A stretch of DNA of 64,000 nucleotides, from positions 26,005,799 to 26,069,798 of the forward strand of contig NC_087072.1 of assembly GCF_026151205.1 (NCBI RefSeq), in the 5' to 3' direction. Positions within the stretch are counted from its first letter, which is position 1; each line of letters starts with the position of its first letter. Shown piece after piece: positions 1 through 64,000 of the stretch. The translations under genes were made by a program, and so were the position numbers. The notes beneath the pieces were generated by a model. It searched no databases. It saw nothing but the letters and a program-made list of their open reading frames with translations, and was not told where the DNA came from. This DNA is from Bolinopsis microptera (taxonomy: Eukaryota; Ctenophora; Tentaculata; Lobata; Bolinopsidae).

Positions 1-77
1 ATCGATTTGAAAGATTTTCTGTCTATAGTACAATCATGATAGTAATAGTAAGTGTGTGCCGCTGCAATTAGATTTGA

Positions 78-1445
78 TTACTGCAATTTAAAATTGTTTG
101 GAGTCCAAGTATCTTTTAAGTCAGCTGCCTGTGCTTGTATTAATAGTGCTTTGGTTCTCAGTTTTATCAAGCTAATGGACGTTTCTAAGCAATTGCTTGA
201 AGTTAAAATTTTTTTATGAACAGCGTTCCAAAGCTTGGCTGCATTAAACAAAAAGGTATTTGATTTATTTAGGAGAATAACCATTAGACTCGTTGCACGG
301 TTTGAAATGTTGATAGCCTCATAAAGGGAGTATGGGCAGTGGTACTTGATAATCTTAGAGAATTCTAAAATACAGTGATATTTGTACAAGTTTTGAGCTG
401 TAAGAATTTTTAATCTATTAAAAATGGGTTTTGTATGCTCCTTTTCAAAGTGTTTATGGTCTAGTTTTTGCATACCGTATGGTCTAGTACGTGCACATGT
501 TGATTGTTTATCTAAATATGAGTCAAGGTCGCCAAAAAGGATCCTTATACAGTGCTTCTGTGTGATGAAAAGACTATCATTGGACCGTTCTTTGAGGACA
601 ACACCCCAAACACTTATACCATAACTGAGATGTGATTCAAAAAGAGCATTATATATTTTCAAATATAGTTCAGAAGGTATCGAGTGCCGAATTCTGCAGA
701 TTGCACCAGTCATAGATCGCAGTTTTTTACGGATGTAGTGCATGTGGGCAATCCAGTTTAGCTTACTATCTATAACAACACCTAAGAATTTGGTATCCTT
801 GACTTTAGTAATAACCTTACCATTGATGAATATTGATCTAGATTCATCTAGCAGGATAGCAAATGGTCTGGTCCGTGCACAGGTGTCATCATATTCAGAG
901 GCAGGTTTAAAATGTATGTAGCAGCATTTGGACATGTTGATATGAAGTAGATTACATTTCATGTAAATCGAGACATGTTTAAGTACTAAGTTGGCTTTTT
1001 TGTATGTTGCTTCTCTAGATGGTCCTGATATGAAGATATTAGTGTCATCAGCATAAAGTACAAATTTCACCTCACTGTCTGAAAAGCAGTTAACTATATC
1101 GTTCATATACAATAGGAAGAGTAACGGCCCCAGAATTGACCCTTGTGGTACTCCAAATTTCACGTCCATTGTTTCTGATGGTACATCGTTATACATAACA
1201 TACTGCTTTCTGTTAGTCAAATAGCTTTTTAGTAAGGTAAGTGCTGTGCCCCTAATACCGTAGGAATTTAATTTGCATAAAAGAATATCGTGATCAAGGG
1301 TGTCGAAGGCTTTGCTCAAGTCAATGAATATCCCTAGGACATGTTTATTGCTTGCCAGAGACTTAGTAACGGAGTCTACAGATTTGTGTAGAGCATGGGT
1401 GGTAGAATGGCCTTTTCTAAATCCAAACTGTGAGTCTGTTAGTAC
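78..1445 (-). CDS. CR1-like non-LTR reverse transcriptase, 5'-truncated
   Basis: Copies element RNA into DNA at a nicked chromosomal target. The frame is open from the stop near 78 back to about 1445, where homology stops at FGFRKGHSTTH. Visible in order: FIDLSKAFDTLDHD (palm), GVPQGSILGPLLF, the catalytic LYADDTNIF, then KFLGVVIDSKLNW and the thumb (LSYGISVWG). The motif TCARTRP occurs twice, once after the palm and once in the thumb, as in the larger element at 24.6-30.7 kb, so the two belong to one family. Endonuclease, PHD finger and ORF1 are missing, the usual outcome of incomplete reverse transcription. The reported first codon at 1319 is a TTG inside the domain, not a real start. A dead copy, but its remaining frame has no internal stop. 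Confidence 0.9.
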   Translation of the reverse strand, partial: VLTDSQFGFRKGHSTTHALHKSVDSVTKSLASNKHVLGIFIDLSKAFDTLDHDILLCKLNSYGIRGTALTLLKSYLTNRKQYVMYNDVPSETMDVKFGVPQGSILGPLLFLLYMNDIVNCFSDSEVKFVLYADDTNIFISGPSREATYKKANLVLKHVSIYMKCNLLHINMSKCCYIHFKPASEYDDTCARTRPFAILLDESRSIFINGKVITKVKDTKFLGVVIDSKLNWIAHMHYIRKKLRSMTGAICRIRHSIPSELYLKIYNALFESHLSYGISVWGVVLKERSNDSLFITQKHCIRILFGDLDSYLDKQSTCARTRPYGMQKLDHKHFEKEHTKPIFNRLKILTAQNLYKYHCILEFSKIIKYHCPYSLYEAINISNRATSLMVILLNKSNTFLFNAAKLWNAVHKKILTSSNCLETSISLIKLRTKALLIQAQAADLKDTWTPNNFKLQ

Positions 1446-1687
1446 TCACAGTATTAAGGCCAACGTTTGCACACTGACTTTTGGCCCACCCTGTATTATA
1501 TCTATATTGTATATATACGCTATTAATTACTTTGGCATGTTCTGTAAATATTTGGTGAACATGAATATTGAATTATTTGCAATAAAACACAAAATATTTT
1601 ACAAGGTTTGAATAAAATTACTGCAATCAATATACAGTGTTCCCCACGGATTTTTTAACTGTTTGCCATCATTTTTCCACCAGAGTG

Positions 1688-2940
1688 ATGTTGACTTTTG
1701 AAACTACTCTATCAATCAAGTACATTCTGCGCGGTTTTATTCTTGGTCAAGTTTTGGCTCTTTGCAATACAGGAACTGGCGTGACGAGTCAACTTCTCAC
1801 TGACAAGCTTAAGGTACTGAATATAGAGATTTCAATTTCTTGTTTTAGTTTATAAAAACTCTGCAGCCCCCCTCCGTGAGCCACTTTAAAAATTACATTA
1901 TCTTCCACCGTTAGCATTTTCAAACACCATCCCCCTTTAGCTAGCTTGGCATATTGTGTGATTGAAAAACCCCTAAGAAGTTCCTTTTCAACTTTTTTGT
2001 CTGCTTAATGATATTGTATAATTTAACATTATGCTCATTGTCCATGCCATTCGAATAACATACTGTCTTTCAGGTTAACATTCCTACTGCCCAGTCTTTC
2101 TTGACTTATGGACTTGTAGCCTCTACATATGGCGTTTTCCATCTTTGGACGAATGGTTTGACTTATATTAAGTCAAAAGCTGGATTGTGGTGTTTTTTTT
2201 TGGCCGGGACAGACTTTGCTGCTACATTTGTTACTGTCAAAGCATATCAATACACATCTCTCGTTAGCGTTCAACTATTGGATTGTGTGTCAATTCCTAC
2301 CATTATGATTCTATCCTGTGCCATTTTTAAGAGCAAATATCAATTGCTTCATTATGTTGCTGTGATCATTTGCTTGTCTGGTGTTGGAATAATGGTATTT
2401 GTTGATTCTCATGAAAAAGAATCTCTTATAGGAGACCTCATGGTGGTCTGTGCTGCAGTTTTGTATGGAATCAACAATGTTTGCTTGGAATGGCTTGCTA
2501 AAGATATAGGAACTTATGCTTACCTTGGCATTTACTGCTGGTACGGTCTGGTTATTTCTGGGATCCAGATGGCAATTCTTGAAAGAGAGGCCCTGTATTC
2601 TGCTCCTTGGCGTGATCCACATTTCTACTTCTGTCTTATCGGATTTTCTGTGTTCCTTTTCATCTTTTTGTCAATAATGCCTAGGATAATGGTACAATAC
2701 AGTGCTACTGTGGCAAATTTAAACTTGCTTGCTGCTGATGTGTACTCAGCAGTAGCTGGTTACATGATATTTTCACTTGAATTTAGTCCCCTGTATGTAG
2801 GTTCAATAGTATTGATATTGGGTGGAGTCTTGCTGTACATTTACCAGTCACATGCCGCACAAAGCCAGACAATATCACCAGATGATGTCGAACAGTCCTC
2901 CTCACTCGTTGACGAAAATGTACCAGATGTAACTTTATGA
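1688..2940 (+). CDS. SLC35F2-like: SLC35F1/F2-like solute transporter (two coding exons)
   Basis: A drug/metabolite-transporter superfamily membrane protein of the SLC35F1/F2/F6 branch; the substrate in this branch is poorly defined. Exon 1 is 1688-1813 (42 codons, ending LLTDKLK before GTACTG) and exon 2 is 2074-2940 (after CTTTCAG, beginning VNIPTAQSF), spliced in phase 0 to about 331 residues. Family blocks are clear: ILGQVLAL with GVTSQLL, VKAYQYTSLVSVQLLDC, LSGVGIMVF, LYGINNVCLEW, and ATVANLNLLAADVYS. About ten hydrophobic segments precede a polar tail. An acceptor (TTTTTCCACCAG) ends at 1683, only 4 nt before the ATG, so either a 5'UTR intron or a trans-splice site lies there. The N-terminus is shorter than in vertebrate SLC35F1, so an upstream coding exon is possible. 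Confidence 0.85.
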
Positions 2941-4249
2941 TATGGACATTTTCTTAGATTTCATATTGAGCTACAATTTTAGTTTCCTATAATTTATCAC
3001 GAAGTTTTCTATATATAGTAATATATAGTAATTTAAATTTTTATTATACAACTAAAAGTTCACTCAACTATACGCCATTATGATATATGACTTATCTGAT
3101 TTCTATGCACAGTTTAGTGGTTTGACCTGCCAGCTTAAACTTGCTCAACGTTAATCATCACATAAACATCATTTGCACTTTTTTAAATGTAATAAATTAT
3201 TTTAGATAAAACATTACATAATATTATAAGTATGCTATGTATAGGGGATATGTATGTATTACACATCTTCAAGTTAAGTCCTTTTATAATGTTAACCAAT
3301 CACATCTGACAAAGCTACCTTCCAGTTTAGGTTTTTATCGAGGCATTTTGAAATAAATTTTCGTGCACATACAGAATGAATGGTTAATAATTTAATATAT
3401 ATGTAGACCAAGCTCTGTGCACGGGATGCTTCCTGGAAGAATCCAGTTCTTTTAGCGGGGCACCCTACCTAAAGCCAAATTGAGATATAATAATCATATT
3501 CCTAGAGAAATAATCAGAAATCGAATACCAATCAAATAATATGATATATATGAGTAGTAACCATATTTACTATGCAAAATGCCCCAACCACATAGTGTAA
3601 ATTTATATAGAATTCAAATTCCATATCATCATTAAACCTCAATACCTAGTCAATATAATAGCCCAAGCAAAATTAAATAACTTCTTATATACCTTACTGT
3701 CATACTACAAATTAATTAAACATTTGAAATCTGTTGACCAGAGAATAAATTTCTAAGCCTAATGCAAGTGAAATAATTTAGATGCAATAATGAATGCCTA
3801 ATGTGAGTATCATTTGTCAATGTCCTTGTAAAAAAGTCTGTACAAGAGATATGAGTAACTAATATAGAAGAAAAAACAGGAAGTTGTCGTCTGTTGTAAA
3901 ATAAATAAAATATCTAGAATATAAATTAGAATATAAAATAACATTCAGTCAATGTGTCGTCAATAAACTGTACAATTATCAAATGTTAAAACTGGGTGAT
4001 ACAGTCACCAAAAAAAAATACTAAGTATGATAAGTTAATAAATTAAATGTGGTCTATAAAACTACCACTAAGTATAATAGGTCAATAAATTAAAAGTGGT
4101 TTATAAAACTACCACTGTGGGAACCCCTTCTCCAGTTAAAACATGTCAGTCATGTGCAAAATCAATCAGAATGGTAAGGTGGTAAAAAGGGAATATCTTT
4201 TCGATACATCAATTATATATGCCTCAGATTTAAAAGAATTAGAAGTTAC
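2941..4249. other. AT-rich intergenic stretch; 47-bp tandem duplication
   Basis: No coding signal on either strand. AATAAA-type signals near 3190 and 3352 could end the SLC35F-like transcript. At about 4021-4116 a 47-bp block (starting CTAAGTAT, ending AACTACCAC) occurs twice in tandem with a few differences. It lies just past the stop of the minus-strand reverse transcriptase, so it is probably part of that element's 3'UTR. Confidence 0.5.
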
Positions 4250-5830
4250 TTAGTTATCGGCGACTATGATTGCAGTGTAAAATTTGTCATATGAATTGTC
4301 GACGGTATAATTAGGGTCTGTTGTTATAGATGATAGTAGCTGTTTCTTATACGAATCACTAAAGCTTTTAACATCGGGCAGATTTCGTAGATCTGTTGGA
4401 ACATTATTCCAACATTTTGCCCCCAAGTATTGAAAGTTTTTATGTGATGTTGATCTATTGACATAAAGGTTGCAGCTTTCGCCGCTCCTACTACCTCCTG
4501 ATATGTAACTAAATTTGTTCATAAAGTTTGTAGGACAATTGTCATGGATGATTCTAAACATATAATTTGACAGATGGAGTTGTCGTCTAAGATAGAGTGG
4601 TAACCATTTCATGTCTCTATAAACATTAAGGCTGCTCTCTGTTTTTGGAACGTTGAGAGCTATTTTGGCTACCTTTTTGTACAGAGTGTCAAGTTCAGCA
4701 AGTTTTGTCTTGCCAGCTCTACAATAGATCGTGTCTAAATAATCGAATTGTGGCAACATGAGTGCATTGGCAAACATTTTCCTATATTTAATGGGTAGCA
4801 GTGCTTTACTTCTATACATGGCACCAATTCTCTTCATGACCTTCCTAATAATATAATCTACATGGCTTTTGAAGTTTAATTTACTATCTAGAATGAGGCC
4901 AAGATATTTTGTCTCTTTGCACTCCTTGATTGTGAAAGTTACCTCATTACAATCAATGGTTATTTCATCATGTTGGTCAACAGAATCAAACAATAGGAAT
5001 TCAGTCTTCTTTTCATTGAGTGATAATTTATTAACACTGAGCCATTTAAAGATTGTCATAAGTTCTATTTTCATGTTTATAAATGTGCTTCTGCAGGTTT
5101 GATCAAAGAATAGTGCTCCATCATCTGCAAATAGAAAGGGCTTAGATAGGTTACAGGCATAAATGATGTCATTTATGAAGATACTAAATAATATAGGCCC
5201 AATGATGCTTCCTTGTGGTACACCACTCAGAACTTCTAAAAATGAGCTTAGATTGCCATTGATCCTAGTGCATTGATATCTACAAGATAAGAAGTTCTTA
5301 AACCAGGTTAAAGCAATGCCACCAATTCCATAATATGCCAATTTTTGAAGCAATATTTCATGATTCACTGTGTCAAAGGCCTTCTTAAGATCAAGAAAGA
5401 TGATTCCTGGTTTATAAGACTTAGATTTACTCATATATATTTCGTCCATCAGATCGTACATCAGATAAGTTGTGGAGTGATTTTTCCGAAAGCCATATTG
5501 ATGCCGGATGAAAAGTTTGTTCTCTTCCATGTAATCAGTGAGTTGCTTGCCGACAAAGTATTCTATAAGTTTTCCTACAAGTGGAAGGATGGATATTGGC
5601 CTGTAATTATTAGGATCATCTTTCATTCCTGCCTTATGGATGGGAGTTACTCTAGCTTTTTTACAAAGGGTTGGTACAACACCTGTATTAAGGCTCAGAT
5701 TGACAATGTGGGTCAGTGGCTCAACTATGTGTGGTACAGCTTGCTTAAGTAAAAATAGAGGCACATTGTCATATGAGGCCTTGTCATTCTTGAGCGTTTC
5801 GACATACATTAGGATATCAGTTTCATTTCA
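4250..5830 (-). CDS. Non-LTR reverse transcriptase, second family, 5'-truncated
   Basis: About 520 residues of retrotransposon reverse transcriptase. In order: NYRPISILPLVGKLIEY, YGFRKNHSTTY, FLDLKKAFDTVNHEILL, SGVPQGSIIGPILF, the catalytic FADDGALFF, a TKYLGLILDSKLNF block and a C-terminal SYKKQLL tail. An in-frame TGA lies just upstream of 5830 and no endonuclease is seen, so this is a truncated copy. A shorter relative with FADD and PQGSILGPILF lies at 60931-61350. It is distinct from the CR1-like family here: it lacks the TCARTRP motifs and has a different thumb. The 1.5-kb frame is uninterrupted, suggesting fairly recent insertion. Confidence 0.88.
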
Positions 5831-7620
5831 CGAGTGTTAATCATTGATGAAGTTCAAATTTTACATCGTGTTCTATTTCCTTTTCTTTTAAATTTTTGAT
5901 TATGGATGATTTATTTAAATGTCTCCATAACGTTGGTTCACAGTTTGGTTTAGATTTAGTTCATGAATCTGAATGTGTTGTTTTATTTAATATGCAACAT
6001 TTTAATTCTACAGTTTAACGCATATCATATATGTATGATGAATTATATTTGTGATGTTCAACTATAATTCATCACTAGGATTTTAAAATGTAGCCCAGTT
6101 ATACACTTTGCTGTGTAAAGAACCGATGTAGCTATAATTGCAGTTTATGGGAAGAAAATATCCTGCTGGTGCAGATTACTCTCAATGTAAAGCAGTCTTC
6201 CTTAAGAATAAGGATCAAACTGATCATAAGAAGATTGAAATGTTGATCGAGGAAGGTTTGTTTAGAAGGAAATAGAGGTATTGTATAGTTTGCAGGAATA
6301 CAAGGCATTGAAACAAAGGTACTATATATTTACGTCTTCAGTTTACAAATCAGTAAAACACAATCATACTATGCGGGGGGGACTACAGACCCCCTCAAAG
6401 TCCTTTACAACGTTACTGCCAGGTTACATAGCACTCAAATTATTTGTTATATAGTAGTGTTGAAAGTATTAAAACATATGATAACATGGACATTCTCAGC
6501 AAACTGTAGCTTGCTAGTATATATACACACAGTACACACTATCATATATTATGATATAATATACATGTATATATTATATTATAATATACATTATACTGTA
6601 ATTATATATACGCGCAATATAATATACAATTTATCTTGTATTCAGAGATGCTAGGCTAATCTTTACACATTCTTTATGGTACATGTTGCATCATGTTTTC
6701 GCAATTAAGTAAAGTAGGTGAACGTGAGGTATTCTGTATTTCGGATTTCGATTTCTATGAATTGACGATTGTGTTCTGTCACACCGGGGTGTAGGATGTA
6801 ACGATTGGAAGCAGTAATAAACTGTTAATAAGATAACATTTAAAAGAGGAAGATATCTAATGTCAGATTATTTGTATATATTATATTTATATATTATATC
6901 TATTGTGTTCAGAGGCTGGGATTTCCCCACCCAAACATATGTCATCACTATATTCAGGTTTCTTACATAGAATGATAATGGTGCTTACATCATCCTCTAG
7001 TTGTACTGTTAAACTTACATCCCATATCAATATTACTTCATCTCTGTATTACTTCATCTCAATGTCCGATTAAGGTGATCTGTTAAGAACACGTCATTCA
7101 TTTTAAATCCTTTGCAGTTTACACTCTCATGTCAGTTGTATTAATAATATTGCAAGTAGTTTCATTGTAATTTGTTATTAAGCAATAATGTTAATTCGTA
7201 AGGTGAGCAAAAGAGTAAAAATGTTACTCAACGTGACATTTGGTCGCTACATGATAAACAGGGTTAGATTAAGTTATCGCGCGAGTTAAACACTGAAATG
7301 TGAGACTGTATTGGTGGTGACTCAGCACCAATATAATGTACAATCTCTCTCTCTCTCTCTCTGTACAGTGTACATGTACCTACTGAGATAGTGTCTGATC
7401 TAAGAGAAGAAGGAAGGGCAAAGGCTACTCGGATTACACCAGTCAACACTGTGTATTTCTCTAAACTTGTCGCTCCGCTATGTTTTGCGTAAACCGACTA
7501 CACCCTTAAAAGTATGTCACCTTTTGAAGATTGATGATACCCGAAATGCACCATTTAAAAAAATAGGGATTCTTTAACTTTTATTTCTGTATTTATCTGC
7601 GCATGATTAATCATAACAAG
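5831..7620. other. AT-rich non-coding region with dispersed repeat
   Basis: No supported gene. A stretch of about 42 bp at 6436-6477 (CTCAAATTATTTGTTATATA and onward) recurs at about 31793-31834, so it is part of a dispersed repeat. TA-rich simple sequence lies at 6530-6640 and a short (CT)n run at 7340-7363. The segment just before 7620 may hold the Rac promoter, but no core element is convincing. Confidence 0.4.
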
Positions 7621-7892
7621 CTGTAACATCTTCTAACTGTCACATCCTCAATAGCTGTAACATCTTCTAACTGTCACATTCTCAATAACTGTAACATCTT
7701 CTAACTGTCACATCCTCAATAGCTGTAACATCTTCTAACTGTCACATCCTCAATAGCTGTAACATCTTCTAACTGTCACATCCTCAATAGCTGTAACATC
7801 TTCTAACTGTCACATCCTCAATAACTGTAACATCTTCTAACTGTCACATCCTCAATAACTGTAACATCTTCTAACTGTCACATCCTCAATAG
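7621..7892 (+). repeat. 34-bp tandem repeat x8 abutting the Rac start codon
   Basis: Eight contiguous 34-bp units, from CTGTAACATC to CCTCAATAG or CCTCAATAA, with only single-base differences. After unit 8 come CTGTAACAAG and the Rac ATG. Every unit has a branch-point-like TTCTAAC 18 nt before its last two bases. Units 1, 3, 4, 5 and 8 end in AG and units 2, 6 and 7 in AA, so five of the eight look like usable 3' splice acceptors. Confidence 0.95.
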
Positions 7893-7902
7893 CTGTAACA
7901 AG

Positions 7903-10900
7903 ATGCAGAATATCAAGTGTGTAGTGGTTGGTGACGGAGCGGTTGGTAAAACTTGTCTCCTCATCTCTTACACTTCCAACGCTTTCCCCGGCGAGTATGT
8001 ACCTACTGTATTCGATAACTACAGCACCAACGTCATGATCAACGGCAGACCTATTAACCTGGGGCTCTGGGATACCGCTGGACAGGTAGGCCTACTTTAT
8101 AATCCTTGAGATAACAACCTACACACAATTATATCTTACATTAGTTAGTCAGACCTTGTAAACGCTTCATTACAGTAACTCACTGCCTCTTAATGGTCTA
8201 TGTTAATTGTTATCTTAGTCTAAAATTACTACACGGGACTCTAGAGTCTAGAGTAGTGGGACTATGAAAAACTTCCATTCTGAGAGGGACAATTTGTACA
8301 AAAATTGTAAAACGGAGTGCATTTGATTTTAAATTATGTTAAAATTAAATTATTGTTATTATGACTATTGACTAGTCCCTTAGGTTGACCACTTTTAATA
8401 TTAAGTTGAGTAACAAAAATATTAAGTTGAGTAACAACAATATTAAGTTGAGTAACAACCGTAAGTTTTACATTTGATGAAAGAGAATTAGGATTCCTCT
8501 AACCCATTAATCTATAGTTATGTAAGAAAGTTGGCATCACATATCATTATAATACCTAGTGTAGTAGTATAATAAGTAATTAACTCTACCCAGACTTAAG
8601 GAAACATTACTCTGTAACTACCTACTTATTCTGTAATTATCTTTTATATTAACCCAGACTCTGAATCTGTAACTACCTACCTACTAATCGCAGGAAGATT
8701 ACGACAGGTTACGACCTCTATCCTACCCCCAAACAGATGTGTTTCTGGTATGTTTCTCAATCGTGAACCCTCATTCCTACGGCAATGTCAGAGTTAAATG
8801 GCATCCTGAGGTTAGTCTCTGTTGTCGCGAGTCACGTGACTCCTGTATTCGAAATTACACATCTATGTAATGTCTCCTCAGTCGACCTAGCCGAGTGATC
8901 GGAAAAGTTGATTGAGGGTTATGCCAAAATATAAGAATCTTCTTGTGTAGTAAAGTGTAGTAGTGTAGTAGTGTAGTAGTGTAGTAGTAGTGTAGTAGTG
9001 TAGTAGTGTAGTAACTAGTAGTGTAGTAGTGTAGTAGTGTAGTAGTGTAGTAGTAACTAGTAGTAACTAGTAGTGTAGTAGTGTAGTAGCGTAGTAGTGT
9101 AGTAGTGTAGTAGTGTAGTAGTGTAGTAGCGTAGTAGTGTAGTAGTGTAGTGGTGTAGTAGTGTAGTAGTGTAGTAGTGTAGTAGTGTAGTAGTGTAGTA
9201 GTGTAGTAGTGTAGTAGTGTAGTAGTGTAGTAGTAGTAGTAGTGTAGTAGTAGTGTAGTAGTAGTGTAGTAGTAGTGTAGTAGTAGTGTAGTAGTAGTGT
9301 AGTAGTAGTGTAGTAGTAGTGTAGTAGTAGTGTAGTAGTGTAGTAGTGTAGTAGTGTAGTAGTGTAGTAGTGTAGTAGTGTAGTGGTGTAGTAGTGTAGT
9401 AGTGTAGTAGTGTAGTAGTGTAGTAGTGTAGTAGTGTAGTAGTGTAGTAGTGTAGTAGTGTAGTAGTGTAGTAGTGTAGTAGTGTAGTAGTGTAGTAGTG
9501 TAGTAGTGTAGTAGTGTAGTAGTGTAGTAGTGTAGTAGTGTAGTAGTGTAGTAGTGTAGTAGTGTGCTAATAGTTAGTCTGTCAGATAAACATCCTCTAG
9601 TTGCCACTGTTAAACTTTACACCGTCATTTTTACGTTCTTCCAACTATTTTTACTGATTTGGTGCGCAACTCTATAGAAATTGTGAAAACTTGCTATAAT
9701 GATAACTAGAATGTAATGATCTAAGCGTGATGACTTGTAGTAGCATATAGCGCCCACTCCCCAGGTACGACACCACTGTCCGAGCACCCCCATTGTGCTG
9801 GTGGGAACCAAGCTAGATCTCCGAGACGACAAGAACACTCTGGACAAACTGAAACAGAGCAAACAAAGTCCAGTCACCCAGGCTCAGGGCTTCTCGCTGG
9901 AGGTGAGTTGAACATCAGTTACATTTTTAGTTTAGTACAGCATAAAGTAACCATACCATAAAAATCTGATGTAGTGATGGGTGTCCACCCACAATCTGAT
10001 GTAGTGATGGGTGTCCACCCACAATCTGATGTAGTGATGGGTGTCCACCCACAATCTGATGTAGTGATGGGTGTCCACCCACAATCTCATGTAGTGATGG
10101 GTGTCCACCCACAATCTCATGTAGTGATGGGTGTCCACCCACAATCTCATGTAGTGATGGGTGTCCACCCACAATCTCATGTAGTGATGGGTGTCCACCC
10201 ACAATCTCATGTAGTGATGGGTGTCCACCCACAATCTCATGTAGTGATGGGTGTCCACCCACAATCTCATGTAGTGATGGGTGTCCACCCACAATCTCAT
10301 GTAGTGATGGGTGTCCACCCACAATCTCATGTAGTGATGGGTGTCCACCCACAATCTCATGTAGTGATGGGTGTCCACCCACAATCTCATGTAGTGATGG
10401 GTGTCCACCCACAATCTCATGTAGTGATGGGTGTCCACCCACAATCTCATGTAGTGATGGGTGTCCACCCACAATCTCATGTAGTGATGGGTGTCCACCC
10501 ACAATCTCATGTAGTGATGGGTGTCCACCCACAATCTCATGTAGTGATGGGTGTCCACCCACAATCTCATGTAGTGATGGGTGTCCACCCACAATCTCAT
10601 GTAGTGATGGGTGTCCACCCACAATCTCATGTAGTGATGGGTGTCCACCCACAATCTCATGTAGTGATGGGTGTCCACCCACAATCTCATGTAGTGATGG
10701 GTGTCCACCCACAATCTCATGTAGTGATGGGTGTCCACCCACAATCTCATGTAGTGATGGGTGTCCACCCGCAATCTCATGTAGTGATGGGTGTCCACCC
10801 GCAATCTCATGTAGTGATGGGTGTCCACCCACAATCTCATGTAGTGATGGGTGTCCACCCACAATCTCATGTAGTGATGGGTGTCCACCCACAATCTCAT

Positions 10901-12215
10901 GTAGTGATGGGTGTCCACCCACAATCTCATGTAGTGATGGGTGTCCACCCGCAATCTCATGTAGTGATGGGTGTCCACCCGCAATCTCATGTAGTGATGG
11001 GTGTCCACCCACAATCTCATGTAGTGATGGGTGTCCACCCGCAATCTCATGTAGTGATGGGTGTCCACCCGCAATCTCATGTAGTGATGGGTGTCCACCC
11101 GCAATCTCATGTAGTGATGGGTGTCCACCCGCAATCTCATGTAGTGATGGGTGTCCACCCACAATCTCATGTAGTGATGGGTGTCCACCCACAATCTCAT
11201 GTAGTGATGGGTGTCCACCCACAATCTCATGTAGTGATGGGTGTCCACCCACAATCTCATGTAGTGATGGGTGTCCACCCACAATCTCATGTAGTGATGG
11301 GTGTCCACCCACAATCTCATGTAGTGATGGGTGTCCACCCACAATCTCATGTAGTGATGGGTGTCCACCCGCAATCTCATGTAGTGATGGGTGTCCACCC
11401 ACAATCTCATGTAGTGATGGGTGTCCACCCACAATCTCATGTAGTGATGGGTGTCCACCCACAATCTCATGTAGTGATGGGTGTCCACCCGCAATCTCAT
11501 GTAGTGATGGGTGTCCACCCGCAATCTCATGTAGTGATGGGTGTCCACCCGCAATCTCATGTAGTGATGGGTGTCCACCCACAATCTCATGTAGTGATGG
11601 GTGTCCACCCACAATCTCATGTAGTGATGGGTGTCCACCCACAATCTCATGTAGTGATGGGTGTCCACCCGCAATCTCATGTAGTGATGGGTGTCCACCC
11701 ACAATCTCATGTAGTGATGGGTGTCCACCCGCAATCTCATGTAGTGATGGGTGTCCACCCACAATCTCATGTAGTGATGGGTGTCCACCCACAATCTCAT
11801 GTAGTGATGGGTGTCCACCCACTATCTCATGTAGTGATGGGTGTCCACCCACTATCTCATGTAGTGATGGGTGTCCACCCACAATCTTCAAATAGTCCCA
11901 CCAAAATAATCTTCTTTTCTTTTGTCGAGTGTCGTAAAAAGCATCATGTGAAAATGTAAGCTGTGTAAACTGTGTAAACTGTAGTTTACAACCTGCTTAT
12001 TATGACTGCTGCCCATTTGTTTAACTTTATCTTCCTCATGTAGGGTTATTTTCTTAGCCACTAATTTATTTCAGAAAGAAATAGGTTCAGTGAAGTACGT
12101 GGAGTGCAGTGCTCTGACTCAGAAAGGATTGAAGCAAGTGTTCGACGAGGCGATAAAAGCAGTTTTGGAGCCCAAGAAGAAGAAAGATAAGAAGCAGCCT
12201 TGTCTACTGTTGTAA
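7903..12215 (+). CDS. RAC1-like: Rac family small GTPase (four coding exons)
   Basis: Rho-family molecular switch at the plasma membrane controlling actin, via WAVE and PAK-type effectors. Exons 7903-8085, 8694-8810, 9765-9902 and 12075-12215 join in phase 0 to 192 residues, the usual Rac length. Seen directly: P-loop GDGAVGKT (residues 10-17), switch [16 protein letters not shown] then [17 protein letters not shown] (switch II), TKLDLRDD (G4), [13 protein letters not shown] (G5), and a polybasic tail before the CLLL box, which predicts geranylgeranylation. The middle is more divergent than in vertebrates ([20 protein letters not shown]). All splice sites are GT-AG. Intron 2 holds an 8-bp array and intron 3 a 30-bp array of 64 units; the start codon sits 10 nt after a 34-bp array. 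RAC1, RAC2 and RAC3 cannot be told apart here. Confidence 0.95.
8397..8459 (+). repeat. 21-bp direct repeat x3 in Rac intron 1
   Basis: Three tandem copies of a 21-bp unit (AATATTAAGTTGAGTAACAA plus one base) with one or two changes. Nothing else is recognised in this 608-bp intron (8086-8693). Confidence 0.8.
8947..9566 (+). repeat. TAGTAGTG-type microsatellite in Rac intron 2
   Basis: About 620 bp of near-pure GTAGTAGT/TAGTAGTG units, with a middle block of 11-bp units (an extra TAG) at about 9226-9335 and a few CTAG or AGCG variants at the 5' end. The long minus-strand frame through it (CTACACTAC read as LHYYTTTL) is only a product of the repeat. Confidence 0.95.
9961..11888 (+). repeat. 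30-bp minisatellite, 64 units, in Rac intron 3
   Basis: Sixty-four head-to-tail 30-bp units (ACAATCTCATGTAGTGATGG plus GTGTCCACCC) covering 1.92 kb with no length variation. Units 1-4 have CTGATG instead of CTCATG, the last two have ACTATC, and a GCAATC variant is scattered from about 10771 on. Each unit contains the inverted repeat TGGGTGTCCACCCA. Since 30 is a multiple of three, frames on both strands stay open across it; none looks like a gene. Confidence 0.97.
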
Positions 12216-12278
12216 TGTACAGATACAGTAGCTTGTGTGTCGAATATTGGACCTTGCAAGACACACACAAACCCACCC

Positions 12279-12345
12279 GTACGCAAAGCTTTGCGTACCG
12301 CGCACGCAAGCCCGTGCTGCGCGCACGCGAGCCTCTGCTGCGCCG
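12279..12345. repeat. GC-rich palindrome and repeat in Rac 3'UTR
   Basis: A perfect 20-bp palindrome (GTACGCAAAGCTTTGCGTAC) at 12279-12298, 64 nt after the Rac stop, is followed by two imperfect GC-rich copies about 20 bp long (GCGCACGCAAGCCCGTGCT and a relative). It is the only GC-rich patch in an AT-rich 3' region. It could be an RNA stem in the transcript or the remnant of one of the GC-rich hairpin elements found elsewhere in the window. Confidence 0.6.
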
Positions 12346-14228
12346 TCATTTCCCTAGTATTACAATGAACTAATGACATTATTAAAATCTGCACAAATTG
12401 TCTGAGTGAGAAAATGTTTGCTCAGTTTTACTGTACAAACCCCCCTCCAGGTGTACAAACAATGTCCGCTTATTTCTCGGAGTATTTTGGTTGAAAAGTG
12501 TGTTTTAACGTATAGCTGTGCGTCCTAACAATCAACTAGATATTATATTTGATATATTGTGTAGCTTTCTTATTCCATCATAGTTCATCTTTGTGGTAAA
12601 TTAAAACTAAATTCTTTACCTTCCATTGACGATGACATTTTCAGTTTGTTTTTTTGGAAGATTTTTAAAATTAAAATGTCCCTTAGGCTTAGCATTAAAC
12701 TATTTTGATAAAGATCACCACAGAATGTGTTTCGAAGCGATTGTATTTTTGTACTAGTTCTGTATTTTCAACTGTGTGATAACAAGTTGCACAAAATGGT
12801 TTTAACCGCTTGATAAAAGTTCGATATTAATGTAAGTTTTTTGTCTTACAAATTTTACATTTTAAGACTAGGTTTCTGATATTGATAGAATATTTGACTC
12901 TTTCAATACATGCCTGTCACTTATAATCGGATACACTGAAGTAACTTTCTTAGATTGATGATTTCATACAGTGTGTTTCTGTTGACGAGGCACGTGCAAT
13001 TTGTAATTTTTGTTATATATGATTTTTACCGATTTAAATTTTTATGTTTAACTTACAATCATTATTAATTGTTCTAGTGCTGATCCAATATATACGTATC
13101 GTTTTTAGGAGATGTTTCCACTTTTTGTACGGGCCAAGCTTAGTGTTGTTTACACTGTTTGTAAAAGCCGGGTTAAAAGTTAATGTTAAATATAAGACCA
13201 CAGTGTGAGCGTGCATATAGTGACGTCATTATAATGACGTCATTATACTTTGTTGCGTAATATTCTTCTTCTGATCCTACACTCACATTAGTTTACCAAC
13301 TATTTACACTTCAGTTCATTATTTTACCTTTAAAGTAACATGAACACACTATTACCTTTTGAGTATGTTCGCAGTTGGTGAGTTGGACTGAATCGCCGTA
13401 ATCTAGTAAAATGAATTCCGGGAATTGTTGAGCCTTGAAAGGCAATTCGATAATTATAATTGGTAATTTGATGTTTTGAAATCCTTCTAATTTCTACGGT
13501 TTTATTGTTAAAAAAAAAGGAAGAACTTAATAACTACATACGTAGCTCATGTTAGATTCTGAATTGTTAACGCAATTATCTAACTCGTGGACAGAAATAA
13601 AATTACAAATATATGTGCACATTTCAGTTTATGTCACAGTTTACTCTACAGTCAAACCTCTCTATACCGGGCCTCTCGGGGATAACGAAAGTGTAACATG
13701 GTTCCCAATCCCCAGTATCTGTAGCTTCTCAAATTGCGTTTCAAGCGTCTTATATAATTATATACCACCTGCCTTTCATGCACTTAAAAATGGAAAATTG
13801 TTTGGAAAATTTGCCAAATATCGCCGGTGGCACATTTGCAATCTGAGAGAATTAGTCGCGTCAAAGTGATAAATATACATTATAATATGTACTACTTATG
13901 CTAGTATAATGATATACTATTATACTTGTGTGGCTTCCTGTGTACCTATCTGAACAACTCGCCCTACTTTACTCAGTCACCATGTGAATTCCTTTTTAAC
14001 TAGTGCTAGCAGTATTTTGTTACAGAACATCAGCTCTGTAAGAAGTGTAGAGGAATGTGCGTGTGCGTGTGTACTGTACTGGGTGTGTTGCCTCCCCCCA
14101 CACAGTCTGTGTATTGTACTACTTCACTCCACTCACCACCTAACATAACGGCTCAGATTACTCAGAGATAAGAGAGCTTCTCCCGTGCCGAGAGAGCTAC
14201 ATTGTCTGTTATCACCAACCATCATGTC
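12346..14228. other. Rac 3' flank, no gene seen
   Basis: AT-rich with no convincing exon. The only structured site is the CRE-type palindrome at 13221-13242. The 106-codon frame at 13549-13869 has no family resemblance or splice support. Confidence 0.4.
13221..13242. promoter_or_regulatory. Perfect 22-bp palindrome with two CRE (TGACGTCA) sites
   Basis: Two full TGACGTCA octamers separated by TTATAA form one perfect palindrome. TGACGTCA is the known CREB/ATF binding site. It lies 1 kb past the Rac stop, so the gene it would act on is unclear, and it could be chance. Confidence 0.4.
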
Positions 14229-16336
14229 ATTAGGTCCTGGTATTAGGTCCCCGTATTAGGTCCTAGTATTAGGTCCTAGTATTAGGTCCTGGTATTAGGT
14301 CCTGGTATTAGGTCCTAGTATTAGGTCCTGGTATTAGGTCCCCGTATTAGGTCCTAGTATTAGGTCCTAGTATTAGGTCCTAGTATTAGGTCCTAGTATT
14401 AGGTCCTAGTATTAGGTCCTAGTATTAGGTCCTGGTATTAGGTCCCAGTATTAGGTCCCCGTATTAGGTCCTAGTATTAGGTCCCCGTATTAGGTCCTAG
14501 TATTAGGTCCTAGTATTACTATTAGGTCCTAGTATTAGGTCCTAGTATTAGGTCCTAGTATTAGGTCCCCGTATTAGGTCCTAGTATTAGGTCCCCGTAT
14601 TAGGTCCTAGTATTAGGTCCTAGTATTAGGTCCCCGTATTAGGTCCTCGTATTAGGTCCTAGTATTAGGTCCTCGTATTAGGTCCTCGTATTAGGTCCTC
14701 GTATTAGGTCCCCGTATTAGGTCCTGGTATTAGGTCCTAGTATTAGGTCCTAGTATTAGGTCCCCGTATTAGGTCCTAGTATTAGGTCCTAGTATTAGGT
14801 CCTCGTATTAGGTCCTCGTATTAGGTCCTAGTATTAGGTCCTCGTATTAGGTCCTAGTATTAGGTCCTAGTATTAGGTCCTCGTATTAGGTCCTCGTATT
14901 AGGTCCTAGTATTAGGTCCTCGTATTAGGTCCTAGTATTAGGTCCCCGTATTAGGTCCTCGTATTAGGTCCTCGTATTAAGTCCCCGTATTAGGTCCTAG
15001 TATTAGGTCCTCGTATTAGGTCCCCGTATTAGGTCCCCGTATTAGGTCCCCGTATTAGGTCCTAGTATTAGGTCCCCGTATTAGGTCCCCGTATTAGGTC
15101 CCCGTATTAGGTCCTGGTATTAGGTCCCCGTATTAGGTCCTAGTATTAGGTCCTAGTATTAGGTCCCCGTATTAGGTCCTGGTATTAGGTCCCCGTATTA
15201 GGTCCCCGTATTAGGTCCCCGTATTAGGTCCCCGTATTAGGTCCTTGTATTAGGTCCCCGTATTAGGTCCTAGTATTAGGTCCCCGTATTAGGTCCTTGT
15301 ATTAGGTCCCCGTATTATGTCCTAGTATTAGGTCCTCGTATTAGGTCCCCGTATTAGGTCCTAGTATTAGGTCCTAGTATTAGGTCCCCGTATTAGGTCC
15401 TTGTATTAGGTCCCCGTATTAGGTCCCCGTATTAGGTCCTAGTATTAGGTCCCCGTATTAGGTCCTAGTATTAGGTCCTAGTATTACTATTAGGTCCTAG
15501 TATTAGGTCCTAGTATTAGGTCCTAGTATTAGGTCCCCGTATTAGGTCCTAGTATTAGGTCCCCGTATTAGGTCCTAGTATTAGGTCCTAGTATTAGGTC
15601 CCCGTATTAGGTCCTCGTATTAGGTCCTAGTATTAGGTCCTCGTATTAGGTCCTCGTATTAGGTCCTCGTATTAGGTCCCCGTATTAGGTCCTGGTATTA
15701 GGTCCTAGTATTAGGTCCTCGTATTAAGTCCCCGTATTAGGTCCTAGTATTAGGTCCTCGTATTAGGTCCCCGTATTAGGTCCCCGTATTAGGTCCCCGT
15801 ATTAGGTCCTAGTATTAGGTCCCCGTATTAGGTCCCCGTATTAGGTCCCCGTATTAGGTCCTGGTATTAGGTCCCCGTATTAGGTCCTAGTATTAGGTCC
15901 TAGTATTAGGTCCCCGTATTAGGTCCTGGTATTAGGTCCCCGTATTAGGTCCCCGTATTAGGTCCCCGTATTAGGTCCCCGTATTAGGTCCTTGTATTAG
16001 GTCCCCGTATTAGGTCCTAGTATTAGGTCCCCGTATTAGGTCCTTGTATTAGGTCCCCGTATTATGTCCTAGTATTAGGTCCTCGTATTAGGTCCCCGTA
16101 TTAGGTCCTAGTATTAGGTCCTAGTATTAGGTCCCCGTATTAGGTCCTTGTATTAGGTCCCCGTATTAGGTCCCCGTATTAGGTCCTAGTATTAGGTCCT
16201 CGTATTAGGTCCCCGTATTAGGTCCCCGTATTAGGTCCTTGTATTAGGTCCCCGTATTAGGTCCCCGTATTAGGTCCCCGTATTAGGTCCTTGTATTAGG
16301 TCCCCGTATTAGGTCCTAGTATTAGGTCCCCGTATT
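14229..16336 (+). repeat. 13-bp minisatellite (ATTAGGTCCTAGT), 2.1 kb
   Basis: About 160 units of 13 bp, with the tenth to twelfth positions varying (CTAG, CCCG, CTCG, CTGG, CTTG). Rare markers recur at fixed offsets: the TATTACTATT insertion at 14514 and 15482 (968 bp), ATTAAGT at 14976 and 15723 (747 bp), ATTATGT at 15314 and 16061 (747 bp). The array therefore arose partly by copying a large internal block, with a 17-unit (221-bp) deletion in one copy. Confidence 0.95.
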
Positions 16337-16385
16337 GTTACACTATGATGATGAGTTTGGGGTACTCGTCTCCTAATTTGAGTAA

Positions 16386-19300
16386 GATAAGAACCTCCGT
16401 ATTACAAGTGATAAGACCCTCTGTATTACGAGTGATAAGACCCTCTGTACTGTATTACGAGTGATAAGACCCTCTGTACTGTATTACGAGTGATAAGACC
16501 CTCTGTACTGTATTACGAGTGATAAGACCCCCCTCTGTACTGTATTAGGAGTGATAAGACCCTCTGTACTGTATTACGGGTGATAAGACCCTCTGTACTG
16601 TATTACGAGTGATAAGACCCTCTGTATTACGAGTGATAAGACCCTCTGTACTGTATTACGGGTGATAAGACCGTCTGTACTGTATTACGAGTGATAAGAC
16701 CCTCTGTACTATATTACGAGTGAAAAGACCCTCTGTACTGTATTACGAGTGATAAGACCCCCCTCTGTACTGTATTACGAGTGATAAGACCCTCTGTACT
16801 GTATTACGAGTGATAAGACCCTCTGTACTGTATTACGAGTGATAAGACCCTCTGTACTGTATTAGGAGTGATAAGAACCTCTGTACTGTATTACGAGTGA
16901 TAAGACCCCCCTCTGTACTGTATTACGAGTGATAAGACCCCCCTCTGTACTGTATTACGAGTGATAAGACCCCCCTCTGTACTGTATTACGAATGATAAG
17001 ACCCTCTGTACTGTATTACGAGTGATAAGACCCCCCTCTGTACTGTATTACGAGTGATAAGACCCCCCTCTGTACTGTATTACGAGTGATAAGACCCCCC
17101 TCTGTACTGTATTACGAGTGATAAGACCCCCCTCTGTACTGTATTACGAGTGATAAGACCCCCCTCTGTACTGTATTACGAGTGATAAGACCCCCTCTGT
17201 ACTGTATTACGAGTGATAAGACCCCCCTCTGTACTGTATTACGAGTGATAAGACCCCCCTCTGTACTGTATTACGAATGATAAGACCTTCTGTACTGTAT
17301 TACGAGTGATAAGACCCCCCTCTGTACTGTATTACGAGTGATAAGACCCCCCTTTGTACTGTATTACGAGTGATAAGACCCCCCTCTGTACTGTATTACG
17401 AGTGATAAGACCCCCCTCTGTACTGTATTACGAGTGATAAGACCCCCCTCTGTACTGTATTACGAGTGATAAGACCCCCCTCTGTACTGTATTACGAGTG
17501 ATAAGACCCCCTCTGTACTGTATTACGAGTGATAATACCCCCCTCTGTACTGTATTACGAGTGATAAGACCCCCCTCTGTACTGTATTACGAGTGAAAAG
17601 ACCCTCTGTACTGTATTACGAGTGATAAGACCCCCCTCTGTACTGTATTACGAGTGATAAGACCCTCTGTACTGTATTACGAGTGATAAGACCCTCTGTA
17701 CTGTATTACGAGTGATAAGACCCTCTGTACTGTATTAGGAGTGATAAGAACCTCTGTACTGTATTACGAGTGATAAGACCCCCCTCTGTACTGTATTACG
17801 AGTGATAAGACCCCCCTCTGTACTGTATTACGAGTGATAAGACCCCCCTCTGTACTGTATTACGAATGATAAGACCCTCTGTACTGTATTACGAGTGATA
17901 AGACCCCCCTCTGTACTGTATTACGAGTGATAAGACCCCCCTCTGTACTGTATTACGAGTGATAAGACCCCCTCTGTACTGTATTACGAGTGATAAGACC
18001 CCCCTCTGTACTGTATTACGAGTGATACGACCCCCCTCTGTACTGTATTACGAGTGATAAGACCCCCCTCTGTACTGTATTACGAATGATAAGACCTTCT
18101 GTACTGTATTACGAGTGATAAGACCCCCCTCTGTACTGTATTACGAGTGATAAGACCCCCCTCTGTACTGTATTACGAGTGATAAGACCCCCCTCTGTAC
18201 TGTATTACGAGTGATAAGACCCCCTCTGTACTGTATTACGAGTGATAAGACCCCCTCTGTACTGTATTACGAGTGATAAGACCCCCCTCTGTACTGTATT
18301 ACGAGTGATAAGACCCCCCTCTGTACTGTATTACGAGTGATAAGACCCCCCTCTGTACTGTATTACGAGTGATAAGACCCCCTCTGTACTGTATTACGAG
18401 TGATAAGACCCCCCTCTGTACTGTATTACGAGTGATAAGACCCCCCTCTGTACTGTATTACGAATGATAAGACCTTCTGTACTGTATTACGAGTGATAAG
18501 ACCCCCCTCTGTACTGTATTACGAGTGATAAGACCCCCCTTTGTACTGTATTACGAGTGATAAGACCCCCCTCTGTACTGTATTACGAGTGATAAGACCC
18601 CCCTCTGTACTGTATTACGAGTGATAAGACCCCCCTCTGTACTGTATTACGAGTGATAAGACCCCCCTCTGTACTGTATTACGAGTGATAAGACCCCCTC
18701 TGTACTGTATTACGAGTGATAATACCCCCCTCTGTACTGTATTACGAGTGATAAGACCCCCCTCTGTACTGTATTACGAGTGAAAAGACCCTCTGTACTG
18801 TATTACGAGTGATAAGACCCCCCTCTGTACTGTATTACGAGTGATAAGACCCTCTGTACTGTATTACGAGTGATAAGACCCTCTGTACTGTATTACGAGT
18901 GATAAGACCCTCTGTACTGTATTAGGAGTGATAAGAACCTCTGTACTGTATTACGAGTGATAAGACCCCCCTCTGTACTGTATTACGAGTGATAAGACCC
19001 CCCTCTGTACTGTATTACGAGTGATAAGACCCCCCTCTGTACTGTATTACGAATGATAAGACCCTCTGTACTGTATTACGAGTGATAAGACCCCCCTCTG
19101 TACTGTATTACGAGTGATAAGACCCCCCCCTGTACTGTATTACGAGTGATAAGACCCCCCTCTGTACTGTATTACGAGTGATAAGACCCCCCTCTGTACT
19201 GTATTACGAGTGATAAGACCCCCCTCTGTACTGTATTACGAGTGATAAGACCCCCCTCTGTACTGTATTACGAATGATAAGACCTTCTGTACTGTATTAC

Positions 19301-20399
19301 GAGTGATAAGACCCCCTTCTGTACTGTATTACGAGTGATAAGACCCCCCTCTGTACTGTATTACGAGTGATAAGACCCCCCTCTGTACTGTATTACGAGT
19401 GATAAGACCCCCCTCTGTACTGTATTACGAGTGATAAGACCCCCTCTGTACTGTATTACGAGTGATAAGACCCCCCTCTGTACTGTATTACGAGTGATAA
19501 GACCCCCCTCTGTACTGTATTACGAATGATAAGACCTTCTGTACTGTATTACGAGTGATAAGACCCCCCTCTGTACTGTATTACGAGTGATAAGACCCCC
19601 CTCTGTACTGTATTACGAGTGATAAGACCCCCCTCTGTACTGTATTACGAGTGATAAGACCCCCCTCTGTACTGTATTACGAGTGATAAGACCACCCTCT
19701 GTACTGTATTACGAGTGATAAGACCCCCCTCTGTACTGTATTACGAGTGATAAGTCCCCCCTCTGTACTGTATTACGAGTGATAAGACCCCCCTCTGTAC
19801 TGTATTACGAGTGATAAGACCCCCCTCTGTACTGTATTATGAGTGATAATACCCCCCTCTGTACTGTATTACGAGTGATAAGACCCCCCTCTGTACTGTA
19901 TTACGAGTGATAAGACCCCCCTCTGTACTGTATTACGAGTGATAAGACCCCCTCTGTACTGTATTACGAGTGATAAGACCCCCCTCTGTACTGTATTACG
20001 AGTGATAAGACCCCCCTCTGTACTGTATTACGAGTGATAAGACCCCCCTCTGTACTGTATTACGAGTGATAAGACCCCCCTCTGTACTGTATTACGAGTG
20101 ATAAGACCCCCCTCTGTACTGTATTACGAGTGATAAGACCCCCCTCTGTACTGTATTACGAGTGATAAGACCCCCCTCTGTACTGTATTACGAGTGATAA
20201 GACCCCCCTCTGTACTGTATTACGAGTGATAAGACCCCCCCCTCTGTACTGTATTACGAGTGATAAGACCCCCCTCTGTACTGTATTACGAGTGATAATA
20301 CCCCCCTCTGTACTGTATTACGAGTGATAAGACCCCCCTCTGTACTGTATTACGAGTGATAAGACCCCCCCCTCTGTACTGTATTACAAGTGATAAGAA
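16386..20399 (+). repeat. ~32-bp minisatellite with variable C-tract, 4.0 kb
   Basis: About 125 units of TGTACTGTATTACGAGTGAT plus AAGACCCCCCTC. Unit length varies from 29 to 34 because the C run varies from three to seven. Rare variants recur 1188 bp apart: GAATGATAAGACCTTCT near 17274 and 18462, CCTTTGTACTG near 17350 and 18538, GATAATACC near 17533 and 18721, and ATTAGGAGTGATAAGAACC at 17733 and 18921. This marks a duplicated higher-order block of about 37 units. Confidence 0.95.
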
Positions 20400-20805
20400 C
20401 TTATTGCTGGGCGTGTACTAGTAGATTGAGGTCATATCTAACAAAAGATGTAGTGATGGAGCAATACAAATACTTCATGATGACACAGTATATAATACTT
20501 CATGATGACACATTATATAATACTGTTGACAACTTATTAACACCCCAATTCTTAACAACCTCTCCTGTAAACTCTGCTGTATTTTATTGGTGTTGCAAAT
20601 GTACTTTTAACACATTCTACATAAATAATGTGTGAGGTGTTTAGAGAAACAAGTAAATGAATTAAATACATGTTGCTGGGATGGAAATATGTGCTCTGTA
20701 AGTTATACTATTATCATTTAATTATTAGGTATTCACTCATAAATTGATAGATAAATTAACGGATAAATAAAACTGCAATTGTATACAACTAACCAGTTAG
20801 TTACT
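20400..20805. other. Short spacer upstream of HAUS2
   Basis: No gene. A 25-bp direct repeat (TACTTCATGATGACACA and onward) lies at about 20470-20521. The 81-codon frame here looks like chance. Confidence 0.4.
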
Positions 20806-21430
20806 ACTAATTAACGTACCTTGCCAGGCACCATGTCTAACCCATGTAGTAGTGTATACTTATACTCCCTACTAATTAACGTACCTTGCCAGGCACCATG
20901 TCTAACCCATGTAGTAGTGTATACTTATACTCCCTACTAATTAACGTACCTTGCCAGGCACCATGTCTAACCCATGTAGTAGTGTATACTTATACTCCCT
21001 ACTAATTAACGTACCTTGCCAGGCACCATGTCTAACCCATGTAGTAGTGTATACTTATACTCCCTACTAATTAACGTACCTTGCCAGGCACCATGTCTAA
21101 CCCATGTAGTAGTGTATACTTATACTCCCTACTAATTAACGTACCTTGCCAGGCACCATGTCTAACCCATGTAGTAGTGTATACTTATACTCCCTACTAA
21201 TTAACGTACCTTGCCAGGCACCATGTCTAACCCATGTAGTAGTGTATACTTATACTCCCTACTAATTAACGTACCTTGCCAGGCACCATGTCTAACCCAT
21301 GTAGTAGTGTATACTTATACTCCCTACTAATTAACGTACCTTGCCAGGCACCATGTCTAACCCATGTAGTAGTGTATACTTATACTCCCTACTAATTAAC
21401 GTACCTTGCCAGGCACCATGTCTAACCCAT
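20806..21430 (+). repeat. 65-bp repeat, nine copies plus the HAUS2 start region
   Basis: Nine apparently identical 65-bp units begin at 20806 and every 65 bp to 21326. A tenth begins at 21391 and runs, without change up to 21430, into the HAUS2 coding sequence. Each unit contains CTTGCCAG, GCACC and ATGTCTAACCCATG, that is, the acceptor, leader and first codons of HAUS2. In units 1-9 the next base is T rather than G, and the frame soon closes. Confidence 0.95.
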
Positions 21431-22029
21431 GGACCACTGACACTCCAGAAGGAAGCCTACTCTCCATCTTAAGAAGCCAGAGTTGTCATGGTAACATAAC
21501 GGAGGAGGACATCTCTGACAATCCCTCCCTCAAGATAATATCAGCCCTGAAAGAGATCTCATATCTAACAGAAGCAATCCACTCCACAGAACTAGAGGTC
21601 CTGCACAGGAACCTGTACAAGACCAACGCGGCACTGCTAAGTGTGGGGAGTATGGGGGAGATAGAGAGTAGTGCGGAGGAGGTGTGTGAGTGTCTAACTC
21701 TAATACTGGATAACAGAGACACTCTAGTAGACAGACTCAAGTGTCCGCTAGAGGAAGGAAGGCTGGTTATAGAGGCCCGCTACCAGAAATACGCTGTAAA
21801 AACGTTTGAGCAGCTGGGTAGAGTACTGTCCCAGCTGACAGTGTACATTAGTAATGTGGAGAAGTATAAGAGTAGTCGTCTAGACGCCAGTAATATAGAC
21901 CAGTCAGCCGGACAGATTGTGGAACTTTGTAACGCGCTCACAACTCTGTACGATAACTTCAGATCAGAGTATGAGAACTTGTTATCAATGAAAGAGTCCA
22001 CTTGTATTCCCTCTACTTTGATAATATGA
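21418..22029 (+). CDS. HAUS2: HAUS augmin-like complex subunit 2
   Basis: Augmin recruits gamma-tubulin to the sides of spindle microtubules, and HAUS2 is one of its eight subunits. The 203-residue frame matches the family in layout: an NPW motif right after the start (MSNPW), a helical stretch with VLHRNLYKTNAALL, then EVCECLTLILDNRDTLVDRL, KCPLEEGRLVIEARYQKY and a C-terminal coiled coil. Human HAUS2 (235 residues, N-terminal NPWDP) has the same order. The start at 21418 is chosen because NPW follows it and because CCTTGCCAG, a likely splice acceptor, ends 5 nt upstream. It is a single coding exon. Nine upstream copies of its start region carry decoy ATGs. Identification rests on recalled motif order; overall identity is low. 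Confidence 0.75.
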   Translation: MSNPWTTDTPEGSLLSILRSQSCHGNITEEDISDNPSLKIISALKEISYLTEAIHSTELEVLHRNLYKTNAALLSVGSMGEIESSAEEVCECLTLILDNRDTLVDRLKCPLEEGRLVIEARYQKYAVKTFEQLGRVLSQLTVYISNVEKYKSSRLDASNIDQSAGQIVELCNALTTLYDNFRSEYENLLSMKESTCIPSTLII

Positions 22030-22625
22030 TGATAATAATTAATAATAATCTATCTTACTATTTCGCATATCAATTGCAGTTATTACATGATATTTTAACA
22101 GATTTGGTAAGCTCGATGATATAAGATCAATCATACCCGAATGCTTGTTGGAGCAGTCTGATGGAAATATGCGAAGTTCTTTAGTATTAATAGCATGGTC
22201 CGAGAGTTTATACATTTTTATGTCTAATATGTAATTGGAACTGTAAAATATATATTATGATGCGAATATGAATGAATTCGATTTAGCGTTTCTGAATAAC
22301 TATAATAATAATGTACGTTTACTACATTTTATTACCATCCGAAGGTGAAATATTCTAAATTCGTTGTCTCACTGTGATGATGGTACTGTTACCAGTGCGT
22401 GTATTAGATATGCTGCATTCCATCTCCATAGTTTTGAAACGGCAGAATACGTATGACGATCCTAATTACGATTTATCCTAATTCTATAACATTATCTTCA
22501 ATCCATAAAAGCGTAAAGGAAGGCTAAGTAAAGGAAGTCAATAAATAAAACAAATTTCCGCTGTAATACACCCGTTAAAACTGCATATATTATATATTAT
22601 ATACCGCACATTTCAGACTGGGCAC
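22030..22625. other. HAUS2-TRMT13 spacer with dispersed repeat
   Basis: A block of about 215 bp at 22225-22440 (GTAATTGGAACTGTAAAATA and onward) recurs almost unchanged at 32097-32318 in the same orientation. At 32 kb it continues into CTTCTGGATCAGCTGGCAAA, which also occurs alone at 24118. An acceptor (CACATTTCAG) ends at 22616. Confidence 0.7.
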
Positions 22626-23897
22626 ATGGCCATGGTAAGGAGTGAAGGTGCAGTTTGCTGCGCGCACTATGTGGAGCGTAAGAAGCGCCGCTGTAAGATG
22701 ACGCCCCTGAAGAACAGCACCTACTGTGCAGGACACGCCTCACTCTACACTGAGGAACTGTCAGATAGGGTGCCCTGTCCCCTGGATCCCGCACACTTCA
22801 TCAGCGCTGCTAAGCTACAACAGCATGTTAAAGTGTGCAATGCCCTTAAGTTCGACTACACTTCAGAACCTTACTTTAAAGCTAACGTTAACCTACCCCC
22901 TCCGCACGCAATCCAGGATTTAAGGAGAGAGCCCTTATCTAAACTTTCTATACAGCAACTAATTGGAACGTGTTTGAAGCTTCTTGAGTACGGAGTGGAG
23001 AGTAAAGTGTGTAAGACAGAAACTACGGAAACTGTTACTGATCTAGAGCAATACAGACCCTTGTTCCAGATAGGGACTAATGCGGGCAACTCAGCGGTCA
23101 GGCATGCTACTCAACAAGTAGCCTTGTTGAACGCTCTCTCTAACTTTCAAGTGCACAATGGTGCTGACACTAAGTTTCCTGACACGTGTTTTGTAGAGCT
23201 GGGAGCCGGGTCTGGTAAACTTAGTCAGTGGTTTCACTACAAAGCTAATCATTGCTTCTTTCTTCTTGTGGATAAACAGACTTGTCGCAGAAAGGCCGAC
23301 AGTTACTTCAGAAAACAGAAGTGTAATTTTATTCGACTAAAAATGGACATAAAAGACATAGATGTGAGCGGAGTACCAGGACTGGGAGATTACAAGAGAG
23401 TCTGCTTCGCTTGTAAGCACTTGTGTGGTGGTGCAACAGACCTAGCACTTGTTGCCGCGGCGCAGTCAGGTCAGCACACCGAGACTACCGTTCTCATAGC
23501 CCTGTGTTGCCATCATCTGTGTTCCTGGGACTCATACTCGGGGAAGGACTACTTCATTACACATTTCAAACCTGAGGAATTCTACACGCTGTCCTCGCTT
23601 TCAGCTTGGGCTACCTGCTTCAAACTCGAAACGTTGCAGGTAGATAATCAAAAGGTTCTGAACGAACTGATAGAATCATTCCAGAAACACCCTGAATCTA
23701 ACATTATACAAGAACATCTGGTTTTGGATAGGACCTTGCAATGGCACATCGGTAGATGTGCTAAGAATGCTTTAAACGACGGAAGAGCTCAATTTATGTT
23801 AAACAGTGGATTCAGAGTGCAGTTTTCTAAATATGTTAACATTGATATATCTCCTGAAAATACTGCGCTCTTGTGTTTCAAGGACGTCGCTTCTTAA
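22626..23897 (+). CDS. TRMT13: tRNA:m4X modification enzyme TRM13 homolog
   Basis: TRM13 uses S-adenosylmethionine to 2'-O-methylate position 4 in the acceptor stem of certain tRNAs (Gly, Pro and His in yeast). The 423-residue protein has both N-terminal zinc fingers of the family: a CCCH finger (C12, C23, C34, H37) and a U11-48K-type CHHC finger (C51, H57, H67, C71). The methyltransferase core follows, with the cofactor loop VELGAGSGKLSQWF near 190-203, ACKHLCGGATDLAL near 262-275 and ALCCHHLCSW near 292-301. Human TRMT13 is 481 residues, so this one is compact. It is a single coding exon; a TTTCAG acceptor ends 9 nt before the ATG. A second ATG at 22632 could serve instead. It lies 600 bp past HAUS2 on the same strand. 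Confidence 0.93.
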   Translation: MAMVRSEGAVCCAHYVERKKRRCKMTPLKNSTYCAGHASLYTEELSDRVPCPLDPAHFISAAKLQQHVKVCNALKFDYTSEPYFKANVNLPPPHAIQDLRREPLSKLSIQQLIGTCLKLLEYGVESKVCKTETTETVTDLEQYRPLFQIGTNAGNSAVRHATQQVALLNALSNFQVHNGADTKFPDTCFVELGAGSGKLSQWFHYKANHCFFLLVDKQTCRRKADSYFRKQKCNFIRLKMDIKDIDVSGVPGLGDYKRVCFACKHLCGGATDLALVAAAQSGQHTETTVLIALCCHHLCSWDSYSGKDYFITHFKPEEFYTLSSLSAWATCFKLETLQVDNQKVLNELIESFQKHPESNIIQEHLVLDRTLQWHIGRCAKNALNDGRAQFMLNSGFRVQFSKYVNIDISPENTALLCFKDVAS

Positions 23898-24565
23898 ACA
23901 ATTAATCCTGGTGCTACAATACGATACGTTTTATTGTCATTCAATGACGGAAGTGATAGTTTTCGACTCAAATTTCAGTTACATACCGTACCCTTAGAAC
24001 GGAAGTAAAATTATAAGTACTATCAATGGAACGCGCGAGTACAAATTGATTATGCGGACAGTGACTTTAAGGTGTTCAGTGAGCTAAGATTCTCGCGTCA
24101 CGTGCGCGGCTTCCCTACTTCTGGATCAGCTGGCAAATTTCGTGTAACGGGAGTGGGGACGAAAGTTTCGTATTATTATTATTAGGTAAGGGGTCGTTCA
24201 CTGTTCACATATTACGTAATCAGCCGAGGGGGGGTTTCCAAATGCTGAGGGGTAGTTCATATATAATTTATATACCCCCTTCTTTTTGAAATGAGGGGGG
24301 GGGGGGGCATGAATGGAGAAGATTGGGCGACATCTCAGATGTCGCCCAGATGTCATCTGTCCGACTTAAAAAATAGGTTATTTGGACAATAGTTTATGTC
24401 GGATTCTACCGTACGATTTTCTTAAAACTTTCCATAAAGTATGGTGGTTATAGGACAAATAATCTGTGTAAGTTTGAGCGAGTTTCTATGTGCCAAGTTT
24501 TTAAGATATTACCTTAAACACAAAAAATATATCTAATTCAGTGGTTTTCAGTGGTTCCAAAGCAT
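23898..24565. other. TRMT13 3' flank with GC hairpin and repeat remnant
   Basis: No gene. A perfect 10-bp-stem hairpin GGGCGACATC-TCA-GATGTCGCCC lies at 24325-24347, just after a G12 run. The stretch 24400-24530 (ACGATTTTCTTAAAACTTTC and onward) is related to 31845-32095 and, inverted, to 35280-35380: one dispersed repeat family. Confidence 0.55.
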
Positions 24566-24957
24566 AATAAAACAAATATTTAATAAAACAAATATTTATT
24601 TTTACGGCACAATCAAACAATATCAATAATAAATAAATCAGGGGAGGTTTGAAGAGGTTTCAAGTGCCGAAGGCCACTGCTTATCTTTAGGATTTGAGAG
24701 TGACCTGTGCTTGAAACCCCCTCAACCATCCACTACGTCAATATAAAACTTATTATACAAATATAGAAAAATATAATTATCTAAGCTAAAATTGCTTATT
24801 GGTCTAGTTTGGTGACATAGGAGAGCCCAGTTGAGTTTTAGTTTAGGTTTATGTTTTAAATCATAGTTTGAAAGGTTAGCCATGTTTCATGGCAGAGAGA
24901 GATATCATGTGTGCAGAGCCGTACCAGATGTAGAATTTGAGATATAATATAGATTAG

Positions 24958-25629
24958 TTACCATATATTAGGGTCACCTCGATTTTGGAGGGATAGCAAG
25001 TGCTTTTTAAGGTTAGATTTAATAATACCTGACAAGGCTGATAAGTCTGAATTTTTGGAAGACCCCGGGATTATTATCCCATCTACATTAGCATCACATA
25101 TTTCGAATACATAGGGGATGAGATCATTCCATATTTTCGTAGAGGTGTACAAAAAGTTCTGTTGGGAGATATCTAACCTCAGTAATGGGACAATCAGACG
25201 AAGTTTTTCATTTCTAGGACAGAACTTGAAAAGATCTTTAATCGACTGGGGGACATCAAATTTAAGAATTTTGAATAGCTCCATAAATGTATGGTACATG
25301 TGCAGATTCTCCAGGTTCATAATTTTCTGCTCAGTGAATAGCGGTTTAGTGTGTTCAAGACAGTAGTTCTTTTTAGCCATATGTTCGTTATAAGTTCTTG
25401 AACGTGCACAGGTTAAGTAGTATTCTTTATGATCAAAATTGGGAATGTTACCAAATAGCAGTCGTATACATCGTTTTTGAATAGCAAAGATTTTATTCAG
25501 CTTATGTTTAGGGATCCCACCCCAGCAACTTATACAATAGCTAAGATGTGACATAAAAAGAGCATTGTATAGTTTCAAATATTCAGATTTGGGAATGAAT
25601 TTGCAAATTCTCTTAATCGATACAATACT
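24958..25629 (-). pseudogene. ORF2 thumb and C-terminus, out of frame with the rest
   Basis: Continuation of the CR1 ORF2 in another frame: IVSIKRICKFIPKSEYLK, then LYNALFMSHLSYCISCWG, the second TCARSRT motif, and a C-terminal domain ending RGDPNIW. The frame change comes from extra copies of an 8/7-bp unit (AACTCCAT/ACTCCAT) just upstream. Compared with an unexpanded site there are 23 surplus nt, so ORF2 ends early after SITPYSITPY. Without the surplus bases the two parts would be collinear. Confidence 0.85.
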
Positions 25630-25634
25630 GGTAT

Positions 25635-28424
25635 TCAGTATGGAGTTATGGAGTATGGAGTTATGGAGTTCAGCTTTAAAGATAAATGATTAAGATGTGG
25701 TTCCCAACATAGCTGTTCGTCTATTATCACCCCAAGAAATTTTGTACATTGAACTTTTTCTAGCTTTTTGCCATCTATTGAAATCGTTAGATTCCTGTTA
25801 AAGGGCCGTGTTCTAGCACAGGTCTGTGTTGCTCTTGACAAACCTGGCTGAAAATGCATAAAACAACTTTTCCCTGCATTTATATGTAACTTGTTAGACT
25901 CCATATAGTTACTGACCTGTTTCATTACATGATTAGCTTTTTCAAAAGCTTCCTGTGCTGAACGACCTATCACAAAAATATTTGTATCATCAGCAAACAG
26001 GACGAATTCAGCCAAACTTGAGGAGCTCACAATATCATTTATATAAATCAGAAATAGTAGAGGTCCTAACACTGACCCCTGGGGTACACCATACTCAACT
26101 GAACACTTGTCCGATTTTTCAGTTTGAAAAGAAGTTACTTGGCTACGGTTTGTTAGATAGCTAGCAAGAGTTTTTAGTGCAATACCTCTTACTCCATAGT
26201 GTTCAAGTTTATGCAGGAGTTTATCGTGCTCAATTGTGTCAAATGCTTTACTTAGATCAATAAATATTCCAATTACATGATTTTTCTGTTCAATCTCATT
26301 AAGTATTTTATTGACAGAATAGTTTACGGCATGAGATGTTGAGTGTTGTTTTCTAAAACCAAATTGTCGATCATAAATCACGTTCATAGCACTGAGGTAA
26401 TTATATAACCTATTATAAATTATTTTTTCAAGTATTTTGCCAAATATCGGTAATGTAGAAACAGGTCGATAGTTATCAAGGCATCGTGAGTCTCCTTTTT
26501 TATAAATTGGTGTAATAGAGCCCGTTTTAAGCTTGTTTGGAAAGACCCCATTGTCCAAGAACCAATTAAAGAATCTAGAGATATGACCAGACAGATAATT
26601 TACACTCTTTTTTAAGACTTTAACAGAGATATCACTTGCCTTCCCATTTTCAAGGCTACCAATAATTTTACTTATCTCTTCCTCGTCACAGGGGCTGAGA
26701 AAAAAAGAGTTCACTATTCTTTCTCTGCCCTTGAGGTATTGTTTAAACTTCGTTTTATTGAAATTGCCATCAGTTACCGTACGAGATGGTACAGAAGATT
26801 GAACTTTTGAATTAAGATTACGAGCAATAGACGAGAAGTAGATGTTAAATCCGTTGGCAATCTCACGGCGTTCAGTTACAATTCTACCATCAATTAAGAA
26901 TGATGCTTTTATATCTTTTTTAGATTTACCCCTGAGTTCGTTGATCAATTCCCAGGTTTTTTTAATATTTCCTTTAGCAAGTTCAAATTTTTTCCCATAG
27001 TGGGCTTTTTTCGCAGATTTTATAGCTTTGTTTAAGATAGAACGATACTCCTTATACTTAAGATATAAAGTTTCCTCACCTAATGGGTTGATTTTGGTAC
27101 ACGAAGCCTTCCATCGCTTGTAGTGAAAGCCTTTAGTAAACACAGATTTAATTAACGCAGAAGTGATCCATGGATTCATCAATCTATTGCGTTTTGATTG
27201 AAAACCAGCAGTACAGTCCACTTTGAAATTCAGTTCGATTTTTTCGTGGACAGTTTCGACAAATTTTTCAAAACCTTCCTCATCATACGAAAAGTTCGAT
27301 TGGTAGATATCCTTTCCAATATCATTAAGGAAACTTTCTATATTAGACTCACAGTAATCATACTTAGGTTTAAGTTTGGCAGTATTTGAACTCTCTTTAA
27401 TATTACACGATATGAAACAGAAGATGGGGTTATGATGGGAAATCTTGGATTCAAGAATTCCAGATCCTAACACACGCTCAGTAGAGTTCACTAAAATATT
27501 ATCAATTAAGCTTTCATTGCAACCCGGCTTGGCATGGGTGGCAATCGATATCAAAGGGATTAAATTGTTACTGTAGATAGTTTGTTCAAATTCAGCTATG
27601 TTTCGTCCCTGGGCCAAAAGATCAACATTGAAGTCACCTGTCAAGGCTACATTATTAGACGGTAGAAATTTCATCAACACATCAAGCTCAGCAAGTGCAT
27701 CTTGAATATCACCACTAGGGGGCCTGTAAACAACACCAGCAATCTGTGGAACCTCTGTGTTAGTGATCTCAACGAAAAGTGTTTCAAGATTGTCAGAGCA
27801 TTTACATAACTTTTCGATTCGGCTGTATTGGTACTGATTGTCAATATATATACCAAGGCCACTACCTTTCTTTTTCCCATCAGTTTTAGAGTTGTACTCA
27901 CTGCTGTAACCATCAATTTTGTATAGATCTTTATTTTCCTCATTAATGTTTGTTTCAGCTAGCGCAATAACTGCAAATTTCTCATCATATTGACTCATAT
28001 CAGTAATAAAGCTGTCAAAGTTAGATGCGTTCCCATCAATGTTGTTAAACACAATAGATATAAACGGCTTGTTATGGTTAAGTATGTTTTTTGACAGCCG
28101 GTTGAAATTTGTCATGTTATAATACCTACAGTCTTTTAGAATGTTTGAAATAGTCTCCATATCCTCGTCTCTTTCTACAGTGTTGGGATCATATTTGTCA
28201 TAAATAATTGAGTTAAAAGGATTGTACCTTTGGGATTTGAAGGCGTAACACTGACTGCAGTGCCACATTTGTTTAACATGATCAAATTTAAAACTCTGTT
28301 CAGAACATTTGGCATGATATATTGTATCGCAACTCTCACATATTATGATTTTATGATGGCTTAGTACATTGCTATCACAACCTGGACATCTCTCTCTTGT
28401 AATATTGAAGTTTATTGAGGTCAT
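25635..28424 (-). CDS. CR1-like ORF2: PHD finger, APE endonuclease, reverse transcriptase
   Basis: Nicks target DNA and primes reverse transcription from the nick. The 929 residues begin with a PHD-type zinc finger (CPGC, CESC, YHAKC, WHCSQC; about 14-62). The APE endonuclease (about 117-350) shows LAETN, GSGLGIYID, VYRPPSGD, LTGDFNVDLL and SLIDNILVN. Its last motif reads SHHNPIF where SDH is usual, so the aspartate of that motif is replaced. The reverse transcriptase follows with NYRPVSTLPIFGKI, FGFRKQHSTSH, FIDLSKAFDTIEHD, YGVPQGSVLGPLLF and the catalytic LFADDTNIF. The ATG overlaps the ORF1 stop as ATGA, suggesting translation by termination-reinitiation. The frame ends early in a tandem duplication; the thumb continues in another frame at 25629-24958. 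Confidence 0.93.
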   Translation of the reverse strand: MTSINFNITRERCPGCDSNVLSHHKIIICESCDTIYHAKCSEQSFKFDHVKQMWHCSQCYAFKSQRYNPFNSIIYDKYDPNTVERDEDMETISNILKDCRYYNMTNFNRLSKNILNHNKPFISIVFNNIDGNASNFDSFITDMSQYDEKFAVIALAETNINEENKDLYKIDGYSSEYNSKTDGKKKGSGLGIYIDNQYQYSRIEKLCKCSDNLETLFVEITNTEVPQIAGVVYRPPSGDIQDALAELDVLMKFLPSNNVALTGDFNVDLLAQGRNIAEFEQTIYSNNLIPLISIATHAKPGCNESLIDNILVNSTERVLGSGILESKISHHNPIFCFISCNIKESSNTAKLKPKYDYCESNIESFLNDIGKDIYQSNFSYDEEGFEKFVETVHEKIELNFKVDCTAGFQSKRNRLMNPWITSALIKSVFTKGFHYKRWKASCTKINPLGEETLYLKYKEYRSILNKAIKSAKKAHYGKKFELAKGNIKKTWELINELRGKSKKDIKASFLIDGRIVTERREIANGFNIYFSSIARNLNSKVQSSVPSRTVTDGNFNKTKFKQYLKGRERIVNSFFLSPCDEEEISKIIGSLENGKASDISVKVLKKSVNYLSGHISRFFNWFLDNGVFPNKLKTGSITPIYKKGDSRCLDNYRPVSTLPIFGKILEKIIYNRLYNYLSAMNVIYDRQFGFRKQHSTSHAVNYSVNKILNEIEQKNHVIGIFIDLSKAFDTIEHDKLLHKLEHYGVRGIALKTLASYLTNRSQVTSFQTEKSDKCSVEYGVPQGSVLGPLLFLIYINDIVSSSSLAEFVLFADDTNIFVIGRSAQEAFEKANHVMKQVSNYMESNKLHINAGKSCFMHFQPGLSRATQTCARTRPFNRNLTISIDGKKLEKVQCTKFLGVIIDEQLCWEPHLNHLSLKLNSITPYSITPY

Positions 28425-30589
28425 ATCGGTAAGATATCACCCGTACTACCCCTACTTAGGGCACTCCTATAGTCACCATTTCCACCTTTAAATCTTTCCG
28501 TGGACTGACTTCCACCACGTTGTACAATACACCGTTTTATGTTCATACAAAATATTTTCAGGCCTTCTCTCCCGAGATGAACAACATCATTGACCAATGG
28601 TGTACCATCACGTGAGAATCTACCATACTTAGAGGGCATACATCCGTTAACAGAACCTAGTACAGAGTTATCTATAATAAACATGTTTTTCCTATTATAA
28701 ACCATGTCGACAATTAAACTGTTTAACTCCCCTATACGTGAGTTAACAAACTGTGATTTGGTGGGCAAGAGTAAACTAATATGAACTTTACTATTAGGAT
28801 AAAATTGCTGAATTTCACAACATTTCTTCTTAAGCTTAGCAATAAGTGTTCTAGTGGATGGTCTGTTGGAATCATCTCGAATATCATTGATTCCCGTATG
28901 TATAACAATGTTCCGAAAGGGGCCTATGTCTTTGGGAGCAGGAATATCGTCGATTTTAGCAGCCCACATTCGCTTACCGGGAACCCATTTTCCTAGAGTT
29001 CCAACATCTTTACCAAATTTAATGTACTTAGTGTTTGAGTCTCCAATTAACACTGTGCTATTTTTGTAGAAAGGCGCAATATGCCTAAAGGTAAAGCTGT
29101 ACCTCACAGAAGTTTTCTCTTCAGATTCCTCGCCATCTTCTTCATTAGCGAGGGGTTCAATACCATGATTCCAGATTTCTTGGGACATTCTGGACATCAC
29201 GTATACACTTCCATCTTTGAGCTTTAAGGACTTTTCAGTCGACTTATGTGTGAACTTTATTGTGCGTTCTTCACCAAGGGACACAGTGACTATTATCGAT
29301 TCTGGGTCAATAAGAACCTCATTGTCGCAGTGTTGGGGGATATGGCTACTGTTGCCTGTATATCTTGTAACAAGGCAAGAGTTCAGCCAGCTCTTCCTAT
29401 TGGGGAGAGAGGGACGCACACAGTCCAAAAGATCTTGTATCTCCGGTGGAGTTTCCTTTGCCTGATGATAGGCTCCTGTGTACCAGTATCCATGTTCACC
29501 AAAGTAGACAACATCCCTGCTGCCACCAACCGAAGAAAAATCCGCACTATTGTCCTCCAGCAGCTTTATAAGTTTGCTGTGAAGCTCAACAGGCACTATA
29601 TCTTCCTGATAAGTTAGATAAGGGTCACATGCAGGGCCTTCAGGAATTTGAGATGCAGCAAAGTGAGGAGAAGTAGTGTTAGGGGTCATAAGGATAGATT
29701 CATTGTAACGTAGTTCACCTTCATCAAAGTTCTGTGTGGACGTTGAGGGACATACATGATCATTGATCTTTTCCAATTGCACTTTGATCTGGGTCATCAG
29801 GTTGTCAACATGATCGAAAGTACTGCTGTTAGTCGGAGGTTGCTCTGTCATAGGTATATTTTTGAGAGAGTCCTTCAGGCCATCAATCTCCTGTTTGAGA
29901 GAGTTGCTGGTTGTCTCAAGAGCTGAGCCACTCTCCTTTACTTTCGTAAGTACACCCTTGATAGAAGCTATGTCTTCAGTGATATCTTCAATTCCAGTCA
30001 CTAATCGTTCTGTTCTTTTGGAGTGTTCTTTGAAACAACTGTCCTCCTTGAGTATGAGGTGTTTGATATGCTCGTTGAAGAACTCTATGGTTGTTGTACT
30101 TTCTTTGAGTTCCTCATTACACTTTGATATCTTAGAAATATTGCTAAAGAATTCTGTTAACGCTTTGGATTTTTCCTCCTCCTTCAATCTTCTTGTGTAA
30201 GGAAAGATAAAGCAGTCCGGGCACTTCCAGGAAGTGCTGAGCTTCTTTAGAGAAGTTGCTGTGAGGCCAGCAAGGTTAACACAGTTAGAATGGAAGGTCT
30301 GCTTACAAGTAACACATAAGATTGCAGGGTTCTTTGACTCTACAAAGCAGGGACACTTAGAGAGTAGCGTTCCTGGGATCGATGCTGATTCGTTGCTCTC
30401 TACATCTACAAAGTCTCCATCAGATGTTAGATCTGCATCTGGCTCTGTGTTCCTATTATGTATTCTGCTAGTGACTTTTCGGCTTAAAACAGGGCTTGAA
30501 ATAGGGGTGGATCCAGCTGACTTGCACCCTCGAGACGTGGAATTAAAGAGGTCCGATCTCCTGTCGAGTTTCTTGTCGGTCTTTTTCAT
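28421..30589 (-). CDS. CR1-like ORF1: PHD + coiled coil + AlkB-type oxygenase + SGNH esterase
   Basis: A 722-residue ORF1 protein, expected to bind element RNA and chaperone it. Domains in order: PHD finger (about 79-126: CPC, CVTC, FHSNC, WKCPDC); a coiled-coil-rich part (about 135-280); an AlkB-like 2OG-Fe(II) dioxygenase (about 330-506) with iron ligands H420 and D422 (QHCDNE), distal H475 (IWNHG) and the 2-oxoglutarate motif RYSFTFR (R496, R502); then an SGNH hydrolase (about 511-690) with GDSN (S518), HTGINDI (N568) and DVVHL (D668, H671). PHD and esterase domains are established parts of CR1 ORF1; the AlkB module is the surprise. AlkB enzymes remove alkyl groups from nucleic-acid bases, so it might clean or demethylate element RNA. 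That role is inference. All catalytic residues look intact. Confidence 0.92.
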   Translation of the reverse strand: MKKTDKKLDRRSDLFNSTSRGCKSAGSTPISSPVLSRKVTSRIHNRNTEPDADLTSDGDFVDVESNESASIPGTLLSKCPCFVESKNPAILCVTCKQTFHSNCVNLAGLTATSLKKLSTSWKCPDCFIFPYTRRLKEEEKSKALTEFFSNISKISKCNEELKESTTTIEFFNEHIKHLILKEDSCFKEHSKRTERLVTGIEDITEDIASIKGVLTKVKESGSALETTSNSLKQEIDGLKDSLKNIPMTEQPPTNSSTFDHVDNLMTQIKVQLEKINDHVCPSTSTQNFDEGELRYNESILMTPNTTSPHFAASQIPEGPACDPYLTYQEDIVPVELHSKLIKLLEDNSADFSSVGGSRDVVYFGEHGYWYTGAYHQAKETPPEIQDLLDCVRPSLPNRKSWLNSCLVTRYTGNSSHIPQHCDNEVLIDPESIIVTVSLGEERTIKFTHKSTEKSLKLKDGSVYVMSRMSQEIWNHGIEPLANEEDGEESEEKTSVRYSFTFRHIAPFYKNSTVLIGDSNTKYIKFGKDVGTLGKWVPGKRMWAAKIDDIPAPKDIGPFRNIVIHTGINDIRDDSNRPSTRTLIAKLKKKCCEIQQFYPNSKVHISLLLPTKSQFVNSRIGELNSLIVDMVYNRKNMFIIDNSVLGSVNGCMPSKYGRFSRDGTPLVNDVVHLGREGLKIFCMNIKRCIVQRGGSQSTERFKGGNGDYRSALSRGSTGDILPI

Positions 30590-30680
30590 GATGATAATGG
30601 ATGCGGAGTACAGGGGTGAGCGGAGGGGGCCAGGGTCAGACCCATCGAACCAGACCAGTAAACCTGAAACAAGCTAGGCG

Positions 30681-31897
30681 GCAGTGAGATGAGTAACATA
30701 AATTTATCAGTGATCACGTTAAGCTTAGCAGGAATCACCAGTATATTTAAGGCTAGTTAATGAGTTATTAAGTACGATTGTTGATTGAAAATGAATAAAG
30801 TATATCGAAACGTCAATTGTTTTGGATGAGATGTAAAATGGAGTGAATGTGCAATGAGGGGGAAGGGGCTGGGGTAAGGATCGGAGGGGTTGGGGTAAGG
30901 AAGGGCTATCAATTCAAATTCAATGTAAATTTTCAACTTTATCAATAAACAATCCCACACAAATATTAGTTAGAATCTCAAATCTGAATGAATGTACACA
31001 TATAAAGGGTAAATAGTCTGCGGGTATTATATATAAATTTTTAATAAAAAATGTGTGGGGAGGCAGATAACAGGGGAAAAAATGGGGAGAGGGATTTTGC
31101 AAGACTGCAGGTGGATATCTTTACTTTTTAGATTTCCATTGAATAACTGTCTTGGGTTAAATAATCTTCTCACTCTAACACGAATAGGACAGCATAATGA
31201 TAAAAGCACAGCTAAACCTCAAGTGCAATTTTAAACATTTAAAAAAAATTAATATTCATCTGTTAATACTTTTAGAGTTATGACAATCAAAGATATCAGT
31301 ATAAATTTAAAGTATAATTTAAATTTGAATTTGTCATACATTAAATGAGCAATAAAGTAATTACATATCAATACGTTTTAGTAAATTTGCTATTTGCAGT
31401 GGTTCACAAAACCATTACTTATAATAACTGCTATTTTATTGAGGCTCTTCTATTTCAAGTGCAGACCGTAGTCACCATACATTTCAACACTACATACAGC
31501 AGTATCATATATATATACAAATATTTAAGGATATCCAGACTGTAGCCAAGCAAGTTCGCAGGGTTAAAAGTAGGGTCAGGGTAGGGTCACGTGGACGTGG
31601 ATTTGAATGATGATGTTTATGGCGGTGCTGATGCTGATTGTAGAAAAATGATAATTACTCAACTTGCTTCAGGAGTCCATGGCTAGTCTTCTGAGTACAC
31701 GACCCGGCCACCCCGCATCACCCCCACACACCTTTTCCAATTAGTGCTGCATTACTTGCGAACTTGCTTGACTGACATTCTTTTTCGACATCCTCAAATT
31801 ATTTGTTATATAGTAGTGTTGAAAGTATTAAAACTGGAGATCCAACGATACGATTTTCTTGAAACTTTCTAGATAGTAAGATAGCTTTAAGAAATAA
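30681..31897. other. AT-rich spacer, no gene
   Basis: No supported coding region. A GGGGTAAGGAT/GGAAGGGG-like purine stretch lies at 30860-30905. From 31793 the 42-bp block shared with 6436 appears, then the dispersed repeat related to 24400-24530. Confidence 0.4.
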
Positions 31898-32021
31898 TTG
31901 TATCACGTGGTGACCCCCACGGTCGCTTCACTATAGTGGAGCGTCTTCCCCCTGTAGCGTCTTCGACGCTACAGGGGGAGCCGCGCACTTCGTGCGCGGC
32001 GGGTCATACAACGTATGACAA
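31898..32021 (+). mobile_element. GC-rich hairpin element, copy A (8-bp TSD)
   Basis: A 124-bp insert beginning TTGTATCACGTGGTGACCCC and ending GTCATACAACGTATGACAA, flanked by AGAAATAA at 31890-31897 and 32022-32029. Inside are two perfect hairpins: a 14-bp stem (CCCCCTGTAGCGTC) with loop TTC at 31948-31978 and a 9-bp stem (GCCGCGCAC) with loop TTC at 31980-32000. It interrupts a dispersed repeat whose empty form is seen inverted near 35350. The 8-bp duplication fits hAT or P-type transposition; no transposase is encoded. Confidence 0.85.
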
Positions 32022-32096
32022 AGAAATAATTTGTGCAAGTTTGGATAAATTTCTATGTGCCAAATTTGAGATATCACTTCAAACACACGAAAATAG

Positions 32097-32350
32097 TGTA
32101 ATTGGAACTGTAAAATATATATTATGATGCGTATATGAATGAATTCGATTTAACGTTTCTGAATAACTATAATAATAATGTACGTTTACTACATTTTATT
32201 ACCATCCGAAGGTGAAATATTCTAAATTCGTTGTCTCACTGTGATGATGGTACTGGTATCAGTGCGTGTAATAAAAAGTATTAGATATGCTGCATTCAAT
32301 CTCCATAGTTTTGAAACTACTTCTGGATCAGCTGGCAAATTTCGTGTAAT
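32097..32350 (+). repeat. Dispersed repeat, second copy
   Basis: Near-identical over about 215 bp to 22225-22440, then continuing with CTTCTGGATCAGCTGGCAAATT, of which a piece also sits at 24118. No coding content. Confidence 0.75.
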
Positions 32351-32583
32351 TAGACAGGACCCTTAAGTCAACCTTAAGTCAACCTTAAGTCAACCTTAAG
32401 TCAACCTTAAGTCAACCTTAGACCAAAAGTCAACCTTAGACAGGACCCACAGGGTCCTGTTTGACATACGTTGCATGCCACTTTTCGCGCGCGAAGCGCG
32501 CGCCGCCGAAGGCGGAAAAATAATATCTCTGATATTTGTGATACGTAACATGTATCAAGGTCCTGTCTAAGGTTGACTTTTGG
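32345..32583. repeat. TTAAGTCAACC array and 25-bp inverted repeats
   Basis: Six 11-bp units (CTTAAGTCAAC) at about 32351-32415 lead into a 25-bp arm at 32423-32447 (CCAAAAGTCAACCTTAGACA and five more bases). Its perfect reverse complement is at 32559-32583. The insert E lies between the arms, so an older palindromic repeat was probably split by it. Confidence 0.8.
32461..32558 (+). mobile_element. GC-rich hairpin element, copy E (8-bp TSD)
   Basis: A 98-bp insert beginning TTGACATACGTTGCATGCC and ending GATACGTAACATGTATCAA, flanked by GGTCCTGT at 32453-32460 and 32559-32566. Its ends resemble copies A-D, so it is a diverged member. Two hairpins sit inside: CGCGCGC-GAA-GCGCGCG (32486-32502) and CCGCC-GAA-GGCGG (32503-32515). 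Confidence 0.75.
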
Positions 32584-32765
32584 TGCGCGTTTTGGTGCGC
32601 GCCGCCGTCATGGTAGATGTTGTAAATAAAGACTTTGTATACCATAATGTTTTTGCGCGTTACTGGATAACAAGTTCAATACTGTGACTGATATATAAAT
32701 ACACGTGGTTCACCACGCGGCCATAGGGGTACAGGGTTCAGCGACATTATTGGTGATATTTTATG

Positions 32766-33032
32766 ACGATGAATTATGATAGTTCAAGGGGGCTATATTT
32801 ATGAGTCGCATTTGAACTTGATTTCTCTTGGAGAATATCTCTTTAGACTCTTAACTTGCGAACAAATTGAAGCAGCAAACTTTAGCCTAAATATAATAAT
32901 AATTATAATAAATAATAATAATAATTAATTAATAAACAATAAAGTTTCTAGCCTAAAGTTTGCTGCTTCAATTTGTTCGCAAGTTAAGAGTCTAAAGAGA
33001 AATTCTCCAAGAGAAATCACGATGAATTATGA
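32766..33032. repeat. 66-bp inverted repeat flanked by 14-bp direct repeats
   Basis: Arms at 32820-32885 and 32953-33018 are reverse complements with a single mismatch, separated by a 67-bp AT-rich loop rich in AATAAT. The 14-bp sequence ACGATGAATTATGA stands at 32766-32779 and again at 33019-33032, framing the block like a target duplication. No coding content. Near-identical arms imply recent origin or conversion. Confidence 0.85.
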
Positions 33033-34280
33033 ATTCCGATTAATTTACATTTATTTAGTTTCCAATTATTGAAGTGCGAAAGCTGGTTGCCTCAACACCG
33101 TAGCATGGCTGAAGGGTCGAGCCATGATTATTTAAAGGAAAAGAAATATGACTTCTTAATTCTAATTTGTAACCATCAACTGAAAAGTCGTTTAAATTAA
33201 TAAAGTAATAAGTATCAAAACACAAACCATGGTGTGCGGTTTAGCAGTAGCGGCACTGCGGCTCGATCACTGAGACCACTGGCAACTGGGCCACTCGGCG
33301 AAAAGGGGTTCGGAAAAGCCATTATTGGCACTCGAGTCCTCGATCATGTTGATGGTACACTGCACTGGGCCTTTGGAGCTACTATCCTTCAGCTTCTGTC
33401 GATAGAAATCATTATTAATCAAAGTTGAGGCACTCGGCTTTTATGGTTATCTATGATATGTTTAACCTGTAATAAAGATCAAAATACAAATTTGTATTCC
33501 TTTAAAAGAATTGTATTCCTTATAATAAAATTATCCACCCATACATTGGAACTTGCGTTATTTTTTCTTCTCACCATGTTTGTTTCAGTTTATAAAGACT
33601 ACTAACAGCTATAATTTGTCAAATAAATCAAGCTCGTCAATGTAGCATACTATATAATCCTATGAAATTGTAAAGTTAAACTTCCAATTTCCAGTGAAAG
33701 GGTAAACTATGACTGCAGTGACAAATTATTGCTGTTAGTTTAAGAGTCAAATTATTGCTGTTAGTTTAAGAGTCAACAAAAATACAATGCGGGGGCTAAC
33801 TATAAAATGATAACTCTAAACAATTAACATAATATGAAATAAAAGAACAGGTAAAATTACAGGTACAAAACAACAATTACAAACTGCAGACAGTTTAATT
33901 GGAAATTCCATGCAACAAAATAAATGAAGAATCAATATTGTTGTTGATTAGGATCCTCAAAAGCTGTATAAACGTTTATAAGCTTAAAAACAAATTCCTT
34001 TCGCAGGGTTAACGAATATCTGTATTGGTAAAATGGTAAAATAAAGAGGGGCCATAAGTGTGCAAACGGTAGGGCTTCTGAAATTTATTTACTAAAAATT
34101 ACTTAATTTCATTCAAATGATTTCTGGAGTGAATGATGAATGTGATAAGTCATACCAGTGAGGATTGTTTCAATTGGGAGCTCAGTGACTGCAGCTGAAA
34201 CATTCGTACACTAACTTATGGTTCGGTCCCCTTCAGTAAGATAAACAAATGAAATAGATGCATAATGTATATTGTATAAT
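33033..34280. other. Repeat-rich spacer
   Basis: No supported gene. About 33430-33530 is related, inverted, to 39320-39425 (GATCTTTATTACAG, AACATATCAT), so both are pieces of one dispersed repeat. A 26-bp direct repeat (CAAATTATTGCTGTTAGTTT and onward) lies at 33722-33773. The 64-codon frame at 33234-33428 is GC-richer than its surroundings but has no recognisable motif. Confidence 0.45.
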
Positions 34281-36089
34281 TTAGGAGAAAAAATGTATTT
34301 TTTCTCCTCTATTTTCCTCCTCTATTCGTTTGTGAAGTCTCGACATGAACTTAGCTGCCATCTTTGACATAACCATTGGATCTGAAAATACGATTCATAA
34401 GAAAACAATTTATATCGCAAGAAATAGTAATTACTAGAAGGTTATATTATTGTCTAAGTAATGCATATTGAAATATTCCTTGCGATTCTATCTCTCCAGA
34501 TACTTTGTGCTAAAACAGTATAGTTGATATTTAAAGATAAAACAACCATTTACCTTTGTAGCGATCCAAAAGCACTGACGTCAACATGTTTCCCAGGTCT
34601 CTGTAACATTTTGGCACTGGATCTATCTTTTCTGCGTTGTGTTCATCAAACCTTTTCACTGAAAAAGAAAGCAAACTAAAAACAAACAAACTTTTTGTAC
34701 ACGATGATATTTCGCATGTTAGTTAAGATGTTAATAATTACTTAATTGACGAATTTAAGAACGTTGAATTTGTAGCGTATATTTGACGCTTTGCCCTTGT
34801 CAGAGGGTCTATCATATTGCGTTGAAATTGAGATTGGCTTTATCTCCTCTGAATTACATACAAATAACACACACGTTATTGCCGACGTTTCGACACCATG
34901 GCTTCTTCAAGGCGGAACAAATACTTTGTTACATTATTACCTGGTAAATATCATTAATAGAGGAACTTTTTCCCTTTGAATCAATCAAGCTAGAAGAATT
35001 GTTGTAAATACTGATATGATAAATATCATTAATATCCATATTAATGTAAAGCTCTGAATAGTAATAAAGTGAAAGGTTTCAAACGGTACAAAAGTTCAAA
35101 GTAATAGATTGTGGTTAGGCCAAAGAATCTAAAACTGTCCATTATTTTAGAACTAAAACTACGTAAACATACAGCATCAATTTGCCCAATTTTTATTTTT
35201 TCATGCTGATTTGAAAAGCATACCCAGTCAAAAAAGTTTCAGTTGTATGTCTTTTACGGTGGTAACACGACATCTGTCTGACAGCGACATCTGTCTGACA
35301 GCACTTTTTTCTTGTGTTTGAAGTGATATCTCAAATTTGGCACATAGAAATTCACCCAAACTTGCACAAATTATTTTATTACGGTTTTGCGGAAAGTCGA
35401 GTTTAAGTTGATGTCAGTAAAATATGTATATATATATAATATATCTATCGTCTATATATATATGTATATATATATATATATATCTATCGTCTCGCTTTAT
35501 ATATATTAAGATTATAATAATAATAATAACTAGAAATTTATACATTTATACATCGCTTTATAGCCAAAAAGAATTCAAAATCCAAAGATTCAGTTCATAT
35601 ATATTCTTATATGCTTAAACAGAGAATGTATAAAAACCCAAATGGCAAGGACGGAATAATAGTAATAGTCAATAATAGTAATATTAATGATCTAAAATAT
35701 CACTCACTCAGGGTAGACAAAACCTCCTCAGCTAACTTTTTATTTGGTTTTACTGGTTCTGGTTCTGCTGCTGCACCTGAAATTAGATTGCGATGATGAA
35801 AGACAACTCTAGCTGTAAGTCCGTAATCTTAGTTATATCTTGTTAAAATCAAATCATAATCTATTTATTTAACATTATATTTCTGTAGTTCAAATATTGT
35901 GTTATGCTATCCAAATTACAGACGTCAGACAAACATATTGATATTATTATTTAAGACAAGACACTTATAGTCAGTTTGTTTCGTTATTTTTACAGTCATA
36001 ACAATATGCCAAAAGCCCCAAAACAATTAATACTCACTAGAAGATGCACGTTTTCTTTTTGTACTTTTGCTCTTCATACCACCGAATAT
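34281..36089 (-). CDS. Small four-exon gene of unknown function (104 residues)
   Basis: Built from splice signals, since no exon is long enough to stand out alone. Minus-strand exons: 36089-36038 (acceptor TGTACAACAG, ATG at 36077), 35776-35708, 34658-34554 and 34381-34281 (stop TAA). All junctions are GT-AG with good context (GTGAGT twice) and phases 1, 1 and 1 agree throughout. The product starts MKSKSTKRKRAS (a basic, nuclear-signal-like N-terminus), has an AAAEPEPVKP linker, then two helical-looking parts (KKLAEEVLSTLMKRFDEHN and MSKMAAKFMSRLHKRIEEE). An acceptor lies 12 nt before the ATG. I do not recognise the family. Small size leaves the model uncertain, but four matching phases are unlikely by chance. 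Confidence 0.6.
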
Positions 36090-37120
36090 CTGTTGTACAT
36101 AAAAAGGTGTGTCATACATTTGTGAAACATTGTGCAGTTTTTGTTACGTGTTGATAATCTGGCTCTCTTATTTCTATTTTATCGCTACATTGCAACTGCT
36201 GTTGTGCTGGTACAGTCTTTTTAATTTTATATGTACAAGTACACAATGGAGGAAAATAATACTCTTCGACAATTAGCTCCCCGACAATTGACTCCCCCCC
36301 CCCCGCCCAACAATTGACCCCATGTTATGGACAATTGTGAGGGGGTCAATTGTTGCCCACCCAGTCAAGCTGTGTCTAAAACTGCACCTTTGCTTACAGA
36401 ACTAGAAAAGAGTTTGAAAAAGGTTGTACACAATACTGTAGTAGGGTCGTAGTAAAAATGTGCTCGTTTTTGGTTTGAAGGAGACTGATGAAGAGAAACT
36501 GCGATAAAGTTGACTTAATTTTTCGGCAGATTGAAGAAAACCACGTCTTGAAGCTGTCCGGGTTGAAAGGAAATCAGCCGATAAGACGAAACCTGTCAAA
36601 GTTTCCCTTTTTTTTATTGTGTAGAAGTCCAGCAATGGAATATATAGATATTATATATATTATATGCATTTTGTATTTTCTCACCTCTACCACTCATTTG
36701 GGAATTCCACCCACCATAATTTGAATTGCTGAGTTACATAAATTTCTAAATTTCTTTTATTCGATTGATTGATGGATTGATATTTTTAATAAATTTACTA
36801 ACGTGTCTTTATATCAGGATGACTGTAAAGGTACATTTTACCGACATTTGAAGTCAAGGCGTTGTTTTACTGATAGTTGTGGCTGACTAATAATATATAT
36901 AATATATATATATAACATATATATAATATATACAACGGTTTTTCTTTCTCCTTTTAGCAAAGTGTTCAACGAAAGAATAAGATCTATTTATAAGCGTAAC
37001 AAAGAAAAACGGTGTTTTCGTCAAACTAAAAGTTTCATGGATGTGTGAACATGATTACAATTAAAATGGCAAACATCATACAACACTTTGCTCCTTTATC
37101 AAACTCTTACAATTATTAAT
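36090..37120. other. AT-rich region, no gene
   Basis: Contains a C-rich stretch with several CAATTGAC/GTCAATTG inverted motifs at 36265-36355 and TA-rich runs near 36640 and 36890. The short frames here show no family features. Confidence 0.4.
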
Positions 37121-38190
37121 TCACTCAATACTCCTTAAACCTCCAACAAACAACAATTTTAAATTCCTATTATCAATAAATTCTAACCAGTACCTCTGGC
37201 CAGTGTGGTACTCCATCTTACTGGCCAGCTTCTTAACCAGTTTTTCAGCTTCACCACCCATTCCACCAGAAGTCGAGAAAACTAAAGGTGTGAAGCTTCC
37301 TTTCTCCACTTCAAGAACCCTTGCGTTTTAACATCGCTTTTTCTCATTTTCATGGGACTGGTACATTACTGGGATCGATTTGCTTGCATTGGAGGGGGCT
37401 GGGCATGAAATACCCTTACATCAAAAAATGCCCTCTCTGAAGCATTCCAAATCGATCTTGCAGAAATGTCCAGCCTAGCTTGGTCTCCTAGGACTGTTCC
37501 CTTTGGTAACTGTAGACCATCAACTGGAAGAAGAACCGGCTCAGTCTGCACATCCCATTTCACAGTTTTCATTAGTTCTGCAAAGGTGTCTCTCAGTGAG
37601 TTGTGTCGCAGTGACACATATCCACCGAGTTTGCAGATGAGCGCATGGTTTGCTGAGTATTTCTGGCCACACGTACATGTCTTAGGGCAGTCCTTTAAGT
37701 TCAGGTTGTATCTGAGAGCTATTGCGTCTGAGAACTGTTGTCTATTCATCAGATATCCATACTCTTTTAAAGGTAGTGCTGTTAACTTGCCCCTTTCTCA
37801 GCAGCTAGTTGGAACATCAACTTTGCCAGTGATGTTGACTCGAGCTCCTGGCATATTTCTGCTTGTTTTTGTCGATAGAAGAGATTTCGTTCAGTCGTTA
37901 TCTCAGTTTTCACTCCTTTGCTATGTCTCCAGTCTTCTGTGTAGTTGTCTACCTGCTTGAGAATAGCTTCTTTAAGGGGTTTTGTGGCTTTACATGAGAA
38001 TTTGTACTCTCGGTCTGCCATGTCCATCATAACTGGTATACCTAATCCTCCATATCTTGGTGGTAGAGCCATTATGTTCCTTAGTTCATCAGTGCAGCTA
38101 AACAGCCTGTTGATGATAGCTGGGATAAACTCATCGCGTGTTACTTGTTCCAGAGGATTAAGCCTTGTTCCAGAGGATTAAGCCTATCTA
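37121..38190 (-). pseudogene. Retroelement C-terminus with CCHC and restriction-like endonuclease
   Basis: End of a non-LTR polyprotein in pieces. From the N-terminal side: EFIPAIINRLFSCTDELRNI and ALPPRYGGLGIP; then CTCGQKYSANHALICKLGGY followed by LRHNSLRDTF (C-x-C, H, C finger); then DQARLDISARSIW and AFFDVRVF; then VEKGSFTPLVFSTSGGMGG. Finger, RHN and aspartates in this order fit a restriction-like endonuclease as in the R2/HERO group, an inference from motif order. It is broken by a stop near 37335 and, at 38151-38190, by a 20-bp tandem duplication (GGCTTAATCCTCTGGAACAA). The matching upstream part lies at 39898-40116. Confidence 0.65.
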
Positions 38191-38613
38191 ACTCGAGTAA
38201 CGTGGGCACATTTCGATGTATTTCATTCGACATTCACTGCCCAAAGTATTTTGAAACGAAAGGTCATGTAAGCCGCGCATATATTTTAAAATTTACGCTT
38301 TGAAGCGTAAAGCAAATTAATACTTTTACAGCAATAAGAAATTAAAACAATATACAAATAAAATAGCTATGACCATAAATAAAAATTGAATGTACGGTAC
38401 AAAAATGTAATAACAATCTTACAAAATTTTATAAAAACCCGAATTTCATAAAAAAATGACCAGAATATTTTGTATTTACTATATTATTGAGATTTTTTTA
38501 CTATATTATTGAAATTTTAATTTCTGAATATAAGAAATAAAAGTTGGTTATGTCATGCTTTCGCCCAATGTAACCTTTATCAGGCGTTGTTATATTGTAT
38601 ATATTGCTGTTTA
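38191..38613. other. AT-rich spacer between retroelement pieces
   Basis: No coding signal. Runs from the broken retroelement end to the first 8-bp repeat (TGCATACA, 38614) of the hairpin elements. Confidence 0.4.
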
Positions 38614-38621
38614 TGCATACA

Positions 38622-38737
38622 TTGGAGGACTTCGCCGCTTCGACGCGCCGCGCGAACTAGCATTCTTGCTTCGCATCGTCGATCGTTGCTCTGCTTCGCA
38701 GAGCAACGATCTCGATGGGTTGACATCGTCAACCAAA
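38622..38737 (+). mobile_element. Hairpin insert X (8-bp direct repeats)
   Basis: A 116-bp GC-rich insert starting TTGGAGGACTTCG and ending GTCAACCAAA, flanked by TGCATACA at 38614-38621 and 38738-38745. It holds a perfect 14-bp stem GATCGTTGCTCTGC with loop TTC (38681-38711) and a 7-bp stem GGTTGAC with loop ATC (38718-38734). Copy B lies right after it and reuses the same 8-bp target. Confidence 0.7.
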
Positions 38738-38745
38738 TGCATACA

Positions 38746-38829
38746 TTGTATCACGTGGTGACCCCCACGGTCGCTTCACTATAGTAGGAACCGCACTTCG
38801 TGCGCGGCGGGTCATACAACGTATGACAA
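38746..38829 (+). mobile_element. GC-rich hairpin element, copy B (8-bp TSD)
   Basis: An 84-bp insert with the same ends as copy A (TTGTATCACGTGG to CGTATGACAA), flanked by TGCATACA at 38738-38745 and 38830-38837. The 14-bp stem of copy A is deleted; the GCAC-TTC-GTGC hairpin remains. Confidence 0.85.
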
Positions 38830-38892
38830 TGCATACATTGTTTGCGATAAGTTATTTGTACCCATTTTCAGATTTTTGGACTAGCAAAAGTT

Positions 38893-39000
38893 TTGTCATA
38901 CGTTGTATAACCCGCCGCGCACGAGTGTGTGGGCTCCCCCTGTATCGTTGAAACTCTTTAGGGGTTATAGTGAAGCGACTTTTGTCACCACGTGATACAA
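38893..39000 (-). mobile_element. GC-rich hairpin element, copy C (8-bp TSD)
   Basis: A 108-bp insert in the opposite orientation, TTGTCATACGTTG to CACGTGATACAA, flanked by CAAAAGTT at 38885-38892 and 39001-39008. The internal stems are decayed (CGCACGAGTGTG and CCCCTGTATCG to CTTTAGGGG). It stands 63 bp from copy B. Confidence 0.85.
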
Positions 39001-39008
39001 CAAAAGTT

Positions 39009-39444
39009 AGGTCAGATTGCAATTGAACTTGTTATTGCATATTAATAAATAAAGATATCCAGATCTGATGGTTCATGGGAATGCTTTAATTATCATAAAA
39101 GGAGAAATCACGAGGAATTAATTTTAGTAGTATAGATATTATATTTTAGGGGGGATCATTTTCATTTTCTTGTTTAAACAATTTAACTTTTCTCCATTGA
39201 AAAACATATTTTCCCCAATTTTAATACTACCAAGAACATGCAGTACGTTTGCCCACCATCTGCTAAATACTTTGAGAACACCTACAGGGAACCAACAGAC
39301 CTCTATGTAGCTAATAGCAAGGAATACAAATTTTTTAAGGAATACAAATTTGAATTTTGATCTTTATTACAGATTAAACATATCATATATAACCATAAAA
39401 GCCGCGCGTCGGCTGATTGCCTCAACTTGGATTAGTAGTAAGGG
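39009..39444. other. Spacer with inverted repeat piece
   Basis: 39320-39425 is the inverted relative of 33430-33530. Otherwise no feature. Confidence 0.4.
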
Positions 39445-39765
39445 AGTGATCATCATATCAAGAGCAGTGAAGGTTTCACTCAAGGAGACAATATTGCCAC
39501 TGGTGGATATGCTCTAAGCACCAAGCCACTTATTGACCGCCTGCGAAACATCATCAAGCAAGTGTGGTTTGCAGATGATAGTGCTGCTGGAGGACAACTG
39601 GAAGCAGTGTATAAGTGGTGGAGAGAGTTGCTCCAAGTAGGACCCAAGTACGGTTATTTTCCTAATCAATCTAAGAGCATTCTAAGTAGTATAGTAAAGG
39701 ACCCTCAGATGATTGACCAGGCCAAGGCATTGTTTGGTCAGAAGGCCATTTCAGTCTGTCAAGGA
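39445..39765 (+). pseudogene. Reverse transcriptase core fragment, inverted relative to its element
   Basis: Plus-strand fragment reading SEGFTQGDNIATGGYAL, then KQVWFADDSAAGGQLEAV (catalytic FADD), YGYFPNQSKS and QAKALFGQ. This type continues naturally into TRHLGAVLGS, which is found on the opposite strand at 40116-39898. The element has therefore been broken and one part inverted. Confidence 0.75.
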
Positions 39766-39769
39766 TATA

Positions 39770-39897
39770 TAGAAATGAGTTTAGAAGATTGTTTTTGTAA
39801 AACAAGCTCATGACTAGAACCTCAGTTTCTCTGCTAGTATAATGAGGGAACTTCAGTGAGGTGGTAGACACCATGGGAATTTGAGACCAGCCCTCCA
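39770..39897 (-). pseudogene. Fragment of another reverse transcriptase C-terminal region
   Basis: Reads MEGWSQIPMVSTT then TEVLVMSLFYKNNLLNSFLY. The same block occurs in the better copy at 61919-62665 (MEGWSDIP, EVLVMSLMYKNNLLNSFLF), which identifies the family. It is fused in frame to the unrelated fragment upstream, giving a chimeric frame at 40018-39671. Confidence 0.8.
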
Positions 39898-40116
39898 TTT
39901 GTAACTGGTTCTTAATAGATTTCTTTGTCCTTTGAACAAACTTCCATCTGTGTTGGATGCCAGAGATGTAGGCTGAGTAGGCTGCTTGAGGCTCAGATTC
40001 TGCAATATTAGCTAGCATCTTGATGTCGTCACACCACCCTTGGACCTTATCAGCAATTTACTGATTTTTGACACCTGTACTGCCAAGTACTGCTCCAAGA
40101 TGCCTTGTACCTGGTG
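39898..40116 (-). pseudogene. Middle part of the restriction-like-endonuclease retroelement
   Basis: Reads ITPGTRHLGAVLGSTG, a stop, then KVQGWCDDIKMLANIA and AAYSAYISGIQHRWKFVQRT. It lies between the reverse transcriptase core (inverted at 39445-39765) and the C-terminus (37121-38190) in the expected protein order. On its 5' side it abuts the truncated endonuclease at 40117. Confidence 0.65.
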
Positions 40117-40504
40117 TTATTTGCATATTGAACTCTCCAAATTGAAAGCTAGCAACCTTTCGCCATTTTCGTTACGCCGACCAATACCATGTCTTCTCAT
40201 GTTAGTTTGAAGACCACTTTCAAAATCTGATTTAGTCCGTTTCCCTAGCCTAGCATTAAAATCGCCCATGATGAAAAGTTCATGTCTGGCAGAAATTCTA
40301 ATAGCTTCCTGGAGCTCACAGTAAAACTCATCAGCAATGCGTGGGTTCTGTATAGATTTGACATTAGTTGGACTGTAGCAGTTTATAATACGGGCTGTCG
40401 GTGATGGTTTCCCATGACACTTTGATGGTAGAGAAAGGTCCATGTATGCTACTCTGTCACTGATTTGATGGTACGAGACAACATTTGATACAAATTTACT
40501 GTTG
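40117..40504 (-). pseudogene. APE-type endonuclease, C-terminal half (split by LTR element)
   Basis: Reads SYHQISDRVAYMDL, RIINCYSPTN, FYCELQEAI, IMGDFNARLGKR and RHGIGRRNENGERLL. It matches the intact paralog at 48.5-49.0 kb nearly block for block. The N-terminal half is at 45217-45519; the 4.7-kb LTR element lies between, bounded by ATAAT duplications. The fragment ends abruptly at LLAF. Confidence 0.88.
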
Positions 40505-40509
40505 ATAAT

Positions 40510-40591
40510 TATTATGTTGTTATTCAGTTAAACAATTAGTTAACCAGGGACATCCTGTAAAAGTAAAAGATTATAATATGAATACATAACA
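40510..40591 (-). repeat. 3' LTR (82 bp)
   Basis: Matches the other LTR over all 82 bp by eye, implying recent insertion. It is preceded on the element strand by the polypurine tract. Confidence 0.9.
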
Positions 40592-41041
40592 TTTCCCTCT
40601 TTTAATTACAGGATCGTACGTTAGTGCCGCGCATGCAAGTGCTGGCGCAAAACTATTCTTTATTCAAATTATCGTTCAAAATTGATCCTCATTGAGCCGC
40701 GCACTAGATAAAACGTGCTTCGGTCAGGTAAACATTTCACTGTCAAAATAGTGACTTTAAAATACAATATCTGTAGCTTTACTCTGTTAAAACAATTCGT
40801 ATAAAATATAAATCTTTATTCGCTCATTGTGCGGTATGAAAATCAAAACAATACAGAATTCTCTGTCTCCGAAATATATTAATAAATTAAAATATGATAC
40901 TGTACGTGTATTATTTAAACGTAGTTAGTTTTACCGAGCTTGTCATAAGTAAGGCGTAAAGGTGCTCTCCTATCTCTTACTGGTCGATCAAAACTAGGTG
41001 TAATATTCAAGTTAGATCTTGGTGTGCTCGTGCTTGGTTCA

Positions 41042-43078
41042 TTATGCGTTGGTGTAGTGACAATAGGGATCAGTAATACTGGGTTCAGCAATATTAGGTG
41101 AAATGCTCAAATCAGTAGGCGGTGCAATTTGAACATTCTCATTCAAGTCACGTTCATACCTAACTAACGGTTCTCTCCTATCCTGCTCGGTGTCAATAAC
41201 ATCTTCTCTCGCATCAGATGGATAAAATGACACGATGTGATCAATGTGACGTGTACAGGTAGATCCGTTTTCCATGGTAATGGAGTAATGTACGTCTGAT
41301 ACACTGCGAATAACTCCTCTCTTCCACTTATTATTGATCAGATCTCGGTACAATATCTGATCTCCCACTTTAAATCGTCTCAGTTTCGTGTCTTGTTTTA
41401 CTCTTTCCATCTCTTCTTTAGCAGATTTAGCGTTCTCTCTGGAATCGGTGAACGGATGAAGTAAGCTAAGAGCTGATCGGGTTCTCCTTCCGATCATTCG
41501 AACAGCAGGTTCCACTTGTGTTGTCGTGTGTGGAGTGTTGTGATACATCATTAACCAGTTCTGTAGGTTTAACATGGTATCTGAGTTGTTCTGTTTCATT
41601 CTTTTCATAGCGTTCTTAAATTTTCCCACAGCGTTTTCTGCTAACCCATTACTAGCTGGATGATAAGGTGGTGTTGTAACGTGTGTTACTCCGTTCATCT
41701 TCATGAACTGTTTCATTTCAGCAGATATGAATTGCGGTCCGTTGTCGCTAACAATAACTAGACACACACCCCATCGGCAGAAAATCTCTGTCAGTGCTTT
41801 AATAGTATCACTAGTCTTTGTATTTCCCACAGGTAATCTGTTTACTTCAATCCACTTGGAGTACGAGTCCACAACAATGAGCCACATATGATTCAGGAAA
41901 GGTCCTGCGAAATCAATATGTACACGTTCCCATGGTCCTGATGGTTCCTTCCAAGGATGTGGAGTCGTCTTAGCTGGTTTTCTCTGGTTGATCTGACATG
42001 ATACACAGTGTCGGATCATGTTATCTATAGCAAGATCCATCTTTGGCCACCATACGTAGTTTCTCGCTAGAGCTTTGGTACTACCCATTCCCATATGAGT
42101 ATGATGTAATAACTTTACGACTTCATCTCTTAAACTCGTTGGAATGATGACACGATGTCCCCACAATAGACATCCTTTCTCAATACTCAGTTCGTCTCTT
42201 CTTGTATAGTAGGCTGAATCAGTCGCATTTTCTGGCACTGATTCAACTTTCTCTTTCCACTTGTTCCAACCTTCTTTAATACAGTACATCACGTTTGCGA
42301 TCACGTGGTCTTTGGCTGAATGTTGAGCGATCAACTGGCTGTTTAACAACGGTTTTTCTTGATCCATGTACGTTGCAAACACAGTTGTTGGTTCTGGTTC
42401 TAGATCTTCTTTCTCTGCAGGTAACGGATATCTGGAACAAAAGTCTGCGTTACAGTGTTTCTCTGTAGGTCTGAACTTTATGGTATAGTCGTAGTGACTC
42501 AGAGTGAGAGCCCATCGAATGATCCTCGATGTCCCCATCTCAGGTATTTGCTTCTTACTGTCCAACAGTATTTCTAACGGCTTGTGGTCTACATATAATT
42601 GGAAGTTTCTCGCGAAGAGATACTTGTGGAATCTTTTAACTGACCAAACAATTGCCAACGCCTCTTTCTCTATTTGTGAATAGTTCCTTTCAGCTGAAGT
42701 AAGCGTCCGAGAAATAAACTCAACAGGTCTATCTCCATTAGTCGGGTCTGGGTGTGACAGTACCGCTCCCAATCCAAATGGTGATGCGTCGCAATCTAAT
42801 CTCAAAGGTTTGTCTGGGTCATAGAATGTTAGAACTCTGTCTGAAGCTAGATACTTCTTCAACTTGTCAAAAGCTGCTTTCTCTTCTGATCCAAATCTCC
42901 AGTCTTTGCTCGTTCTCAGTCTGTTCAGTGATTCTATCATCGTAGATAGATCTGGTATGAACCTACCGTAATACTGTACGGCTCCGAGAAATGACTTCAA
43001 CTTCGATAAATCCTCAGGATACGGTGCTTTAACTAGTGTCTCCACTTTACTCTTACACAAAATTCCGATTTTTCCCAA
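41042..43078 (-). CDS. Mag-type Pol: RT thumb, RNase H, integrase
   Basis: 678 residues continuing Pol of the LTR element. Start: KVETLVKAP and LKSFLGAVQYYGRFIPDLS (RT thumb). RNase H: LDCDASPFGLGAVLSH, EKEALAIVWSVKRFHKYL, VDHKPLEILL. Integrase zinc domain: HHTHMGMGSTKALARNYVWW with HCVSCQ. Integrase core: HIDFAGPF, IVSDNGPQF and SNGLAENAVGKFK give the D, D, E residues. A chromatin-facing C-terminus (GDQILYRD, KWKRGVI) follows. The first codon here is not a true start: the segment that should carry the YLGH motif is deleted with a frame change at about 43040-43060, separating this part from the upstream frame. Confidence 0.93.
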   Translation of the reverse strand: MGKIGILCKSKVETLVKAPYPEDLSKLKSFLGAVQYYGRFIPDLSTMIESLNRLRTSKDWRFGSEEKAAFDKLKKYLASDRVLTFYDPDKPLRLDCDASPFGLGAVLSHPDPTNGDRPVEFISRTLTSAERNYSQIEKEALAIVWSVKRFHKYLFARNFQLYVDHKPLEILLDSKKQIPEMGTSRIIRWALTLSHYDYTIKFRPTEKHCNADFCSRYPLPAEKEDLEPEPTTVFATYMDQEKPLLNSQLIAQHSAKDHVIANVMYCIKEGWNKWKEKVESVPENATDSAYYTRRDELSIEKGCLLWGHRVIIPTSLRDEVVKLLHHTHMGMGSTKALARNYVWWPKMDLAIDNMIRHCVSCQINQRKPAKTTPHPWKEPSGPWERVHIDFAGPFLNHMWLIVVDSYSKWIEVNRLPVGNTKTSDTIKALTEIFCRWGVCLVIVSDNGPQFISAEMKQFMKMNGVTHVTTPPYHPASNGLAENAVGKFKNAMKRMKQNNSDTMLNLQNWLMMYHNTPHTTTQVEPAVRMIGRRTRSALSLLHPFTDSRENAKSAKEEMERVKQDTKLRRFKVGDQILYRDLINNKWKRGVIRSVSDVHYSITMENGSTCTRHIDHIVSFYPSDAREDVIDTEQDRREPLVRYERDLNENVQIAPPTDLSISPNIAEPSITDPYCHYTNA

Positions 43079-45129
43079 TTACAGCGGAATCCCTCGTCTT
43101 CTAGTCTTTGGATAACCTCCAAAACTCTCTCTACGTGGTCGTCAAACTCGTTGCCCTTGATGAGAATATCATCAACTCTACATGTGACTCCTTTCAGTCC
43201 TTTCAAGACTTCATCCATAGCTGCCTGGAAAATCCCTCCAGCAGGCGCTAGTCCGTACGATAACACAGTCCACTTATAGAGTCCTTGATGTGTGTTAATC
43301 GTCGTTAAAATCTGGTCACACTCTCTAAGCATGATCTGGTTGTAAGCTTGCTTGATGTCCAATCGAGTGAAGATTCTTCCTCCCTTCATCTCAACAAAAC
43401 AATCTTCAACTACAGGCAAGGGGTATACTTTAGAATCGATTTCCGGGTTGAGAGTCCCCTTATAGTCTCCACAAATACGAATAGTGTTATCTTTCTTGAC
43501 TATAGGTACTATGGGCGAAGCATAATCCGAAGTGTCGATCTTTACCAATCGACTATCTTTCTCCATATTATCTAGAGTCAGACCTACTCGTTCCTTCAAC
43601 GAGTACGGAATCTTCCGAGCAGCACAAAACTTTGGACGGTGCTCAGGTTTCAGATTTAACTTAGCTTCAAACTTCTTGACTTGCCCTATTCCAGTTTTAA
43701 ACGTCTCTCGGTTCTTCAGTGATTCTATGAAGGCTATTCTTCTTTGCTCTACAGTACCAGCAAAGTTCACTCTCGGAGTATCTACTATCCTCTTAAGCCA
43801 ATCTGAACCGAACAGAGCATGGACCCAATCCGACCCTAACAGTGTCTGGAAAGTTCCATCAATCACATACAAACGTAACTCTTTGAGAATGTCCCTATAC
43901 TTAACTTCGACCAGGCAGCGTTTCATGGAAGTGCGAACGACTCGGTTATCTGCTAGAACTAACTGTTTATCTACACAATTCTCCAGATGACATCCAGTCA
44001 AATTCAACTTATCAAAGTTAGCTCTACTTATCAACGAAATAGACGATCCCGAATCTAGTTCCATGTCTAAATATCTACCATTAATCAGCACTTTCAAAAA
44101 AGGTTTATTAGAACTAGTGCTATAACCTAAGTCAGTAGAATTAACAGAAATATTAACACTTTCAGCGCATGTAAAATCAACAGAAATAGCATGCAATTCA
44201 GCAATATCAGCATTAGGTTTCACACTATCTATCGACTTACAGTTAATCTGGTGTAAATACTCGTACGGTGTAGAAGAGTTAACTGTAGGTTCGTTGGATG
44301 ATGTTGGTTGCGTTGAATCTGATTCAGGTTCTGTACTGATGTGATGAGTTGGTGTACGCTGTTTCTTGTTGAGGCTAAAACAGTTCTTTTTGATATGACC
44401 GATTTTCTGACAATGTCTACAAACAGTCCTGCACTCGGCTGCTACATGACCGAACACTGTGCACTTGTTGCACTTCTTAGCATTTAAACGTCTCTGTGAT
44501 TTCGAACTGGTACTCCTACTGGAATACTGATCAGACTCCCTTCGTGCCCCTCTCTGATTAGACACGTAATGTACAGCCGACATATTCTGTGCCACTGCCG
44601 ATGAAGTCTGCTTCTCGATGGCTTTCGTGAGCGCATCCGCTGAGGTTTTAACCTCACTGTCATTGATCAATGATACCTTGATCCTCTCGTCTCTTAAACC
44701 ACAAATGAATTTGTCTCTAACAATTCTATCAAATGCATCTCCATAGTCACAGTTTTGTGCAGTCAGTTTCACTCTACCCATATACACAGCAAGTTCCTCA
44801 TCTGGTGATTGAGTTAAAGTGTTCAACTTGAATGATTCTGAGATAACTGATGGTCTCGGTGCTAAACTCTTCAAATTGTCCTTCAATGTTTTAAAAGAAG
44901 CCGCTGACATGGTTGTTGGAGCGATTGTTGCTTTTAGAAGTGAGTAGCTCTCTGGACCTAATGTGCTTATAAGGTACTTCTTTTTTGTTGTTTCATACTT
45001 GCTGGCATCGGTCTCTGCTATTAATCCTGGTTGGAGTGAAACCGTCGTCTCGAATCGCTCGATCCAATCATTTATTCCCTTTTGATTGCCTTGTATTCTT
45101 AGTGGTTCGATGAACCCGCTCGTCGCCAT
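43033..45129 (-). CDS. Mag-type Gag, protease and reverse transcriptase (N-terminal part)
   Basis: 698 residues. Gag (about 1-215) is followed by two CCHC knuckles (C220-C233, CNKCTVFGHVAAEC; C237-C250, CRHCQKIGHIKKNC), an aspartic protease with LDSGSSIS (about 358-365) and the reverse transcriptase with KEDNT-like KKDNTIRICGDYKGTLN, FTRLDIKQAYNQI and the catalytic RVDDILI. The fingers and palm are complete, but the frame ends at EFCVRVKWRH where a small deletion begins. The ATG at 45129 touches the 5' LTR and overlaps the primer-binding site, leaving no leader. The copy is probably inactive because of the deletion. Confidence 0.93.
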   Translation of the reverse strand: MATSGFIEPLRIQGNQKGINDWIERFETTVSLQPGLIAETDASKYETTKKKYLISTLGPESYSLLKATIAPTTMSAASFKTLKDNLKSLAPRPSVISESFKLNTLTQSPDEELAVYMGRVKLTAQNCDYGDAFDRIVRDKFICGLRDERIKVSLINDSEVKTSADALTKAIEKQTSSAVAQNMSAVHYVSNQRGARRESDQYSSRSTSSKSQRRLNAKKCNKCTVFGHVAAECRTVCRHCQKIGHIKKNCFSLNKKQRTPTHHISTEPESDSTQPTSSNEPTVNSSTPYEYLHQINCKSIDSVKPNADIAELHAISVDFTCAESVNISVNSTDLGYSTSSNKPFLKVLINGRYLDMELDSGSSISLISRANFDKLNLTGCHLENCVDKQLVLADNRVVRTSMKRCLVEVKYRDILKELRLYVIDGTFQTLLGSDWVHALFGSDWLKRIVDTPRVNFAGTVEQRRIAFIESLKNRETFKTGIGQVKKFEAKLNLKPEHRPKFCAARKIPYSLKERVGLTLDNMEKDSRLVKIDTSDYASPIVPIVKKDNTIRICGDYKGTLNPEIDSKVYPLPVVEDCFVEMKGGRIFTRLDIKQAYNQIMLRECDQILTTINTHQGLYKWTVLSYGLAPAGGIFQAAMDEVLKGLKGVTCRVDDILIKGNEFDDHVERVLEVIQRLEDEGFRCNWEKSEFCVRVKWRH

Positions 45130-45211
45130 TATTATGTTGTTATTCAGTTAAACAATTAGTTAACCAGGGACATCCTGTAAAAGTAAAAGATTATAATATG
45201 AATACATAACA
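45130..45211 (-). repeat. 5' LTR (82 bp)
   Basis: Adjoins the gag start codon directly; pairs with 40510-40591. Confidence 0.9.
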
Positions 45212-45216
45212 ATAAT

Positions 45217-45519
45217 ACAACCGAGTCCGCCATGCCAAGACAACTTCTGGTTAAACAAAAGAAGCCTGTGGTTGCCGGGTATAACAGTGTCTGAGTGTTT
45301 AGACACCTTAGTTTCTTGGAGGGCTATAACATCCAAGTTGTATCTGTTGCAATCATTTGCAGCTAGATGCTGCGAGTGTTCCTGACTAATGCCTCTAACA
45401 TTCCATGTGGCGAAGTGGAGAGATGCCACCGTGAAAAAACCGAACAAAACAAAGCTGAAGAGAAGAACTGTAGGCTTCTTGGAAGCGTCAGACGTTCTGG
45501 TCGTAATAGTTACTCCCAT
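45217..45519 (-). pseudogene. APE-type endonuclease, N-terminal half (split by LTR element)
   Basis: Reads FATWNVRGI, YNLDVIALQETK and LLLFNQKLSWHGGLGC, the first catalytic blocks (N and E) of an APE-like endonuclease. It breaks at GGLG, the position where the paralog at 49.0 kb continues FLINARV. The other half is at 40117-40504. Confidence 0.88.
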
Positions 45520-45644
45520 GCGTGCCCGTCACAGCAACACACCATCCTAATTATAAATACAAATAATGAAACTTAAAACTGAACTTATCAAAATCAAAAA
45601 TTATGCACAAAATTGAACTTAAAACTGAAATTATCGAACTAATC
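45520..45644. other. Short 5' flank of the split element
   Basis: AT-rich, with two imperfect AAACTTAAAACTGAA-type repeats; no gene. Confidence 0.35.
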
Positions 45645-45855
45645 AAATTCAAAATAAATTTCTCCACAATTTGCGGTTCGAGGCTAAATACCTTAAGTCT
45701 GTCAAGTCGTCACTATTATTCAAATTAATATTTCTTTTATTCAAATCGTCTAAAATAGTTTTAAAAATATTACATTGATGTCTACGTTTGCAGCTAGATC
45801 GGACTCTGCATGATAATGTATTAGCAAATTTGTACAGTGTATAATAGTTTAGTGT
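45645..45855 (-). pseudogene. C-terminal tail of an APE-type reverse transcriptase
   Basis: A frame of about 65 codons reading LYKFANTLSCRVRSSCKRRH, then FKTILDDLNKRNIN and DLTDLRYLASNRKLWRN. The closing LxxLAxxRxxWR pattern is typical of the end of non-LTR reverse transcriptases. It is likely the tail of another copy of the 46.4-49.1 kb family, with the rest lost. Confidence 0.6.
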
Positions 45856-46372
45856 TTATGATACTCTGCAACCTGGTAGCACGGCTGACACAAAAACAAA
45901 ATGTTGGCCTGGCTTGTGCATAACCAAGTAAATAGCACGCACTCCGATAAAAGCCGTCTGGAGAAACTCCGCAAAATGTTCATTGTAGTCAACGGGCACA
46001 AAGAAGCACTACTAGCAATTGTGTCCTTTACCCTCCTACATAATTTGAACATTTTTGTGGCTAACTCATTGAACAACATCTGAATTAAAATGTGTCTAGT
46101 ATTAAAAGATTCAGTAAGTAATTTTTTCATGTACGCTGTACACTGTAGTTAGTAAATGCAAATCAAACTTTTTCGATCAGCCGCGCGCTGAACCAGTGTT
46201 GCACTAGGTAAAAATTGTGTATATTTTGTTCATTTTTGAGTGTAAATTAATTTATTAATTTATCACAAATTATTTTATTATAATATAACCACTTATGTGA
46301 AATGGTTATTTTGACTTTAAATATTTGAACTAAATATGAATTGATTGTGGGTATAAAATAAAATTTGTTTTA
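45856..46372. other. Spacer between retroelement copies
   Basis: No gene. Opposite-strand frames of 60 and 93 codons overlap here without family features. A GC patch (CAGCCGCGCGCTG) stands at about 46179. Confidence 0.35.
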
Positions 46373-47182
46373 CTAAAAAAAAATTTGTTTTACTCTACCA
46401 ATCCTTCTCCTCATATTTAACATACTATTAACAGCAAAATTTAGAGCTAGTTGTGGTGGTGAGTTGCAGTCGCTACGAAGAATGTGCCCAAACATTTTCC
46501 AGCGGGATTTATGAACTCTCTCTGAAAGTGGAGTTACATTGCAACGAGCATACAAGTCCTTGTTGCTGATGATGCGGGGATAAGTCATGTTGATGATACG
46601 TCTTAGATGTTTGCGTTGACACACATCAACTTTATTGATAATGTTCTGTGGAGCTGCCCAGCTGTTACAGTTGTACAATAAAACAGGGGTAACAAATCCT
46701 TCATGCAGCTTGATTTTTACAGGAAGAGAAATGCGGGATTTCTCTGCCCATACCTTGCTGTATTTCTCAAAGGCAACGTAAGCAAGGATGCATCGGCGAG
46801 AGATATCAGCCTTACTGCAGAGCTTGGATCCAAGAGAAATAGTGTTGCGCCAGGGCTCTCTGTTCTTCACGGGTTCACCCTTGGCGTCTACCTCGTCCTT
46901 ATCTGCAATGTAGAAGTGGACATGTTCTGTTTTGTCCTCATTCACAAACAGGTTCCATTCTTCAAGGATCTCCTTACATATGGGCAGCATTTCATTAAGA
47001 GTTTCCTCATCCTCGTCTGCAAAATCGCCATCGTCGGCGTATTCCCATTCAATAGGCATGAGGGTCTCGGGGTTAGGCCAAATGGTAATCACTACTGCAC
47101 GGAAGTGGTACAAAGCTCCAGCAAAGTACAGTGTGAAGAAGGCACCAGATGCAGCATCACCTTGAACCCTCGGATGTTTCAA
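46373..47182 (-). pseudogene. Reverse transcriptase C-terminal part of APE-type element
   Basis: Continues the element at 47216-49085 after two frame changes. Reads QGDAASGAFFTLYFAGAL, the catalytic EYADDGDFADEDEE, KTEHVHFYI, then a thumb with LLYNCNSW and KHLRRIINM and a closing MFGHILRSD. Between 47182 and 47260 the sequence passes through another frame (DDIRLARYLLSNTKL), so two indels separate the halves. No initiation codon of its own is expected. Confidence 0.85.
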
Positions 47183-47215
47183 ACTCTAAGGAAATGGTGT
47201 TGTTGATTTTTATCC

Positions 47216-49085
47216 TCAATTTGGTGTTGGAGAGCAAGTATCTCGCCAAACGAATGTCATCCTCACAACAACAGCATCAGCCAAAAGTTCCAGGATAACC
47301 GATCTCTTGATGGTATCGAAGGCCGAGCTCATGTCGATTCCCATCTTGTGGAACTCCCATCTCTTCTCTTTTACAACAGAAATCAGAATTCGTTGAGTCC
47401 AGACAATATTGGCACAACTATGACCAGCCTTGTAGGCATTTTGCCATGGTCCTGTGTACTCTGCAATTTGCCTTTGAATTCTGTGTAGAGTAATCAAGGA
47501 GAGCAGTTTCCTAGTTCCATTCAGAAGGCAAAGAGGTCTGAGGCTCTTTAGAGGTCCTTTTGGTTTCCCTGGCTTCTGAAGAGGGGTTAGAAACCCTTTC
47601 GTAAAAGAGGGTACATGCTCATGTACTTCAAATGATCGATTAATGAGACATGCATATTGCTGGAAGAATACAGGTGGTGCGTACTTCAGCAGCTCGTTAG
47701 GAATCTCATCAGGACCTACTGCTTTCCCATTTTTCAACTTTGAAGCAGCATATTGGACTTCTAAGGAAGTTATAGGAGTATTCAGAGGACGTGGGGGTCC
47801 AGTGAAAGGTACCAAAGGAGGGTCTGAGCTGGTGTAGTGATTTTTAAACCACTCTCTAATGATACTTGCTTTCTCATCGTCACTTGCAACTAGCTGATTT
47901 TCAGAGTTGAAGACAGATATTGGCTCTGACTCTTTGTTGGCAGCAAGAGCTCTGGTAGCCTCGAACATCCTCTTCGTGTCATCTGCAGCGTTGATGGTGT
48001 CAGCTAGTTGGTTGGCTAGAGCTGTCTCTAGCACTTTAAGACGTTTATTGATATCGTTCTTGAGTTTAATGATACGTTTTCTCAATACTGTCCTGTCTCT
48101 AACTGAATTGTCGTTCAGTTCTTGTAAAAGTTTGTGTCTCTCGTCAGACATATTACATACATGCTGATCTGATGAATGATGATGTCTTTGGGTTTTCTTC
48201 TTGACACCCACAGTGTTAGAGGCTGAAGACTTGATAGTTTCAAACAGCTGTTCGAATCCTGTCTTAGTGTCAGCGGAAGGTGGAAGACTGTCAATTTGCT
48301 GAGTGACAGTTTGCTGGTACTGATCTTGTAGTTCCTTGTTACAAACCAGCGATGTCGTGTTGTACCTTTTAGCAGCTGATGTTCTGTTTCGGTATAACTT
48401 ATTTTGCTGCCTCAGGTCTATGGTAGCTTTTACAATCTTATGATCAGAATGTAGTTTAGCTCCTGCGTAGGCCCTTGCATCATTGAGAAAAACAGTGCTG
48501 CGTGACCGGCATAAAACATAATCAATCTGAGAAAAATAAGGGCAACTTCTTTTGGTCTTCTTGTCTTTCACCCAACCAGTTCTTGTGGTTATATGACGAC
48601 TGGAATGACGAAATGCAGTGTTTGCAGCAAACAAACCATTAGAAACAAGAAAATCCAATAATCTCCCACCATTTTCATTTCGTCTTCCAACGCCATGCCT
48701 TCCAATGTTCTTATGAAGGCCATTTTGAAAGTCATGATCAGACCTTTTGCCAAGTTTGGCATTGAAATCTCCTAGGATCCAGATTTCATGTCTTGCAGGC
48801 ACATTAATTGCTTCCTGAAGCTCACAGTAAAACTGGTCAGTAGCAGCCGGATTTGATAAAGTTTTTGGGTTGGTTGGACTGTAACAGTTCACGATTCGCA
48901 TTTTGCATGGTGGTTTGTTAACAAACTTGGATGGAATAAAAAAGTCCATGAAAGCAACTCGATCACTGATCTGATGAAATGAACGGAAATAATGATTTAC
49001 ACGAGCGTTGATTAAGAAACCCAGTCCACCATGACGTCCTGTCTTCTGATCAAACAAAAGGAGGCGATGATTTCCTGGTAGTTTC
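47216..49085 (-). CDS. APE endonuclease and reverse transcriptase N-terminus
   Basis: Over 613 residues of a non-LTR ORF2. The endonuclease lacks its first block: the frame opens at LPGNHRLLLFDQKTGRHGG, then FHQISDRVAFMD, RIVNCYSPTN, ILGDFNAKLGKR, FSQIDYVLCR and LHSDHKIVKATID (intact SDH). A linker follows, then the reverse transcriptase: LKNGKAVGPDEIPNELLKY, LRPLCLLNGTRKLLS, AYKAGHSCANI and MGIDMSSAFDTIKRS. It ends by frameshift at 47216. Its 5' end is cut by the 10-bp satellite at 49102. A clear paralog of the split copy at 40.1-45.5 kb. Confidence 0.9.
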
Positions 49086-49101
49086 TTATCCTCAAACTGA
49101 C

Positions 49102-49810
49102 AACTCCTCCTAACTCCTCCTAACTCCTCCTAACTCCTCCTAACTCCTCCTAACTCCTCCTAACTCCTCCTAACTCCTCCTAACTCCTCCTAACTCCTCC
49201 TAACTCCTCCTAACTCCTCCTAACTCCTCCTAACTCCTCCTAGCTCCTCCTAGCTCCTCCTAGCTCCTCCTAACTCCTCCTAACTCCTCCTAACTCCTCC
49301 TAACTCCTCCTAACTCCTCCTAACTCCTCCTAACTCCTCCTAACTCCTCCTAACTCCTCCTAACTCCTCCTAACTCCTCCTAACTCCTCCTAACTCCTCC
49401 TAACTACTCCTAACTCCTCCTAACTCCTCCTAACTCCTCCTAACTCCTCCTAACTCCTCCTAACTCCTCCTAACTCCTCCTAACTCCTAATAACTCCTCC
49501 TAACTCCTCCTAACTCCTAATAACTCCTCCTAACTCCTCCTAACTCCTCCTAACTCCTCCAAACTCCTCCTAACTCCTCCTAACTCCTCCTAACTCCTCC
49601 TAACTCCTCCTAACTCCTCCTAACTCCTCCTAACTCCTCCTAACTCCTCCTAACTCCTCCTAACTCCTCCTAACTCCTCCGAACTCCTCCTAACTCCTCC
49701 TAATTCCTCCTTACTCCTCCTAACTCCTCCTAACTCCTCCTAACTCCTCCTAACTCCTCCTAACTCCTCCTAACTCCTCCTAAATCCTCCTAACTCCTCC
49801 TAACTCCTCC
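49102..49810 (+). repeat. 10-bp satellite (TAACTCCTCC), about 71 units
   Basis: 710 bp of near-perfect TAACTCCTCC with a few variants (TAGCTCCTCC, TAACTCCTAA, GAACTCCTCC). One strand is almost pure pyrimidine. It replaces the 5' part of the retroelement on its left and borders the palindrome on its right. Confidence 0.97.
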
Positions 49811-49811
49811 T

Positions 49812-49920
49812 GTCAGGACCAAACAGAGTCAGGACTCAGGACCAGAGAGAGAGAGTCAAGACTAGAGAGAGACAGAGTCAGGACCAGAGAGAGAGTCAAG
49901 ACCAGAGAGAAAACTTGGTA
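49812..49920 (+). repeat. GAGAGA-rich repeat (GTCAGGACCAGAGAGAGA)
   Basis: About five degenerate units mixing (GA)n with TCAGGACC/TCAAGACC. It continues the purine/pyrimidine character of the neighbouring satellite. Confidence 0.85.
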
Positions 49921-49924
49921 CCTA

Positions 49925-52900
49925 ATCATGAATGTCATAGTTATTTATATTCGCAGCTATTTTTCCAAAAAGAATCCCCCAAAAATCTATGTGTATTTGG
50001 TGAATTTTTAATCTCCCCCTTTTAAAAAACAACTGCTACTTCATCCAGATCCCGTACCTATTGACAACCTTCATAGATTCTTTCCAAGTGATCTTTCTCT
50101 CTCCCAGTTGATCACATCACCCACCATAGAAAGTGTAATACATTAGACATTCTTCCAGTAATTATGATAACACTATCGGAGAACTTAATGTCTGTGATCC
50201 TCATTCGTGTCAAATCTGAATCATTTACCGTCACTATCAATAAAAGCTCCATTTCCCGCAAGAAACTCCTAAACGTCAATCTATAATATAAAAAGCAACT
50301 GGACATGATTAATCAGGAATTATGCTCGATTCAATGCAAGTCCTAGAATGCCTATATCCCTGATTCGTCTTGGAAGTTAAGTTAAAGACTGCATTATGAA
50401 TTAGTTGATATACATATTCCTAAAGTAACTATTAAATCAAGTTTCAACCCCCCGTGGTCGATAGTGAACTTTTTTCATGCCGTAAAAAGGAAGGACTCAA
50501 TCTAAATTTAAAATTTCTGGTTTCATTTCTGATGAGTTAAAGTTTTGTTACAGCCGTAAAGATTTTAAGAGGCCCCTTTCATCAGCCAAAATAATAGACA
50601 ATCTTATCAATAGTGATGATCCAGCGCTAATAACTAAGAAGTTTTGGTCACATGTAAGTATAAATCTTAACTCCTGCCGTATTCCTAATTGTGTTTAGTT
50701 ATTCCTGGACAGCATTCGGTTCAAACCCAAAGCTCAGCTGACTTTCAATTCTTCTTTCATAACAGTTTTTTTCGGATCTTCACTTTATGACACGATATCT
50801 CCCTAGTCAATGATTGATTTTGATTTGACTTGATCATCGGAGTTCTAACTTCTTATCAAATATTAATTCAAATCAAGCCCAGGACCAGATGGCATACACG
50901 GTAAAAATCCTCAAAATTTTTCGTAGTTTAGCTTACCCTCTAACATGCATTTTTCGTGGGATCTTACCACAGCGGCTTACATCCACAAGAATGGAAACTT
51001 GCAAATGTGTTCCCAATAATAAGAACGAAGAAAAGTGAGTGAAAACTATAGACCAATATCCTTACTTTGTTAGTCATGAAGTTTTTTGAGCGCAATTAGT
51101 TAAACGTAAACTGCTTTCTCTGACAAGTACCCTTCTTGATCCCAGCACAATGGTTCTAGAGCACAATCCATCTCAACCAATATGGTTTGACTTTTGTGAT
51201 TAGCCTGGCAATGCGTCTCTTAACGAAAACATTAATCATCATGTTGTGTATTTTTGATTTTGCTAAGCAATTTGATTCTGTAAATCATGTTTAACCTTCT
51301 TCATAAGCCAAGACCTTATATAACATTGATGGTACTCTTCTCAAATTCTACAAATTACCTTACACAGGCGTTACCATAAGAGTGGTTATTGTAATGAGAT
51401 GTATCTACCCTCTCAGTTAATTCTGGTGTCCCCCCAGGGCTCTATTCTTGTCCCTTACTTTTTGTATGTTATCAATGAAAATACCTCTTGGCTTCGGATA
51501 AATACTGAATAGTGTTTGTATGCCGATGATACAAAAAATCTGGCGAAAAATACATTCACTTCGAATAATACTAATTTACAAAGTGGATATAACTAACTCC
51601 TCTGAACTGGGCACTAAGAAACAAATCGATTCCAGCCGACAAAATGTAAAGTCATATTGTTTTTCAGAAAACATCTTATCTCCTCCATTCGCATACAATC
51701 ATTATGATCTCCTCTTGTGGTATGTAGAGTTAGAAAAAGATCTTGGAGTCGATGGTACTCCTAGCTAAGTTGGCATAGTCAGTGCGACAGAATATAGACT
51801 AAGCCCTGCCACAAATTGTATGGTCAAATAGATGCATGATTGCATTGATCAGAACTCGCCGCGCTTTAACCTCTCCCTGTTCTAGCCCAATTCGAAAATG
51901 TTCCATAATTCTGGCGCCCATGTAATAAATCAACTAGTGATACATTAGAAAGTTCTCCAAAAGAGAGCTATTAAGATGGATTCTGTCTGAGAGGCCTGCA
52001 GTTATCCACCTGAGCAATATGTCAAAAGTGCAAGCTTGTCGACAATCACCTTTTGGCTCAAAAGTTTGACCTTGAATGATCTTATTTTTTTCCACAAATA
52101 TCTTAACCATTTTAATTCCTGGTATCACTGCCTCACTATTCTCCTTTATATCATGCACTTCTCGACTAAAGACTTGCCACCTCGACATTCTGTCATTGTG
52201 TCACAATTTTACCTAAGTTAAGTCAGAATTCACACACCACCAATGTACCTCAAATAGCCCACTGGCAAAATCATTTTTCTACAGAACCCATATACTGTGG
52301 AATGACTCCCTTGTACAGGATAGACAGATGTGTCTACTAGTCGTTTCAAAGCGAGTCACTAAGCATCTATGGAAATTGTTACTGGATAGTGAAACAACAG
52401 TCTAGCTAGTCTCTTGCTCCCCATATTATTATTATTTTTTGTTTTATTAATTTTTTTTATCTACTCTCCAATACATTCAACATCATATCAAACTTCACCC
52501 CACACCTTCTCACCACAATAATGACCATTCCGCCGTAACTAATGATCTGGAATTTGACGATTAAATACAAATTGTACATCATATCCACAGTTTCGTCACC
52601 ATGGATTTGGTGTGTTATTAAATATTGTTCATAATTTGATTTAGATTAATCCGATGTAATGGGCCAAGTTACTGCGACATAATTCACTAGTGTTTACCGT
52701 TTGGTGCCCATCATATTTTTACAGATGGGCATATTGAACGAGGCTATTCTATATTCATCTATTTGCTGTACTCTGTCAAATTGTGAAAAGTTAAATTAAT
52801 AAAAAAAATAAAATTAACTTAACCTTAACTAAATCAAAAACAAAAATCAAACGAAACGAAACAAATTGAAAACGAAAATGAAATACAAGAACAAAAACTA

Positions 52901-55900
52901 AAATTAAAATAAAATTCCTAAAAGCATTCTCAGCATAAACTTGTTGGTGTCCTACATTTACTTATAGTTCCCTGCCCCCTATTTAATAGATTGCCATCTT
53001 TATTAAAAATAATATAAAGTTTTTCAGTAAGGCAGAGATGAACAATCATTCGTAGCCCCCCTTGTAAGGAAAGCAGTTTGAATATATTTTCCAAGAAATT
53101 TTATATGGTGTTTGTTATCATTCAACTCCCATATTTTTCATAGATTAGCTTCCGTCTGATTTCGTAAGTTTTGTTTTGTTTTTTGTGTTTTCGTTTTTTT
53201 TTCTTTCTCGAGTTGAAAGACTTGTGTTAACTGAAACTTCTTAAAGTGTTTGTTCAGTAAGCCCAATATATTTGTGCTCTTTCTTTCATTTTCCACTGCA
53301 AGTTGCTTCATATATCACTGCTGCTTCCAGCATTGTCCGTTCAGTGGCACTTTCCGGCTTTCTGCATTGCACTTTTCGATTTAATTGGTAGTTCTTTCTA
53401 GCTTGTGTCTGTCTCCGCTAAGATGGGATCCTAACGTTTTGTAGCAACTGTAAGATACTTAATTGTGTTTCTGTTGAACATTTGTGAAATGGTGTCCTCT
53501 GGGAAGTGCTTGTCTATAATCGAGGAAGCTCTTGCCTATGTTTGTTGTACAATTTGCAGAAAGCCGGAAATGTGCCCCCTGAAACGGACTATCCTGGAAG
53601 CAGCGTGAATTGAAGCGAACTATTGCAGTGGAAAATTAAAAAAGAAAAGCACTTTCCCCAGAGGACACCAATTTCACAAATGTTAACAGAAACACAATTA
53701 ACTATCAACAAGTTGCCTACCCAACGTAGGATCCATCTAGCGAGCACCAGAACACCAAGCTCAAAAGAACCTACAATTAAAACGAAAAACTAATTGCAGA
53801 AAGCCGAAATGTGCCCACTGAACGACAAAGCCTGAAGCAGCCGTGATAATGAAGCAACTATTGCATGGAAAATAAAAAAAGACACAAAAATATATGGCTT
53901 ACTGAAAACACATTAAGACCCGTTTCCAGTTCACACACAAGCTCCTTTCAAACTCGAGAAGCTACGAAATCAGACGACTAACTAAGAAAATATGGGATTG
54001 AAAGCTAACAAACACCATTAAAAAATAACTTGGAAAATAATCAAACATTCTCAGCCCGTACAAGGGGTACAAAGAATCTGTCATCTCGCCTTACTGAAAA
54101 ACTTTATATTATTTTAAATAAAGAGCAATCTATTAAAATAGAGGAGAACTCATAAGTAAATGTAGCACACCAACAAGTTTATGCTGAAGAAATGCTTTTA
54201 GAATTTTATTTAATTTATAGTTTTTGTTCTTGATTTCCTTTTCGTCATTTCGTTTTCGTATCGTTTGGATTTGTTTTTGATTTATTAAGTTAAGTTACTT
54301 TATTTTTTTTATTAAATACTTTTCAATTTTACAGAGTAACAGCAATAGATGAATATAAAAAAAGAATCGTGCAAAAATATCGCCCCCATCTGTACCAATA
54401 TATGGTCACCAAACACGGTAAAACACATAGTGAACTATGTCCGCAGTTACTTGGACCATTAACATCGAATAATCTAAATCCGAAAAATTTATAAAAACTA
54501 TTTATACCAAACAATCCATGGTGAATAACTTTGGATATAATCAAAATTTGTATTCAATACGGCAAATTCCAGATACATTAGATACAGGTCTGAAATGGTC
54601 ATTAATTGTGAGAAGGTGTGCGGTGAAGTGTGATATGATGTTGAAAGTATGGAAGGTAGATAAAAAAAATTATAAAACAAAAATAATAATAATAGGGTAG
54701 CAAATAGACTAGCCTAGACTGTTGTTTCAACTATCCAATAAACATTCATGAGCTTAGTGACCTCAGCTTGAAAAGACTAGTAACACAATCCTGTCTACCT
54801 GTAAAGGATCCATTCCACATATATGGGTTCTGTAGAAAAATGATTTTTGCCATGGATTATTTGAGGTACATGTTGTTTGTGAATTCTGACTTACTTAGGT
54901 AAAAATGATGACACAATAGACAGACTGTCGAGTGGAACGCTTAGTCGAGAATGCCCTGATATAAAGAGAGATAGTGAGATCAGTATACAGGAATTAAAAT
55001 TGTAAAAACTTTTGGGGAAAAAAATAAGATCAATTCAATCAAACTTTTGAGACAAAGGGAAGAATTCGACCAAAGCCTTGCACTTTTTGACATATTGCTC
55101 ATGTGGATACTTGCGGCCCTCTTCAGACAGAATCATTTAATACTCTCTTGAGACTTTCTAATTTTATCACTAAGTAGTTAATTACAAGGGCGCCAGATTA
55201 TGAAACATTTTCGAATTGGCTACGAACCAGGGAGAGGAGAAGCGCCCGGCGACGTTTCTAGATCAATGACTAAATATTTGTGCCATCTCTTCTGACCCAT
55301 AACCAAGTTGTTGGCAGCCTTAGTATAAATTCGTCGCACTGACTATTCCAACATAGGCCCTTTAGGATAACATCGACTCCAAGAAGCTTTTCTAACTCTA
55401 CATGCACAAGAGAGTGCCATCAAGATTGTATGCGAATGGAGGAAGATAATGATGTTTTTCCAGAAACATAAGCACTTAACATTTTGCAGGAAGGAATCGC
55501 TTTGTCTTAGTGCCCAGTCAGAGAGATAGTCTATATCCATTTGTAAATTAGTATTATCAGAAGATGAAGTGTATATTACGCCAGATTTATGTATCAACGC
55601 ATACAAAACAATATCAGTAATTATCCGAAAGGCCAAGAGGAAAATCATTGATAAACAATACAAAAAGAAAGGACCCAGAAAATAGCCCTGGGGACACCAG
55701 AATAAACTAGAGGGTAGATGACATCTCATTACCAATAACCAACTCTTTGAAACGGCCTGCAGGTAATTGGTAAGAAATTGTGAGAAGTGACCACAATTTT
55801 ATATAAGGCTTTAGCTTATGAAGAAGGAAACATGATTTACAGAATCAAATGCCTATCAAAATCAAAATCCTCAATCATGATTGATAATGTTTTCGTAAGA

Positions 55901-57200
55901 ACAATGCCAGGCTATCCACAAAAGTCAACCATATGTTTGTGCATGACTTGTGTCTCTATAAAACCATGCTGCCTGGGATCAAGAATGGTACTTGTCAAAG
56001 AAGCATGTTTACGATTAACAAGCGCTTCAAAAACTATCATGACTAAACAAGTAAGGGATCCTTGGGTCTATAGTTTTCAACCTCACTTTTCTTACCTTTC
56101 TTAAATAATGGGACAACATTATGCATTTTCCCATTCTTGTGGAATGTACCGCTGTTTGTAAGATCCACGAAAATGCATTTTGAGGGTAAGCTAAACCTAC
56201 GGAACATTTTGAGAATTTTTACCGTTCTGCCATCTGGTCCCTGGCTTTATTTGAATTAATATTTGAAAGAAGCTACGAACATCCCGATGATCGAAGTCAA
56301 TTAACAAATCAGACATCAATTTGACATAAGAATCAGTGTCATAAAAAATTTGAAGGATCCGAAAACTGGTTATAAAAGAATGAATTGAAAAGTTCAGCTT
56401 AGCTTTGGGTTTGAACCGAAGCTGTCCAGAATAACTAACACAATTAGGAATACGGCAGGAGTTTAAGATTTAAACTTAACATGTACCAAAACTTCTTAGT
56501 TATTACGCTGGATCATCACTATTAAAAGATTGTCCTATTTTGGCTGAAGAAAGCCCTTAAAATCTTTACCGGGCTAGTAACAAACTTAACTCATCAGAAA
56601 TAGAACAGAAATTTTAAATATAATCTGAGTCTAGACCTTTTACGGCATGAAGAAAAAATTTCACGTACGAACCACGGGGGTTGAAAACTCTGATTAATAT
56701 TACTTTTAGAATATGTAAATCAACTAAATTCATAATGCAGTCTTTAACTAACTTCCAAGACGAAATCAGGATCTAGCAATCTAAGGAGCTTGCCAATTAA
56801 TCGAGCAATAAATCATCGATTAATCAGTCCCAGTTTCTTTCTTATAAATATAGAATTTACGTTTAGGAAGTTTTTCATGCGGAAAAGGAGCTTTTAATTG
56901 CAAAAGTGACAGGAAAATGATCCAGAATTGCACCTATAAACACGGAATGAGATCACAGACATTCAAGTTATCGATGTGTATCATAATTAGCTGAGAAGAA
57001 TTCGAATGAAATACCACATTTATGGGGGTTGATGTGATCAACTGGTGAGAAGAAAGATCACGAAAGGAATCTATGAAGGATTGCTCTATAGGATAAGTAC
57101 TGGTGAAGATAGCCATCGTTGAGGAGATTAAAAACACCAATAACAATAGATTTTAGGGGATTCTTTTTATGAACTAGCTTGCCGAAATATAACTACCTAT
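49925..57200. repeat. Large imperfect palindrome (arms about 3.6 kb)
   Basis: Left arm about 49925-53560 and right arm about 53570-57200 are reverse complements along their whole length, with differences every few bases, mostly one-base indels. Paired anchors: CTTCATAGATTC near 50070 with GAATCTATGAAG near 57068; GTGTCCCC with YADD region near 51430-51530 against 55590-55700; CTACAGAACCCATAT near 52279 against ATATGGGTTCTGTAG near 54820; GTGTCCTCTGGG near 53494 against its complement near 53660. There is almost no spacer. Confidence 0.85.
50040..52440 (+). pseudogene. Indel-ridden non-LTR reverse transcriptase (left arm)
   Basis: Translated pieces show GVPPG (from GTCCCCCCAGGG at 51430), YADDT (51518-51532) and ELEKDLGVD (51725-51755), scattered over all three frames. 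No frame exceeds about 80 codons. It is the same gene as the right arm. Its 5' end is cut at the GA-rich repeat. Confidence 0.7.
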
Positions 57201-57560
57201 GCATCATGATTTAGTAACCCCAAGAGTTCCTACTCTATAACAAGTACAGAAACCAATACTCTCTTTGTTAGGAAAAGGCAATTTTAACGGCAAGCATTTC
57301 TGCACCTAGGATAACTGGTAGCCGGTTGAAGTGGCACGAGATCATACCGAACACCAAAAGAACACCACCTCCATTTTCCCTAAACTTTATAGGGTAATTA
57401 GGATCTTGAGATGATCCTTTCTCGTGCGGTCATTGCGGATGATTTCATATTAGAAGAAGGAAAGATTTCGTTGCTAGAAATAGATTTTTTGAGCCAAGTC
57501 TCATTATGGCAATTGATGTCAGGCGCCTCTATGTTAGCAAATGATTGAAAGTTCGTAATC
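54700..57560 (-). pseudogene. Indel-ridden non-LTR endonuclease and reverse transcriptase (right arm)
   Basis: From the 5' side on the minus strand: an endonuclease piece around 57560-57180 (NETWLKKSIS, then the DR block), then reverse transcriptase pieces. The best frame, at 55735-55343, reads CPQGYFLGPFF, SSSDNTNLQMDIDYLSDWAL and FLQNVKCLCF. It extends past the palindrome on its 5' side, so it is the longer of the two copies. Frame changes every 50-150 bp make it non-functional as written. Confidence 0.7.
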
Positions 57561-58897
57561 TTATTAACCATCAAGAAGGGGATAGGGAGGAGCTTAGGTT
57601 ACTGAATAGGAATAAGACCTGTACATTTTGGAAAGAGTATAGATAGGATTTGGGACCTGGATTAAGCATAGAAGAGTTAACAAGAGTTATCAAAAGAAAG
57701 TTAAGGAGAAAACCCAAAGAATGAATAAAGATACTAACGCCCTTAGCGGCTGGAATACTTTGACCTCTATTCATCTTACCAGGGAGAAGAACATTTTCTA
57801 TAAACCGATGAGAGATAATTACAAAGAAAAGTTTGATGTGGAGTCAAGCAAGAAATGGTATAAGATAACTGCTGTCAAAGAGAGAGGGAATGAATATTAG
57901 AATCCTCGGGGAATACGGGTTCATGGACCTAGTCGTGTGAGAGAAGGAATTGGAAAGGTATCATGATGCGAGAATAGAAAGCAACATATATACTGATAAT
58001 TGTAGTTGATGTGTGGGGTGCATGGAGAATTAAATGTGTAAATTTTGTTAGGTATAGTAACGTGTTGATATGAATATGTCATTTACTTGACTGAGTACGA
58101 GGCCTATTGCTGCAAAAGACCTATTCTAAGTCTAAACGATTCATGTCTAACATATGGAAAAATGGACAGTGACCGAATGTAACCTGAAATAGAGGCAAAA
58201 AATTGAGAAAAAGATTAAATCCGAGATTGTTTTGATTTTAATTTTAGGCGCAACAGTCTTAATCAAAAGATTAAATAAAGAAAAGAACAAAGATTTAAAT
58301 TCCCAAGAATATTACCACCCTGTTCAAAACTTTGTTCGTTTCCAACAAACTTAAGCCAAGTGGACAGTAAACCTACTCTCACATGTGAGATGAAGCCCCA
58401 CTCAGGTATAAAGTTCCATTACAAGATTAAAAGGTCCTCGATAAAAATTGAGAAACAGTCTATGAACACGCAATTATTTTTAGGCATAAGTCTTAAGTAG
58501 ATTGTAACATCTAGACCTTCTTGCTATGTAGCATAATAACACTAATAGGAAAGACAACATTGACAATTTAATTGGCAGCGGGAAACGCCATTCTAGTTTT
58601 CGCTGATTTCTGGGCCACAATATGTCACAAAATTAGATTCTAATCGTTGCTCCTAATCTGATAATTCTAATGACAGTGACTGCTCCCTATTAAGAAAACT
58701 AACCGACCAACATTTTCGGTCGAGCCCTAAAATTACTAATACCAAATTTAAACCCCACAAATGCGTGTATAGTCTCTAAATCTTCTTTTTTGTCTCTGTG
58801 CTCTGCTCTCGGACTGTTTTCTTTTGAATGGAACTGTTTGTATACTTCAACAAATAGTGATTGTAACTTAGAGATAAACTGCTATATAATTATATTT
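57561..58897. other. AT-rich stretch, probably the element's upstream part
   Basis: No stable frame. It has the same noisy character as the palindrome and may hold the 5' region of the right-arm element, but I cannot identify any domain. Confidence 0.35.
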
Positions 58898-58952
58898 TTG
58901 TTCACATAGCCATGTGTGTACGCGTTCACATAGCCATGTGTATACGCGTACT
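58898..58952 (+). repeat. 20-bp tandem repeat (TTCACATAGCCATGTGT..ACGCG)
   Basis: Two copies of GTTCACATAGCCATGTGT followed by A-CGCGT. Each contains the short palindrome CACATAGCCATGTG. It marks a return to cleaner, GC-richer sequence after the palindrome region. Confidence 0.6.
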
Positions 58953-59176
58953 GCGTGACGCGCTTGTTTCACAAGTACAAAGTAGAATACTTCGGTCGCG
59001 CGCTACTGCAAGCGAGATAAGAGGGCTCTGGTTAGAGCTCTGGTTAGAGCAAATATTTTTGTACCAATGTTCACTTGACCATTGTTAATGGTCTGGCCCG
59101 GCGCGCAACATCCGTCAAACTACAGACTAGCGATCAACGTTCCCCGGCCGTAGCTCAACGGAGGGGGTAATCAGGG

Positions 59177-59556
59177 CGGCTCTTACTAATTCGCTCGCCC
59201 AAAAATTTCACGTGACTTTGGTTTTTATGGTTTTGCAGCCGTACAAAACGGTTTTACATAAACCCTTATCCCAACCCTAACCCTAACCATAACCCCGAAG
59301 CTAACCATAACCCTTACCACAACCCTAACCCTAACCCGAGCCCTAAACAATCGAATTCGTATTTTACTAGCCTGTCACGTGACCAAATCGGTTTTTTGCC
59401 CATAACTCTCCAGGGAAGCATTTTAACCCTACGTCATGGGGGGTGATTCGGAATCAGCGTCCAAAAATACACCGATTCCGATCACTTAATTTCATGCCCA
59501 AAGGGCCTTTTCACAAGAATTTTCTTAAAATTTGGGCGAGCGATTTAGTAGGAGCG
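59177..59556. mobile_element. 380-bp MITE with 8-bp TSD and telomere-like core
   Basis: Flanked by AATCAGGG at 59169-59176 and 59557-59564. Terminal inverted repeats: CGGCTCTTACTAATTCGCTC and the complement of the right end, CGCTCCTACTAAATCGCTC, both continuing GCCCAAA. No coding capacity. The core carries degenerate CCCTAA repeats (59261-59347) and an imperfect inverted pair (GATTCGGAATC and GATTCCGATC). The 8-bp duplication fits hAT- or P-type mobilisation. Confidence 0.8.
59261..59347 (+). repeat. Interstitial telomere-like (CCCTAA)n stretch
   Basis: About 14 degenerate hexamers (CCCTAACCCTAACCATAACC and similar). TTAGGG is the usual animal telomere unit, but this stretch lies inside a transposon-like insert with unrelated sequence on both sides. 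Confidence 0.8.
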
Positions 59557-59564
59557 AATCAGGG

Positions 59565-60092
59565 CACGTGTTAATGAAAAATGTACGTGTCCTTCCACAA
59601 TCCCTTCTGTAGAAGCAGTATATCAGTATATGTAAAGTAACATAGGTGATAGGTGAAAGGCAATATGGATTTACAAATCTAATTTTATCCCATGGACTTA
59701 TCAATTAAAGGCTGTACTGGTGGTAGTGTCATCGTTTGTCGTACTCAAAACTTTTCGCGGTTGCTAATGCCGGCCCATCGAGGAAAATCTTTTTACTTTG
59801 TTTTTTAACTAACCATTATAAAGTATGATTAGTCTTTGACCAAGTTTAATTGTCAATGAGAATGCACCCCAGCACTTTGCGCGCTCGGCAGCTTTGATGT
59901 TAGCGGCTACAAGCTAGGCAGCTGCCGATAGGATGCCGCGCGCGTTCAGCGTACGGCTTTTCGTTTTTGATTTTACAAAGCAACTTTTAATGATTATCAA
60001 TGAAATTATTGGATATTTATAATTCGATATGTATTGATTCTTCTGTGGAAAATAAAAATTGTATTTTACTTAAAAAATTGTATTTTACTTAG
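59565..60092. other. Spacer, no gene
   Basis: No coding signal. A GC-rich patch lies at 59877-59957 (GCGCGCTCGG, GGCAGCTGCC, GCCGCGCGCG). Confidence 0.35.
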
Positions 60093-60100
60093 GAGTGGTT

Positions 60101-60209
60101 TTGTCATACGTTGTATGACCCGCCGCGCACGAGTGCGCGGCTCCCCCTGTATCGTCGAAACTCTACAGGGGTATAGTGAAGCGACCGTGGGGGTCACCAC
60201 GTGATACAA
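60101..60209 (-). mobile_element. GC-rich hairpin element, copy D (8-bp TSD)
   Basis: A 109-bp insert TTGTCATACGTTGTATGACC to CACCACGTGATACAA, flanked by GAGTGGTT at 60093-60100 and 60210-60217. Closest to copy C; stem CCGCGCA-CGAG-TGCGCGG is intact except in the loop. Confidence 0.85.
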
Positions 60210-60259
60210 GAGTGGTTAAGATCCGTGTTGACCATTGATAATGATCTGGCCCGGCGCGC

Positions 60260-60272
60260 GCTACTTCGTAGC
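60260..60272. repeat. GCTAC-TTC-GTAGC hairpin in a GC-rich insert
   Basis: A perfect 5-bp stem with a TTC loop. The surrounding 60255-60340 block is absent from a related stretch at 59060-59115, where GGCCCGGCGCGC joins directly to AACATCCGTCAAA. So 60260-60340 looks like an insertion, or a deletion from the other copy. Confidence 0.5.
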
Positions 60273-60344
60273 TCTTGCCATCGGGCCAAGAAGAAAGCGG
60301 CGCGCGCTACTTCGAAGAAATTTAGACGAGTAACATCCGTCAAA

Positions 60345-60653
60345 GATCCATGATGCTCGGAAAAGCTTAACAAGGTTTCGTATAAGCTGCCACAATATTT
60401 ACATTGGTACCCCCCTAGTACCAAGAGAACATCGATGGTGCACTTTCTGCTTTTTCAGCAAGGGGCTTAAGCCTATTGAGGACGAAATTCATGTTCTAAC
60501 TGACTGTTTACTCTGCTCCTCAGTTAGAGAAAAATGTAACTTCCATCCCAAAAATGTTAATGACCTAGCCGGTTTGCTATCCGATAAAACTCTAGATCCT
60601 GCAAAATTTACTGCCACAGCAAGAGCAATCCATTCAATTCTCTCTTTTATTTA
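60345..60653 (+). pseudogene. 3' end of a non-LTR ORF2 (CCHC tail)
   Basis: Plus-strand frame from a TAA near 60345 to TAG at 60653. Reads RKSLTRFRISCHNIYIGT, RWCTFCFF, then EDEIHVLTDCLLCSSVREK and a tail. R-x-C-x-x-C followed by ExHxLxxC is the standard C-terminal CCHC of I/Jockey/CR1-type ORF2. Nothing upstream belongs to it, so it is a strongly 5'-truncated insertion. The minus-strand 76-codon frame over it is a shadow. Confidence 0.8.
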
Positions 60654-60930
60654 GTTTTTATTGAATTTATATTGAATTTTTATATAGGGTAATTGTTATA
60701 TTATGTGTATATTGTTTGAATAATTTTCTAATTCTCTCTGTGAACGAACAATTTACAGCCTATTGTAAGAGCCCAGATTTCCACTCAAATACTGGCCATT
60801 ATGCTATAGGACCTCAAAATAAGATCGAAATCTACAAATCCGATCTACCGATCATAGAAAAATAGTATTATAAAACATTTCTATTTCATCCCTACACATT
60901 TGTAAACAACTAGAATTGTGTAACCTTAAA
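60654..60930. other. AT-rich 3'UTR-like spacer
   Basis: Between the 3' ends of two converging retroelement fragments; no gene. Confidence 0.35.
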
Positions 60931-61350
60931 TTATTTCAGAGTTATAACTATTGTGAATTCAATAAAATAATTATCACTTTTGTATCCTAGTGTCCTTGCA
61001 TCCTTGAGACCTAAGTATTTTTGAGATTTGTTTTCTTCTATGTGAAGACAGTCGTTTTCCAAATCAAGAGGGATTGACAGCCTGTCAAGATTAGGACATT
61101 TGTCAAATACTATGAATGAAGGCTTTGCAACATTTAGTCTCAACTTGTTAATTCTAAGCCATTCATACACAATTTTCGTATCTTCTATAACATTGTCATA
61201 TAGGTATAAGCCTCTAAAAATATTATCGAAATATAGTGCACTGTCATCTGCAAATAAGTAAGCAGTAGACTGTGTGCAATTACGACTAAGATCATTTATG
61301 CATATACCAAAGAGAATCGGTCCTAATATGCTGCCCTGTGGCACACCTGT
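60931..61350 (-). pseudogene. Reverse transcriptase fragment of the 4.2-5.8 kb family
   Basis: Opens at GVPQGSILGPILF, then the catalytic LFADDSALYF, WLRINKLRLNVAK and SQKYLGLKDARTLGYKS. It matches 4250-5830 block for block (FADDGALFF, WLSVNKLSLNEKK, TKYLGL) but lacks both the N-terminal palm and the thumb. Confidence 0.85.
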
Positions 61351-61918
61351 GTTTACAGGATGATGATGATGAAAATCTTTTAAAAATAACTGGCTACAAT
61401 GATCATTTTAATAACAATAAATAGTAGAGATCAAAAACTTTAATTTCCAATAGGGAAATTTATAGAAACACACCTAACAAATTTTACCCTGCTAATAGCT
61501 ATTAAAAAAAACATTAATAGTTTCGTATAAAAATTATGATCTAAACAATTACTACCCTTCAAAAATTGATAAAAATGTTTATGTAACAAAATATTTGACT
61601 TTACCAGTCTCTTGACGTTTCAAAATGAAACTGAGGTTGAAGATGAAGTTACAAAAGGCCACTGGTTCTTAATGGTTACTGAAACAAACGTTATCCAAAA
61701 TAAAAGTTTTAAAGCAGTCCATATCTGCTTTCCTGTGAACTGAACAGCTCAAATAGAAAAACTCATTCCCTTGTTATTACAACAATATTTAGTTTAAAGG
61801 TGATTGTTTTCAAATAAACATAGTCCAATAACACTATACTACACTTCAATATGCTTGGTATTTAATCCTTTATCATAATAGTAGCAAAATTAGCAAAATT
61901 AAATGCTATAATAAAGCC
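61351..61918. other. AT-rich spacer, no gene
   Basis: Nothing recognised on either strand. Confidence 0.35.
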
Positions 61919-63102
61919 TTATCTTTTCGAAAGATTTATCTTCCGCTTAAGATTTAACCCCTTGCTTTCTACAATTTTAACACACACACTTATAAATATA
62001 TCGTCCCTTGAACAGTTCAGTATGATGGAGCCCTGCTCAGTTGCTAGATCGACTATGGGCCTACCGCTGTTGCACAGGGTGATGATTCGTTCCGCTTGAC
62101 ATTGTAGATTTGTGTCCACAAGCTCACAACTTGATAGTAGGTGCAGTGCTGTTTGCTCATCCGAGCCACAGATGCACAGCGGAGAGGCCGCTGCTCTGTC
62201 AACTCTGAAGAGAAACGAGTTCAGTAGATTGTTCTTGTACATGAGACTCATAACCAATACTTCCACTTCGCGGCTCACTCCAAAGGGGATGGGAAGGGGG
62301 TTGCAGGAGACTCTTGGAATATCAGACCATCCTTCCATAAGTAGTAGGTTTTGTAGACTTTCTTGCCAAAGTAGCTCTGTGAATTGCTGTATCATTCCCT
62401 TGGTGTACTTGTAAGTCTTTGGGGATAGTAGCAGAATGTGGTCCAGGTTTCTGTGGCTGATTTCATCGAGGTCACAGGCCTGAACTTCTGTGTTAAAATG
62501 TTCTGCTTTCCATTGTAGGAACTTCTGCACCTCTCGGAGATGACAGAGCACTGTTGGGTTCTTTTCATTTAGCTGAGTTTTCACAAAGTCATAGTGAATG
62601 TCATGGAGAACCTTGAGGTAGTGTTTGATCGAGTTTATTCTTCCCAAAGTTTGGAGTGGTGGCACACCGTACCCAGAATGACTTCAAGAATGGCCCCATG
62701 GACGTTGAAAACAGCTCCAACTGCAGCTTTAGACACTCTGTACCATAGTTTGTTTATGTCTGACATATTTGAATTGTTCGTCCATATGGTAGAACCATAA
62801 AACAAGGTCGAGAACAGAATTGTTTTGGTCACTCTCACTATAACTGCTTGGTTCATGCCCCAGTTTCTGTTTGCATAACGGCTCTTACGAACCCAGCGGT
62901 ATACTAGATTGTTGTATACATACTTACTATGCTGTTTGAAGGTTAACTTACTGTCCAAAATGACACCAAGAACCCTTGTCTGATCCGTTAACTGAATTGT
63001 TTTCCCTCCAAGGTTGAATGAAGTCGGGACTCCAGCATGATCATAGCAGTTAAAGCATATAATTTCAGTCTTATTTTTGTTGCAGTTAATAACCATGCGC
63101 CA
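61919..63102 (-). pseudogene. Reverse transcriptase thumb and CCHC tail with one frameshift
   Basis: N-terminal part 63096-62635: MVINCNKNKTEIICF, TRVLGVILDSKLTFKQHS, LFYGSTIW. C-terminal part 62665-61919: PPLQTLGRINSIKHYL, MEGWSDIPRVS, EVLVMSLMYKNNLLNSFLF, then CICGSDEQTALHLLSSC (CCHC). A one-base shift near 62650 separates them. The YxDD core is missing; homology ends near 63102. The fragment at 39770-39897 is from the same family. Confidence 0.88.
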
Positions 63103-63400
63103 ACAGGAGGTCCAATATATTTACAGGAAGCAGTGAATTTACATTACCCCTTATTTTGGTGCACTGTTTTCTGCCTCCAAGGTAGCTTTCAAACCAGATT
63201 AGGATTTCAACCAAAGCAAAAACTAGAAAAGCTCCATTTCTTTCAGTCTGTAAAATTTCCTGTATCTTTACTGATAATTTTGAATGTTATAGTACCTTGA
63301 AATTCTTAAATGAGTGCAAGGGGAGAATTTTGACCCCACATTCTATTACACTTTGATGTTAGCATATGTAAATTCCACTACTAGACAATGTTTCATGTAG
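63103..63400. other. Short upstream region of the carrier gene
   Basis: No gene. Ends with the acceptor TTTCATGTAG at 63391-63400. Confidence 0.4.
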
Positions 63401-63403
63401 GGT

Positions 63404-64000
63404 ATGCTAGACGAAAAGTATAGATGGATTGCAGAAAGTTTTCGAGACTTTATGGCTGGGGTGATTGGAGGCATTACAGCTGTTTATTCTACTCAACCCC
63501 TTGATACGACTAAAGTTAAAATGCAGACATTTCCTAATGAATATCGTTCTGTAATAGTAACATTATCGAAAACTTTCAAGCAAGAGGGCATCAGAGGTCT
63601 GTATGCTGGATCCATTCCTGCTGTTCTTGCCAATGTTGGTGAAAGTGCGACAGCATTCTTGGCTTATGGAAGGATCAGTTCTATAGCTCAATATATGACT
63701 GGCAGTAAAAGCCATCAAGAGTTATCCTTGTTGAGTCAAGCTTTCTGTGGTGCTGGCTCTGGAGCATGCGCTTCATTTGTCCTTACACCCACTGAACTGG
63801 TTAAATGCAGACTACAGACTCAGTATATCACTGGAAAAGCTGCAAAAGGTGTACCCACCAAACCATTTGCCATGTTCATGCACATTGCTACTAAAGAGGG
63901 ACCTCTTAAACTTATGAGAGGGTGGACGCCAACATTATTGAGAGAAACGTGGGGCTATTTTTATTTCTTTGGTGGCTATGAAGCAGCAAAAAAAGTTCTA
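63404..64000 (+). CDS. SLC25A15-like: SLC25A15-like mitochondrial ornithine carrier (partial, runs off the window)
   Basis: Exchanges ornithine and citrulline across the inner mitochondrial membrane in the urea-cycle and arginine pathways. The 199 codons seen cover two of the three carrier repeats. Repeat 1: FMAGVIGGITAV, the signature QPLDTTKVKMQTFP and GIRGLYAGSIPAVLANVGES. Repeat 2: FCGAGSGACASFV, TPTELVKCRLQTQY, GPLKLMRGWTPTLLRETWGY and FFGGYEAAKKVL. PTELVKCRLQT, LLRE and FFGGYE are characteristic of the ORNT1/ORNT2 branch. The usual first signature is P-x-D-x-x-K; here it is PLDTTK. No stop occurs up to 64000. An acceptor (TTTCATGTAG) ends 3 nt before the ATG. Confidence 0.9.
   Translation, partial: MLDEKYRWIAESFRDFMAGVIGGITAVYSTQPLDTTKVKMQTFPNEYRSVIVTLSKTFKQEGIRGLYAGSIPAVLANVGESATAFLAYGRISSIAQYMTGSKSHQELSLLSQAFCGAGSGACASFVLTPTELVKCRLQTQYITGKAAKGVPTKPFAMFMHIATKEGPLKLMRGWTPTLLRETWGYFYFFGGYEAAKKVL

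Follow-up and report, generated by a model that had tools for sequence, protein, structure and literature searches.

The 64,000-nucleotide stretch of Bolinopsis microptera DNA analysed here (the window) contains a reading frame that a preliminary description had read as a retrotransposon ORF1 joining a PHD finger, an AlkB-type oxygenase and an SGNH esterase. Is this fusion genuine, is its oxygenase maintained by selection, and what might a transposable element do with such an enzyme?

The element and its open reading frames

An ORF of 722 aa was found exactly at the place proposed, on the minus strand, within a LINE copy; frame 1 of the plus strand contains many stops across the same interval (28421-30589). 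The features of the element are as follows.

24565..31836, minus strand: whole LINE copy, about 7.27 kb, with boundaries common to other genomic copies
near 31829-31836, minus strand: LINE 5′ end, where 7 of the 13 copies compared by blastn start
30590..31836, minus strand: LINE 5′ untranslated region, from the shared 5′ boundary to the ORF1 start
28421..30589, minus strand: ORF1, 722 aa, intact (PHD, putative coiled coil, AlkB, SGNH esterase)
30212..30355, minus strand: PHD finger, residues 79-126 (PF00628; PDB matches to PHD fingers)
29765..30127, minus strand: putative coiled-coil region, residues ~155-275, suggested by weak, sub-threshold Pfam coiled-coil matches
29072..29602, minus strand: AlkB-type 2OG-Fe(II) oxygenase domain, residues 330-506 (PF13532 at residues 366-502)
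29330..29332, minus strand: H420, expected iron ligand, shared by 120 of 121 aligned rows (query counted)
29324-29326, minus strand: D422, expected iron ligand, shared by 120 of 121 aligned rows (query counted)
29318-29320, minus strand: E424, the glutamate of HxDxE, in 120 of 121 rows, the remaining row being gapped
29165..29167, minus strand: H475, expected to be the distal iron ligand, shared by 120 of 121 rows
29084..29104, minus strand: RYSFTFR, residues 496-502, whose arginines are expected to hold 2-oxoglutarate
28520..29059, minus strand: SGNH esterase domain, residues 511-690 (GDSN, GIND, DVVHL)
25635..28424, minus strand: ORF2, 929 aa in the window copy (PHD 13-59, endonuclease 139-325, reverse transcriptase 642-901)
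24958..25634, minus strand: remaining C-terminal coding part of ORF2, out of frame in the window copy (read by eye)
24565, minus strand: LINE 3′ end, A/T-rich and repeated; 10 of the 13 copies end at 24564-24565 (blastn)

The element is assigned to the LINEs by the endonuclease and reverse transcriptase of its ORF2, by 5′-truncated copies and by a common 3′ end. Six of the 13 genomic copies compared by blastn begin at scattered points between 30308 and 30692. The end of ORF1 overlaps ORF2 by 4 nt. In the window copy the ORF2 frame is broken near 25640, whereas it extends to 1143 aa in other copies; the out-of-frame tail ends with the same residues as the open ORF2s found elsewhere. Both ORF1 (721-722 aa) and ORF2 (1143 aa) are open in 7 of the 13 copies. 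Several copies of the element are near-identical. Target-site duplications were sought in 11 copies and none was clear, the longest shared stretch being 9 nt. The window element belongs to a LINE that was active recently.

Domains of ORF1 and conservation of the catalytic residues

The AlkB profile PF13532 matched ORF1 with an E-value of 8.9e-19 (68.9 bits, for a Pfam cut-off of 31.2), which bears out the proposed fusion, and the numbering given earlier for H420, D422, H475 and RYSFTFR (496-502) was correct. As many as 296 proteins matched the AlkB-esterase part at E<=1e-3, so the fusion is not a product of chance. The best 120 of these 296, which are 41-90% identical, were examined. All AlkB ligands are kept in 119 of the best 120, as the preliminary description had expected of sister copies, and the other one is gapped there; broken copies are under-represented in this set because it was drawn from predicted open frames. 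With the query included, R496 is found in 120 of 121 rows and R502 in all 121. At the genomic level, the ligands are intact in 28 of 28 copies covering all six sites, a set that includes the window copy and many near-identical sequences.

The flanking domains were also found as predicted, with lower profile scores. PF00628 matched ORF1 at E=1.1e-4 (22.6 bits), slightly below its Pfam cut-off of 24, and the Cys4-His-Cys3 pattern of a PHD finger is present (C79, C81, C92, C95, H100, C103, C123, C126). The expected residue occupies these eight columns in 62-69 of 121 rows. Most of the other rows are gapped; C79/C81 are the exception, with another residue in 23-25 of 121 rows. In the esterase, GDSN, GIND and DVVHL lie at residues 516, 566 and 668, and the SGNH block residues (S518, N568, D668, H671) are all present. 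The Pfam match is weak on the window ORF1 (E=0.27); D517, S518, D668 and H671 are nevertheless retained in 117 of the best 120 of the 296 homologues. PF13472 matched six sister LINE-type ORF1s at 7.5e-7 to 1e-3, all under the family cut-off, and the GDS motif is altered in some sister families (ISSS or FGSS in L045-L047 and L060). We conclude that the AlkB domain is a genuine part of this LINE ORF1, and that every catalytic residue expected of it is there.

A homologue search with the AlkB domain alone gave 7 matches, among them no clear cellular AlkB. No confirmed relative was found in the viral contigs and prokaryote genome contigs searched, which disfavours a viral or bacterial contaminant.

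Selection on the AlkB domain

Preserved ligands had been taken as a sign of selection, and dN/dS proved to be far from 1. Over the core of the domain (residues 363-502), the comparisons of L001 with L011, L012 and L014, all between subfamilies, gave values of 0.10-0.11 (Fisher p 1.1e-7 to 1.4e-6). Over residues 311-510, the eleven between-subfamily pairs out of the 22 pairs run gave 0.21-0.29; as pairs share sequences, they are not independent. Pairs within subfamilies gave 0.19-0.40 where the ratio was defined. The pair L001-L010 gave 0.88 over AlkB, on 1 synonymous and 3 non-synonymous changes, and ratios from pairs with few changes are uninformative. Values for the N-terminal part of L015 and L021 were left out because of apparent misalignment. 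The AlkB domain is under purifying selection.

AlkB domains in other LINEs and in Helitrons

The host genome contains at least 151 matches to PF13532. Their carriers include LINEs whose ORF2s are only 23-31% alike, and also Helitrons, in which AlkB shares one frame with Rep. The Helitron L044+L054 has Helitron_like_N (9.7e-23) and PIF1 (5.8e-22) in a single frame, stop-free for 3273 aa over the part examined. It is like other Helitrons in this respect, and differs from them by SGNH and AlkB domains added toward the N-terminal side.

The Helitron AlkB comes closest to the one in the LINE-like ORF1 of L060 (41% identity, tree support 100/100), L060 being classed as a LINE from a weak endonuclease match (E=0.0025, under the cut-off). 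In a first tree made without L060, a clade of LINE AlkBs only had a p-AU of 0.64. Once L060 was added, it became the sister of the Helitron AlkB, and the LINE-only clade was rejected with a p-AU of 0.0024, which is optimistic because L060 was picked after it had emerged as the closest match in a search with the Helitron query, and because long branches meet in this tree (the Helitron pair with L050, and L049 with the rest). The SGNH domains of the Helitron and of L060 show no clear kinship (21%, E=0.21), so transfer is argued for AlkB alone. Since the Helitron AlkB groups with that of a LINE-like ORF1, the domain has probably moved between element classes. In L049, AlkB sits at the N-terminus and may represent an independent capture.

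Enzyme class

The family profile, run against the PDB, matched ALKBH2 (2.8e-20), ALKBH3 (1.2e-15), ALKBH8 (2.4e-9) and E. coli AlkB (4e-6), so that ALKBH2/3 are the nearest in sequence among solved AlkB proteins. ALKBH5 and FTO chains were absent from the 53 PDB matches obtained with this profile at E<=0.01, and for this reason an m6A eraser is not our first choice. ALKBH2/3 are nucleic-acid repair enzymes and erasers of m1A/m3C; with such relatives, m1A/m3C is a likelier substrate than m6A. The glutamate of HxDxE is, we presume, a specificity residue.

Two further genes, L051 (ALKBH2) and L053 (an ALKBH3), presumably belong to the host. They have in common with the transposon AlkB the family, as judged by sequence, and an HxDxE...H...RxSxTxR-type motif, but the presumed host ALKBH2 is only 26% identical to it over 151 residues. 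In a tree whose references were limited to six AlkBs, three from bacteria and three presumed to be the host's, the transposon domains (L049 excluded) formed a branch of their own (100/98).

Proposed function

Enzymes of the AlkB kind take methyl groups off the bases of DNA or RNA. The recurrence of AlkB across families of jumping genes, another class included, points to a probable use in cleaning or unmarking the element's own nucleic acid. On balance we favour the following scheme. A multimer of the ORF1 protein would bind the element RNA, and AlkB would oxidatively strip N-linked methyl groups, of the m1A/m3C class, from the RNA or single-stranded DNA of the element. Its action would remove lesions or marks that stand in the way of reverse transcription, of translation or of the survival of single-stranded intermediates. 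The PHD finger may tether the particle to chromatin, and the substrate of the esterase could be membranes or some other acyl compound. The preliminary description had imagined a base demethylase protecting or unmarking the element's RNA or cDNA. The fusion, the ligands and purifying selection on which it drew all stand; we prefer m1A/m3C over m6A, and a role between RNA and cDNA is by itself insufficient because a related AlkB occurs in Helitrons. Helitrons have no known reverse-transcription step, so that cleaning of its template leaves their AlkB unexplained.

Alternatively, AlkB may erase a silencing mark written by the host, e.g. m6A in RNA or 6mA in DNA, and would then work against silencing, not in repair. 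An orchid LTR-element AlkB was shown by its authors to demethylate m6A in vitro (PMC9289625), and occurrence in both LINEs and Helitrons suits general anti-silencing better than a role specific to reverse transcription; as the family profile finds ALKBH2/3/8 and AlkB, not ALKBH5 or FTO, we nevertheless regard this as unlikely, if a serious contender. Less probable still is that the element's bases are not the target of the domain, which would instead either hydroxylate a protein (a histone or the ORF1 protein) or serve as a pocket for binding only. The PHD finger hints at chromatin, and ABH7, an AlkB homologue without the nucleotide lid, has been proposed to act on proteins (PMC11431407); against this, ALKBH2/3 are the closest profiles, and the ligands are retained together with the HxDxE glutamate. 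That AlkB is a passenger, captured by hitch-hiking and of no benefit, is compatible with low-change pairs such as L001-L010 and yet highly improbable, given the low dN/dS over the core (0.10-0.11), ligands retained among the best 120 of 296 homologues in spite of identities of 41-90%, and the spread of AlkB across several element families.

Returning to demethylation of the element's own nucleic acid, a broader reading may be offered tentatively, at slightly less than even chances: the ALKBH2/3-like oxygenase would be a shared accessory of transposable elements in this ctenophore lineage, captured long ago, present in several deep LINE lineages, passed between a LINE and a rolling-circle Helitron, and retained for protecting or unmarking an intermediate common to both (mRNA or single-stranded DNA). 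If so, transposon copies of AlkB, probably hundreds, would outnumber the few AlkB genes of the host. One enzyme family is now documented in LINEs and Helitrons, and sequence comparison and the tree point to exchange. The presence of a base-demethylase-like domain in several LINE families and in a Helitron suggests that transposition in these animals is limited by methylation of nucleic acids, and a small purified enzyme offers a means of testing this. The ORF1 protein, long regarded as structural, also gains one more enzymatic module.

Comparison with known systems

Some plant RNA viruses carry AlkB domains. They too are parasite genomes with an AlkB of their own, borne by viral proteins and not by transposons. 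Our literature search found AlkB capture for orchid LTR elements, and none for LINEs or Helitrons. Ty3/Gypsy elements of Phalaenopsis bear an ALKBH5-like ORF, with m6A demethylation in vitro (PMC9289625). The likeness lies in a retroelement encoding an AlkB-type oxygenase; the orchid case is an LTR element with a separate ORF of ALKBH5 lineage, whereas here LINE ORF1 fusions and Helitrons of several families carry an ALKBH2/3-like domain.

A parallel to the rest of the element is given by the CR1/L2 LINEs, whose ORF1 types III and IV have a PHD or an esterase (PMC4120745 and PMC3905857). The window element is like them in the PHD finger and SGNH esterase of ORF1 and in an endonuclease-reverse transcriptase ORF2, and in some of their subgroups a PHD probably begins ORF2, as it does here. 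The words 'dioxygenase' and 'oxygenase' are absent from the text of PMC4120745, and its Table 1, as far as consulted, assigns PHD and esterase to separate ORF1 types. Compared with the CR1/L2 elements covered there, in which these two domains occur apart, the window ORF1 unites PHD, AlkB and esterase in one protein.

Organisation of the element and its surroundings

The LINE copy of the window carries an AlkB-type domain in the first of its two proteins.

28421-30589 (-): ORF1, open frame of 722 aa
25635-28424 (-): frame holding the ORF2 PHD finger at residues 13-59 (E=8.9e-4, below cut-off)

The preliminary description had assigned AlkB and esterase domains to ORF1 from motifs. Both sets of motifs are present, those of AlkB at the residue numbers it gave, and the profile check that it proposed returned Pfam 2OG-FeII_Oxy_2 over residues 366-502 (E=8.9e-19). 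The ORF1 PHD (residues 84-126) fell slightly below the Pfam cut-off, and Pfam matched the esterase just faintly (GDSL, E=0.27). ORF2 lies downstream with a 4-nt overlap (28421-28424); its RT was matched at 2.5e-39 and its endonuclease below the Pfam cut-off. Since a second PHD finger starts ORF2, both element proteins contain one; according to PMC4120745, PHD probably stands at the ORF2 start in some L2/CR1 subgroups. In the window copy, ORF2 is broken near 25640 and its C-terminal part resumes in a different frame.

The element adjoins a gene for a TRM13 methyltransferase, which occupies a single open frame (PF05206, E=1.7e-53). It is flanked by near-identical direct repeats (22230-22440 and 24115-24147 on the left, 32097-32349 on the right), the left copy being interrupted by the TRM13-bearing stretch. 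Window piece 708-1445 is 53% identical to the element's ORF2, and piece 4838-5827 shows 57% identity to the RT segment found downstream of L046, another transposon-type AlkB ORF. The surroundings contain the following.

22626-23897 (+): TRM13 gene
41042-45129 (-): LTR-type retrotransposon, two overlapping frames; zinc knuckle, protease, RT, RNase H, integrase
78-1319, 4250-5809, 46373-47182, 47216-49057 (-): more frames with RT matches
9963-11887, 14229-16336, 16421-20398, 20804-21431: long tandem arrays, units of 30, 13, 32 and 65 bp, 89-100% identity between copies

Copies of the element in the genome

Searching the genome (264.65 Mb, 232 contigs) with ORF1 gave at least 68 matches, distant families included. 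Eight full-length copies, 99-100% identical, were found beyond that of the window. Alignment of 13 fetched copies placed the element ends near 31836 and 24565; 10 of the 13 share a common 3′ end, 5′-truncated copies also occur, and no target-site duplication was evident in the 11 copies checked. ORF1 (721-722 aa) and ORF2 (1143 aa) are both open in 7 of the 13, which suggests recent activity. A second family has an ORF2 52% identical to that of the window (11 rows), in 8 of which an ORF1 match of 40-45% identity sits immediately upstream; the AlkB-bearing ORF1 and ORF2 thus travel together.

Conservation and selection

A search with the AlkB-esterase part yielded 296 homologues at E≤1e-3. Among the best 120, H420, D422, H475, R496 and R502 are all kept in 119, the remaining one being gapped at four of the five sites; the ligand loss in most sister sequences that would have spoken against the preliminary description did not occur. 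D517, S518, D668 and H671 are kept in 117 of 120 (two have Glu for Asp668, one a gap). The full AlkB motif, scored by regular expression, was also present in 47 of 51 proteins from a third search, covering other LINE families; 3 of the other 4 have no precomputed AlkB domain. All 15 NCBI-named homologues among the 120 and 51 listed are from Mnemiopsis leidyi (3 and 12).

We estimated dN/dS on 22 pairs of genomic copies. Over residues 311-510 it was 0.21-0.29 in the 11 between-subfamily pairs. In three between-subfamily pairs (genomic copies L001 against L011, L012 and L014), it was 0.10-0.11 over the AlkB core (363-502), far from the value near 1 that would have argued against the preliminary description, 0.03-0.07 over the esterase and 0.32-0.42 over the N-terminal part. 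The pairs have sequences in common. Ascertainment was biased to intact frames, a bias which alone does not yield low dN/dS.

AlkB in other element families

Profile PF13532 gave at least 151 genome matches (best 150 of 587 candidates scored), counted whatever the origin of the frame; of 150 rows, 149 are free of internal stops and 146 lie in frames of at least 332 aa. With the Helitron AlkB as query, at least 154 matches were found (best 150 of 746 candidates scored), and more frame-length classes appeared. Eleven small pieces were read. Eight hold transposon-type ORFs (L044-L050, L060); the other three are presumed host AlkB frames (L051-L053).

The region downstream of AlkB was checked for an endonuclease or RT in the window family, L046, L048, L049 and L060, and all five carried one, L060 weakly (endonuclease, E=0.0025). 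The ORF2 start of L048 is 36% identical to window ORF2 over 220 aa; L046 is followed by an endonuclease (3.1e-6) and RT (1.7e-15), and L049 by an endonuclease (7.9e-8) and an RT segment sharing 31% identity across 115 aa. Window ORF2 and that downstream of L046 share 23% identity over 478 aa, and therefore represent separate LINE lineages. Domain order varies: SGNH precedes the other domains in the Helitron, and AlkB is N-terminal in L049. This LINE (L049 and L059), with AlkB at the ORF1 N-terminus, was closer to cellular AlkBs in one tree, and its AlkB is possibly a second capture. The esterase GDS motif is replaced by ISSS or FGSS in L045:443-2095, L046:822-2759, L047:564-2396 and L060:1051-2670, the DxxHL end being kept; these families may thus have a changed catalytic site.

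Across the fetched part, the Helitron (L044+L054) is a single open frame of 3273 aa that encodes SGNH (4e-6, below cut-off), AlkB (2.3e-21), Helitron_like_N (9.7e-23) and PIF1 (5.8e-22). Six of 41 genome Helitron_like_N matches have AlkB in the same open frame (2225, 2459, 3226, 3321, 3366 and 3388 aa), as indicated by matching frame length and strand and by a spacing of ~4 kb; at two further loci the two domains share a strand and are separated by ~4 kb. Three more copies of the Helitron AlkB (84-90% identical) had no Helitron_like_N nearby among the matches listed.

In a tree using 20 of 178 fetched homologue proteins, the Helitron AlkB was sister to that of L060 (support 100/100, L060 added), to which it is 41% identical over 170 aa; L046 came next among the compared ORFs (30%). 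A LINE-only AlkB clade excluding the Helitron was rejected with L060 included (p-AU 0.0024); it was not rejected prior to this addition (p-AU 0.64). Because L060 was picked after its Helitron match had been seen, and the tree carries a warning of long branches meeting, we consider passage of AlkB between LINE and Helitron probable rather than proven. The position of the Helitron AlkB among LINE-type ORFs would favour the direction LINE to Helitron.

Relation to known AlkB proteins and proposed role

No description of AlkB in a LINE or Helitron was found among the literature titles and abstract openings listed; subscription papers and Repbase lay outside this scope, and a description elsewhere is possible. 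A family profile combining the query with 94 of the 120 homologues (95 sequences in all) had ALKBH2 as best solved-structure match (2.8e-20), followed by ALKBH3, ALKBH8 and E. coli AlkB; neither ALKBH5 nor FTO was among the 53 matches. The presumed host genes include ALKBH2 (L051, E=3.9e-60 to ALKBH2 chains) and ALKBH3 (L053, 1.4e-27), L052 clustering with the latter in a tree. An acidic residue two positions past the HxD aspartate marks m1A/m3C erasers; E424 is found in 120 of 121 aligned rows, the other being gapped.

On the favoured reading, ORF1p carries a demethylase that would strip N-methyl groups off the element's own RNA or single-stranded DNA. According to PMC12140624, nucleotide modifications impair cDNA synthesis. 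In tRNA sequencing, AlkB treatment is employed because modifications hinder cDNA synthesis. AlkB copies in Helitrons argue that the benefit extends beyond reverse transcription. The intermediates common to LINE and Helitron life cycles would be mRNA and single-stranded DNA.
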